Source of the DNA: Xiphophorus maculatus
Lineage: Eukaryota > Chordata > Actinopteri > Cyprinodontiformes > Poeciliidae
Direction of reading: 5' to 3'
Assembly (NCBI RefSeq): GCF_002775205.1
Contig: NC_036458.1
Span: forward strand, 24,454,368-24,518,367
Length of the DNA stretch: 64,000 nucleotides
Position numbers and translations under genes: made by a program. The notes below the pieces were generated by a model that was given only the letters and a program-made list of their open reading frames with translations, was not told the origin of the DNA and searched no databases. How positions within the stretch are numbered: the first letter of the stretch is position 1; every line of letters starts with the position of its first letter. This document shows positions 1 to 64,000 of this stretch, piece by piece.

Positions 1-479
1 ATTAATTTTTTTCTGTCCCACTGTAAGAAACACAAAATGCTTTATGCCTAGTGTCTCAGCAGAAGGTAGTGTTTATTGGTGTGTTATGCATCTTTTGTTT
101 TAATTTCCATAGCAACTGAAATATTACAAGTAGAAAACATTCATCAAATATGTTTCCACTAATAAAGAAACGTCTGCTACAGTCAACAATAAATCTGTCA
201 TCTAAGTTTGATAACTCATGAAGAATAAACCAACAAATACTGAATTATTGTATTTTTTAGAGAGAGATTCCACCTGGTGTCTTTTTCCACCAGCTGGCCC
301 TTCAGGGAGCCTCCTGCACTTATATAACAGGCATTATTTCTAATTCTGGTAAGCAGATATTACCATATAAGATTCTGCTGTAGTTGATAAACCTTAAGCT
401 GGCTACAAGTGCAGTTACAAGTTACCATGGTCACTGACAGCTGATGCACTTCTAGATTTGTAGTTGGTCCATTTCTCAC
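1..479 (-). other. cln3 intron 13 (partial)
   Basis: AT-rich sequence after the exon 13 donor. It was translated on the minus strand in search of the conserved C-terminal block of CLN3, and no match was seen, so the remaining exons should lie to the left. Confidence 0.5.
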
Positions 480-3400
480 CTGCAGTAGCGAGAAAATCCA
501 AGTTTTCCTGAACTTTTTCAAACGCAGAGAGGATCGGGACACAAACACACCAACCTGGTATAGGGTCTGGTACCTGAGCAAATACACAAACAACAATCAG
601 AACCTTCCATCTGAATGAAACTGATTCTAAAAATTAAAAAGACGGTTTACTGACCAGCGATACTGTTCCGCATGTGATAAGGAAGAGTTGTGAAAAAACA
701 GGAGCTCCATCTGACAAATACAACAAAAAGAAAATCAAAATTCTTCTCATAAAAATGTTTATAGTAATTTTATTGTTAAAAAGAATAATTTCTCCTTCAT
801 GATAGTTGGAGCTCATAATTCCAATCATCTCACACAAAATTACAGCATGCAGTGAGATGAGTGTGAGGCCAGAGGTCACTAAAGAGCTTACCAAGCCTTG
901 GTTGATGAAGTACTCAGCAAAGTAGACCAGTCCCAGAGGAATAACAAACGGTAATAACAAGCCCTGTTCACAGGAACAATATGAACTCTTAGTGTTTGAT
1001 GACAATGAAAATTTTCCAAACGTGTGAGAGATGCACTTACCTTGATGACAGCTAACTTCTGCTGCAGGGTGACCGGTCCCATGGTCCTGTCCTCTGTTAC
1101 AGTCAATGAGGAGAGAATAATCAGTCACTATACATGCATTCACTGTAGAGATCATCATCATCATCAGTACAGCTGTTACAGTTACATGATAAAATATTCA
1201 TAATCATTTTACTCAGGTCACACTAAAGCTACAGACTTTAGTGTACTTTATTGGGACTGAATGTGACCAATCAACACACTCAACTGCGTTTAGTGTTGCC
1301 TCTGCTCAGACAACACTAAATGTTTTGGCCTATATGTTAAATGTTTGGTGTGAATGAGAAGGAACATTTCAAATCCCCATAATTCCACCGTCTCCACAAT
1401 GAAGCGTGGTGGCGTTTACTGATGGGATGTTTTTCTTCAACAGGGAAGCTGGTCAGGCCTGATGGAAAGATGGATGGAGCTAAACCCAGAACATCAAAAC
1501 ATCCAGGTTTGGTTGGATGTGTGAAGGGTTTAATCTAAAGGTGGGACTTGAGTTAATTACAGGGTTAGACTGAATCAAAGTGCCGATCAGTTCCTCATGT
1601 TTCAGGAACTCCTGATCATTCCTGGAACTTGTTTGTGGACCGTGGACGCTGACGTTAGCGTTGGGGACGTCTGTGCTGCTGCTATATGTTTAGAACTGAG
1701 AAGCTATTTAAGGCTTGAATAGCTTCACTGATAGGCTAACTCCCTTTAGCACAACTTGAACACAACAATAGTCTTTTCCAGCATCTAATCAGACCAGGCA
1801 CGTGCGGAGGGGGAGGGCGAGGGCGAGGGGGGCTTGAGCCCCTGCCCTTTTTATCCTTGATGCCCCTACTGCCCTTTTTGAGGTTTTTTTTCCAAACTTT
1901 TTTTTTATTATTATTTTTATTTTTAATCTGTATGTCAGAAGGCCTGCTTGTGTCCCTCAGCAATAATATTTAGCTAAATATAATAATTTAGTAAAAATAA
2001 ACTAGTCTGGCTGCCCTCAGTCTAATAATGACTCTCAGAGCCTCCATGTTGTTCAGACTCCTGGTCCATGGTGAGAAGGAGGAGGATCTGTGTCCTTTAA
2101 CTATCAAATTATGGGCAAGAATATTTTTTTCATACACTGGTTGTGAATAAAAACGTAGGTCTGATGTTAACGTTAGAAAAACGGTTTCTATTTATATTTT
2201 TATAACTGTCCTTGCAATAGTGGGACAAAACCCGCCTCGCCCCTAAACACAGGAATGCTGCAGAGAAAACTTTTGACTTTAACTTCCTCATTCTGCTAAA
2301 GGCCCGGTTCACTACAGGCAGCTTGAGTCGGTCCACTGACAGATAGAAAGAATATCTGTCTTTATATCAGACATCCTGATATAAGACACGATACTGTCAC
2401 CGCGAGTCGCAATGCAGCTCAAAGCGACGGTACCACCCGGTACCACCTGCTCTCTGTTCGCTCTGCTTCTCCTTAACGTTTCTACCAGGCGGGTTAAAGC
2501 CGCTGCTGACGGGATCTGGGCTGGAGGTGAGCGGATGTAAATAGAAGTTATTGCAGAACCTCAAGTGTTAAAGGAAGATTCGGCCCAATTAGAGTCACAA
2601 AATAAACATCAGAGAAAATATTGTAGCAATAATTAGAACCGCAGCAAAAAGCCAAACATGCCACAATGAAATGAATCAAAATGTCTCCAGAGCATCGGGG
2701 AACTGGCATAGGGGCCACCGGGGGATTCCAGGTAGAGTCCAGGTAGATTCCAGGTAGATTCCAGAGATGCGCATTGCAGCAGCTGTTCCTCCAGGGCCGG
2801 CCCGAGGTAATACAGGGCCTTAGACAGAATCCCCCCCCCCCCCCCGGAACCCGTCCTACTAAGAACCTCAGCATCACTAACATGTTTAAATATAGATAAG
2901 GTGAAGTCTGTGAGAGGGAGACCAGGTTTATTGGCCGAGTTTAAAATCAATCACTGATTATTGGTTATTTGATGTAATGTATTTGTGAACAAACCCAACT
3001 CAAACACAAAGATTACACCATATTGTAGCCATGGTAACACAACAATCAAACTATCAAGATGATTCTTTAAACTTTTACAAAGTAAACTTCCTAATTAAAT
3101 CCTAAAAGTACTATTTATTTTTCTCAGCTGAATGCATTAAATAAAATGTAATAACATTGTCATTCTCTATAAATGATGTTACAGGTTTAGATCTATGATC
3201 TGTGTTACAATTAAACCATTTCTAGGGGCCCCTGAGTGTCTGGAGGCCCCTGAATGTCTGGAGGCCCCTGAGTGTCTGGAGGCCCCTGAATGTCTGGAGG
3301 CCCCTGAATGGCCCCTACCAGCAGCTACTGAGTTTTCTTTGCCTTGATATCTCAGTCTTATAATTCTAGATCTCAGAGGTTTAACATCAATCTATTATAT

Positions 3401-4527
3401 AGAGTTAACCCCTTTGAGCTTTTGGATCTATAAATCAGTCTGCAGCCAGGTTGTTCTAGAGGTTAAATAGATATTATTAGGGCTTAATTAGTAAAATGGC
3501 ACCAATTTTGCTTATTTCATAACTTTATAACCAGAGACCTTCTCTCCTCTGGTCTGTTTAACAGCTACAGTCTCAGATCAGCTCAGCCCTCCAAGACGGT
3601 CAGCAGCAGAAACAGAAACTTTTTACCTGTTGGGGAAAATATAGACTAGATTTGCTTCGCATTTCCCCGCATGATGGCAATGATACAGTAAGATCCAATT
3701 AGATTCTTAATTAATATGGGTTGTTGCTGTGTTGTTGTATGGAGTTTTTGTTCAATGTGCCCCTTTTTTAAATTTGAGCCCCTGCCCCTCCATAGGTCTC
3801 TGTACGGCCCTGAATCAGATCAATCAATCAGTCAAATTTTATTTGTATAGCCCATTTCAGCAGCAAGGCATTTCAAAGTGCTTTACATCATATCAAACAC
3901 AGAAACACAAAGCAACATAGAATCAACAATCAAAACACGACATTAATTCAGGTTCCATCATAAAATTTGTAATTGATTACATTTCAAATACAATCCTAAA
4001 CAGGTGGGTTTTTAGTGGAGTTTGCATCCATAGAAGGTTTACCTGTTACACTCCTACTGTGTTATATGGAACAAAATACCTGTTGCTATTTTTATTCCCA
4101 CTCACGCTCACAATCACACAGTTTAAAACGATGTAAACAGCATTTTAATGGGCTTCTGGCACAAGGCTCCATACACCTCTTTCATGGAATTTCAAGCAGA
4201 GACTCCATCGTCCCTCACTTATTTTTTTGTGCACTTCTATGGTACCTGTTAGTGTCTAAAATTTACAGATCTGTTTTACAAGCAGAAATGAACCTGAAGC
4301 AGCTTTGTCCTCCATCATTTTGTTTCATATCAGATTTTCAGGCGTCCCAGAAACACAGAACAAATATTCCGGCTCGGGTCTTTGGTATTCTCATCATAAT
4401 ACAGGTATGATAGTCAAGTATTCATTCTTTTTCTCTCTGCCTTCTTAAATCCAAACATAAGTAGTTTAGACTTCAACACATATACTTCTGGATTTTGATA
4501 ACTGCTGTGTGTAAATGATTTACATTA

Positions 4528-4568
<41 letters not shown>

Positions 4569-7500
4569 AGATTATTTACTTGATGTTTGTTCTGTTGCTG
4601 AATTGAACTGAGATGAATCAGATCATTTAAAGTCCTAGAATGCTTCGTTAAATGACTCTTTACGTTAGTAAAGATGTTCCATCAACCTCCCCCACTTATT
4701 GGTGACTTGCTTATTTTGTAGAGAATTAAACTGATATACAAATATGAACAGAATTTTTCCAGCAAATCAAGCTTACATCTAGATTCTTATCACTTGCTCT
4801 GAAAAATTAAAGCTAAATTAGTGGACAGCAACCACATTACATGATAACAAGCACGTCTTATGAAGAGGAAATGTTCATTTAGAGATTAATTACTTTCTAA
4901 TCAAACCAAATATCAACACATTTCCTCAAATAGAGAAACTGACATTTCAGTCAGATCAGATAAAACTAATGGAAAACGTGACACTGGCCAACTCATATTG
5001 ATGGACAAACTCTGATATCACATTAACTGATTGACCAATTACAAAATCAAGCATTCTGGAAATTCTATGTTAATGTTAGACATTCTGGATGTTGTTGGAT
5101 GTTGCTGGATGTTTTACCTGGAGCTGATGTCTCCAGGTCATCTTCTGATTCGTCCATCAGTCGCTGTCGTTCCTCTGAGTCCACAGGTGGACACTCTGTC
5201 TCTGACCTGCTCCACTGAGGTAGAGAAGGTTCAGGAACCAGCAGAACGAAATAGCTGGTGATGGAGGAAGAACACATACAAATGATGATTATGTTAGATA
5301 TTGATTCTCCTTTGTAATGTGTTCCTACATGACATGAGTTTTAAGGGTGCACCCTTTTTCAGCCTACTGTCCCACAATAAAGCCCAATAAATCACTGAAA
5401 GTGCTTACTAGATTCTTCGACATATACCTGCTTTGCAAAAGTTTTCATACCAACAGACTTTCAGAGTGTTTATTTCATTGAGATTTATTTTAGTAAACCA
5501 ACACAAAGTAGTCCAGAATCATAAAGAGCAAGAAAATATTTGTAAATTAGAAAAGTGTGCCTTTGTTTTCCTGCATTCATTCTGTTAATAGCTCATAGCA
5601 CAGCTGCGTCTCTATCAGCTCTCCAAGCTTCTGAGCTCCCTCCTCACAGAGCAGCTCTCCAATGCAACTCCTTCAGACTAGCCAGCAGCAATTAGCAAAC
5701 ACCTGATGGAACTGCACAGCTACTGAACTCATAGTATTCAACTTCTGTGCACCACAAATCTGGAACAAACTTCCAGAAAATTGCAAAACAGCTGAAACAC
5801 TGAGTTCCTTTAAATCTAGCCTAAAACCCACCTGTTTAGAGCTGCTTTAGAACCATAATAATTGGATATTTGATGTGCATTGATCATTTTGATGATGGCA
5901 CTCATCAAAATGTAATCTTTGTTTCTGGTTTCTCAATTGTTGACTATATCTTGTTTTTATGTCTTTTTATTTATGTGTTTCTATGAGGTAAAAACTCTGA
6001 ACTTGATTCAAACAGCTCTGAACAGCTTTATTGCTGAAATGTGCTGTACGGCTAAACTTGTTTGATTGATTATACAAGCTAATTCTCAGAGCAACGCTGT
6101 GAGGAGCCATGCTGTGATGACTTCCTGAAGGCAGAGTTTCAAGAGAAGGAGCTTTTGAAAAGACAGAGGCCTTTTGCAAGGAGTTAAATTAGTGAGTAAA
6201 ATTTCTTTAAGTCATATATGATATATACAGCATTTTTATAACAACTGAAGGTAACAGTTACTTGATTGAGTGATACTGCCCCTTTAAGTATGTTGCAATA
6301 AGCAATTAATCACATGATAAATTAAAATGAGCTCTGCAATTTATATTCCGATGATTAACATTTTTTCAAGAGTAATTTTGTTTACATAAACACAATAATC
6401 CATTTTATTTATTGTTTCGTTTGTAAGTGGTTTTTATTTCTGTTTTTTTATTGATTGTTTTTGGTTGTTTGATCTTGGACACTTAAACATTAAACCAGAT
6501 AACAACTAAAACTAAAACTGTCATGTTGACAGATCCATGCTCTTCAATATCTAGAATTAACAGCATGAGAACTTAAACATTTTTTCTAAGCTCAGCTTAA
6601 GTGGCTTGTGTCCAAACTGAAACTGCGTCATCAGTTTGAAAAGGGAGAGACTGTCAGCATGTTTCTAACACTTCCTGAAAGCAGCTCGTTACAGAAGTAA
6701 CACGTTTTTAACAGCATTTCAACACTTACCTAACTAGCATGGCAATCGGAACAATTAGCATGATGAGCAGTGTGGTCCGGGGGGAGAGATGTGCTTGGAT
6801 GAGGCCTGCATAGAGGAGGGAACCAGCAACACCAGCAGCACCAGTCCCAGAACCCCAGCCTTCCAGAACATTCCTGAGGATGAAGCCAGCAGAGTTACTA
6901 ACCCCAAACCACACAGTGTAACGGATTACACTTAATATTATATACTGGAAAACGGAAAAGTATTCACACTCCTAGAACCCTTCCACCTTTTGCCCAAATA
7001 TTTAAGAACTACACAATATTAGAAAAATATGAAATATGCAATAATATTGTGGAATATTGTGATAATAGTACAAGTTGGAATAAATTAAATACTTAACAAT
7101 ATTAAGGATGAATTTGCTACATTGGAACATATTAAACAAACCTGTTTCCATCTCGCCTTTAAAGAATTAACTTTTTTTTTTTGGAAAAGCCAGAAAGCAT
7201 CTCAAGTGAGCATGATTTTTTATTTTTTGTGAAACTGAGAAATTTATTTCAAATTTTGACATTTACATCAACCTTTTCTAATGTGATACTTCAAAATGTG
7301 CATAAAAAGCATTGATAGAAACATATTATAAAGATAAAATGAAGCCACATAGTTCTGTTCTTTGTGACTGGGAGAATGCCTGGACATTTTAATCCAGCAG
7401 CCACAGTCCAGTGCATACAGCGGTAAAGCTAACTGACCAAACCTGCCCGTCTTCTAATGACGAAGTGAGCGAAGCTCCGCTTGGGTTGAGACCCAAATGG

Positions 7501-10500
7501 AAGAACAAAAACATGCAGAAAGAAAATTTGGCATAATAAGTCTCCTTAAAGTATTTATTCATGTGTCATGAGTCACATTAATATGACATTCACCAACGTT
7601 ATCACATGTTTTTCTGCAGGTTGTAGAACAGACACATGGTTATGTGTTTGATTCAGTTTAAGCACCTTATAAAACTCAAAAGAAACTAAGACATAGATGT
7701 TGGTTTTACCTGTTGAAGAAAACACTGAGTGACAGGAATGATAGTTCTCCCAGCCCAGAGCTTATACTGGCAAAGATCACTCCTGTAACAACACAGAGTG
7801 AGTCTGGTGTGAATGCAGGAACTTTTAGCACACATGCAAAGAAACCAAAAAGTTTATACAGAAACATCCCCACCTTAGCATTACTGTACAATTTCTTAAT
7901 GTGCAGAAAGATGTTCTCTTAAGTGTCGTATTTATTTTGAATTTACAAAAACTACCAAAAAAATCTAATCTTTTGTCACCACAGACAAATGTTAGCCTGA
8001 AATGTTAGCCTAAACCGTAACACATAACCAACAGACAGTAGGAAGGAGCAAAGTGTTGGTTTGTGCTCTACGCTGTGCATAGAGGCGCCACTAAAACGAC
8101 CACAGAATTTTTTTTCCGGTCAGAATTTTCTGTATTTAAACAGATGTTTGTGCTTTGAAAACACACATCAATGTGTCTGCATACGTCCCAGAAAGTACCT
8201 AGCTGCATCCTGCAGGCCACAGACAGTACTGTCTTGTTGCCAGCTTGTGACTGTGTGGATATTCACAGTATTCTGAATGTCAGTAAGTCAAGGAGAAGCA
8301 GACAGTTGGTGTCTCCACCATCAGTCATAGCATGTCCGGAGTGAGCAGAGGAGTATAAACACTTGGGGATCATTTTTGATCATCTCCTCCAACACAGAAC
8401 ATATTCTCTCAAAGTGTCAACAACAGCAACAGCTCCTAGGGAAGCTCAATTCCTGTAGAGTCAGGAAAACATTTTTACTGACATTCTGCTGCGCTGTAAG
8501 GAACTTATCTATGTGAGCAGCTATTCTCCCGGCCTGTTGACCTTTGCCACATGCCTTCCCCTTCGTTCATAACCCACCTTCCTGTCAGACTACTATCATT
8601 AAAGGCCACTAGAGCCAGAAAAAAAACTTGGAAAACCATTTCAGTATAAATGTGTTTCTTCGTTGGTCTGATGTAATATTATAATTGTAAATGTAACGTT
8701 TCATTAACTGCAAGTTGAAAATGATCATAGCTAATAGAAATAATGGCTTTTAAACATTCATCTCTATGTAATTACTCTATATGATGTGTTTTACTTGGAG
8801 ATAAAGTTTCTGAAATAAATGGATATTTCAATGATATTCCTTCTTTTATTTGAATGGATCACATTGTAGGCATATATGTACACTGAGTTATGACCTTGCA
8901 TGATTATGTATGTGTATTTACGTACATATACTGTATGTGCATGTGTGTATAAATCTTCCTTTACTGTTGCAGTTATTTAAAATGTAATTACTGACACATT
9001 TCATGGAGATCCATGTTTGCTTGTTTTTTGCTTTTATGTGTTAATTTTTTTTAAACGATTCTGTTTATGTTTGTGATGCTTTGTTGTATCTTTAAATTTT
9101 CTCCCGGGGACAAATAAAGTTTTACTGAACTGAATTGAGTAATGTAGCAGTGTTTCATGATAAAATGGTAAATGGCTTGAGTAACACTTTATTTGAAGGG
9201 GTGGGCATAAGACTGACATTACACTGTCATAAACATAATGTAACATCTGTCATAAACATAAAGAAGTCTTCATGAATGATTACAAGTGTTGTTGTGAATT
9301 GTCATTAAGGAAATAATGACACAAAATTGACACTTTTAATTCACATTTAATGCAAGTTTTACTGCAACTTTGCATAAAAATGTAGTTATTTACCAAATAA
9401 TGCTAAGTTGACACTTTTAATGCAACTATTAATGCACATTTGCATTAAAAGTGTCAAAATTTGACATGCACTTCAAAGACATTATCTTTGTTGTTTCCTG
9501 GACTCGTGTAGCAGCAACATGCTGTTGTGTTAAAACTCTCAGTTTGATCATATCAGATCGCCTCCTTTGATAAAAAATTCACAGAAGGATGTATTAATAA
9601 CTGCACTTATCATGATGAGCTGCCTCAGGCTCATTTCAACATGAAGCTGTGATATCATATCTCTATGCATGCAAAGAAGATAAGGTGCAAACTAAACTGA
9701 AATGACTTAAATCTATCATCTGACTTCTCCACCATTATCAGCTTCACCACATATATCGAGAAGAGTTGGACGATCAATAATTACCAATAATACTTAGCCA
9801 CACAGCAGAGGAAAAGGAAACAAGCAGGAAACTTGCTGCTGCCATGGCGACACAAAACAGCACCCGAAAACTAGAAATAATAAAAGAATTTGCTTTTAGA
9901 GTTTTGGAAAAGAATGCATCCTCAACTTAATTTTCAGAAAAATATAAACAATTCACAAACTGTTTTACTTGGAATACTGTGAATAAAAATTAAGTAATGA
10001 AAAAAAACACTAAAACTTTCAATGTTCTTCCCATCAGATTTGTTTCTTAAACATGTCAAGCTTGATCAAATATAACCATATAATTATATATATATATATA
10101 ATTTGAAGTAATAGTGATGAACTCACCCATAGGGTACTTTGTGGATCACAAAGGGAGCCGAAATCTTGATGAAGAGTGTTGGAAGAATGTCAGCCAGCAG
10201 CACAGCCTGCAAACACACATTACAACTGCCTACCTTCATTCATTCTGATCTAACAGAACTAATTATGAAAAGTTTTTTTTCCATGTTAAATACAGTGCCT
10301 TCCTAAAGTATTCATACCCAGTTTCACATTTCCTCAAATTTCTAAGGATTTCATGTGACACAATAACAGAAGCTACTGTGAGGCTGTGAAGTGAATGGAA
10401 AAGGATATACCATTTTATGTTTGCAAAGAAAAATCTGAAAAGTGTGTTGTGAATTTGTATAAAGCCCCATTTAGTATTTTATTCCTGAATGAAGTTCCTT

Positions 10501-11787
10501 CAGAAGTCCCCTAATATAAAAACAGGCTTGTCCCTCCTGTTAAAACTGAAATGACACTTTGAATGGATTTTAACTGATTTTATTCAATAGGTTATATATA
10601 CAGTATGTACCTATATATCTATATATAGATATATAGACATATAGACAGAAAGTGCAAAAACTGCAGCTGAACCTGCAGTAGAGAACTGACATGATGGGCT
10701 GGATACAAAGACACATCATACTTCTGACTGTCAGTAAAACTTGAGAGAAGCTACTAATTATTTATTTTTGCCACCACTTTGACATTTTAACAACTGGCAA
10801 TTAATAAGCGTAATGTTAAACTGCATGCAATAGAACAAAAGATCTATTACAACAACAAAATTACTTCATTCATGATCAGCCTGATCTCAGCTGAAGCTCC
10901 ATCAGCAAAACAGTTCCAAAATAAGCCTTCCCCTTGATATAAAGCATATGATCCCTTATGACTACATCTGGACATCTCATATCCATAGCCCCAATTAAAT
11001 AATCTCAATAAGCAAACAAAAGCCCTTTAAGTTAGTGAGATCAGGTTATTTCCAGGATGCATAGAATACTCAGGAGGAAAACCCAAAAACAAATTATGCA
11101 ATGAGGAAATGGGAAACCTTTGTGCTCGACCCAATTCCTATAAAAGGAAAAGAAAATGGCAATATGAGGTCATATTACTATTGCATATTGAAAAATGCCT
11201 AAACATTATGACAGCAGCTGCCTCTTATTGTGTGGTAAAGTGATGTTCCCAGTTCTCCACATCATCATCTGAATGGACCTTCCCATGAACACTTGAGTAA
11301 ATTCATTTTTCATCTCTTTTTATGGGGTTTAAAGGAATGGAGCTAAACGCTTTGCTGTCTGATGCATCAGAACAGCCTGAAAATGATTTCCGAGGCTAAT
11401 GGTGGATGTTACTGGTCTGGTCTGGTCAGAGGCAACCAGAGAGAGAGTCTCCTCTTACCCCTGTGCTGACAGGACTGCAGTCGTACCGACTGCTGTTGCT
11501 ACGGTTTCCAGCTCGGAGACCCACAGCCAGCTGATCTGAGGCCTAGAATGTAAGGTTCACAAATGATCTTATGAAACCATTTCTAACCACTGATAACATA
11601 CTGTTTATCCAATATGTGCTTTTAATCACAAATCACAATATTTGCTTCTTACAGTCACTGTTGAGTTTTTTGATTCTTGCTTTTCCAGGATGTCATGAGC
11701 CGCACTCAGCATGACCACATAAGCAAAGTTGTTGCAGAGTCCAAGGAGCCTGAAGAAGGAAAGAGACAAAAGGAGCACTTTTCATTA

Positions 11788-11880
<93 letters not shown>

Positions 11881-12513
11881 GGGGGGAACTGCACTTTGTA
11901 ATTGCAGTTAAAGTTTCTTTAACTAATCTGTGCTTAATGCACAGCAGACGTTTTTAATTTTAGTCTATCACATAAAATACATTACGCTGCAGTAATATGG
12001 TAATAACCATATCACATGTTATGACAGTGATATGGTTACTTTTGCCAGACTCTTAAGCACAATAAATGACTGAAACTGTCTAGTTTCTATTCTTTATGAA
12101 TAAGGAGGAAGTGACATTAGAATCACCTGATAGACAGGAGGAAGGCGCAGCTTCACTGGCTGGACTTTAGTTCTCAGACTTTCTTTTTACGTTTTTGTCC
12201 CTTTCAATATTATTAAACATATTAATCAGCCAGCCAGGCTAATATTACCAAAACAAACAAACAAAAAAAACAAACATTCACTTTGCAGAAGCAGTGGCTC
12301 TTGTCTCTGCAGACATATTTTAGGATTTTATAAATGAATACTCACCAAAAGCCGCACCAGTTGCGCCATTTAACGCAACAACCTGGAGACGACAGAGAAG
12401 ACAAAGTGAAACAAGGTCTAATCCAAAGTTGGGTGAAACTGTCAGCTGGGTGACCCACCATTAGTACCAAGCTGCTCGGGTTGGTCCGCATTAATGCTGG
12501 CTGAGCGCTCCAT
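480..12513 (-). CDS. cln3: cln3 (battenin), 13 coding exons, 3' end beyond the left edge
   Basis: Multi-pass lysosomal/endosomal membrane protein of the CLN3 family; its loss in humans causes juvenile Batten disease. Exons on the minus strand, in transcript order: 12513-12459, 12382-12346, 11749-11653, 11542-11459, 10206-10127, 9870-9785, 7782-7710, 6873-6730, 5254-5118, 1093-1041, 963-892, 710-655, 573-480. All junctions are GT-AG and the phases chain without a break into 356 codons. Recognised family blocks are [20 protein letters not shown] (exon 3), [10 protein letters not shown] (exon 5), [10 protein letters not shown] (exon 7), [12 protein letters not shown] (exon 11) and [10 protein letters not shown] (exon 13). 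Asn79-Ser-Ser is a possible luminal glycosylation site. The start MERSASIN is the only in-frame ATG joining exon 2, and it lacks the Gly2 of mammalian CLN3. About 80 C-terminal residues (human length ~438) are missing because exon 13 ends in a good donor (GTGAGA) and no later exon is visible in 1-479. Identification is secure; boundaries rest on hand reading. Confidence 0.95.
1797..3815. repeat. Probable ~2 kb interspersed element in cln3 intron 9
   Basis: The two ends look like imperfect inverted repeats. The left end reads GGCACGTGCGGAGGGGGA followed by a GAGCCCCTGCCC motif; the right end reads GAGCCCCTGCCCCTCC then TGTACGGCCCTG. The interior has no open coding sequence but holds a poly-C run (2827-2845) and a short tandem repeat (3227-3318). 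Such 'GAGCCCCTGCCC' ends recur in fish genomes. The exact boundaries and superfamily are not established. Confidence 0.4.
3227..3318. repeat. ~22-bp tandem repeat (about 4 copies)
   Basis: The unit TCTGGAGGCCCCTGARTG recurs about four times in direct orientation, alternating between GAGTG and GAATG versions. Confidence 0.8.
3819..4195 (-). repeat. LINE-tail-like repeat, copy A (matches 58535-58910)
   Basis: About 370 bp are almost identical to a segment near 58.6 kb, from a TTTTATTTGTATAGC motif through to CTTTCATGGAATT. Read on the minus strand, one end resembles the 3' tail of the LINE family seen at 5735-6080. An apparent ORF at 4015-4410 is part of this repeat and not a gene. Confidence 0.75.
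4526..4566. repeat. (TTA)n microsatellite
   Basis: About 13 uninterrupted ATT units in cln3 intron 9. Confidence 0.95.
5575..6287 (-). mobile_element. TTAAAGGGGCAGTATCA-type MITE split by a LINE tail
   Basis: The right end reads TGATACTGCCCCTTTAA, the same terminus as the copy at 25166-25735. Internal blocks shared with the copies at 25.2 and 26.9 kb, in opposite orientation, lie on both sides of a LINE 3' end: the TAGCCAGCAGCAATTAGCAA block on the left and the GACTTCCTGAAGGCAGAG block on the right. The LINE therefore jumped into a pre-existing MITE. The left boundary is approximate. Confidence 0.65.
5735..6080 (+). mobile_element. LINE 3' end fragment (L2/Rex1-like)
   Basis: The plus strand carries decayed reverse-transcriptase C-terminus coding for a [22 protein letters not shown]-like stretch and then LKPTCL. 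A 3' UTR follows, ending in GCTGAAATGTGCTGTACGGC and TTGATTGATT. The same family occurs at 58085-59040. It is a dead fragment. Confidence 0.7.
8330..9140 (+). mobile_element. Decayed LINE 3' region in cln3 intron 6
   Basis: The stretch from about 8360 translates to [15 protein letters not shown], the typical reverse-transcriptase C-terminal block of fish LINEs (YKYLG..FD..L). A stop codon and apparent frameshifts follow. The segment ends in GGGGACAAATAAAGTTTTACTGAACTGAATTG, shortened here to its key motif ACAAATAAAG, a typical LINE tail. It is non-functional. Confidence 0.55.
9180..9480. mobile_element. MITE-like repeat (AACACTTTATTTGAAGGGGT family)
   Basis: It opens with the AACACTTTATTTGAAGGGGT motif followed by TGACATTACACTGTCATAA. 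TGACA-containing inverted blocks and TTGACACTTTTAAT repeats follow. This arrangement is common in teleost non-autonomous DNA elements. It lies between cln3 exons 6 and 7. The right boundary is uncertain. Confidence 0.5.
10293..10520. mobile_element. Tc1/mariner end fragment in cln3 intron 4
   Basis: It begins TACAGTGCCTTCCTAAAGTA, which matches the standard fish Tc1 terminus preceded by a TA target. No transposase is visible. Confidence 0.5.
11786..11871. repeat. (TA)n microsatellite, ~42 units, beside the cln3 exon 3 acceptor
   Basis: An almost pure TA array in cln3 intron 2. Its near end is only about 36 bp upstream (on the minus strand) of the exon 3 splice acceptor at 11750-11751. Apparent ORFs of alternating Tyr-Ile here are artefacts of the repeat. 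Confidence 0.97.
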
Positions 12514-12733
12514 GGTCCTAACCATGAAAACATCCACCGAAACAAGCTACCAAAACGTCCCAGAGTCAACGTTCACCAACATTCTCAGTTTCAAAAAAAC
12601 AACAGAAGACTGACTTTGTCTACTGTTTACCCAAAAAACGTCACAAATTGTGTGTTTCATTTGAAAATGCTCCCCTAGAAACACACCAGGGCCTTCCGTT
12701 CCTATGTCAGTGGCTGGAACGCCGCAGCGCTGG

Positions 12734-12743
12734 CCCACGTGAC
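12734..12743 (-). promoter_or_regulatory. CLEAR-like E-box upstream of cln3
   Basis: On the minus strand this reads GTCACGTGGG, which matches the TFEB/TFE3 CLEAR consensus GTCACGTGAC at 8 of 10 positions and contains a perfect CACGTG core. A CCAAT pentamer lies beside it on the plus strand. It is about 220 bp upstream of the cln3 ATG, in a short GC-richer patch. CLEAR sites are known upstream of lysosomal genes, so lysosomal-stress control is a reasonable inference. Confidence 0.5.
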
Positions 12744-12769
12744 CAATACAGAACACCGGCATTAATGTC

Positions 12770-13984
12770 AGATTAATTTGGGGCTGTAATTATAACATTT
12801 CCGGAGTGGATTAATGTTACAATACAATAAATACATCTACGAAGCACTATGGAAAGAATTGAGTTAAGACATTTATAATGTGATTTTAAACTGGTTTAAA
12901 TGTGTTGTATTCATGTCCCTGACCCAGCTTTAAGCATAGTTTATATTCAGTAGGGTTCTGGTTGGGACCATTACAGAAGTCAGATCTGCTTTATTCATTA
13001 AACTATTGTTTGGATGAAAATCTAAACCTAAACTTTAATTCAGAATAAATTTTAAAGTATGCACTCAACCTTTATTCTTAGAATTAGACTGTACAAGATA
13101 GAGTGCTTTGTCTCTGTATTAGATAGACGATGGAATCATTTTAGTCTTCAGAAACAGCCAAATTTCTTCATAGGAGAGATTTTTTTGAAAAAGTGACAAA
13201 ATAAATTCTCTTAGATTTTGGTCCATGTTAGCATGATACAGGAACTCCAAGTGCTACTGTAACATATTGGTAGGCCACATGTCTCTTGTTCTACCCAGTC
13301 CTAAAAGACTGAGATGTGGTGACCATGTGGAGGACATCACCATACAGTGAATGCATCGTCTTGCTGGAAACCTCTTTAATTTGATTTGTGCATCATCCTG
13401 CTGGAAGTAGTCATCAAAACTACTTTAATGGCCATGAAAGCGATGAATGTATGTGGTCACCAACAATACTTCACCAAGGCAGTGAGGGGGCTTTTCCTTT
13501 GTTACACTGGTGGGGGTTCTTCCTGGTTGTTTGCTTTGATAAGTCAGGTAACGGTCAGTTGGAACAATTTGACAAACACATGTTGTTCATGTCAAACTTT
13601 GAGCTGACCATCTGAATGTTACAGATGAAATTTAGACACATCTGACCCGGCAACATTTTCCCCCTTGATTACTTTCCAGTATGCTGTCTCATCACCACCA
13701 GACATTACCACAACCACAAACAAAACCACCAATTTAAGAAACCTTTATACACTTGACAGATGTTTTCCGTGGGGTTCAATCATTCACATAATAAAAACAC
13801 TCAAATTTAACCTTAAAGTTAAAAAAAACAACAAATGGTTTGTAATGTCATATATAGATTACCAGATGTCATATTACACTAAGGCCAAGATGTTTAGAGA
13901 CAACATCTGCTTCCTTTATAGTGAGACTTGGGATTCAGTCAGTGTTCATGCAGGTAACGGACAGTGTCTTGCCAAACTATTCAT
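12770..13984. other. Intergenic, cln3 to protease cluster
   Basis: No coding exon was recognised. Short overlapping ORFs near 13386-13615 and 13665-14069 have no family motif and cross repeat sequence. Confidence 0.5.
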
Positions 13985-14290
13985 CTGTAGCCTTTTTCAC
14001 ATTTTGTCACATTACAGCCACAAACTTCAATGTACTTTACAGGGAATTTATAAAATAAAAAAAACATAAAGTTGAACATGATTGTGGAAAGAAACAATAA
14101 AGGGTATACAAAACATTTAACAAATATAAATCAGAGAAAGGCGGCGTGTCTCTTTTATCACTCCATTTTATTCTTATACCCCTAAAAAAATAATGTGCAA
14201 CAAGACTCAGTTAAGTCCACTGAACTATCTGATAACGCTATGACAAAATGTGAAAAAAAAATCAAAGGATATGAGTAGTTTTGTGTTACA
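13985..14290. mobile_element. Short Tc1-like element with inverted ends
   Basis: The left part reads CTTTTTCACATTTTGTCACA and the right part, on the opposite strand, reads TTTTTTTCACATTTTGTCAT, so the two ends are inverted copies about 240 bp apart. This is the size and terminal motif of a non-autonomous Tc1 derivative. No transposase is present. Confidence 0.5.
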
Positions 14291-14420
14291 GTGTAAGGTA
14301 AACATAGTAAACATTTTATGCAAAAAATAAAAAAAAGCTCCAGTATTCAATTCAAAGAAATATAAATAAAATATTGTTTTTCCGAATTACTTCAGATTTT
14401 TGTCCACACAAAGTAAGGAG

Positions 14421-14528
14421 GTCCATGCCTGGAGGGGCTGGGTGATGGATCTGATAAGAGTCTCTCATCGTCGGCTGTGTGTATAAAACTCCAGCAGCCT
14501 CTCGGCTCCACAGAGCTGCATCTCTGCC
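14421..14528 (+). promoter_or_regulatory. Promoter and 5' UTR of protease-like gene 1
   Basis: A TATAAA box lies at 14483-14488, about 43 bp upstream of the ATG. The likely start site is therefore near 14512 and the 5' UTR is short. The whole segment 14421-14598 is repeated without a mismatch at 19961-20138 in front of the second gene. Confidence 0.75.
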
Positions 14529-16671
14529 ATGGCTGTGGGTAAACTGCTCGCTCTGCTGGTTCTGCTCCAGTGCTCTGCAGGTGAGAAACAAGATCATTCA
14601 TTGTAAGGGTTCCCTCACTGCCAACATGTTGACAACCTCACAAACTGATTATTTGTGAGGTTGATATTATAAATATCTTTTCATTATTTAGTCAGTATCT
14701 CAGGATGTTGTTGGCCACCTTACTGTTGTTTCTTGTGTTGTGTCTTTAGGTGCACACTGACTTTTTGTCTACACCAAAATGTTGAATTCCTTATTCTGAG
14801 GTGACACTACTGTGTATTTCTACTTTATTTATTTCTTTTAGCTTTGATGGGAGCTGGAGTGAGGAGCTCCATCATTGGTGGGGGGGACGCCCCAAAAGGC
14901 AGGTGGCCCGGTTTGGTCTACCTTGACATCAAGACAGACAGTGGGGAGAGAAAGTGGCACTGCAGTGGTTCAATTCTCAATCAGAAGTGGATCATGACTG
15001 CTGGGCGCTGCTGGGATGAGTAAGTCTGGATGGAATTATTGAGTATTTTCTAATAATCTTCTACAATTATACACCTCTAGTGTAAATGTCTGAACCGTTA
15101 TGTTAATCAGAGCCTTTGACAAAATACATTTCAATCAGTTAACATAGTTGATTAGAACGGGTAGAAAACTGATACTAAGAAAATTAGCAGTTGTGCTAAC
15201 TCTGGCATATTTACATCAATGCTTATTGTTGACATGTTCATTAATATGTATTGTCCTAATTTAAATAAATAAAATGAAATGAAATACCGACAGGACAAGG
15301 CTATTAAGAATGATTCATAATATTCATAAATGAATATTTAAAATGTAATTAAACTCACCCATGGTTTTAAGAGACAGGGAACCCCACAAGGTTTTGAGGG
15401 TCTGGCTTTGTGTCTTTACTAGATATTTTTTGTGTGTGGTTTCGGGAACTGATGGTTTGAAGGGACACACCTGACCCCGCTTCCCGCTTTCTGACCGTCA
15501 CTTCTAACCCTCCCGCGCTAAGACTGCGCGAGGGTTAAAATTATATTAATAACATATAAACAGCAGACAGGTCGTTCAGTTGGTGTTATTTCTGCATTCG
15601 CTATCACAGAGATACCTTAAATGTATTTTAATTTATTGATGTAATTAAGTGAAACATTTTTACCTTACAACTGGTTGTAGTCATGGTGTACGCACAAACA
15701 GCAACATCATCTGCTTTGTTGTTTTATGTAACCTGAGTTATGTAACTCAAAATGTGTAGATTTGATTTTTCTCAATGTCCTGGCAGCTAAAGTAAGAGAG
15801 ATCTGATCGTCTAGTTTTGTCAAGACAGAAAAAGGCAGTAAAGGAGAGTGAACGGATTCTTCAGATGAATAGTGTCATAAAGTGTTTGAGAGTTAAAAAG
15901 TAAAAAAAGAGGTAGTAATCTGATCTCTTTTGTCTGTTCTTGTGTGTTTCAGTGAACTGAGGACCAGGTGGGATCGAACAGGAGTGTGGATCGGCACATA
16001 TGAGCTGGGCATGCCATCTGAACGTTACATGAATGTAGACCTTGTTGATCGTCTACCTGAGTTCAGGGCTGCTGGCAATGGCTTCGTCAATGACATCGCG
16101 CTGTTAAGGTTAAAATACCCTTTAGAGTTCTCTAAGAACGTTGCTCCAGTGGACTTACCCAATGATGATGACATCTTCGATTCTTCCTCTGAGTGTTGGA
16201 TCGCAGGCTGGGGTGATATTGGCAAAGGTGATTTTATTTTCCAATTGTCTATAGTGTAAAACCTACATAAGCAATGTTTTCAAAACATTTGCCATCAGAA
16301 AGGCTTTTTGAACCTTCCTATAATGAACTGTGTTTCGACATTAAAATCTACTTGAACAAACACTCATCCTTGACATGAAGGCTGCATGACTCTCTGTGTG
16401 TTTCCATCCAGTTCCTCTACCAGGAACAAAACCTCTTCAGGAGGTGCAGATTTCCATCTTGCCTCGGAAAGATTGTAAAGCCAAATATCCGACCATGACT
16501 GATACGATGTTGTGTGCAGGCGACCCTAAAGGGAAAAAGAACCCCTGTGACGTAAGTTTCAACATATATGTGAACTGAGATGATGTTCTATTTTAATATC
16601 TGTGGAAACGTTTGTGTATCAGAGCAAAAACTTTAACTCACATGAAGTTAGAACAAATCATGCCAAGGCAC

Positions 16672-16710
<39 letters not shown>

Positions 16711-17599
16711 GACACACACACACGCCGTCACACAAAATTGCATGAATACAGTCAGGTGAAAAGGAAATAAATATAAATAAACAACCAAAAGATGAATGCT
16801 TAACATAATCTAAAGTAAGAATAAATTAAGAACCAAATGCAAGAATAAAGTAAAAAAAGCAAGATGTAAGCAGAATATAAAGATAAACAAATGCATGGCC
16901 AAAATATGATATGGAAGAAATCCCTAAAAGCCCCAACAAGCCTTCACCATGACACCAGCAGTCCTAATTTAATCTCATACTTAATTTGATTTTCTAACGC
17001 TTTGTAAGAAAAAAGGCAGAAACTATTCAAATTTGTCTTTATTAGTATCACTTATATTACATTTGAACAATTAATTACCAAAAAAAACAACCTGGTGTGG
17101 TGAGTTTTCAGGGTATAGCTGAATTAAAACATTGTCCTGCCAGAAATCTGTTCATGCTTTCTTGTTACTTGTACCCAGTCAGACAAGCTCAGCTTTTCAT
17201 TCCTTGATTTCAATGCATCCAGGAACTCGGACTTGTCCCTAACATAAAAATAAAACAATCCATTTTGTCTCAGCTCCCTCTCAACATGTGTGCTTATGTA
17301 CAACAACTACAATTTAATTACCACATAGTTCCAGAGCATTGTGCAATTTGATTGTGTAGGCAGGCTCAGGGAATAAAACCTAACTTTAAGTTAAATCTGC
17401 TTCTCCTCAGGGTGACTACGGCGACCCGCTCATGTGCCGCACAGCCAGAGGCTTTGTGCAGGTGGGAATCATGAGTTATGGGAGTCCTAATGGTTGTGAG
17501 GTTGCCGGCTTTCCTAGCATTTACACACGAGTCTCCAGTTTTATGGGTTACATCAAAGATCGCATGAAGCAACTTGATGAAGAATTAGCCTCTGACTAA
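14529..17599 (+). CDS. Secreted trypsin-fold pseudoprotease 1 (S1 family, catalytic His and Ser lost)
   Basis: Five exons, 14529-14580, 14842-15019, 15953-16227, 16412-16551 and 17411-17599, join in phase to 277 codons. Residues 1-17 are a signal peptide. The S1 fold follows, with IIGGGDAP at residue 28, HCSGSIL, the catalytic-Asp motif NDIALL (Asp124), ECWIAGWG and MLCAGD. The His57 site reads TAGRC (Arg73), not TAAHC. The Ser195 site reads GDYGDP (Tyr218), not GDSGGP. Two of three triad residues are gone while every exon, splice site and most cysteines are intact, so this is a serine-protease homologue and not an obvious pseudogene. No Arg or Lys directly precedes IIGG (RSS-IIGG), so ordinary zymogen cleavage is doubtful. 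The S1 pocket position 189 appears to be Asn. The nearest recognisable relatives are mast-cell/tryptase-type S1 proteins; its role could be binding, decoy or regulation, and none is shown. Confidence 0.9.
16678..16725. repeat. (CA)n microsatellite
   Basis: About 20 CA units, with a few CAGA interruptions, in intron 4 of protease-like gene 1. Confidence 0.95.
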
Positions 17600-17731
17600 T
17601 GTTCCCAGAAGCCAGAGGAAGTGGGAGGTTCCCTAACCAGCAGAGTTGCTGCCTTTCTCAGCTTGTCTCCTTATCCACTCAACCCTTACTGCTCTCTCTC
17701 TCTCTCACTGTCAAACATTTAACCACATTGC

Positions 17732-17737
17732 ATTAAA
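17732..17737 (+). terminator. Poly(A) signal of protease-like gene 1
   Basis: ATTAAA lies 133 bp after the TAA stop and is followed by a TG-rich stretch. A second AATAAA lies at 17811. Confidence 0.6.
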
Positions 17738-18210
17738 GCTTTGAAGCATCACTCCTGGTGTCTGTTTGTGTTTATTTCATAAACTAAAATTGTCTGTAGC
17801 TCAATGAAAAAATAAAACATTAACCAGCTTAAAAATGAAAAATAAAGACTTCTCTAAACTAATAATTGTGCAATTATGCAACTTAGTGCTTGAATAACTA
17901 TCATTTTATTCATTACAATAGACCCTTGAGGTTGGGTTAGATTTATTTCAACTGTTATGCAACCATGTCCTCAGTCAGAGGCCTTTTCACATTAGTTGTA
18001 ACACAGTCAGCAACTGGAGATTCCTGTGCTGTCCACTTCTCTGACCGTATGCCAGTAATATTTGAGCTCTCCCTTACCTGACCGCCTATGACTTACTCTC
18101 TCTGATTAGTTCAACTTTCCTAGAAATTCTACACTTTTCTAGAACGTAGACAAATGTAAAGAGAGTCTTTGGTAAATTATCAGAAGACTTTTATACCAGC
18201 AAAAACAAAG

Positions 18211-18625
18211 TACAGTGGCTTGCAGAAGTATTCACACCTCTTGAACTTTTGCATATTTTGTCATATTGCAGAATGTTTTGCATTCTGAACAAAAAGTTTA
18301 ATTTTGCTCTGATCTGACCAGAGCTCCTTCTCCCACATGTTTACTGTGTCCAACTTGGCTTCTATCAAACTGCAAACAGGATTTCTTATGGTTTTTTTTC
18401 CCCAACAATGGCTTTCTCCTAGCAACTCTTCCATATAGAGCACATTTGTGCAGCGATGACTAACAGTTGTCCTGTGGACAGGTTCTGAGCAGGTTCCCCC
18501 TCTGAGCTGTGGATCATCTGGTCCAGAGTAACCTTGAGCCTCCTGGCTGCATCTCTGATCAGAGCTCTGCTTGTTCAGCTGAAGTTCAGGTGGACGGCCT
18601 CGTCTTGGGCTAACCTTAACATTTA
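18211..18625 (-). mobile_element. Tc1/mariner remnant between the two protease genes
   Basis: It begins at a TA target followed by CAGTGGCTTGCAGAAGTATT, a fish Tc1 terminus. The minus strand carries degraded transposase-like coding with an HRTTVSHR...VLYMEELLGESH stretch and a W.DQSKIKLF stretch, with frameshifts. It is non-functional. Confidence 0.65.
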
Positions 18626-19010
18626 ACACATTAAACTCAGTTCTGATTTAATGTGTTAAATTAGAACATAATTAAACACATAGCAATCTTTGGGCAGTCG
18701 GACCCCATAAAGTAAGATTTGTTTGGAAAATGGCCCCTACAGTGTATCAAATACAAAGTCACACTCACACTCCTATGTTCACAAGGACTATGTTGTGTAC
18801 AAATAGAAACATTTAAACTATTTAGAAAAATTTTAAAAAATTTTAAACATATTTTAAAAATAATAGACCACTGGCCTTTTGTCCAGCAGTCAACGTCTTG
18901 TATTCTTTTTCCCCCCATCATTTCCCTGGCCTCCTACAGTTCTCCTCATGTAACCGGCCTGACTTTTGTAATAGTTTATTTCTGTTCAACTTTGGATTTT
19001 TTATTTATTA

Positions 19011-19840
19011 GGCCCAAAGAGCAAAGCGCTGCGAAGGCGTATTGTATCTGTACTGTTTCTTATTATTACGATTCTGCGCATTTTTGGGGGCTTTATCATA
19101 TTCAAAAACTCACCAAACTTGGCGGATGCGTCTAGGCGGTTTAAAAATTTTGAATTTTAAGGTCGTCGCAAAAATCGCAAAAAAAAATGGCTCAACGGCG
19201 CCACCTAGCAATTTTCAGAAGACACAATGGTATGAACGTACTTCATTGTAGAGACATGAGAACTCACCAAGATGCTCAGAATGTACATTTAATGTTATAA
19301 GGCAAGTATCAGAGGAAGTCGGCCATTTTGGACTGAAGGTCCGATTTTGACCCCGATTTTGACGTTTACAGCCTTCGTATTTGATCGAACTCCTCCTAGG
19401 GATTTCGATTGATCGGCTTCAAACTCGGTCAGTCCGATCATAAGGCATGTCTGATTCAAAGTTATCAAAACGGTGAGTGTTTGAGCATGCTGAAGGGGGA
19501 TTACCAGGGGTCAAAGTTCACCTACTCCCCATGAAACATGAAACTGTTATATATCCTGCACAGAAACACACAGAGATACCAAACTTTCAGTTATTGATCA
19601 TCATTGAGTGTCCTAAAATATCCTACGGTCAAATGATGACATCACTTAGGCCACGCCCCCTGACAACAGGAAGTGTCATATTTTACTGTGAAGGGTCTAT
19701 AGCTTCTGCAGTGGCGAGCAGGCTGAGGCTCTGGAAACTGTGCGAGAGTTTCTGCGGTGGCTGGAACCCCCGCAGTGGCCAATAGGCCGCAGCGGCGCTT
19801 GGCTGCGAGGGCCGCATGAGGCTGCTCGCAGCTTTAATTC
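19011..19840 (+). mobile_element. Abundant teleost interspersed repeat (AAAGCGCTGCGAAGGC...CGCAGCTTTAATT)
   Basis: It starts near AAAGAGCAAAGCGCTGCGAA and ends at GCTCGCAGCTTTAATTC. Inside are the hallmark phrases ATTCTGCGCATTTTTGGGGG, AACTCACCAAACTTGGCGG, GGCGCCACCTAGCAA and GGCCACGCCCCCTGA. From general knowledge this is a high-copy fish repeat of unclear class. ORFs within it are not conserved coding. Its end lies 120 bp from the duplicated promoter of protease-like gene 2. Confidence 0.7.
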
Positions 19841-19960
19841 TTTTTGTATTTTTGTATGTTTGCATTTCATCTTTTTTTATTTATTTATTTTTATTAAATA
19901 TTTCAAAATATAACCGCTCTACATGTGGGTCCACTTTAAAAACACGCAACATGCCGCTCT

Positions 19961-20068
19961 GTCCATGCCTGGAGGGGCTGGGTGATGGATCTGATAAGAG
20001 TCTCTCATCGTCGGCTGTGTGTATAAAACTCCAGCAGCCTCTCGGCTCCACAGAGCTGCATCTCTGCC
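19961..20068 (+). promoter_or_regulatory. Promoter and 5' UTR of protease-like gene 2
   Basis: An exact copy of 14421-14528, with TATAAA at 20023-20028. The sequence immediately upstream is unrelated in the two genes, so the shared promoter block is only about 110 bp. Confidence 0.75.
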
Positions 20069-22619
20069 ATGGCTGTGGGTAAACTGCTCGCTCTGCTGGT
20101 TCTGCTCCAGTGCTCTGCAGGTGAGAAACAAGATCATTTTACATAGAACAAAATGAGTGATAACAAGAAGAGATATGCTGACTGTCCATGCCTCTTGTAT
20201 TCTGTAGATAACTTTATTATCATTTGAGTGCATACCGTCTGTGAATTAATATGGAATCCACAATATTTACACCAAAATGATAAACTAGATATTTTAGCCT
20301 CACAATAAGCATGAAGGTAAACACTACTGTGTATTTCTACTTTATTTATTTCTTTTAGCTTTGATGGGAGCTGGAGTGAGGAGCTCCATCATTGGTGGGG
20401 GGGACGCCCCAAAAGGCAGGTGGCCCGGTTTGGTCTACCTTGACATCACGACAGACAGTGGGGAGAGAAAGTGGCACTGCAGTGGTTCAATTCTCAATCA
20501 GAAGTGGATCATGACTGCTGGGCGCTGCTGGGATGAGTAAGTCTGGATGGAATTATTGAGTATTTTCTAATAATCTTTCACAATTATACACCTCTAGTGT
20601 AAATGTCTGAACTATTAATTTGCTTTATACAGAGTTAGTCAGAGGCTTTGACAAAAATACATTCCAGTCTCTTAATGTAGTTGATTGGGTAGAAAACTGA
20701 TACTTTCAAATACGATGAAAGTAGGTGTCAGGATCTGTGTTTTTCTGTGTATTTATTTAGAGTTGTCTGTGTCTCTGAGTCTCCGTGCTGTCCTGTCCTC
20801 CCCTTGATTGTTCCCTGGTGTCTCTCATTTCCTTGATTACCCTCTGTGTATTTAACCCCACCTGTGTTCCTTGTTCCTCGTCGGGTCCTTGTCAATGTGT
20901 CTGGTCCATGCATGTAGCCTGTTGCTCCAGTGCTGAGCCCTAGCCTTCTGCTCTACTGTGCTGCCAGGTTTTGTGGACTTTTGGACTTATTTAAGTATAT
21001 TTTCATCATTAAACTTCCATCAATCATCTCACCTGGGTCATCTGCGTCTTCCTCACGGGTTCCACCACAACAGTTCATGACAGTAGGAACTTATTGTACA
21101 AATATTAAACATAACATCTATAAACGAGGGAGATCTGATCGTCTCGTTTCGTCAAGCCAGATAAAGGCAGTAAAGGAGAGTGAACGGATTCTTTGAATAG
21201 TGTCAAAGTGTTTGAGGGTTGGGATTACAGGTAATCTGATCTCTTTTGTCTGTTCTTGTGTGTTTCAGTGAACTGAGGTCCAGGTGGGATCGAACAGGAG
21301 TGTGGATCGGCACATATAAGCTGGACATGCCATCTGAACGTTACATGGAAGTAAACCTCGTTGTTCGTAATCCTGAGTTCAGGGTTACTGGCAATGGCTT
21401 CATCAATGACATCGCGCTGATAAAGTTAAAAGACCCTTTAAAATTCTCTAAGAACGTTGCTCCAGTGAACTTACCCAAAGACGATGACATCTTCGATTCT
21501 TCCTCTGAGTGTTGGATCGCAGGCTGGTGGGGAAAAATCAATGGTAGAACATTTTTCACACTCATACTGCATAAATTTATACACACATACACAGACTAAG
21601 GGTGAACTTAATGTGTTACCACAATATATTGTGGTAGCATTGTGATGGTAATAAAAGTGACAATAAGATCTGTTTATTCTCTTTCAGGCAGCCTTATGGC
21701 TGTCACGGCGTGGCTCCTGAAAATCAAACCTTTTGAAATACATTTCTACAGGAGAGCAGCCACAAAACGAATTGTTATTTATATCACTAGACTGCAGAAA
21801 GTAACTTCATTTAATGATATTTTCGAATGAATTCATATTTATTGATACTTTAGTTGTGCAAACAGTGGAGAAACTAGTAAAACTAACAATCCTGACAACA
21901 TGGACAGTTTAAGAGGATTTTAAACATGACAATAAATTGGAATTCTTAGATAAATCTTAATAAGTCCATGAAATTTATTGTGATAAATGATTAGCAATGC
22001 GATAAATGCCCACCCCTGTCACGCACACATTATACTGTATAGGTGCATAATAATTGTATAGTAATAATCTGTATCCTCACCTGGACCTCTCTCTCTGCCC
22101 ATGTAGTCTGGGGTGAGAAATCAAACACTCTACAGGAGATGGAGGTTCGAATTGTGGGTCAGACTAGATGTGAAGCTACGTTTCCAGACCTGAGTGACAA
22201 CATGCTGTGTGCAGGCAGTCCTGCTGGAGGAAAATATTGCTGCAACGTGAGTTTCAACATTTCTATAAAAGCTAACATGCAGAACATCAGTTTAATCTGG
22301 TTTATTGTGAAAACATAAAACCATCTGCTAAAAACATGCAAACCCCCCCGCCCCCTCCCCTGCATTACTTTCAAGTTTCAGCCATTGTGCGACTCAGAAG
22401 CACACAAACAAACTAACATTATCACAGTGTGTCAACTTTCAGCATCCACCAGGAGACCATGGCGGCCCGCTCATGTGCCGAACAGCCGGCGGCTTTGTGC
22501 AGGTGGGAATCATGAGCTTTCACAGTCCGGATGATTGTCGTACCCCAGACCGCTTTGGAATCTACACTCAAGTCTTCAGTTATATGGACTTCATCATGAC
22601 ATACATTATGTTTGGCTAA
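20069..22619 (+). CDS. Secreted trypsin-fold pseudoprotease 2 (S1 family, catalytic His and Ser lost)
   Basis: Tandem paralogue of the gene at 14529. Exons 20069-20120, 20359-20536, 21269-21543, 22107-22246 and 22443-22619 join in phase to 273 codons. Exons 1-4 have exactly the same lengths as in gene 1. Exon 1 is identical and exon 2 differs at one base (Lys to Thr codon). Arg73 again replaces the catalytic His, Asp124 (NDIALI) is kept, and the Ser195 site reads GDHGGP (His221). Use of the acceptor at 22441-22442 adds three residues (HPP) before GDHGGP compared with gene 1. Exons 4 and 5 are strongly diverged, including the new segment starting VWGEKSN and a shorter C-terminus ending IMFG. 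It lacks the 3' UTR poly(A) signal of gene 1. Its 5' half looks homogenised with gene 1. Function unknown; secretion is inferred from the signal peptide. Confidence 0.87.
20726..21082. mobile_element. Solo LTR in intron 2 of protease-like gene 2
   Basis: The 357-bp segment begins TGTCAGGATCTG and ends TTCATGACA, with TGTCA/TGACA inverted termini. It is flanked on both sides by the 5-bp direct repeat GTAGG (20721-20725 and 21083-21087). It contains a TATTTAA box and an ATTAAA motif. These are the marks of a solo LTR left by recombination of a Gypsy-type retrotransposon. It is absent from the matching intron of gene 1. Confidence 0.88.
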
Positions 22620-25165
22620 TATTCCAAGAAGCAAGTAAAAATATCTGATATATTATATATATAAAAAATACAAGATATAGTTTTATTATTTCTATTCAAA
22701 AAGTGGAATTACTGTAATGCAAGGCTACTGATATGACAGCGGTCCTGCAAAAAGTCACTGACACCAAAAGGCTAAAAAAAAAAAAGAGAGAGATCGTCCA
22801 CAAAGACATTTTTAAAAACTATTTAGAAAAAGTGTGGTAGAAAAAGGTGAGGCAGCAACAGAATAACAACAGGCTTGACAGAATTGTGAATGTTGATGTA
22901 TTTCTAAAGCCCATTTAAAACCCCACACTTATTGGGTCAGTGTTCTGGGCAACAAGGTAAAGTACGTCAAAAAGCATCCAGGTACATCCAACAAAATGAG
23001 AATATCATGAAAAATAATAACATTTTTTTGTCAGAAAGTACAAGTGGCATCTCTGTTTTGGGAATGAGTTGGGTTTGTCTGTGTATTGTAGCTCTTGATG
23101 TGTTGACTCCAGCCTCCTTCTGAAGTTCCACCAAATTCTGGAACGGATTTTGCTGACAATCCTAAAAGACGTTATTAATCTCAGAGGGAAATTAAATGTT
23201 GTAACTTATAACATAAAATCCTCTCAAGGCCCTGATAAACCCTGCTGCCAGTACTTTTTTTCCTACGCACTTTTTCCTTCCACTCAACTTTCTATGAATA
23301 TGCTTTGATGACATCAATACATTAAGAATGCTTCCCCCCTTGAAATGTACTTTTTGTCAGATTAAAATTTTCTGAAACATTGAATTTATTTCATTAAAAT
23401 TACAAGAAATAAAGAAGTAAATAATTCACTCCATGAATTACATAATGCGTTTCACTTTCTGAAAGAAGGGAAAAAACAATGAGAATCAAAAAACATTCAT
23501 TTCTTCTCAGCTTTATCTGCATATTACCAAAAAAGGAATAAGACAAAAAAAACATGAAATGATGTAAATTGCATCAGCAATGTTCACTTTACAAGACACA
23601 TGTAAGAGTGGGTCTAAAATGAATGTTACATGTAGCACCTGCAACTATAAAGTTTATATTTTTGAAATACAAATTGTACTGCATGAACTGTATTGCAATT
23701 AGCAATGGCATGATGATTATCATGATGATACATCAGTTGTGAATGAATATTATATCATAAACCTTTGCACCATTATCTAGTGGTCTGACTTTACATCATT
23801 GTTGACTTGGCAGAAGTAGAGAAAGTCTGTTGTCAGTATATTACAGCAATGTTGCAATAATTAGAAAACCTCACAAATTCACATGGTTTGTGTACAGAGG
23901 TATTATTCCTGTGTTAGTTACCATTTATACTGGACACTTTATTAATCCTGTGTGGGAATTTGTTTAGGTACAGCAACAACAGGCGAATCAATAAAAAATG
24001 GTTAAAGAAAAGAGAAAAGAGAACATAATATGTAAAATTTAACTACCCATGCCACGTCACGTAAGCAGTAAGTTATCAGTTCAAATTGGTAAGTCGTCAG
24101 AATAAACTGAACACACACATAAATAAAATCCCAACACACCTTGTGGACAGTGTGTGAGCTGAGAGAAGCAGCTTTTCTCCTCCATCGGCACTCACCTTCC
24201 AGCTGGTCAAGTGTCGCCATGGTGACAAGAGTCAGTAGGTGGAGCATCATTATTTAGAATCTTTCAACTTTAACGATCCTGATGATTTATAATGTTTGCA
24301 TACATGTAAAATGGAAAAATGGCAACCAAAGATGCTGCAGCTGAAATCTAGAAATCCATGAGTTATTTAGGAGAGTCTGAGATGGCGCTGAATATTTCTT
24401 CTATAACTCTGTTGAATATTAAAAATAAATAACATAAACACACTGGATAAAATACAAGTGAAAAAATATGCTAATATATCAAATCAACAGACATTTGCTT
24501 ATGGTCAAAAATAGGATTATATGCTAAGACACTACAGATTGTATAACAGATTTGTTTTTTTTGCTGCTTTGTACAGGAAGTTCTGACTTCTTTACTCTAA
24601 GATCTCTTGAAGATTAGTGGTGCATCTCCTGCTAACAAAGTGGCTACAACTGCGGCCTTAAATTACACTGCATTTAAGCTGTCTCATGTGTAGAAAAACA
24701 TGATCAATATATTTCAAAAGTTTACTTTTTAAAATTTGTAAAATCCATGCATCGTACATGCACAATGCAGTTTTGCTGAAAATCTTTAGCGGTTTGCTCC
24801 GGTCAGGAAATGGAGGCTTTCTGATCACTGATCACTCGGCTGGATGTGGTCAGAATCTGCTTGAAATATTTTTTCTCAGAAAATTCAGTCTTGTTTTCTT
24901 CAGAAAGTTTCTGTGGCTACAATGTTGATTCTGTTCCACCCACCTGGCCACCATGGAACAGATGCACTAGGTCCACAGTGTAATATTGAAGAAGTAGAAA
25001 TATTAGGTGAGATAAGATCAACTCAAACTACATGAACCATGTCAGGAATCCTCTTTACAGCTTAATAAAAACAAAAGTATTTATTTTACAGTGGGTACTT
25101 AGTAAAATCCACTGTTCAAAGAAACCATTGATGTTTTTCTTACAAAGAACTTATAAGCACTTCTT
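22620..25165. other. Gene-free region downstream of the protease pair
   Basis: AT-rich sequence without recognisable exons. The ATCCAACAAAATGAGAATATCATGAAAAA-type stretch near 22985 (core GAGAATATCATGAAAAA) resembles a DNA-transposon terminus seen widely in fish. Confidence 0.4.
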
Positions 25166-25735
25166 TTAAAACGGGCAATATTGTATATGTTCCAGTCACA
25201 GATCCATTTTTTAAACTATGTTGCCTTATTATAAAAAAAATCTTTCAAATCATATAATTTAAAAGAAATTTTACTTCCTGATTTAAAGCCTAGAAATTGG
25301 GCCTCTGTCTCTTTAAAAACTCCTGCTCTTTCTGAAACTCTGTCTTCAGGAAGTCATCACAACATGGCTCCTCTATGAACCCTTTACCAGCGTTTTACTG
25401 AGAAGTAGCTCCTATAATGAGCTCCGCAGATGAGCAGCTCCACCAGATGTTTGCTAATTGCTGCTGGCTAGTCTGAAGGAGCTGAGTGAAGGAGTCGTGG
25501 AGAAGGGCTGCTCTGTGAGGTGGAAGTTTGGAAACCGCAGCTCTGAGGAGGAGCTGCGTCTTGAAGGCGGGTCCACCCAGGTGTTTCGCATATCTGAATG
25601 GTTGCCATGGAGATAAAAGGATTTCTCAAACATGCATGAAAGAATCAAGGCAACACTCCAGGCATGTTTTTGATGAGGATAACATAACATGACATAAAGC
25701 TCAAGAGTAAATTTTACATGATACTGCCCCTTTAA
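25166..25735. mobile_element. TTAA-flanked MITE, copy 2
   Basis: The ends are TTAAAACGGGCAATATTG and ATACTGCCCCTTTAA, inverted relatives of TTAAAGGGGCAGTATCA. The interior (CTCCTGCTCTTTCTGAAACT, CAGGAAGTCATCACAACA, GATGAGCAGCTCCACCAG) is shared with the copies at 5.6 kb and 26.9 kb. TTAA at both ends suggests a piggyBac-like or similar TTAA-targeting source. Confidence 0.7.
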
Positions 25736-26674
25736 GATGTTGTGGCACTAGTTGTTTTTTCTCTCTAGTAAAACAGAAAAGACAAGGGAGAGAAACAGAA
25801 CAGAGGCAGACGAAGCAAACGATGTAGGAGGTGAAGCCCAGACAGCAGGACTGTGGACTGAGACAGTAAACCTGCACAAGGCTGGAATTAGGATCGGAAA
25901 AAAGGGATGACTCCTTTTTTTTTCAATCTACAATGATTGTAATATTAAATGAAGCTGCTGCTACAATAAAGCTTGGATAATAAGCATGACAGATGTATTC
26001 TCCCCAGTGTAGCTGTAGATAGAGATCTGCTTTCTGTTACTTCCTCCATTAGATCCTCAGGTGAGCTTCTGAACAGGTAGAATCAATTCTCATGAGAAAG
26101 CACAAAGACAATCAGTCAACTAGAAACCAACCACCCTCTAACAACTACATGAAATCAAAAGCAGGTTGTGTAAACGGTTGTGTTCATAACAGCACCACGT
26201 CTTCACAGCACACAGAGTCCAGTTTAGTTTTATTAGCATTGATATAATCAGGACTTTGGTTCTAAACAGTCGTAGTCATGAAAGTCGACATGAATGAGGG
26301 CTGAAATGCAGCCAAATGCTCTGTTATATCAAAATATGGAATATGAAACAGTTTATATCATTTTAGTGACTCAGTAAAATTTGTCAGGTAAAATACATTC
26401 TCCTTTCATAAACACACTCATGATTCAGATGGGAAAGCGTTTTTATGAGCCAACCATCTTTAATTCCATAGAAAAGGTTTGTGGTAAGCCCAAAGCCCAG
26501 CAGTTCATCACGGGGCTATTTTATTGTCCATATTTTCCCCCAAATGAAAAGGTTCAACATTTCAGATCAAGCCAACAAGGTTGGAATGTGATGTTATGAA
26601 CCTGAAAATGTTTCACGGGCCAAAATAAAACCATCCTGCCCCAGAACCCTGCAGGACCCGTCCGGAGGCAGCAG

Positions 26675-29600
26675 CTAGGCCTCGGTCTGCTCCGTCTGCT
26701 CCCTGCAGGAAGCTGCTGCCGCCTGAGCAGTCTGCTTGTTTCTGTCCGGCTCCGTCATTGAGGCCTCTGTCCGCTCACACTCCTTCTGCTGGTCTTCCTC
26801 GGCTTTCTGTTTGTCTGCTTTGGTCTTGAACCTCAGCCCATGACCTGGAAATCAGACAGCAGGGATCCTTAAAGGGACAGTGTTGTGAGTCTTATATAGC
26901 CATTTTATGGCACTATCAAGTAACTTCAGTTATGAAATACTGTATACATCAAACATAACCTAAAAGAAATTTGACTTTGGAACGTAACGTCTCAAAATTG
27001 GGTCTCTGTCTCTTTAAGAAGCTCCTGCTCTGACACTGCTTTCAGGAAGTTATTGCAACAATGTTCTTCCATTAAGCCTTTAACAATGCTTTTACCAATA
27101 TTTCACAGGAAGTAGTTCATATGATAAGCTCAGCAGATGTGCAGCTCCACCAGGAGTTTTCCATTTGCTGCTGCCACTAGTCTGGAGGAGCTGAGAGATT
27201 CAAGGATTCTTTATGAATGAAAGAATCAAGGCAGCACTCCAGGTATGTTTTTGATGAGGGAATGACATTATAATAAGGTTGCTGAACAAGGTTGATTTTA
27301 CATAATATTTACCACAGGCAGACAGAACAGAACAAAAAACCAAACCCACTGAGTTCTGGCTCTGGCTGAACCTAGTGGTTACCTTGGCGATCCCAGTCAG
27401 AACTAAAACATAGGATGATAATGGATTTCTCTCTATTTAATGCATTCCAGCACAAAGTGTTTGCTGACAGAGTCAGCAGTACTGTATGATTACTAAAGCA
27501 GTTTATTTCTGTCACTATTACTCCCTTTAAAAAGCATGGCAGCCATACTGGATTGTGTGAACTTGGTTGCCTGGGAACGTCCAACTTTATTTGGCGAGCA
27601 AACATTTGATAATCCGTTTCTATCGGCCACGTCTGTTATTGTGTCAGTCTGAAGCCATGAAGCTGTGAGGCTCATTAAACTATTTTCTACACATTTCATT
27701 CATGTGTTTCTTGACTTAAAGCTTATTTATAATTTATTACAGACTATTTCTTTTCTCTTGCTCAATGATAAGAAATGACTTTCAAATTCTTGAAGGAGTC
27801 GTATAAACAGATGCCTGAATTTGACCCAAGATGATAAAGGAAACAAAAGGTCTGCTCTAGGCGGATAGTTTAGATTTTCTAAATTACGTTTCAGTGATGA
27901 TCAGAACTTTAAAACTGAAAAGGTCAGCATTTAAGTTTGTTTTTCTGAAAGACAAACTTAAGGAAATATTATGATGAAAACTGATTTCTAAAGGCAAGTA
28001 CAGAAAAACATATTCAAGAAAAAATAACAACAGAATAATCTTGCATTTCTAACATTTTTCTAAATGCGTCAATATAAGTGAATGTGCAGTTAAAACAGAG
28101 AACATACAGACAAGTGGCCAAACACTTGTCCGTGTACACGGGTGATCCACTGAATGCACTACAGCACTTTATTTTAGCTTCAACATTTATTATGTTTAGT
28201 TGCTTTGTCATTTTTTTGCAAACAAATATGTTGGAATAATGGTGTTTTAAAAATAGTCCAACATGGGAATGATCGGAAGGATGAATTGTGTGAGAAGATT
28301 CGATGAAATCAAGTTGTTCTAGACTGAGATTTTAGAAACCCAGTGATACATTAGCAACAGAACATTCAGTTTTCATTGTACTCACTTGGACAATCTGCCA
28401 CCTCTTTGAAAGCCTTCTTCTTACAGCAGCCTCGACACAGGCTGAACACACATTTATTCCCCTGCAGAGCAAAACACGACGGGAATGACTAAGCTTCCTG
28501 AAATCTTTGTTAATGGAAGGAGAGAATTAAAAAAACCAAAACAAAAAAACAAACAAACAAACAAAACTTTAAAAAATATCACATTCTTTATGCAAACAGT
28601 CATTTTATGTGACTTTGGGGAAACAGGGAGCTTTTGATTTATGTTTGTGAAAGCGGATGTGTGCATCAGATATAAAACACCAACACTAAGGCTGTCAAAA
28701 TCATTTCCTTTTTGGGCCACATCAAGATCAGTAATGTCCTCAAAAAACTGCTTGTGGTGGAATTTACTGAAAAAGTTATTAAAATGTTCAAATATTACCC
28801 AATAGCTGTTTCTTACTTCTTAAAATTAAATCATATTGAACATATTTTTACTGTGACGTAAATTAGCAGCATAGAGATAAAAACTCTTCGGATTTAATTG
28901 ATAAAGTAAGATTTAGGCGTACAACTTTTAACTTAAAGGTTCTGTTAACGTCCAGCGGGCCGCAGCCAGGCCTTCAGCTTACCTTTGGGTTGCCACATTG
29001 TTCACATTTGAGGTATTTGGCTACAAGCGGGGAAAAGGAAAACTGTTTCAGATTTCTTGTTCTGTTGGTTGTGATTTAAAGGCAAATCTTTAACTGAGGT
29101 TAAAGGTAGACTCACGGTAGACTCACGTTTCAGCTCAGGACAGAAGTTTTTGTTGGGGTTGCGGGATCTTTTCTTCAGTTTGTTTTTGGACAGGCCTTCA
29201 GCCGTTCTGTCTGAGTCCTCCAGAGCTCTTTTCTGACACACGGTGCTCCTCACCTCGGCCTCCTGGCAGCTGCCGTTGGTCACAGCCGGCTTGGGCCTGG
29301 TGGATGTTGATCATTTCCAGCAGAACAGTGGGAAAGAAACATGCCTGTGATAAATCCTTTTGTTGTTTGGGTACTTTACTGACTATACATCTGCAGTTAT
29401 CCGGGCCGCATGCTTGCAGCAGTAGAAACAGAGGCCGTGACTCACGGTGGTCTGACGTACGGTTGGCAGATCCAGTGAGGCAGCGGCAGACCCCCGTCTT
29501 TCTCATCCCCACCAGAAATCTCCTCCTACATTGAGACGACGAGAACCAAAGAACTAAGAACCTGAATCATTTCAAATAAACAAATGGGTCTGTCACGATA

Positions 29601-29863
29601 CAACTTTCCAATTATTGCGATAAATGATAATATTGTTGTTTTGAGAACATTTTTAAGTAATATACTGATAACAAAGGTCAAAGGTCAACTTTTTGGCCTC
29701 CTCCCCTAAGATGCTGTACCTGGCAGCGCTGCTTCAGCTGTGCGCTAACATGTGCTAACCCTTCCAGGGTCTTCACCTTGGCCAGATCCTCCCTGAGGTC
29801 CTGGTGGATCTGCAGCCTAAACACACACACATATACGCACGCACGCACGCGCGCGCGCGCGCG

Positions 29864-29900
<37 letters not shown>

Positions 29901-32900
29901 GCACACGCGCACACACACACACACAATTTAGTTCCATGTGATTACAGTTTCAACAGCTCAACCTAATCAGTAAGACTTTAAGTTTCCGTTAGGAAGGGGA
30001 AAGCATGTAAAGACTTCATCCGTCCAGTGAGAATGAATGAAGCCCTACGTGTGATGCCACAGCTTGAAGAGGTGAGCCCGTATGTAGGACAGCGAGCAAG
30101 GAGGGTACTGCTTCACCACCTCCAGATATTCTTCTGCCATTTCCCACACTGGGGGGCTGCGGCCCTCAAACAGGGCCGGGTTATGGAGGTTCCCCTCTAC
30201 AGATAACACAAAGGCAGATGAAAGGTATGCAATAGTTCAGACACAGAGCACTCTATAACTGAACCTCATAGGACAAAGAGTTGAAGGAGAACTAACCTGC
30301 ACTCATGACCCCCTGCACTCCTGTCTCCTGAATGCAGCGCTCCACATCACTCAGATGATGGATATTCCCATTTGCAAACACTGGAATATTTACTGCTTTT
30401 CTGCAGAAGAAAATCCAAGTCAGAAATATTTCTTCTTATAACATTTTTATAGAAACACCAGAGAAAAAGGACAGCAGCTCACCTGACTGCCCTAATGTGC
30501 TCCCAACTAGCGATCCCCGTCATGGCTCCCTTCTGATCTTTGGTTCTGCCATGTACTGTCAGTAACTGGGACATTTACCAAACATCTCAGACTTTACCAC
30601 AATTTTAAAGCATTTTTTTAAATCAAGGTGCAACAGGTGGTGGAAACAGATCCTACCTGACATCCAGCTTTCTCCAGCATCTGAGCGTAGCGCACCGTTT
30701 TCTCGATCTCCTTGAAGACTCGGATCTTACAGGTGACCGGCACCGAGAGCTTTTCATTGGCTAAGCTGACTGTCGAAGTAAGGAGAAAGGTAGATCCTTA
30801 TAACTGCTGCTATTTAAATAAAGAGGATTTAGATACTGGTTTAATCATACAACTAAAGCTGCATGTTAATGTTAGAAACATAGAAAATGCTATTCGTTTA
30901 AAAAGCTACACACGAAATATGACAAAATCAGTAAAAACTCACCCATCCTCTCCAACAGCTCCCATTCATCTTGCAGAAAAACTCCATAGTGTCCTTAAAA
31001 TAATAACAATGTAACATTAGTTTGGGTCTTTTGTATTAGCTCTACTCTAGATAGTTATTCTACGTTCATGTACCTCTCTTAGCTATCATCTGTGGGCAGC
31101 CCAGATTGAGATCGATGGCGTCGCAGTAGTCCTGGGCCAGGGCAGCAGCCTGGAGGAACACCTCCGGGTCGTTGGCACAAAACTGGAACAAACATGACAG
31201 GACAACAATTTCACTCCAACACCACATGAGAAGCATTGTGTTTCAAAGTGATGTGTATGAGGCTCATTCTGCACAAACACTGGAGATTGTCACACACAGA
31301 TTTGTTCACATTTATTATTCAAGATTTATTTACAGTGTTGACAATTCATAGCTTTTATATGAACAAGATAAAGTGATTGGTCTTTGTACATGTTGATATC
31401 ATCATAATTTTTATTATTGTGCACCTTTTGATGACTGGATGTGATTGGTTCAGAACTACTTCCTGTCTAAGAGAGTTTCTAACCGCTGCAGTGTGTTTTT
31501 CTCCAGGTGTGTGAGACGATTACAGCATGATGGAGTTTGTTGTCTTAGTTTCTGGGAGTGACCCGTACTTCTCTCACACACTTCCAGCTATAGATGGGAC
31601 ATTTTTAGGAGAATTTTTAAAAATAATTTCTTATAAAAAAAGTTATTAACTGTTACCTAGCAGATGCAATGACCACTTTAATCAGTTTATAATGAGCTAA
31701 CAAATATAAATGTGTATTTATGAGTTGATTTCTCACTATAGTCTAATTATTTTGGTGAAGGTGGAGTAGTGGAACAATATTATCAGGAAACATAGTTATT
31801 TCAACATTTTAAATTCTGAACATTTAACTGAAATACATAAAATAATTTTAATCTCAGTTGTACTTTTTTCAGTAAAAACCTAAACAGCGGTCCAGTAGAA
31901 GAGCTCAGACACAAAGCCTTTATCATCAACTACATGGTTAAAACTAAAATATTGCAAGAGAAACATCAGCAGGGAACAGTTTGGTTCTGTGTCTCTCCAC
32001 ATGATTTTTGGACTTTAAATGGCTTAGTTAGTAAATTAATGTATGTGAAATCAAATAAGAACTATGCATGATACCCTTAAAGTTTCTGCTGAACAAAAAG
32101 TTTGATTGTTTAAACAAACAAATCTAATATGTCATGCCTTTTGGTTTTATGCCTTGACCACTGCACTCCTTCCTCTCATCCAGCAAAAAATAAGTAAAAA
32201 AAAAGAAAAAAGTTTTTTATATAAATTTAAAAAATATACACCCTTTAAGAAAGGCAACATCAATAACATTATTTTTGTTAGACATATTGTATATTTATTT
32301 ATATATGTGCTCAGTGTTTCCTGTTTTTATCATTTTAATATAACATTTATTTCCTGTAGTGATAAAAGTGAAAACAAGGAAGTTTTCCTGTTTGATCAGT
32401 GAAAGAAAGATTTTAATTAATATGCGATACTAAATAATGGCAAACTATATTTATGTAATATTTACAAAAGCTTTCAATAATAAGTCTAATTTATTTATTC
32501 ATAGGTCTGAAAAAGTAAGGAACGTGGTTTCCACAGTTTTAAAGAACCCATCACCAAACCAGCAGTCAGAGCCAAACATGCTGGAGCAGCTTTCAGGTTT
32601 TAAGAACCAAAAATCTGGAATAAGCTTCCTGTTGACTGTAGCAGTGCTCCCATCCTGAGCTCCTTAAAAATAATGGTAAAAACCTTTTTAATTGCGGTTT
32701 CCTATACTCTTAGCATTTTTTTTTTACTTTATTTTTAAACCTTTTCAATTTTAATCTGGTTGATATGTGTTTTCTTAATATATGTTAATTTGATCTTCTA
32801 TGTATAAGAACTTTGAGTTGCCATTGACTGAAAGGTGCTTTATAAATGAAGTTGCCTCGTCCCCTCACCTGCCCAGCTTTAGTTTCTAGTCATCATCTCA

Positions 32901-33162
32901 TACCTTGTGTGAACTCTCACCTGGGTAATCAGAGGTCTGTCCTCCTCACAGACTTCGTTGTAAAGGTTTTCCTTCCTGTAGTTGGCGTCCCGGACAAATA
33001 CCTGAGCGTGCAGCATCGGAGTGTAGCAGAGCTGAGCACCATGTCTCCTGCTCAGCAAGCGCCAGGCCAGCTCGCTCTGGTCCACCATGGGCGCCACCAC
33101 AAAGCGCGCCTCCCCCAGGGTCTTCCTCCAGAACTCAAAGCCCTGAAGCTTGGCCATCACAG
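26675..33162 (-). CDS. dus1l: dus1l, tRNA-dihydrouridine(16/17) synthase, 13 coding exons
   Basis: FMN-dependent enzyme that reduces uridine in the tRNA D-loop using NADPH. Coding exons on the minus strand: 33157-32921 (exon begins at 33162), 31182-31074, 30993-30943, 30769-30657, 30565-30483, 30400-30297, 30196-30049, 29816-29720, 29525-29446, 29296-29127, 29020-28983, 28461-28386 and 26844-26675. All phases chain to 491 codons, close to human DUS1L (~473). The start [10 protein letters not shown] matches the family. Visible motifs are [11 protein letters not shown], the active-site loop NLGCP (Cys108), HGRT (175-178), the FMN-contacting ANGNI (207-211) and VMSAEGNL. A C-terminal cysteine cluster KCEQCGNPK...[10 protein letters not shown] (403-423) is typical of DUS1L. 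The C-terminal tail is Glu/Gln-rich. Only 5 nt of 5' UTR precede the ATG in this exon, so an upstream non-coding exon must exist. Confidence 0.96.
26869..27315. mobile_element. TTAA MITE, copy 3, in dus1l intron 12
   Basis: It starts TTAAAGGGACAGTGTTGTGA and shares its interior with the 25.2 kb copy (TCTGTCTCTTTAAGAAGCTC, GATGTGCAGCTCCACCAG, GAATCAAGGCAGCACTCCAG). The right end is decayed, so 27315 is approximate. It begins only 24 bp upstream of the last dus1l exon's acceptor. Confidence 0.65.
29821..29925. repeat. (CA)n/(CG)n compound microsatellite at the dus1l exon 8 acceptor
   Basis: Alternating purine-pyrimidine sequence: CA runs, then CGCACG, a GCGCGC core, then more CA. On the minus strand this is a TG/CG tract ending 3-4 nt before the TTTAG acceptor of exon 8. 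It is potentially Z-DNA forming. His-Thr and Val-Cys ORFs here are artefacts. Confidence 0.97.
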
Positions 33163-33441
33163 CTGGGGTCCACAGACAGCAAAGAACAGCGTTATATTAA
33201 GAAACACTGCTGCAAGGCTTTTCTCTTGGTGATTGCGACAGCCATCTAACAAATGTCTATAAGAAAGCTAGAATCAGAAAGAAATCCCTGCAACTACAGA
33301 TGCAATTATCAATTCATCAGAAATCTGAATTTCCCAATATTCCCTAATTTTGGCTCTGAACCGTGATCAAAAGGACAGATAGTGAAAATACATAAATATG
33401 TTAAAACTAAGAATTCCCAGTTTTTGGTGTATGAACTAGAA

Positions 33442-33665
33442 CAGGGGTGGGCACTCCTGGTCCTCGAGGGCCGGTGTCCTGCAACTCTTAGATGTCTCCC
33501 TGGTCCAACACACCTGAATCCAACAGCTGAATCTCCTCCTAAGTGCAGTCAAGTTCTCCAGAGTCCTGTTAACGACCTCATTATTTGACTCAGGTGTGTT
33601 GAAGTAGAGATGCATCTAAAAGTTGCAGGACACCGGCCCTCGAGGACCAGGAGTGCCCACCCCTG
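33442..33665 (+). mobile_element. hAT-type MITE, arm 1 of a perfect inverted pair
   Basis: 224 bp with termini CAGGGGTGGGCACTCCTGG and CCAGGAGTGCCCACCCCTG, typical of Charlie-like hAT elements. CTAG-centred 8-bp flanks sit on both sides (AACTAGAA and CTCTAGTC), in keeping with the hAT preference for NTCTAGAN targets. It lies in the 5' intron of dus1l. Confidence 0.88.
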
Positions 33666-33871
33666 CTCTAGTCCAATTCTTACAGACTACCTTTTGCTGC
33701 TGAGGTCTTTAAATTTGAATGTTTATTCTTGATTTATGTTGGTATTTTGTTCTGCATATGTTGTAGGTTGAGGTTCAACAATCCTCATTTACCCATTCAA
33801 TATTCTTTATCTGAGCTTTACTAACTCAAAACAGTCTATGAATGTGCATTCTGTTGATTGACGTTCTAGTT

Positions 33872-34095
33872 CAGGGGTGGGCACTCCTGGTCCTCGAGGG
33901 CCGGTGTCCTGCAACTTTTAGATGCATCTCTACTTCAACACACCTGAGTCAAATAATGAGGTCGTTAACAGGACTCTGGAGAACTTGACTGCACTTAGGA
34001 GGAGATTCAGCTGTTGGATTCAGGTGTGTTGGACCAGGGAGACATCTAAGAGTTGCAGGACACCGGCCCTCGAGGACCAGGAGTGCCCACCCCTG
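33872..34095 (-). mobile_element. hAT-type MITE, arm 2 of a perfect inverted pair
   Basis: Exact reverse complement of 33442-33665 over all 224 bp as read by eye. Its own CTAG-centred flanks (TTCTAGTT and GACTAGAC) suggest an independent insertion and not a simple inverted duplication. The arms are separated by 206 bp of unrelated sequence. Confidence 0.88.
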
Positions 34096-34678
34096 GACTA
34101 GACAGACTGACGAGTTTAGAAATTCATTTGTGAATATTTACGAAAGTCAACATGAAAACCTCTGTTATGTTCTCATCCCTCTGGTGTATTTTATTACTGT
34201 GTTTTATATTTACTCATTAAAAAGTGTTTCCTGCACGTATCTGACATGAATGTCTAAACCTTTATATAAGGACAGCACACAGCATGGTTAAAAAGAAGTG
34301 TCAAATTAAATAGTCAGTATTTAATAATGTTCAGCGCTTCCTGAAGCTATTTAAATAACTAAACGTTCTTTTGTTGCAATTCAGCACCATGGAGAATCTC
34401 ATAAATATAGTAAATGTTTAATTATTTGACATCAACGAGTTTGATTAATTTCGTTTTGTCCTCAAAACTATTTTTCCTGTTTTCTTTTCACCTTCTAGCC
34501 TTTAGTATTCCTAAAACTTGTTAGCTGTGGTGTCGCTAGCAGAGCCGCGCTAACTGGCGCTCAGTTATCCCGGGTCAAACAGAAAGCTGTCGTGGCCGTG
34601 GACCAGCCTCCTGGCCCGCTGTGCGGCCAGCGAGAAGCGGGACCTCGGTGTGTCTGGAAGCTCAAGCTGATGTTTCAC

Positions 34679-34860
34679 CTTCTTCACTGTGATGCTTGCA
34701 GACAGCTCCTCACGCGGCGCCTTCAGCCATGTGCAACAGCCAAATAACACCGGCAGGGAACGTTTCTTCTTCTCCGCTTCAGCTACTTCTGGTTGCAAAT
34801 AAGATATTCCAAACGACGCCCCCCTTTGGTTGTGACACGTCACAGCAGATGTTAAAAAAA
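34679..34860 (-). promoter_or_regulatory. Candidate dus1l 5' untranslated exon and promoter
   Basis: GC-richer sequence about 1.5 kb upstream of the dus1l start exon. A good minus-strand donor (GAAGAAG/GTGAAA) lies at 34679. GTGACACGTCAC at 34832-34843 is a near-palindromic CRE/E-box-like site that could bind a promoter factor. If transcribed, the exon contains a six-codon upstream ORF (MAEGAA) near 34728-34711. A longer open frame on this strand (34565-34981) has no family I recognise and may be chance in a GC-rich leader. The exon is inferred only. Confidence 0.35.
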
Positions 34861-34981
34861 CTTGACTTGGGGCAGAATACATTTTAATGTGTATTTTGTA
34901 TGCATTAAGTATTAAAATAAATGATAGAAAATCACAAAAATCACAGGTTATTTCTAAATAAAAACGTAATTCGGAACTCAT

Positions 34982-36900
34982 TTAAAATAAATTATTAATG
35001 TAATAACAGTGAAAGGAGAAGAATGTAAAACAAATAAAAATCCTCTAAAAATGGAAATTCAGAGTCAGCTCCATAACATTAGAAACCAAGTTACACTTGC
35101 TTTTACGTTCAGTTTATGATTGTGTTTAATTTCCATGTAATCCCTTACCACCTTCACCATCCAGGAGTAATCTCGGTTTGAAACATGTCATGTTGTAACT
35201 GACAGAAGATTGCATTGATAAGCTAAAACTGTTAGCTGAAAATGATTCCTGCCATAAACAATACTGCACAGATATAAAAAGTATTTTTTGTTACATTTGA
35301 TTTATCGTTTGGGAAGGCAGCCTGCAGGTGAACATTGCTGTTTGACATTAAAAATAAAACCACCAGGGTTTTTTAATGCACCAATCCTTATTCATCAGAA
35401 GAAAAGTAAGCCATCACCATGGATACTGACAGATCCATTACTCACCCAGCTGCTGTGTGATTTTCCCTCATGGTGCTCAGATTACAAAAAACAAACTGAT
35501 TAAAGAAATCCTCCAAATGATATTTTTAAAAGGACATATTTTGGTTTTCCTTCTACTGAATATTACCATTTCTGTACTGTATACTAAAATTTCAACTAAT
35601 AGTTTTAATAGTAAGAAGTCATAATAGCATCTAACCTTGTTTGTGGCTGAGAGTTTCTGGTTCAGGAATCCCAGGGTTTTCTATCTGCTTTTTGTAGATG
35701 ATGTGGTTCTGATGAGTCAGAGTCAAACCACCACGATATTCTTATTGTATCACAGTGACCCTGCCAGGATAAGCATGCTGGGTAATGGATGCACAGGCAA
35801 CCAGAGATCTAGAACAGCAAAAAATATTTTTATTGAAACACTCACAAACGCTACAGACAATAAAAAACACACAAGGAACAGTAATGTGTAACATTGTCCA
35901 TAAAAAAATTTCATAGCAAATTAGAATTACTTTGTTAAAATATATTGATTAAATATGTCTTTTTACTCCACAAACAGTAAGCCATGTTGCAGAACACACT
36001 TTGTTCCATAGAAAGCTATTGCATCACCTCTGCTGGACATCTTGGGTTATGAAGCTAAGTGAGCTCAGTACTTTAGAGAGGCAGTATAATGCTGTCAACA
36101 CAAGTAAGCTCACAATAACAGCGATCCACAATCACATACAAGTCTGTAGGGACGATACAACCTGTGCAGTGTGAGCGTGAAGCAGACTGGAGCGTGTTTC
36201 ACAGTAAAATGCTTCTCTCTCTTATGAATATCACAATAAAGTCTTCGGCATAAAATATTTACCCCCAACCTCAAACTCAGAGACAAAAGTTGCAGAAGCT
36301 TTCCAACCAGCTGCCACATTCTGCAGCCATGTTCAGTATCATATCTAACTAGTACCTGACCTGTTTTTGTGTAACGTCACAAACTGAGGGGGAAGATATT
36401 TTCTGCCTTGTGATTCAAAAGTGAAGAGAATAAAGAAACTACAATCCGTTAGACGTTTGTCACAAACAAGATTTTAAGCCTTTTGACAGGAATGAGTTTC
36501 TGGTTATACAGACACAAAAAGTTTTTCCAACACTTCAGAATGCAGAACAGCAGAAAGCAGCACTTTATTATTTAAAGGATAAGGCTGACAGGATTCTGCA
36601 CCTCTCTTATCACAAATTTCTTGAAAAATAAAAACTAAAAAAACATATAAAGTATATGTTCTTAGTTTTTACGTTGTATTGTTTTTTACGTGAGGCGCTC
36701 AGTTTTATTTCTGTTATAAATCTACTTTTATGACTTTCTTTTTAATAACATTACATGAAATTGTATTTTCCCCTTTACAGATTTTTTTTTATGCTTTACT
36801 TTTGGTCACTCTTGTGTTTTTCAGATAATCAAAAACACTGAAATGGTAAAAACGGTAAATGGCCTGTTATTACAGTCATTACAGTCACGCACACACACTC
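34982..36900. other. Intergenic, dus1l to slc16a3, no gene seen
   Basis: AT-rich; short unconnected ORFs at 35637-35891 and 36110-36319 show no recognisable domain. Confidence 0.45.
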
Positions 36901-36961
36901 CCACACTGACGGCAGTGAGCCACGTTGTAGCCACTCAGTCAGAGATAACCTCAGCAAAATC

Positions 36962-37751
36962 AAAATTCACTTAAGAAAAGATGATCTCATTTCTAGTGAT
37001 AATGAAGTTATAAAAACCAACCTGGTTCTAGCTAAAACAGTAATTGGCTCCCTTGTTAACTCATTCCAGTAAAACACAACGAGAGCACAACAGAGAAAAC
37101 AACAAGCACTGGAGAACCTTCCCAGCAGAGGCCAGCCAACCAGAATCACTCCTAGATACCTGAGATGGCTCTTCCAGGAGGTCACAGGACGACCCAGAAG
37201 AGACCTCATAGCCTCTGTTAAGGTCAGAGGACAAGGTTCAACAATAATACAGACTAGACAAAATGGCCTCCATGGTAGAGTTCCAAGGAAAACACTGGTG
37301 AGTGATGATCTCCAAAATGTCTGTGGACTGAAGAGACAAGGTGGAATTTTTCGGTGGATGTTTTCCTCTTACATCTGGGCTCAGAAAAACAACATACTGA
37401 CAGCCAAACATGATGGTGGGACAGTCTGACCTGGTTTGCTTATTCAAGATCTGAACGACTTGCTATAATTAGTAAAATAATGAAAACCATAAACAAGAAT
37501 TTCTGACAATCATATTGCGACATCAAGAATATGATGTCACACACACACAAAAAAAAAGAAACGAAAAAACAGTTTTGGAATGAGCAATTTTTGTGTATGG
37601 ATGGTAGTGACTGCAACTAAAACTCCAGTTTGTTTTTACTCAGGTCATCTTTGATACTAAAAAAATGGTTACTAATGGAAAACATTTGAGTTTAACTATA
37701 AGAGAAAAATAGCAAAATATGTAAAGAGGTAAATACTTTTTCATGGCACTG
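36962..37751 (+). mobile_element. Tc1/mariner 3' portion with decayed transposase
   Basis: The plus strand encodes scrambled Tc1 transposase, including CCAGTAAAACACAACGAGAG-type DNA-binding-domain and GTTAAGGTCAGAGGACAAGG blocks, then ACAAAATGGCCTCCATGGTAGAG and CAAACATGATGGTGGGACAG. It ends with the inverted terminus AATACTTTTTCATGGCACTG at 37732-37751. The reading frame is broken repeatedly and the 5' terminus was not found. Confidence 0.7.
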
Positions 37752-38243
37752 AATAGAATTGTTATTTTAGTTTTTACTAAACGTGGAGCATTAGGTTGTT
37801 TTGACCTGCATCCAAAAAAGACAAATGACAATTCCTCCTGAAGTTCAGAACTGGTGATCTCTGTAACACGCTGTTTAAACTGTGGAGCAGAGCAAGACAT
37901 TATATTCAGCTTAGGTCTTTCTTTTTAAATATTACGTTTGTTCTTCTATGATCTGACTCTAAACTTAGGTAGGATGATTTGCTAGCCTTTCATTCTATTC
38001 CCACTTTTATTGAAAATGAATTCCCTTCCACTTCATCAAAGACTAATTATTGAATTAGTAAGCACCACGTAAAGGACCACAAACAAATAGTCTAATTAGA
38101 AAGTCATCTGGTCCAGAGCAGCACTGAGGATGTACTTGATTTAAAATGTAAGGAGCCGGCAGGTTTAGAGGCTCACCAGAGGACAGCAGTGGCAGCCTGA
38201 CTGGAATGATAATATGGCAGGAAACTGCCAGAATGTCTGGCAG

Positions 38244-38268
38244 TCAGACAGACAGACAGACAGACAGG
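38244..38268. repeat. (CAGA)n microsatellite
   Basis: About six CAGA units. Confidence 0.85.
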
Positions 38269-38632
38269 ATGCCATGTAGTCAGACTAAACAACATCACTA
38301 GGAATGTGATGGGGGTCTCATGCAGGGTTTGAAAGAGGTCAGGTATTCTAGGTTCTGACTAGCTGGAATGCTAGGCCCCCATTGTTAGCCTAGCCTTTCA
38401 CACACACTCTGGTTGCAACAGTGTGTGTAGTTGGCCCCATATGTTAGGCAATGGCTTGATACAGTCACCCAGCCTGAAACATGATGAAAATGCACGATTG
38501 AGTCCAATACAATCTTTGTCTGGTGACCTTACTGTCTGATGACATCACTCATGGCCTCCAGTGCCTGGTCTGAATGAGCCACATCGTAATTGTGTCAAAT
38601 TCCATTCAAATCAAACTGCTCCATATTGCTGC

Positions 38633-39182
38633 TTAAAGCTGCAGTATGTACCTGACAGAAATATGTTTTTGACATATTTGTTAAAAGTGTCAATATGTTG
38701 AGGCTGTTCAATATGAGACAGACAATCTGTGAAAAGATCAATCTCCTCCACTTCCTGAGCTACTTTTGTCATCTGAAAAAATGCACTCAATGCAATCAAC
38801 CAATCAGAGCCAGAGGAGGGGCTTAGCGCTGTCAATCAACCGTATGAATGCACTGCTAAATGTGCTAATGGTGGAGAAACAATTTATCGTTCTAAGAAAA
38901 TCATTTATCTGCCATCATTGGTGGCCATGCTAAATAGCCTTAGCATTCATGGCAGGCTCCGTTGTGGGGAACCAGCTGTGACTGACAGCACTGAGACCCT
39001 CCTCCTGACTCTGATTGGTCGTTTCTGACAAGGCAGGTTCATAGAGGGAAGGCAGAGGAGCTGGACATTTTTCGCACATTATCTGTCTCATCCCATACTG
39101 TCACCACATGACAGTTTTATAAAATATGTTTTTTTTTTTTTTTTTTTACATATTTGTTAAAAGTTACATATTGCAACTTTAC
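38633..39182. mobile_element. TTAAAGCTGCA MITE, copy 1, downstream of slc16a3
   Basis: Starts TTAAAGCTGCAGTATGTACC and ends with an inverted relative, AGTTACATATTGCAACTTTA. The interior is shared with 42043-42477: CAACCAATCAGAGCCAG, GCTTAGCGCTGTCAATCAAC and GCACTGCTAAATGTGCTAATG. It has no coding capacity. Confidence 0.75.
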
Positions 39183-39565
39183 TGTGTTTCTTTTTCGGGG
39201 AGTTTACATTCATATATACTAATCATTTGTTATGTCATAGAATGCAGAATTTTGACAAAATTATCCCTTAATTTAATCTGCTGGTGGCGACATCCATAAA
39301 AAATAACTTGAACATTTGTTATAAACTATATACACACGGCAGCACTGCGGCTCAGTTTTCCCATTCGGCAAACTTTAAAACACTGAGTGGAAAGACGAAG
39401 CCGACACAGCTGTCCATGCCAACAATCATTTGGATGGTAGCGGAGTCACAGCTGCTTCGGTGACAGACATAAACACATCGCTCACTCAAACATTGAATTA
39501 TGGCCAAAGCTTAGGGTTGGATATGCTGCTAACTAGTACGTTTCACCTGCACCCTCCGTCTCTAC

Positions 39566-42500
39566 CTAAAGACAGGTTTCAGGACAAGCAGCCATGTCAC
39601 CATTAGCCTGCGGCTCCTTTAAGAACCTCTCCACCTCCTGTGAGTCCACTGCTACACTCTTTGGTCGGACATTGTCGTTATTCTTGATCTCATTGATCAC
39701 CTTCTTCTGCACCTTCTTCTCTGTCATTTGCTGCCCCTCTGCCCTGCTGCTGCGGCGACTGGTCTTATCATCTGCCAGTGTGACCGTCTCACCCGGACAG
39801 ACTGCCGGTTCACGGGGTTTATTTTTGATAAATAAGAAGTTGCAAGTAGCCAGAACCACTCCCGAGAGCACCACCTCACATCCTGCCAGCAGGAAGACGT
39901 ACATGTAGCTCTTGGTAGCGTCCAGAAGTCGCCCTGTGACAAAAAAAAGAACATAAAAAACAATGACAAGAAGAAATGTGAAGGTGCGCTACCATCGAGA
40001 TGGGGTTTGAGTTTATCATAAAAAATTTTTTTATTTTATTCATTTACAGTTCAAAATGATCATGTCACATGTTAATAAACATAAGTTTTGAATGAAAAGG
40101 AGTTTGAAAATCTTAGTCTACCCCTTCTCTTCAAAGTCACTTTACTACACCATGTCCCGCGGTTGCTCAAAGGTCACCCTACACCCTTTACCTGAACAAT
40201 ATTTTTCTTCCAACAGTTTGAGTTGCTCAACAATCTGTTTCCAAATCAGCAAGCTCTGAGGCGTTGGTCATCTCTGCTCTCCCTTTAGTTCCTCCTCTCC
40301 CTAAACTTTCACCGATTACCTCCAACTCAACATCAGTGATCTTCGATAGCAGCTACACATTTTACATCATCTCAAGTTCATCATCAAAATCACATATATA
40401 ACCTCTTTAGCTTCTGATTTAGCATTCATTTATAATATCATGATAACCATAACTTATTAGTTACACTTATCATAACCAAAGTTACAGTTGTTCATTCTTA
40501 CAAGTTTCTATTAATATAAGTATTTTGTTTTGGGTCTCATTCGATTACTCAACGTGTTTAGACTTCATTCTGTAAAACTTTCATGCATTGAAATAAGGAA
40601 TAGTCTCAACTACAACACACTCTCTGCCTGACTATGATTTATTATGATTAAATACAGAAAGAAATGGAAATAAAGCAAAGATTGCATGAGACAACACATA
40701 AAATACAACCTCACTGATTTTATTGAAGTTTGATTCATTTTAAATGTCACTTCATGTATTGTTACTGTTAAGCTAACAATACATGTCAGCATGGAACTTA
40801 TGGGATGACCTCGGGTTATCTTGACATATGTTATGATTATTATATTTTTCTGTTTTCTTCTTAATCATTTTATTTTGTCGTTGACATTTTATTTGTTCAA
40901 AAGAAATAAAGAATAAAGATTTCAAATCGTCCAATGTCCTGAAAGATTTGTCCAACTTTTAAAAATTTTTAACTCAAAAAACAAGGACGGCCTCTGCATG
41001 ACTGCCCCATCGCCCCGGCAACTGGGCTTAGCAAGTAGTTTAGGGGAAACCCTGTTCTAAAAAAACTTGCTTGCTTAGGCAAATATTAGAAATAACTGAC
41101 TGACCTGCACTTGGTGGTCCCACCAACACAGCAATAGCTTCCACCAGGAGGACAAGGCCAATTGCACTGGAGAATTTTTCAGTGCCAACTATTGCCATCA
41201 GCACCTCAAACTGCAGCGCGCCCACCATGCCGTAGGAGACCCCGAAGAAAATGCAGAAAACTACCAGAGATGCATAGTCGTTGGACTGGAAGAAATGTAA
41301 AAAAAAAAAAAAATCAGCTTACAGATCCTAAACTCTCTACATCAGTGAGCAGAAACTGTTCATTAGTAGTTCATGACCATCAAGTCTTCACCCACCTGTG
41401 AGCCAACCAGGTCAGCAGTCCCATTAAAGACCATTGCAAAGCTGAACAAATAGACACACCGAGGTCGCATCCATTTCAGTCCGGCAATCACACCGCAGGT
41501 TGGTCGAGCAAAAATATCGATGAAACCCAGGATGGTGAGCAGCAGGGCAGACTTGGTGTCCTCGTTCCCCAGCTCCTTGGCGTAACTCACAACAAACACA
41601 GGCGGCACAAACAAGCCCAGCACCATGATGGATGCTGCTACGGTGTAGATGACAAACCCCCTGTCTTTGAATACAGAGAAGTCCAGCAGCTTCTTTTTCT
41701 TCTTCTTTTCTTTCTTCTTGTCCTCCTGGTCGTGTTGCTGTTCCGCAGGCTTGGGATTCGGTAGGGGCTTCATGAGGGCCCCACACACACAGCAGTTCAA
41801 CAGAAGCCCACCGAGAATGAGGAAGCCTCCCCTCCATCCGTAATGGTCCTGAAGAAACTGACCGAGAGGCGAGAGGCCGCAGAGGAACACGGGGCTCCCA
41901 GCAGCAGAAAGCCCATTGGCCAGAGGACGCTTCCGGTTGAAGTACCGATTGAGCATGATGAGAGATGGCTGGAAGTTCAGAGCTAATCCCAGACCTTCAG
42001 CAAAGACGAGGACAAGAAATGTTTACGTGAAAAGGCAGAAATTTAAAGCTGCATCATGCAACTTTTACAAAAGTCTGCTTTTTACATATTTGTCTGTCAC
42101 ATGACAGCTGCTGGCTACTATTGACATCTGAAGAAATGCACCGCTCCCGGTCAAAAACAACCAATCAGAGCCAGGTGAAGGTGCTTAGCGCTGTCAATCA
42201 ACATCACGTATGCACTGCTAAATGTGCTAATGGTGCAGAATTCACCATTGCTTGCAGTGATTGTGAGTAGTGTGTACACAAGGGTGATTGACAGCACTTA
42301 GACCCTCCCCCTGGCTCTGATTGGTTGTTTCTGATGGAGCTCTGTATTTGTGCAGATGGCAGCAGGACCATAGGGAGAAGGCAGAGGAGCTCGATTTTTT
42401 TTCAGACTCATATTATACTGTCACCACACAGTGATAGTTACAAATATCTTTGTAAATGTTACACACTGCAGCTTTAAGATGCAACACTAGAATAATTTTA

Positions 42501-45500
42501 TATTTTTATGAAAACAAGACTTTTTAGAATCCATCTCATTCCTTTGCTTATATGCGCTATTGGACTATATCTAGACATATAGTCAGTTGCATAAAGGAAA
42601 ACAATGGATTCAAAAGTTTGTGCTTTAATGCAAATTTAGTCCGATTTAATTTAAAAGTCTTTATAAAATTACCTTCAATATCTGTCAATTAGTCATTTGA
42701 AAGATGCCAAGGACGGATTTTCAGCTTCACTGAAAAATGTGTATAAGAAAAAAGAAAACAAAAAAACAGTGAAACCTGTGATGACTCCAGTAGAGAGGTA
42801 GATGTGGACGATGCTGGTGGAGAAGGAAGCCAAGATCATTCCCAGGGAGGCGAAGAGGCCTCCCACCATCATCACAGGGCGGCAGCCGAAGCGGTTGACC
42901 ATCACGCTGCACAGTGGACCTGCACAGAGCAGAGCACAGACACTGTCTGGACACTCAAATACTATCAGCTGCTCCATTTAGGTACAATTCAGTATTTTGT
43001 CCTAAATATTTCACTCAATAATTTAAGAATAACGTTGCATTAATCTGGCAAAATAATAAATAAAAATGTCATAGTAAAAAGTACTTTATAGCTATGTAGG
43101 CCTGTCGCGATAAACGGTAAATCAATTAATCGTACGATAAATTAAGATTATCGATGTCATTCTAATTATCGGCATTATCGTCTCTTCCGGCCTTTTTCTC
43201 TTTCAGCTAATGACACCGAATGAAAAAAGGCTCAACTCCAGTGCTCTCCACTGACCCTCCCTTCCTCAGTTTACTTAGTGTAATGCCCAGCGCACACGAG
43301 CTGTCAGCCGATTTTCAAAACCTGACAGATCACACATTAGCCGACAGACATCCTAGGTATAACGGTTCGATCGGGTTCGTTCCTGCCGTGTGGTGTCCAA
43401 CAATGGGCACAAAATAATGGCTACAAGTCCAGTTAACTAATTTTAAAATCAGGCATTAATCAATACTTTACTACAATCTACCTGCAATGCATGTGGCTAG
43501 TGTCAGTCCTGACCGAATGAAAATCATTGATCATTGAGCAAAATTTGCTATCGTGACAGGCCTACCCAGCCCCATGATTTCCCCTCAGTTACCTCATTAG
43601 GTTGGATATTTATTGGCTTGGCTAAGTCTGTGTTTTGATTTCATAAAGTATAAATGGGGCTTAGCTAACATGGAAATTAATCATTAATAACGTAGTGATT
43701 CCTTTAAGGTACTGTATGTGTGAAACGTAAAACAGAAGGAGCTTATAAAGTCAAGCACTTCTGCGTGCTGAGAACAATTATCTCTTTAATTTGTCAAAAT
43801 TTGGCTCTTAAACTGGTGAAATGCTGATTCTTTGATGGGACTTTCCAAAATGTAAGTACAGATGCTGCTGCTGCTCTGACTGTGGTGCAATTCATATCCT
43901 GGCCATTAGGGGTCGCGGCCGTTTTGTGAGCAATGTTTTGTTTTGGGTGTAGCAGTGTAAATCGGCAGTAGCCATGTTTGGAGGCATTTTATGTAGTTTC
44001 TACAAGTGTGTGTCCATAATACAATATATTTTGTGTTTTAGAAAGATAATTTGTGTACTTTGTAACTCTGAACATTTTTTGTTTTCTCACTTTGTAAAAG
44101 CTATGGTTAAACTAAGCTAAGTTTTCGGTTAAACTAGTGATTTTTATCATGTTGCTATCGTTTACTTTAATTAACATTACAAGTAACTGAAACACAAGAC
44201 TGGAGTAATGGGAAGAATGTTACCCAATATGGCTTAGGCCTAGTAAAGCCTTTTGGGTCTAGAAGACAAGAATGTGACTAATATGTTATGTAGCCTGCTA
44301 ATATGATGTATACTTTGGATTGTAATTTGTATTATGTTTGTTTACTTTGTTTTGTAGAACCACACACACACTCAAACCCTCCTAAATCTACCAAAATTTA
44401 CCTAAATCTGCCAATTAAAGAACCAGACAATGTTCTGTCCTTGTCACTTTGGTAATTAAATTTCAATGACAATTTTATTTATTCTTAATAGGAAATGTTA
44501 AGCACAAAGTATTTTTCTTATAATTTTAATTTCATCGTGAGCAGAGTTATAGACATCTATAGACATTTTTGACTCAAACTCATGTATTTGTTTTATTGTA
44601 GAACATTTATGATTTTTTTTCTAGCAAGTTTTGGACTTTTCAAATTCAGAGATTTTGAAAAGTCATGTTTTGTTTTCTTGCATCCTGCATCCAGGCACTG
44701 TGACATTTTGATTCACCTTAGTTTCTTCTCTTATTTTGAAAAACTGAAGGCATGTGGAGACAGATTTGTTAGCACACCTGGTGAAGACGTGTAAAAAGTC
44801 ATTTTATGTGTTGGAATCAATCAGTCGTTTATTGCAGCAGCAACGTCTCACTCTGCACTTCAAAACCTTCTTACCAAGTATTTTTGTTTAGGTTCTAGTA
44901 CAAATTTCTTAGTTTTATCTTATTTCAAGTGCACCAACTTACAAGTAACAGAGGCGGGTCCTGACTCGGAGGCAGGTCCTGACTTGGAGCCCGGTACTGG
45001 CTCAAAGCCCGGTCCTGACTCTGAGACAGGTCCTGACTCTGAGACAGGTCCTGACTCGGAGCCCGGTACTGGCTCAAAGCCCGGTCCTGACTCGGAGCCC
45101 AGTCCTGACTCTGATACAGCTCCTAACTCTGAGACAGGTCCCGACTCTGAGGCAGGTCCCGACTCTGAGACAGGTCCCGACTCGGAGCCCGGTCCTGACT
45201 CGGAGGCAGGTCCTGACTCAAAGCCCGGTCCTGACTCGGAGCCCGGTCCCGACTCGGAGGCAGGCCCCGACTCTGAGACAGGTCCCGACTCTGAGGCAGG
45301 TCCTGACTCTGAGACAGGTCCTGACTCTGAGACAGGTCCTGACTCTGAGACAGGTCCTGACTCTGAGACAGGTCCTGACTCTGAGGCAGGTCCTGACTCT
45401 GAGACAGGTCCTGACTCTATCTTCTAACAGGTATAGGGCAAGTGTCAATGGGACCGCTACATCCAACCAGTTACTCAGCAAATCCACCACTTTAACCCAG

Positions 45501-48500
45501 AAGAGTTTGACCATTTTGTAGTCCAATATTCAGTGTAAAACTTTTCATCTGCTCCCCTGCAGGAATCCGCTGCTAATGAACTGTAGATGTTCGCTCGGTT
45601 CGGTTTGATCGCAGTCATGAGGTCATATTTATATATTTTTCTGTATATTTTACAAAGTGCTTCTCTGCCACCTAGTCATCCAGGCGAAGTCGTGAAAATG
45701 TATATTTTCTCATGGTGACTCACTAGTCTCAACACCACGCAGGCGCACAGCAGATCGGACAGCGACACCAATCGAGTCTATCAACGTCAGCTCAGGTCCT
45801 GGGAGTAGATCTAATTTTTAATACAGATTTTATAGTTAGAGGAACTTAAAACAAAAATTCTTTTACTACCTGGTCTTAATTTGAGATAATTTAATTTACT
45901 GCCTTTTACCCAGAAACCCTGTTACATGAGGCAAGAAGCTTCTGACTCACTGTAACAGTTTATAAACCATTGACCTACTTTAACACGCCTGATTAGCGCA
46001 CCATTCTGTCCTAACATGCAACAAATTTAATGCTGGCGGAAACACGAGCTAAAATGAAACAAAACCAAAATAAAAAAAAGAAACAAAGGAGTAAAGCGAT
46101 GTTGGGGAGGTCGGGGGATCTGTAAATGAAGTTTTTTATCCCCCTCGCCCCCTCTTATTATTTTCCTGTAAATACCTCCCCCCAACCCCCGTCCAACAGT
46201 CATTCCCCCCCCCCCCCCCCCCCCCAATCGTCCCCTGGTGGTCAAACCCAAAATTACAGATGTCTAGGCCTGTCGCGATGAACGATAAATCAATTAATCG
46301 TACAATAAATTAAAACGATCGACGTCATTCTAATTATCGGCATTATCGTCTCTTCCGACCTTTTTCTCTTTCAGCTAATGACACTGAATGAAAAAAGGCT
46401 CAACTCCAGTGCTCTCCACTGACCCTCCTTCCTCATTTCCTCAGTGTAAATCCCAGTGCACACTACACGGCTCATTTTCAAAACCTGACAGATCACACAT
46501 TAGCCGACAGAAATCCTAGATATAACGGTTCGATCGGGTTCGTTCCTGCGGTGTGGTGTCCAACAATGGGAACAAAATAATGGCTACAAGTCCAGTGAAC
46601 TAATTTTAAAACCAGGTATTAATCAATGCTTTACTACAGTCTACCTGCAATGCATGTGGCTAGTGTCAGCGTAAAGTCCTGACTGAATGAAAATCATTAG
46701 AACCTGTTTACGTCACGAAGAACAGCTGAAAAGTTACCGGGTTTATCAACTGCGGTAGCAATTTTGCTCCAACTCCTCCCCTTGTCATTTCTATATTCTT
46801 TGCATGTTGAATAAACATTAATGTTGTTTCCACGAATCATCTCCATGTCCGCTGGACTTCGTGTTGCTCCGCGTCAGCTGTTTGGGATTCCCCGATGTAA
46901 TTTCCCCTCAGAAAACACAGAGGAGAATCCGCGCTTTCTGATTGGCTACCTGTCACATTCAACAGGCTGCGTTAAGATCCCAGTCGGGAAAACCCCTGAT
47001 TTGGATCGGAGCGGCAACGATGATCTACCGTAACACACCACACAATCTTAGAAAGACCAACGTGCTAAGATTGTTGTAAGGGGAAAAATAGGATCAAAAA
47101 ATCATGTAGTGTGAATTATTGCATCAGGTAGTCGATGTGCCCATCTTCTCTATTTAAATCTAATTATTACTGAAGGGCAACATAATATACAGACTTCATA
47201 ATCTGCCCTCTTTTAGTTGAATGCAGTATTTATTTACACTTTGGCTTTATGTTGTTTAGTTTTTTTTTTTTTTACATTTTTTGTTAATGGAGACTGAGAA
47301 TCCATTTTATTTTTGTTTTTGGTTCTTTTGTTTATTTTGTTTATCAGTTCCAGTGTTTAGTGTTCTTTTGAAAATAAAGTGTATCTATCTTTGGCAAGAA
47401 ATCGCATGCGTTATTACATCATTTTCAGTGTAAAAAGGTCTTCAAACAATATTATCGTTTATCGCAATAATTTTTGAGACAATTAATCGTTCTGCAAAAT
47501 TTGCTATCGTGACAGGCCTATAGTTATGTTAGTCTTTTATTAAATTTGGAGAAAAAAAACTTTGGACTTAAGTAAAATAAATAGAGATGTGATACATCTC
47601 TATCCATGTTGAACAATTCACCAAATTCTACCAGCTTTAGAGACAGAGAGGTAGGGTTTCTGAACTAAACATTTTATTTCAAACTTCAGTATTCCTATGA
47701 ATGACAAGGAAATAAATGTAAGTTATCTAGATGTCTGTGACCATGACATACTTACTTTACACACAACTGAAATAGCTTTAAGTAGGTTAGTTTGCTGTCA
47801 ATTTATTGGGCTTTCTTTCGCACCATCACATGTGTAGCATTAGCTTGAAATGTCTTCTTATGGTCAAGTAACATGTTTGGGTGAGTGGTACATTCAGAAG
47901 CTCGGCCCTATCCCCAGATTTATGGTCAATCGTTGCCAGGGTAACAACTCAAGCCGCGTGGCCATCTGCTACAAGAAAACCAATATATACTGTATATGGA
48001 GGCTTGTTGCATGGATAGTGGTTCCCAAAGATATGATAACCACTGTGTGGTGTGGAACACTGAGCTGAGTTTTTGAATAATCTCCAGAACTTACAGTTCA
48101 TGCAAAATTCTTCAAATTACTCAAACACCAGTGGTCTTTACCATGACTGTTACAGGACAGACATTTTAGACAAAAACGGATAAACTTCAACAACTCACCA
48201 AATTTCACCAAGATTTACACATAGAATTTCATTCAATTTCTATAGAGCCAGTCACAAGAAATGTCACTCTAAAGCACTTTACCAGACATGCAGGTCTAAC
48301 TGCTGTGAACAAAAACGGATAGTGATGATGTGTAGGGTCTGAAAGGTGTATTGTGTGCACAGGAGCTTCATATTCATGAGCAAAACATCAGTTATTACAG
48401 TTACTGGTGTTCCCCTCCTGTTTCAATGTCATACAGCAGCACACCTCTGCTTCTGGAAGGAACGCTGCATCTCCCCAAACTACATTCTGCTATCATCAAT

Positions 48501-50719
48501 CTCCTGGTGCCTGCTCTCTGGTGTCAGCATGCAGATTTAATGACAAATGTTTAACTTTGATTAAATATTACAGTTTCGAGTTGAAGATGGACCAAAATGC
48601 AGACAGGAGTTCAGGATGAACACTGAGTGCATTCTTAATGAAAATAAGAAAACTTACAAAGCTCATAGCAGCTAACACAACAGCAACAACGGGGCACAAC
48701 AAAGGAACCAACAGAGAACAATACGGACCAGAAAGCTTTAATATATTCAGAGATAAGAGAATAGGGGCTGGTGGGACTAATCAGAGGTAAGTAGATGCAG
48801 CTGGGGGAAGAGAGCAGGCAGAGAGAATTGGGAGATGCGAAACAGCTGGGAAGGGAAGGCTAAGGAAGATGGACAAGGATCAGACAAAGGGATACCATGG
48901 ATAAAAGAACTGAAACTAACATAGTAGAATGGAATAATGATCTAAAGAACCTCAAATAATAATAAACCATTTTTGTCTCTGCAGGCCTGAATGTTATTAA
49001 TAACCTGGTCTAGGTACATAAATGTTATCATTTCTCATTTTCTAACCATTCTGATGAGCTGATTTATCTGTCTAATTACAACATTATAAACTGTCATTTG
49101 AAAAATCAACAAGAGGTAAGCTGACTGGAGTAAGGCAAGTCCCACCTTCCACTGACTGGGTTTGCATATAACTAATTCTAACTCTTGAATTAGACAGTTG
49201 GAATAATGAAATTAACAAACTCTGCTTGAGAATTTGTTAGGGTGCTTCTGTCTGTCTACCAGTCAGACAGAAGCAGTACAAGTTATGCACTAAAAAATTG
49301 TTTAATAAACAGCAGATCAAAGCACTTTGCTATTTTTCTAGTTATGCACAGAGGGTATGGTGATTCTTGAGAAACTCAATATGCAGCTGAAAATGTAAGA
49401 ACTAGTGGACATCCTGAAGTTCTTATATGCTGTGGAGGAGTAATTAAATGTAAGAACTTGAGGAATCCATAGGGCTGTCAAGTTCTTTACAACAACAACA
49501 AAAAAAAGCCTGACCTGGTTAAAATTTTGACCAATATAATTTTTGCTGTCACTGAGTTGGCAACAGTGACAGCAAAACCATTGTTAACTGCAAACGTGCA
49601 GACATGACCTGGTGGGCAGAGCTAACAGTCAAACCTCTAACAGCAGAGCAAAAGAGGACAGTGGTTGATTTTAGGAATTTGTTGAGGTAGATAAGATCAG
49701 TGGATAAGATCAGCTTCACATTTAAGCATCGGCCGATCACCAATGTCCCAAAATTAGGAAAATCAGGGTGATAAGTAGCACTTCTTGTCATAGGGTCTGG
49801 TCCCCACAAGGAGCAGTCAGTTCCCACATTGTAATATGTGTTAGGGAAGTAGTTCTTACACTGTAGCAAATACAAGGATACACACACACACATGCGTGTG
49901 CCATGCATTTGATGCATTATGGGGACTATTTTCCTGACACATATTTTTGGGTTAGGGGTTAGATTCAGGACTAAGATGTGAATTGAGTTTTGGTTAGGGT
50001 TAGACTGTAGAAATAAATGGAAGTTAATGGAAAGTCCCCACAAAGATAGTCTGACAAACATGTGTGAACACACATACCCATACACATACTAAATAGACTA
50101 ATGCAAGAGGAGGCCAGAGAACCCACTAGTGAACAGGGAGAATATTTAAACTCCAAGCAGAAAGACCCCAGGTGGGTTTTGAACCCAGGATCTTCTTACT
50201 GCATGGCAACAGTTCTACTAGCTGTGCCTTTAAACACCTATATAGGAAATAAATGAGAGGTTGTAAATGAAAGGGATAAAGAGATCAGGGGAGAATAAAA
50301 GTAATTTTCTGTCAGTTTACCTCTGAACTGGGTCTCTTGTTTAACCCACAGTTAAGTCAAACTAGATGTTATTTTGTTAATGCAGTATCATGTAAACTAA
50401 ATTAGTACACTGATATTGCTTTCCATTTGTGTATTGTGCAAACAAGCAGCAGCCTACCTGTGCCATAAAGCATTGCCAGCAGGATGGAAGAGATCCAGGC
50501 GGTGTCGCTGTATCCAACTCCAAACTCCCTGATCAGCTCTTTGAAAAACACACTGACTGCTTTAGGGAATGCATAGGAGAAGCCTGTGATGACAAAACAT
50601 CCAGCCAACACTGCCCAGCCCCATCCTCCATCTGGGGCCTTCACACTCGGTGCTCCATCGTCCACGACAGCACCTCCCATGGTGCTTTATGGCTGTTTCT
50701 TAATGGAGGCAGTGAGACG
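39566..50719 (-). CDS. slc16a3: slc16a3, monocarboxylate transporter 4 (MCT4)
   Basis: Plasma-membrane proton-coupled exporter of lactate from glycolytic cells. Coding exons on the minus strand: 50680-50458 (exon from about 50719), 42919-42776, 41994-41396, 41285-41105 and 39933-39566. The phases chain to 504 codons. The start [20 protein letters not shown] and the conserved TM1 motif [11 protein letters not shown] are close to human MCT4. Later blocks are [44 protein letters not shown], and the TM8 motif GFIDIFARP, whose Asp (about 282) and Arg (about 286) correspond to the proton/substrate pair known in MCT1. [13 protein letters not shown] follows. The TM6-TM7 loop carries an unusually Lys-rich run (about residues 215-224). 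The C-terminal tail is longer than in human MCT4 (465 aa) and ends PETCL where human ends PETSV. Intron 1 of the coding region is 7.5 kb and full of repeats. Confidence 0.96.
42043..42477. mobile_element. TTAAAGCTGCA MITE, copy 2, in slc16a3
   Basis: Bounded by TTAAAGCTGCATCATGCAAC and CACTGCAGCTTTAA, perfect 11-bp inverted termini with TTAA at both ends. It lies between the second and third coding exons of slc16a3 and shares its interior with 38633-39182. Confidence 0.8.
43103..43563. mobile_element. TAGGCCTGTCGCGATAA element, short copy
   Basis: Ends TAGGCCTGTCGCGATAAAC and GCTATCGTGACAGGCCTA, an inverted pair with TA at each boundary. Its interior is colinear with the left part of the longer copy at 46266-47521, including the nested GCGCACACGAG... 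segment. Most of the right half is deleted, so it is a deletion derivative. Confidence 0.75.
44950..45425. repeat. 18-bp minisatellite, ~26 units, in slc16a3 intron
   Basis: The unit GGTCCTGACTCTGAGACA recurs about 26 times with variants (CCT/CCC, TCT/TCG, GAGACA/GAGGCA/GAGCCC/AAGCCC). The spacing is exactly 18 bp throughout, so an open frame persists on both strands (Gly-Pro-Asp-Ser-Glu-Xaa on plus). The plus-strand frame has no ATG, no promoter and no homologous domain, so it is not called as a gene. Confidence 0.95.
46205..46226. repeat. Poly-C run
   Basis: About 21 consecutive C residues immediately left of the longer TAGGCCTGTC element. The length may be unreliable in the assembly. Confidence 0.85.
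46266..47521. mobile_element. TAGGCCTGTCGCGATGA element, long copy, with nested TIR segment
   Basis: Ends TAGGCCTGTCGCGATGAACG and TTGCTATCGTGACAGGCCTA. Inside lies a second inverted-repeat unit from GTGCACACTACACGGCTCAT (about 46456) to AAAAATCATGTAGTGTGAA (about 47121). The interior includes a short open frame (46821-47033) with no recognised domain. The same nested arrangement occurs in the short copy at 43103, so the composite moved or was copied as one unit. Class uncertain. Confidence 0.75.
49790..50100 (-). repeat. Interspersed fish repeat (GTCCCCA...CTAACCC family)
   Basis: Contains GTCCCCACAAGGAGCAGTCA, then ATTATGGGGACTATTTTCCTGAC and GGTTAGGGTTAGACTGTAGA, then AATGGAAAGTCCCCACAAAG. 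This arrangement is frequent in teleost genomes. The GGTTAGGGTTAG word is part of this repeat and is not telomeric. Confidence 0.6.
50101..50230 (-). mobile_element. tRNA-derived SINE fragment
   Basis: The plus strand reads AACTCCAAGCAGAAAGACCC, then GGTGGGTTTTGAACCCAGGA (a degenerate reversed B box), then CATGGCAACAGTTCTACTAG. The reverse strand matches the common fish SINE form of a tRNA-like head followed by GGAGTTT. Confidence 0.65.
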
Positions 50720-51189
50720 CTGGAATAAACATAAAATATTAGGAAATTAAATTATTTTCTACATTTTAAATTCAGATCGGCAGCAGGTGGCACACTCTCA
50801 TTGAATTTATTTCCTTAGTGTGGATCCACATAACTCCTAATATTGCTTTTTCATTCTGGCTTCAATAAACCAGTTATTAATTATACTGTATTGAGTAAAT
50901 ATAAAAAACAGCCCTGCAACAAGGACTCACAGTTTTTAATGAAGGGTTCTCCTCACAAATCTTCACAATCACACGTGATGCATATCCAGCAATCATGGAA
51001 TGAAGAAATGTCGACTGGATCCGCTGCCAGAAAAATCTACAATGAAAATCAAACAGATCATGTAATTTTCTCAGCATTTAATAAAAATTTTAAAAATCTA
51101 GAATTGCAGACATTATTTTTCTCCCATTAAACACTAGTACATTGTCTGGTTAGTAAATATAGACATTGAAAATTATAAATGAAAAACTT

Positions 51190-51600
51190 GTCATTTTAAA
51201 TCTTATATAGCACTTTATCAAGTCCAGAGAACCCCAAAGCACTTCACACTACATTCACCCACACAGCAGGAAACCACTGGATTGTAGCCACAGCTGCCCT
51301 GGAGCAACTGTGGCTACTCCAGGGCAGGCTACCATGAGGTGAGGCTGCCATATACCACGCCACTGGGGTGCGCTGGTACATGTCACCCACACCACCAGCA
51401 GGGTGGTGGTCACAGGGCAGGGTGGGTGACATGTCTTGCCCAAGAACACAACAACAGAGCAGGAATCAAACCAACAACACAGACTGAGGGACAAACTTGT
51501 ACCACAAATCGCCACCATCGTGCCCAACAAGCTAGAGACCAGATTACTCTTTGCCAGCCACATGGAGATGACATCAGTGCCACAACAGTGTTTGACTGAC
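51190..51600. repeat. Interspersed repeat (TATATAGCACTTTATCAAG... family)
   Basis: Contains AGAACCCCAAAGCACTTCAC, ATTGTAGCCACAGCTGCCCT and GAGGCTGCCATATACCACG. These phrases recur as a block in many fish genomes. Overlapping ORFs here are not genes. Confidence 0.65.
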
Positions 51601-51885
51601 TATATAAACTTCTGACTGGACAACACCATCCCCACCAGAACTATGAGATGTTTCCCTAATAACAAACCAGTGGTCTGAAGGAACTGCTGAACCTGATAAA
51701 AGAGCCTGCAGAGAGCACGGCAGGAAATTATAGACAACCATACAGAAGCAGCTCAAAGTTCACATTATAGAAAGCAAGAAGTACAGGAAGAAGCTTGAGA
51801 CCAAACTACAAAGAAACAATGTCATAGATGTGTGCTCAGAGATGAAGAAGATCACAAGCTTCAAGCAAAAGAAGGATTAGAGAGG
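51600..51885 (+). mobile_element. LINE ORF2 fragment
   Basis: The plus strand encodes NTIPTRTMRCFPNNKPVV and, after a frameshift, KQLKVHIIESKKYRKKLETK then MKKITSFKQKKD and a stop. These match the linker between the endonuclease and reverse-transcriptase domains of jockey-type fish LINEs. It is a short dead fragment. Confidence 0.65.
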
Positions 51886-52153
51886 AGTCCCACATTGCAA
51901 CTCAGAAGTGGCATCTCATCAGTGATTTCTATCAAATGGAGCCATGGTTTTGCTGTGTAACTGGTGGGTATTTTGTCATAATTAACTGGTATGGAGACTT
52001 TACTGCTTAAGGAGGGAAAGTTAATGAGAATGTTTGTGTCATAACCTCTTTCACACAGACCTGATGCTCTGTGCCTCTTAAGAGTAGAGTGGTACAGAGA
52101 ATGGTAGTTAGCTTCAGCTTGGAGTGTCTGCTTGTAGCTGGTTGTTTACTCCT

Positions 52154-53880
52154 TCACTGACAAATGTGCTGTTTGTGTATATAATAGTTGCTCTTTAAAT
52201 AGGTTCTGATTTGTGGACCCCAAGCAATCATTGATGTGTTACTTGACAGACCCACATTTGTAATGTTGAGAGCTGTAGCTGCTGTGGTTTCATCTGGAGT
52301 GTTTGAAACTGTGTTGATAAGGCCAAGAAACCTTTCCTTTGCAATGTCCTCATGTAGACAAATTGGATGCTTTCCTTTACAAATGTCACAAGTGTGGCCA
52401 CAGCGACAATCCTTGGTGTTAGGTCCCACTTTAAAGTATCCATAAGATGCTTAACATGTGTGCTTGTTTTCCAATGGCTTATCTGAGAAGTTTGGTCATT
52501 TTGTCAACTGGTATTCTTTGTTTTTGCAAAACATGAGGGTGTCTTTGCTGTTGTGCTGTCTGTGCCTTTTTGTTTTGTACTGTGGTTTGGGTTATGAAGA
52601 CTTGAATGGATCTGTTTGATTTAAAGTCCATTGTGGTTTTTTGTCTCATAGAATGGGGCACGGGACTGAACAGCATATAAAGTAATTGCAATCTCTGCCT
52701 CAACAGCCGGAGAAAAAAAAATCCATGGCGCCCATAAGTGTTACCGTGACCTGGCAATTCCAACAGTATATCAGCCAGTCTGGAACTTTCTGTAACATTA
52801 TGGTTCGTCCTCACAGTCACTTTCTAGGCCTTTTATAAATGACAGAGCTTGATGGAATGTGTTTAGGAAATCTGAAAATGTCCTTAAACCCTCTGCATCC
52901 TTTGAGCTTATTTTTGTCCATTTATTATCCTTTGTCTCTGAAAGGTATTTGGACAATAAAAACTTGACCACTGGTCAAGTCTTTGCCACACATCCCTACA
53001 TGTCTTGTCATCACAACAATAAAATGTTCCCTCAACAAATTATTTGCCAGGGCCTGTGGCATACATTTTCAGCAGGTGATGCTTATCACCAAATGATACG
53101 CCTTTGCAGTTCACAAGTGAGGTGAAAGAGGCCCGCCATTCCATGAGACTTGAGAGTTTGATTAATTTTCATTAGGATTGGTGGTATCAGACATTCCTCG
53201 GTGGTATCAATGTAAAAAGTAAGCCACTAGCAGGGGTGTCAAACTCCAGTCCTCAGGGGCCGCTGTCCTGCAACTTTTAGATGTGCCTCTGCTGCACCAC
53301 CTGAATAGAATAATTAGGTCATTAGCAAGACACTGAGAACTGATCTACACAAGAAGGAGGTAATTAAGCCATTTCATTCCAGTGTTTTTTACCTGTGGCA
53401 CATCTAAAAACTGCAGGACAGCGGCCCTTGAGGACTGGAGTTTTGACACCTGTGCACTAGAGGGTGCTTGTTCATAAACAGCAAGGTGGTCAACAGCATG
53501 TTATTCTGTTGCAACTGCTGATTGTCCATATTTATGTTAATTTTTCCACCACGTATCTTGAATTTTGTACGAGCTTCTAGCATTTCCTTTTCTGCCCCTA
53601 AATGCTGACGTTCTGATTTTTGTACACCTAATTCCCTTCTGTGTTTCTCCTCCACTTCTCTTATTTTTTCCTTGTGTTTGTTCTCCTTCTGGATAATCTC
53701 AAAAACTGATTCCTTTGCAGCTAACTCTACAGTCGCATCCGTCCTTTTGGCTACAACACTTGAAATGTCAGACTGACACTTGACAGAGGCAGTACCATAC
53801 AGAGCAAGCAAAGTAGTGTGAAAATAGCTGATGAAGACGCTGCTTTTCTCTATCGGCATCAAAATCTCCTGTTGCTGTTA
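52154..53880 (-). pseudogene. Decayed BEL/Pao retrotransposon gag
   Basis: On the minus strand, from high to low coordinate, the fragment shows a coiled-coil segment rich in Glu/Lys/Arg (about 53470-53790), the gag core with EGLRTFSDFL (about 52880-52915) and LQKVPDWL (about 52775-52800), and a cysteine/histidine motif CDICKGKHPICLH followed by ETTAATALN and SSNTSMI (about 52240-52400). This order matches gag of fish BEL/Pao elements. Several stops and frameshifts break it. No protease, reverse transcriptase or integrase follows, so the element lacks pol. It is interrupted by an hAT MITE at 53231-53452. Confidence 0.75.
53231..53452. mobile_element. hAT-type MITE nested in the BEL/Pao gag remnant
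   Basis: Ends CAGGGGTGTCAAACTCCAGT and ACTGGAGTTTTGACACCTG, inverted over about 20 bp. The flanks are GCCACTAG and TGCACTAG, an 8-bp duplication sharing CACTAG. It is related to, but diverged from, the pair at 33.4-34.1 kb. It sits between the coiled-coil and core parts of gag, so it inserted after the retroelement. Confidence 0.85.
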
Positions 53881-55236
53881 TACGTTCACATAGTAATTTC
53901 ATAAAGTTTTTTGCATCTTAGGTCAGGAGGAGATGGAGTACTATATGCTCCCTTGTTTCACTGCACAATTTCATTGTGTTGTTAGTCCATTTTCAATATT
54001 GTCTTCCACTGCACAGAACTTCTGCTCTGACAAGTGAGACTTGAAGCTTTCTCTTGATGCTCTGAGTCTGATTAGTCATTTCCATTGTTCATAGACAATT
54101 AGCCCTTTTCTCCCTTTTAATTAATTCTTCTTTATGGTAGGCTATATCATTTTCTCTGCTACACAGAAAGGCGCTCTGAGCACCTGGGCAACGATAATTC
54201 AGCTGGAGAACACATTTTAAGTTCAGACAAAAGATTCTCTTTGCACTTAATGTTGTTCTTTAATTCTTGCACCTCTTTGATGCATTAAAGTTCTAATTTA
54301 ATTGGTTTCTGTTTACAGGTCATGGCTAAATCCAACCATTTTTGTAACTCATTGTGATCTTAACCGTTAGCTTCTAATCCATCAGCCGTTAGCGCGTTAG
54401 CCGCAGACGCCTTAAGAGCTAACATATGTAATATGTGTGGAATTGATTATTTTATATTCTTATTAAAGTGCTATTTTAAGTTTATCACAAAAAACACATT
54501 AACAGAACAAAATACACATGTATAGTAATACTTTTTACAATCAACAAACCTTCTGACTCTTCGGAGTCGCTGCCAATATGAAACAACGTGGAAAAAAATA
54601 ACTGCTGGGATAAACAAGCTAACTGCGATGCAACAGCGTTAGACAGGAAGTGTAATCTCAAAAAATAAAATCATACAGCTCAAGCCGGAAGTTCTCCAAG
54701 TAGGCTTAATAGAACTTTAAATGAAAGTATCTAATAATAACTTTGAATAGGACTCAACTATAAAAATATTGAAAAAATTTTATTGGCCATGCTATCTAAA
54801 GTTTTAGCAGTGACGTTTTACACCAAGTATCATCTTAGCAAGTTTTCTAAGTACCAGCAGCTTGATACAATTTTAAAAATGGTTTTGTATCACAATTCGG
54901 AAGTTTTGTTATAAAAAAAAGTTAAACAGCATTTTATCCGTTTACCACTGCTTAACTACCTCACAAATGCAATTTTATTATGCATTTCATTTGTATTCAG
55001 AAGCTGACATTTCTGTTTGTAATTAGAAAAGTTAAGATGTAAATGTTGACCTTTGTTGTGAGGTTTTACCAAGGCAGACCTACAAGTCAGTGGCTACTTT
55101 TTAGAAAAGTTACTTGCAACAAAAACAACTTTTTTTGCATGTTTGTATTTTTCTCATGTTTCTCATTAAAACTTTCACACAAAAGAGTACTACAGCATAT
55201 AAACTGCTCCAGTGTTTGAAAGAACAAAAGAGAAAA

Positions 55237-55237
55237 A

Positions 55238-55270
<33 letters not shown>
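55237..55270. repeat. (TTA)n microsatellite
   Basis: About eleven ATT units. Confidence 0.95.
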
Positions 55271-55271
<1 letters not shown>

Positions 55272-56789
55272 GCAGTTAAGGCTACTACATACTTCACAAG
55301 GACAGATAAATCATTCTCTCTCAGGGCTGCAAGACAATTATGACATCTTAATTGTACGCCCAGACGGACAGACGGACGGGCAGATGGATGTTGTTGTTTT
55401 TCCCTTTACATTAAGGGTGTAATGCTGCTGTAAACCAGGGAGCCCTGGGTTACCATGCCCCTCCTGTTGCTATCCCAACCTTTACATGGAGTCAGTAATT
55501 TAAACAACAAAGGAATGAATGAAATGTAGAGTTCCCATCCTTACACTTATGTATGCCTGTATACATCAGCATACAGCATTCACTGTCTATCCGGTGAAAC
55601 AATGAAAGAATGGGTTTCTAACCATCTAGGTTTGACACTTGACCTTAAAGCCACTAATTGTGTTTTACTGCTGTTTTCCAGTCTTTAAAAGCTGAAAGCC
55701 TTACTAGCAGCAAATATTACACAACAGCAAAGATCACTAGAACAATTTTCCACTTACTCTTGAATAATTAACATAAGACTTATACGTATGGGGGAAAAGA
55801 CTCAAAGAAAGCATTTCATTTGAAGACTCATCTCTAGGACGTCCTCTCTCTTGACCTCCACAAACAAGCAGCACCAGAAGATCAACAAGTAAAATTTACA
55901 GCTCTGCCTTGTCCAATTATGTTTTGTAATGGGAAGGCTCAGTTGTGCTAACTTCATCCTTCACATCCTCCCTACCCCACCTGTTATTTATATGCTCCCT
56001 AAGGCTCTGCAGTGCTGCTACACAGCCACCTAAACCCAGCCTTGCAAAATCCTAACGCTACTTTGTATTGAATAGTTGTTCTTTAATTCCCAAAGGATTC
56101 TTTTTATTCGTCAAGCCTCTACAAATAAAGGCTGTAAAGTCACTGTTTTGACTGTGATCTTGCAGCCGGAGGCCACATCACCTGATTTACAACCTGAGGA
56201 AACAGATGGAATGAGCTGCACAGTAGAAATGCCTGATTGGTGAAGCCAAACATCCAACAGCCAGTGTCTCCAGGTAACACGTTTCTGATGGGAATCTGAC
56301 GAAACAAGCTAGAAAGAGTCTGACCCATGTCTCAAAAACACAGATTCTTTCAAAAGGTTGTTATTTATTAATATTTTTAAATGTAGCTGTTGCACAAATG
56401 TATTTCCAAGAAAAAAGTATATATATATATTTTTTGTTGTTGTTGTTGTTTTTTGGGGTTTTTTCTTTTTTACAGAATTTTAGAACCACACCCTGCACCG
56501 GGACTGATGTAGCACACCAGTCTTGCTAAAACTCTCTCTTCACATTGGAGGCCCATGGTTTCCTTATTTCTCACCATGTCCAGACGTCAGTTTGTGACCT
56601 TCAGTTCACTTTGCTAATGCAGCGGAATAATGAGCCACACAATACCAGAAGAGCCAACAGCCACAACAAGACACATGATGGCAGCTGTTGATTCCACTGG
56701 CCATTTATGGTTTCACTAATAAATAAAATTAACATTTGAAAATGGCATTTTGTAATCACAGATCAGATTTACTCAATATTAACATTTGT

Positions 56790-56890
56790 TGGATGGATGG
56801 ATGGATGGATGGATGGATGGATGGATGGATGGATGGATGGGTGGGTGGGTGGATGGATGGATGGATGGATGGATGGATGGATGGATGGAT
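56790..56890. repeat. (GGAT)n microsatellite
   Basis: About 25 GGAT units, interrupted in the middle by three GGGT units. Confidence 0.97.
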
Positions 56891-57191
56891 AAGAACTTAG
56901 TTATAAATCGATGATGCTAAAAGTAAAACGAAATTGAATTCGATTTAACTCCTTCATCCTTTCGAGCCAGATAAACCTTTGAAAATAAAACCGTTTTGCA
57001 ATTTAACTCATATCGATTCATCCCGGTACATCGGCATATTACTCTGCTCTACTAATATTTTCCCTCTCTGCATATTTACATCCCTAACTTTAACAGAATT
57101 GATAACGGTGAGGTCAGAATCTTGAAATTTTCAAAATAAAAGCTTCACAGATTAAACCAACACCTCCTGACTTGAGAACGTTCTGATCTAC

Positions 57192-57560
57192 CTTGTCTCC
57201 TCTAGTCGCCGCAGCAGCCCTCACACCTTCATCCTGGAAGCTGCTGCAGTCATTTCCTCCAGAATTAGATCGCCGCTAAAACACCGAGTAAAAAGTCACG
57301 CATCCCAGCGACATGATGAATTTCACGCAGTCGTCCCGGAATTACAAATGCCATTTGATAATTAATAATCGCGTCTCGTCCATCTGCGACAGTCGTTGGA
57401 CCGCTGATGTGAAACAGGAAGATGTGTGTCTGCACCCAGCGGCAAACTGTTGAGCGTCTTACCGGATGATGCAGCCGGGAACCGTCCCTCATCCAGCCTC
57501 AGCACCTGCGCGGCGTTCCAACCTGCACGTCTGCCCGCAGAGCGTCAGAGCCGGGCAGAC
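57192..57560 (-). promoter_or_regulatory. Candidate slc16a3 promoter and non-coding first exon
   Basis: The coding start exon of slc16a3 has an acceptor 39 bp upstream of the ATG (50720-50721), so a 5' untranslated exon must exist. The first plausible GC- and CpG-rich segment upstream is here (for example CTGCGCGGCGTTCC near 57509). It carries a minus-strand donor, ACAAG/GTAGAT, at 57192. The link to slc16a3 is inferred. Confidence 0.4.
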
Positions 57561-57914
57561 CGAGCTGCTGCTGGGTCCTAACGCCTCCCTGCTCCACCCC
57601 TCCACCATTTAGTCTGACCTCACCGAGAGGAAACACATCAGCTCATACGTGCTATTTATAGGCTTTGTTTTCTGTGGCCTGCGCATCACCGTCACCCTGC
57701 TGATGGCACCGACTTTCCGGACGGATTCTAGCTGCAGACGGCGCCCACACAGCCAGAGCTGATAGAGACATCTGAGCCACCAGAGGCTGTGTTGACAAAA
57801 TGTCCCTGAAGACAAAGCACCACCTGCCAGCTGCAAATTATTTATACCCCTGATAGATTTAGAGTAACAGCAGCACTTTGATTCAAAATAACAAGTAGCT
57901 GTCCCAAAAAAGAG

Positions 57915-57929
57915 AGAGAGAGAGAGAGA
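57915..57929. repeat. Short (AG)n run
   Basis: Seven or eight AG units. Confidence 0.8.
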
Positions 57930-58084
57930 CTCAAGTAAGAGCACAAAAGTATTTGGTACTGAGAAATTAAATATAACATGTGACTGATTCTTTTATATAA
58001 ATAACATCTTCAGACAGACAACACAAACTCATCAAGTTTTATCTTTAGTCGCATTAATTAATTACTGCAGCAGCGTCTTCACAG

Positions 58085-59040
58085 GTCTGTCTGTGAAAAC
58101 CTGCAGCTGATCCAGAACACTGCTGCTGGAGTTCTGAGTAAAACCAGGAAGATAGAGAACATCACCCAGTTCTACAGTCCTTCACTGAGAGAACAGACTT
58201 TAAGATACTGTTAGTTTATAGATCACTGAACAGTTTAGCACCACAACACATTAAAGATCTAGTGGTGTGGTATCAACCTTCCAGACCTCTCAGGTCTTCT
58301 GGTTCTGGTTCTGCTTTGCATCCAGAAGCATTCAGCTTTTATGCACCACAAATTTGGAACAAACTTCCAGAAAACTGTAAAACAGCTGAAACACTGAGTT
58401 CCTTTAAATGAAGGATAAAAACCCACCTAGTTAGAACTACTTTAGATTCATAATAACTGGAAGTTTGCTTAATACATTTTGAAGTATATTTGATTGATGA
58501 TTTTGATGATATGATGATATTTGATCAAATATAATCAAAATCAAATCAAATTTTATTTGTATAGCACATTTCAGCCACAAGGCATTTCAAAGTGCTTTAC
58601 ATCATATCAAACACAGAAACACAAAGCAACATAGAATCAACAATCAAAACACGACATTAATTCAGGTTCCATCATAAAATTTGTAATTGATTACGTTTCA
58701 AATACAATCCTAAACAAGTGGGTTTTTAGTGGAGTTTGCATCCATAGAAGGTCTACCTGTTACACTCCTACTGTGTTATATGGAACAAAATACCTGTTGC
58801 TATTTTTATTCCCACTCACTCTCACAATCACACAGTTTAAAACAATGTAAACAGCATTTTAATGGGCTTCTGGCACAAGGCTCCATACACCTCTTTCATG
58901 GAATTAATCAATAATGTTTATTGCTTGTTTCATACTAGGATACTGTATTGTGTTTTTTTTAAATGTAAATAACTTTAAATTGCCTGATTGCTGAAATGTG
59001 CTTCACAAATAAACTTGATTTGATTTGTTAATTTTTTAAA
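58085..59040 (+). mobile_element. LINE 3' region split by a second, inverted LINE tail
   Basis: The plus strand encodes the reverse-transcriptase C-terminus (LQLIQNTAAGVLSKTRK, then LREQTLRYC) through to AETLSSFK-type and KPTLF-type ends, with stops. The 3' UTR resumes after 58910 and ends TGCTTCACAAATAAACTTGA. Between them lies an opposite-orientation repeat (58535-58910). The family is the same as at 5735-6080. Confidence 0.75.
58535..58910 (-). repeat. LINE-tail-like repeat, copy B (matches 3819-4195)
   Basis: Nearly identical to copy A in cln3 intron 9. It starts at TCAAATCAAATTTTATTTGT, which on the minus strand resembles the tail of the LINE it interrupts. The ORF at 58729-58914 is part of this repeat. 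Confidence 0.75.
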
Positions 59041-60515
59041 GATTAAATAAATAAATAATATTATCACAAAATAAAAGATTCAGGCAGAATGAATACTTTC
59101 TAAAACAGTGACTGGAGTAGCCAGAGACTTAACTCAATAAGAGCAGCAATACTTCATAATAATATTGCTCAGGTACAAGTGAAAAGTCACAGAAGTTGCT
59201 TTCAAAAATGTTACTCAAGTGTAACTAAGTAAATGTAACTAGTTACTACCCACCTCTGGATTTAGATGGGAATGAATTCCTTCAACCAAATTGTTTGGTT
59301 GTGATATGAAAAAGGCAGGCGTCACCCAAAAGGTGAGAAAACAATGTCAACAACTCCTTAGAAATCCATCCCACTGTGGCATTTGTGTGTATTTAATATT
59401 GGCATATCGAAAATGATTTATGCCTGTCTCTATAATCAGTAGGAAAAATGCTGGTCAGCTATTTGTTTCTTCTTGCATTTTGGCTCTTTATCTTTGGTGA
59501 TGAGTGTGATTTTACTTTGTCACAATGGAAACCTTTGGATGGATAAATCTAACATTTAAACCTCTAAAAGCTTGAAGAAGCTAAACCTTTCCCTTGCAAT
59601 GTGCTGAAAAAGATCCTGAAAGTGTGGACTTGTTTAGTATTATTTATATGGCTGAAGCTGCAGCATTCAGAAACCTGGTTTTGGCCTAAAATATGAAATT
59701 TAGTAATCCTTTTCTTTCTTTTATATTGCTCCTTTCCTCTGTGGGTCATGTTGAAATGTTCAGCTGGAACCACGGCCCCCATAGCTTGTTTCTCTGCAGC
59801 CATTTTAACTCTGACTCCACCTTTTGTTTTCATATTGGATTTCATTTTGGCTCAGTGTTACTCACGCTGTAGCTCTGGTTTTCAGCCCAGTTTTCTGCTC
59901 CTGTCTTGTTTTAGCATTCTGCAATGAGCTTGACCTGGTCAGCCTGGTTTGTTCATGTCAGAGGATCAGCCCTGGTTTATTATTTTTTTTACTTGGTCAG
60001 AAATACAAGAAGTGCAATGAAAGGTTAAAATAACAATTTAAAAAAATCCTGTTGACACAACATGAGTTGATTTTATTTGTAAAAATATTGCTTGGCTGAC
60101 ACTAATAATTTAACAGCCTTTGATTTTAGATGGTTCCTTTCAGATTACATCAGGTGGTTTTATATCTGCGTTGTTCCAATATTTGCAACCTCTAACTGAA
60201 TTTGCACAAACCAGACATTTCCTTCAATTTCTTAAGACTACTCACACAAGGGTATCTTTAATCCGAACCTCTGCAGCTGTTGTTGTTGCATGTTGTTTTC
60301 CTGTTGCTGCTCCCTGTGACTGGCGTCTTAACATGAAGGAAATAAACCCAGCTTTGAGCTGGAGCTTCAGGGTGGTTCAGCGGTTTGCTGCTGTTCAGTC
60401 TGTCTCCCACATCCCTCCACAGGAAACATGAGCAGACTCAGCGTCAAACTACTTTCAAGTAGTTTGATGCTTGAAGACGTGTGCTGTAAGTCTAAAATAA
60501 AAACATATGTATTTA
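59041..60515. other. Region without a recognised gene
   Basis: Short ORFs at 59564-59845, 59824-60033 and 60120-60431 show no known domain and no chain of spliced exons. Confidence 0.4.
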
Positions 60516-60517
60516 TT

Positions 60518-60655
60518 GGTGTGGTGATGCGACTCGTGTACAAAAATCTTAGTCCTCGACACGGCCGTCACAAGTTTGAGTCCTGGCCTTTTGACCTTTG
60601 CTGTGTGTATTTACTCTTTCACACAATCCACTTTCAAATAAAGGTCAGCAGAGAC
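60518..60655 (+). mobile_element. tRNA-derived SINE, decayed
   Basis: GTTTGAGTCC near 60570 is a degenerate B box. It is followed by GGCCTTTTGACCTTTGCTGT and a CAAATAAAGG tail, the standard 3' end of a widespread fish tRNA-SINE. Not a functional tRNA, because no full cloverleaf can be drawn. Confidence 0.65.
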
Positions 60656-61960
60656 AACAATCAAACAGGAATGATCATTTTCATTGTTGCTGTTTGACCT
60701 ATTGCAGTTAATCTGCTCTTAAACATCTTCCAGGAAGGTCACTATGACCTGTTGTGTAACAGTCCTGTCACTGCACCAGTAAAGATTGTTAAACAGCGCC
60801 ACCCAGTGGTTAAGTTACTTTAACACTACTCTAAATGACATATCGGCACAGTTTTTGCCAAGTGATTTTAATTTTTTTTGTTGCCAAAATCACTTTTATT
60901 TTGTTTGTATCCAACACCATCTTTTACACACACACACACACGGTCAAACATAATTAAATAGCTTAGATAGTAAACTGTTGGGATGTGTCAACAGACTCTG
61001 AATTCAGTGTTGCTCCTCTACAGCTTCAGTCATCCTCTCAGACCTGCTGGATGTTAACTTCTTCTGTTGTCTCCAGCTGTTTTTTAGGAGAATCTTTGAG
61101 CTACTTCATCGCTTCTCTACTGTGACCTGGCTCTCCATGCAGTTGGGATACCCACAGATTACCACCAATTAGCTAGATTAAAGATGACATTTGATACTTG
61201 TATTTCTTTTCTACCTCTGTACATACTGTATATACAGTATATATATATTCTTATTCAGCACCTTGTGCTTATGTTAAATGCATTTGAGTATCTGTACTGA
61301 AATGCAAAGGATAATAAAAATTGATCACAAAAAAAGATGACATTTGTTCATTGACAGAACAGAAAGCAACAGCACACGTGGACTGCATGAGCTTTGTGTG
61401 CTGGTACATAACAGCTGTCACCTTACAGGAAACATCTTTGCACCAGTCTCCTACTGTCCATGTGTTTACTTCCTGCACAATGTCATTGGGTCTAATATCT
61501 TTGGTTGTGTTTTTTGACCAGGTCACTCTCGGAAAGAGGTTTTTGAACTCATTAAGTTATTTTCCTGATTAAATATAGGACACATACATTTGGATCTTCA
61601 GCTTTTTTTTTTGCTGCCATATTTGTAATAATAATAATAATAATCCTCCCAGAAAGTGGCTTGCCAGCTGCAAAGCTAATTTCTATACAGTTTAGTTATC
61701 AGAGGACATCCTGAAAGTTCTCTGCAGATCAGAACATGAACCATGTCTGATGCTACATATGCTAGGCTAAGTTTAAATTCTTCATTTGCCCTTTACATTT
61801 CTCAGCAAATTATGCATTCTCAACATTAATGTGTGTAATTCCTAATCATTACCATGATTAATCAAACTAATCATTACCATGTTTGATCCTCTAATTCTAG
61901 AGTCACATAAAGGAGTTAGGAATTCCAACTGCAGGTCATCAAATCAAACATCAACACATA
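60656..61960. other. Region without a recognised gene
   Basis: Contains a short CA run near 60926 and a (TAA)n run near 61626. No coding exon was recognised. Confidence 0.4.
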
Positions 61961-64000
61961 CAAGTACTTTTTAATTTATTTACACAATTTTAAAATACAC
62001 AAATACAGTGGCATTACAACTGAAGAGCAGAAGTATTAAGATGGGAGTGAAAGGAAAAAGAAAATCCCATGAATCCACAATATAAGATGTGGGGCCTGAA
62101 TCCAGAACACACCTACAAGCTTTTAGAACTGGTGGTGACAGAATGAGAACCGCGACAGAAAACCCAATCCATGGAAACGTGTACTTGCATTTATCATAGC
62201 CATCATCAGTGAGACATACGAGTTATTCTATCGCTTTAGTTGTTTTTCCAAGTCAACAAATGAAATACATTTTCCAAGAAAAGAAAAGGTTCCTTCAGAG
62301 GAACCCTAATGTAGTGAAGCATTCCCAGTCCCTCTATCAACAGCTCGCCCAGAAGCCTACAGCAGCTCACCAGGACGTGATAAACAGGCGCATCCTATAC
62401 ACAACAACAGAACCAAGGAACATGTACAAGTTACAACTACAACCCATTCCCGCATCGACTACAGAAAATTTCCTACAAACACTTCTCATCAGTCTATCAC
62501 ATCAAGGAGTTCCTACTTTAGATCAGATCCCCAGGAGGAGCCTGAAGGCCGGGGCCACCTTCCACTACGTAGCACTCAGTCCACAGCTCCTAAAACCGCC
62601 TCTGCTTCCAGAATGCTGGCCTTGAAGCAAAACCCGTCCATTTTCTATGTAAACAGGAGAGTGGAGCCATCTGACGCAGCACGCTCTGCAGAATTTGATT
62701 CTGAACCATCAAGTACCGCAGTGTCATCAAATCATTTATGACACATGAAACCATGAAAAAAGTTTACCCAGTCGGGTTTAAACCTGACTGAAACATTTAA
62801 GACGTTCTTTATGGTAATCAACACTATTCTCATCAGCAAAGTCAAATATGTACATTAAGATACGGGTTAATTAGTAGTGTCACATACTGAAACCGCTTTT
62901 TATAAGAACTTCAAATTAATTTAGTTGGACATTATCAACTAAAACTGTTCCTCCACCAGATCCTGAAAACAGGGAGAAAAGATCCGGTGGTTCATGTTTC
63001 TCATACTTTCCCCAACACATTGCACTGCTTAAAGTTTCTGTGAGATCAGCTACAGCAGAGTGAAAACAAGGGTCCAAAGTCCTGAAAAACTGTCCTTTCA
63101 AACCGCTTCTGATGGGGAAGTTTATCTAGAAAATGGACAAGTTGTGCTTTGGAGAGATGAAAAAAGGTGTTTGGACTCAGGGTGGAAGCAGAGGGACACG
63201 AGGTCCAAGGATCAGGCTGAAGATGCTGTGGACGTAAAAGCTTACAAAAATGTTTACTTTCATATATATATTTATATAAAAAGAAATCGACATGTTTATC
63301 CCACCTGTGAGCATGGAAACCCCTAGGACACAACCACACAAAAACACACGAAAGCCACGTCACTATGCACTAGTGTCAGAAAGAAAGAAGTTTGGTGTGG
63401 ACAGACTGAGCTCCTGACTCACTCTTCCATTCACAGCTTTTCCCACGCCACTCACAACCTGAACACTAACTAAATGTGCTGCATGTTTACCATATTCCAA
63501 CAGACCTGAGGACATGGACACAACTCGTACAACAGCCTCCTTCCCCATCTTATTCTACCTAAACATCTCATTCACATCAAAAGAAGTAAATAAGGAGGTG
63601 TGGACTGCGGGGTTCAAAGTATTTTACACGACACAGAGTTTAGGCACTCTGCCATGATGGAGCGACTCTCCATCTGACCGAAATCAAATTAATCCAACAG
63701 GTTAACATTGAACAAACGCTGCATTCCCCGTTTTCATGCTGATCAGCTGGTGTTGATGTTTTTTTTTTTGTTAAAAAGATTAAAAACAACTAAAATCAAA
63801 AGTTGGGAGAAAAAAAAACATTAGGCCAGAGAAAAGTGAATCAATGGCTTCATCAACAGCAGGGAGGAGGAGGAGTTTTCACATCTTCCACAAGCGAGGA
63901 AGAAGGGTTGATGTGGCTTCAACTTCGCCAAGATGGTTGTTAAGGCAACCAAACTGGTCTCCACCTGCCAGTCTCTCTCTCCATCTCTCACACACACACA
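61961..64000 (-). other. Possible 3' UTR of a minus-strand gene lying to the right
   Basis: Unlike its surroundings, this stretch is repeat-poor and mixed in composition. Read on the minus strand, TAAATAAATTAAAAAG near 61968-61983 could serve as a poly(A) signal at its downstream end. The ORF at 62209-62625 on the opposite strand has no recognised domain. The neighbouring gene was not identified; a casein kinase 1 delta gene would fit the human 17q25 order but is not seen. Confidence 0.25.

Follow-up and report, generated by a model that had tools for sequence, protein, structure and literature searches.

Tandem trypsin-fold genes of Xiphophorus maculatus with altered active sites and a mosaic of near-identical and diverged parts

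Introduction

When two neighbouring trypsin-like genes have lost catalytic residues and still keep their reading frames, has the fold been retained for a task other than proteolysis, or are the genes decaying? This question is raised by a gene pair in a stretch of 64,000 nucleotides of Xiphophorus maculatus DNA (contig NC_036458.1, positions 24,454,368 to 24,518,367), here called the window. An earlier note had described the genes as intact but catalytically dead, and had proposed selection for a non-proteolytic role as in haptoglobin or azurocidin. To our knowledge, these two are among the few well-known inactive trypsin homologues of vertebrates. No description of the pair was found among the listings of one open-access library on teleost tryptases and pseudoproteases, fish serine protease homologues, pseudoenzymes and gene conversion.

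Results and Discussion

Gene models and encoded proteins

Both genes were modelled with five exons that splice without a break. The features are as follows:

14421..14598, + strand: gene 1 upstream block with TATA box (TATAAA at 14482), 5' leader, exon 1 and start of intron 1; 178/178 bp identical to 19961-20138 (self-BLAST)
14529-17599, + strand: gene 1, five exons, complete spliced frame
14529..14580, + strand: gene 1 exon 1, signal-like peptide
14842..15019, + strand: gene 1 exon 2, domain start SSIIGG and TAGRC (His57 to Arg)
15953..16227, + strand: gene 1 exon 3, NDIAL (Asp102 retained)
16412..16551, + strand: gene 1 exon 4, residues 189-190 Asn-Pro
17411..17599, + strand: gene 1 exon 5, with the stop codon and GDYGDP (Tyr for Ser195, Asp for Gly197); an ATTAAA lies at 17732
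19961..20138, + strand: gene 2 upstream block with TATA box (TATAAA at 20022), 5' leader, exon 1 and start of intron 1; 178/178 bp identical to 14421-14598
20069-22619, + strand: gene 2, five exons, complete spliced frame
20069..20120, + strand: gene 2 exon 1, signal-like peptide
20359..20536, + strand: gene 2 exon 2, TAGRC; 177/178 bp identical to gene 1 exon 2
21269..21543, + strand: gene 2 exon 3, NDIAL; weakest donor of the eight
22107..22246, + strand: gene 2 exon 4, residues 189-190 Tyr-Cys
22443..22619, + strand: gene 2 exon 5, GDHGGP (Ser195 to His) and Gly216 to His; starts after an AG 10 nt 5' of the ancestral acceptor

The proteins comprise 277 (gene 1) and 273 residues (gene 2). 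Exons 1-4 are equally long in both genes (52, 178, 275 and 140 bp) and the intron phases are the same (1, 2, 1, 0). Both proteins matched Pfam Trypsin (PF00089) with 7.5e-44 and 1.4e-42, at 150.6 and 146.5 bits against a cut-off of 20.6. The complete frames agree with the earlier description, as do the TATA promoters, with TATAAA 47 bp 5' of each ATG. The N termini are signal-like in both proteins (Kyte-Doolittle mean of 2.45 over residues 6-16), and the signal peptides, called from sequence and hydrophobicity alone, likewise appear to be present as proposed. The splice sites had been called consensus, which is correct for the GT-AG borders of all eight introns, but the exon-5 acceptor of gene 2 is displaced and its exon-3 donor is weak.

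Active site and fold

TAGRC stands at residue 70 and NDIAL at residue 123 of both proteins. Arg57 and Asp102 are thus common to both, residue 195 is Tyr in gene 1 (GDYGDP) and His in gene 2 (GDHGGP), and neither protein holds the triad of an active peptidase; the residues read at these three sites in the earlier note were all confirmed. Beyond what the earlier note listed, both proteins are altered at residues 189-190 and have lost the basic residue in front of IIGG; Gly197 and Gly226 are changed in gene 1 and Gly216 in gene 2. The activation site reads VRSS-IIGG in both, with Ser as P1 and the Arg three residues upstream of Ile16, and a basic P1 directly before residue 16, as needed for zymogen cleavage, is absent. 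In an alignment with three reference chains, the S1 pocket was found altered to Asn189, Pro190 and Ser226 in gene 1 and to Tyr189, Cys190 and His216 in gene 2, where the numbers 189, 190, 216 and 226 are taken to be those of the chymotrypsin standard. The reference chains have Asp189, His57 and Ser195, and all three are replaced in the pair. Each protein retains all eight conserved disulphide cysteines and 51 of the 88 positions that are invariant across the reference chains. With changes at His57, Ser195, position 189 and the P1 of the activation site, neither protein is expected to show ordinary peptidase activity; the markers of the fold are retained. With a trypsin fold, at least one triad residue lost and an open frame, the pair is a new representative of a known class, the S1A serine-protease homologues (SPH), gene 2 on the condition that its upstream acceptor is used.

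Comparison with known systems

Among proteins of solved structure, mast-cell tryptase and plasma kallikrein are the closest relatives of the pair and share the same protease-domain core. Haptoglobin did not occur among the best 60 of 553 and the best 60 of 189 solved-protein matches. Its beta chain resembles the pair in having a trypsin fold without catalysis, but genes 1 and 2 keep Cys58 and their models contain no alpha-chain exons. The genome's own haptoglobin-like gene (L008) is located away from the pair, on C4, has haptoglobin as its best match among solved proteins, and shows TAGR at the His57 site and no Ser195 (GDAGGA). Membership of the haptoglobin group was rejected on these grounds. 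Azurocidin is strongly basic (cationic); the mature proteins of the pair are acidic, with pI values of 5.24 (gene 1) and 5.61 (gene 2), so that azurocidin is a poor model and membership was rejected here as well. What two sources say of azurocidin is that it is an inactive homologue within a protease gene family and is reported in some placental mammals, not in fish (PMC4646688, PMC7914634).

Inactive trypsin homologues are common in insects. In Tenebrio, 125 of 269 S1A sequences have been proposed as SPH (PMC11172050). Insect SPH share the trypsin fold, the signal peptide and the replacement of at least one triad residue; as far as the source details replacements, His57 is most often changed to Gln, and those given for 195 include Tyr and no His (PMC11172050). 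The present pair differs in being from a vertebrate and in combining H57R with S195Y or S195H.

Relatives in the genome and around the pair

In searches of the 704-Mb genome, the two genes were the only close members among the matches listed, all others being at most 49% identical. The pair accounted for seven of 49 listed matches in the first search and seven of 45 in the second, and the other 42 and 38, respectively, were 27-49% identical; only the best candidates were scored, so a diverged active relative could be missed. Across 34 compared loci, a chosen part of the genome's 180 Trypsin matches with approximate de-duplication of sites, His was kept at 31 of 32 aligned His sites and Ser at 30 of 34 aligned Ser sites. 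Given this conservation, the catalytic loss in the pair is derived.

No TAAHC or GDSGGP exon was found elsewhere in the window, where tblastn matches outside the genes had E values of at least 3.7 (cut-off 10); when protein 1 was shuffled 20 times, the best matches fell at E 0.06-15. Beyond the window, 40 kb on its upstream side and 20 kb on its downstream side were searched as six stretches of 10 kb. They gave a single match at E ≤1, with E 0.30 in stretch L010, and hidden triad-restoring exons were rejected for the window and these stretches. A candidate third relic copy at 31043-31102 was also rejected, as its E value of 8 is inside the range of the shuffled proteins. Pfam screening of the neighbouring open frames took in 84 of 169 frames. 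Scanned collections of genome contigs and viral contigs yielded no relatives.

Identical blocks and the loss of His57

The similarity of the two genes is strongly uneven. Besides the identical upstream block, exon 2 is identical at 177 of 178 bp, while the first 259 bp of exon 3 differ by 8.5%. Given this divergence, one difference or fewer in 356 bp has a probability of ~6e-13. The interiors of introns 1 and 2 are only ~37-68% identical in a whole-region alignment, from which the stretch from exon 3 to exon 5 was left out because gene 1 exon 4 was paired there with gene 2 intron 3. Intron interiors and exons 4-5 are the old, divergent parts of the pair, and we infer from the sequences that gene conversion would have caused the mosaic.

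The contrast between the near-identical upstream block and exons 1-2 and the old introns and exons 4-5 indicates that the loss of His57 is probably common to both genes through gene conversion. The best reading is a single loss that duplication or conversion then spread, rather than two losses. TAGRC in both genes can hence not be counted twice, and an independent double loss is ruled out as evidence of selection. The different replacements at Ser195 had also been put forward as a sign of selection, but the codons TAC and CAT are near neighbours, and Tyr in one copy and His in the other are no proof of separate losses.

Constraint on the exons

The dN/dS ratio had been suggested as a check on both genes; it was computed by exon block between the two paralogues and gave a divided answer. 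Exons 4-5 showed some constraint (0.45, Fisher P 0.0016), which may date from before the catalytic loss, but exon 3 did not (1.14, Sd 5, Nd 20; ratios ≤0.4 are unlikely and 0.5 is compatible). Exon 3 is the youngest informative part of the pair, and nothing in its ratio points to constraint after the last exchange. In a model of substitutions without indels, exons 4-5 would stay free of stops through 115 random substitutions with a probability of 0.044. In exon 3, the absence of stops is expected by chance (P 0.32) and is uninformative.

Signs of decay in gene 2

The ancestral exon-5 acceptor of gene 2 has lost one G. Exon 5 is in frame solely from the AG upstream of it, the predicted acceptor, whose use would add His-Pro-Pro next to the changed oxyanion region and whose pyrimidine tract (9/15) is the weakest of the eight. 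The exon-3 donor is the weakest of eight as well (-5.0 kcal/mol against U1), yet it ranks in the top 10% of 800 random GT sites. Neither AATAAA nor ATTAAA was found within 570 bp 3' of the stop, the first ATTAAA being at 23191. AGTAAA and TATAAA variants are the only ones closer to the stop. Gene 2 is probably decaying.

Possible histories of the pair

Our preferred explanation, to which we give about an even chance as a whole, is that gene 1 is a retained secreted pseudoprotease and gene 2 is decaying, with exons 1-2 converted and catalysis lost in both. In this view the tandem pair is old and belongs to the tryptase/kallikrein-related S1A genes, and gene conversion would later have homogenised the upstream block together with exon 1 and, after it, exon 2. 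The product of gene 1 would be a secreted, disulphide-bonded, trypsin-shaped protein that neither cuts nor is activated normally and acts by binding; gene 2 would be turning into a pseudogene, with conversion refreshing its 5' half. A secreted pseudoprotease is plausible for gene 1 from its sequence, and the expression, secretion, folding and any binding function of the pair are presumed.

Somewhat less probable, and the most serious competitor, is that both genes are young pseudogenes that lost catalysis by drift and whose frames have not yet broken, a dead exon 2 having been copied by conversion. The ratio of ~1.1 and the chance survival of the frame in exon 3 fit this well, as do the unlike active-site decay of the two copies and, in gene 2, the shifted acceptor with its missing base and the lack of a canonical poly-A signal nearby; the ratio in exons 4-5, the equal lengths of exons 1-4, the eight cysteines kept in both and the identical TATA-bearing block speak against it. 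The proposal of the earlier note, that gene 1 and a diverged gene 2 are both retained under selection as pseudoproteases, appears unlikely. It can draw on the complete frames and signal-like peptides and on the upstream AG, which keeps exon 5 of gene 2 in frame at the cost of just three residues, but this acceptor is a predicted one with a poor pyrimidine tract, and exon 3 is without constraint. What stands of the proposal is the loss of two triad residues with fold markers kept; the shared His loss, the unconstrained exon 3 and the defects of gene 2 weaken the rest. Given the shared copying and the decay signs, selective retention of both genes for a new task is unproven. That the models are wrong and other exons restore the triad, or that the identical blocks are an assembly artefact, is very improbable: 178 identical bases amid dissimilar flanks are an unusual pattern, and the models were predicted from DNA, but neither the window nor the six further stretches offered a convincing His- or Ser-motif exon and the whole-genome searches list no closer ones.

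Significance

A broader generalisation is rather doubtful: these genes may stand for a vertebrate S1A subfamily, seen here as a tandem pair only, that is wholly non-catalytic and kept as secreted binding proteins, with a conserved fold and an active-site surface free to change, their promoters and exons 1-2 being held alike by conversion. If all the close copies detected in a genome have lost catalysis but kept open frames, such a subfamily would be well suited to the question of whether the fold alone is selected. The exchange of exon-sized pieces between the copies also shows that, where tandem genes have lost the same motif, the losses must not be scored as separate events.

Structure and active site of the tandem pair

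The window was placed at G000:C16:24454368-24518367 of the assembly (704 Mb, 101 contigs) and contains two trypsin-fold genes in tandem:

14529-17599, plus strand, gene 1
20069-22619, plus strand, gene 2

Each gene has five exons with lengths of 52, 178, 275 and 140 nucleotides followed by 189 (gene 1) or 177 (gene 2), and the intron phases are 1, 2, 1 and 0 in both. This five-exon, phase 1-2-1-0 layout is typical for simple trypsin-like genes. The proteins of 277 (gene 1) and 273 residues (gene 2) matched Pfam Trypsin strongly, and their top matches among solved proteins were human tryptase alpha/beta-1 (7e-34) and plasma kallikrein (1.6e-35), respectively. The tandem of trypsin-fold genes proposed in the earlier note was recovered.

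One tryptase and two kallikreins served as alignment references for both proteins; residue numbers follow the chymotrypsin standard. At the His57 site, both genes read TAGRC in place of TAAHC. Asp102 is retained within NDIAL, and the Ser195 site reads GDYGDP in gene 1 and GDHGGP in gene 2. Asp194 is retained as well, as previously described. Of the 88 positions invariant in the references, 51 are conserved in each protein, including all eight cysteines. Further substitutions in gene 1 are Asn-Pro for residues 189-190, Asp197 and Ser226. In gene 2, residues 189-190 are Tyr-Cys, residue 216 is His and residue 225 is Phe, and three residues are inserted ahead of Gly193. In both proteins Ser directly precedes Ile16 (VRSS-IIGG); the basic residue after which activation cleavage normally occurs is therefore also missing from this point. 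Without cleavage before Ile16, the usual partner of Asp194 would stay unfreed.

Loss of the triad and history of the pair

The triad was compared at 34 loci of the same genome, a chosen part of 180 Trypsin matches (six of the 34 being window flanks only). His was found at 31 of 32 aligned His sites and the sole exception appears to be an alignment error spanning an intron; the His site of the haptoglobin-like gene L008 (TAGR) was left out of this count because the alignment ends short of it. Ser was found at 30 of 34 sites, the others being L007 (another S1A gene, GNDGSP), L008 (GDAGGA), one gap and one apparent misalignment. Retention of the triad at most sampled S1A places makes its absence from the pair a derived loss.

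Whole-genome searches, which score the best candidates only and can miss short or diverged exons, listed 49 matches with gene 1 as query and 45 with gene 2. The pair itself made up seven rows in each; each search missed the other copy's exon 4, and exon 1 was never a separate row. The remaining 42 and 38 matches were 27-49% identical, and no active close paralogue was among the matches listed in this assembly.

Between the genes, the upstream block and exon 1 match at all 178 bp. Exon 2, also 178 bp long, has a single mismatch, and near-identity extends ∼35 bp leftward and ∼80 bp rightward of it. Intron 1 (14598-14804 vs 20138-20321) has diverged despite these virtually identical flanks, its interior aligning at only ∼55-68%. 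The interior of intron 2 aligns at ∼37-63%, and its last stretch (15764-15943) is 78-96% alike again, continuous with exon 3. Over its first 259 bp, exon 3 is 8.5% divergent; at this level of divergence, the probability of finding no more than one difference in 356 bp is ∼6e-13. With a dS of 1.6 and 0.64, respectively, exons 4 and 5 are old by their divergence. The simplest reading of this mosaic is that an old duplication produced both genes and that short blocks at exons 1 and 2 were later homogenised by gene conversion, the exon 3 region being an earlier exchange or a younger block. On this reading, the shared TAGRC most likely reflects a single loss present in both copies. At residue 195, the codons are TAC (Tyr, gene 1) and CAT (His, gene 2). 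An ancestor that already carried Tyr is an equally parsimonious alternative to two separate losses; the differing residues therefore do not demonstrate independent decay.

Selection and probable decay of gene 2

Exon 3 carries 5 synonymous and 20 non-synonymous differences, a ratio of 1.14 (89 of 91 codons compared, a gap removing the other two). The chance of so few synonymous changes is 0.003 at a ratio of 0.3, 0.02 at 0.4 and 0.07 at 0.5, and the chance at a ratio of ∼3 is 0.06; values from 0.5 to ∼3 are compatible. For exons 4-5, the ratio is 0.45 (Fisher P 0.0016; 102 of 109 gene 1 codons), and the probability that 115 random substitutions leave the frame free of stops is 0.044 in a substitution-only model. 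This constraint may predate the loss of catalysis and cannot be dated after it. Constraint is visible in exons 4-5 and exon 3 gives no sign of it; a comparison of two sequences does not separate relaxed from retained genes.

The consensus splice sites claimed earlier stand in part: the ancestral exon 5 acceptor of gene 2 is damaged. Gene 1 keeps the ancestral form, CAG followed by GGNGAC, whereas the site in gene 2 reads CAGGAGAC with one G gone. Joined at 22453, gene 2 is frameshifted and stops after 20 residues; its open frame requires the upstream AG at 22443, with the poorest pyrimidine tract among eight acceptors. Its exon 3 donor pairs less stably with U1 than the other seven, yet ranks within the top 10% of 800 random GT sites. 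Gene 1 has ATTAAA 133 bp past its stop; neither AATAAA nor ATTAAA occurs within 570 bp past that of gene 2. Gene 2 is more likely decaying than kept.

Neighbouring features

CLN3, major facilitator superfamily and dihydrouridine synthase were among the matches of 84 of the 169 listed open frames in the window; Trypsin was not in the ten families tallied from those 84. Two neighbouring genes are:

637-1197, minus strand, CLN3-like frame
41366-42022, minus strand, major-facilitator frame resembling a monocarboxylate transporter

At 44795-45521, ∼26 copies of the 18-bp unit GGTCCTGACTCTGAGACA (44957-45418) lie in long open frames on both strands and may form a repeat-coding exon. An inverted repeat (33436-33671 / 33866-34101) with 236-bp arms, 98% identical and 194 bp apart, looks like a foldback element; each arm is partly self-complementary. 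Dispersed repeats were seen at 3819-4191 / 58534-58905 (97% identity) and 43086-43528 / 46254-46698 (90%). Elsewhere in the genome, L007 (G000:C24:13956186-13956731) keeps TAAHC and sits on C24 among a series of coagulation-factor-like genes.

Proposed function

Gene 1, if made, would yield a secreted, acidic (pI 5.2), trypsin-shaped protein with four disulphides, which would lack catalysis and act by binding. Inactive S1A homologues are an already recognised class, which the pair joins; in one beetle they are proposed to account for 125 of 269 S1A sequences (PMC11172050). Searches of one open-access library listed no published description of the pair. Azurocidin, found in mammals, is another such inactive homologue and is reported absent from fish (PMC4646688). 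L008 (contig C4, G000:C4:20399957-20400445 plus an upstream exon) reads WVLTAGRNLF and GDAGGA and thus shares TAGR at the His57 site with both genes. Because its identity to the pair is just 29-34% in the matched stretches, TAGR was apparently reached on different branches. The His57-site change of genes 1 and 2 is also found in a known binding protein.
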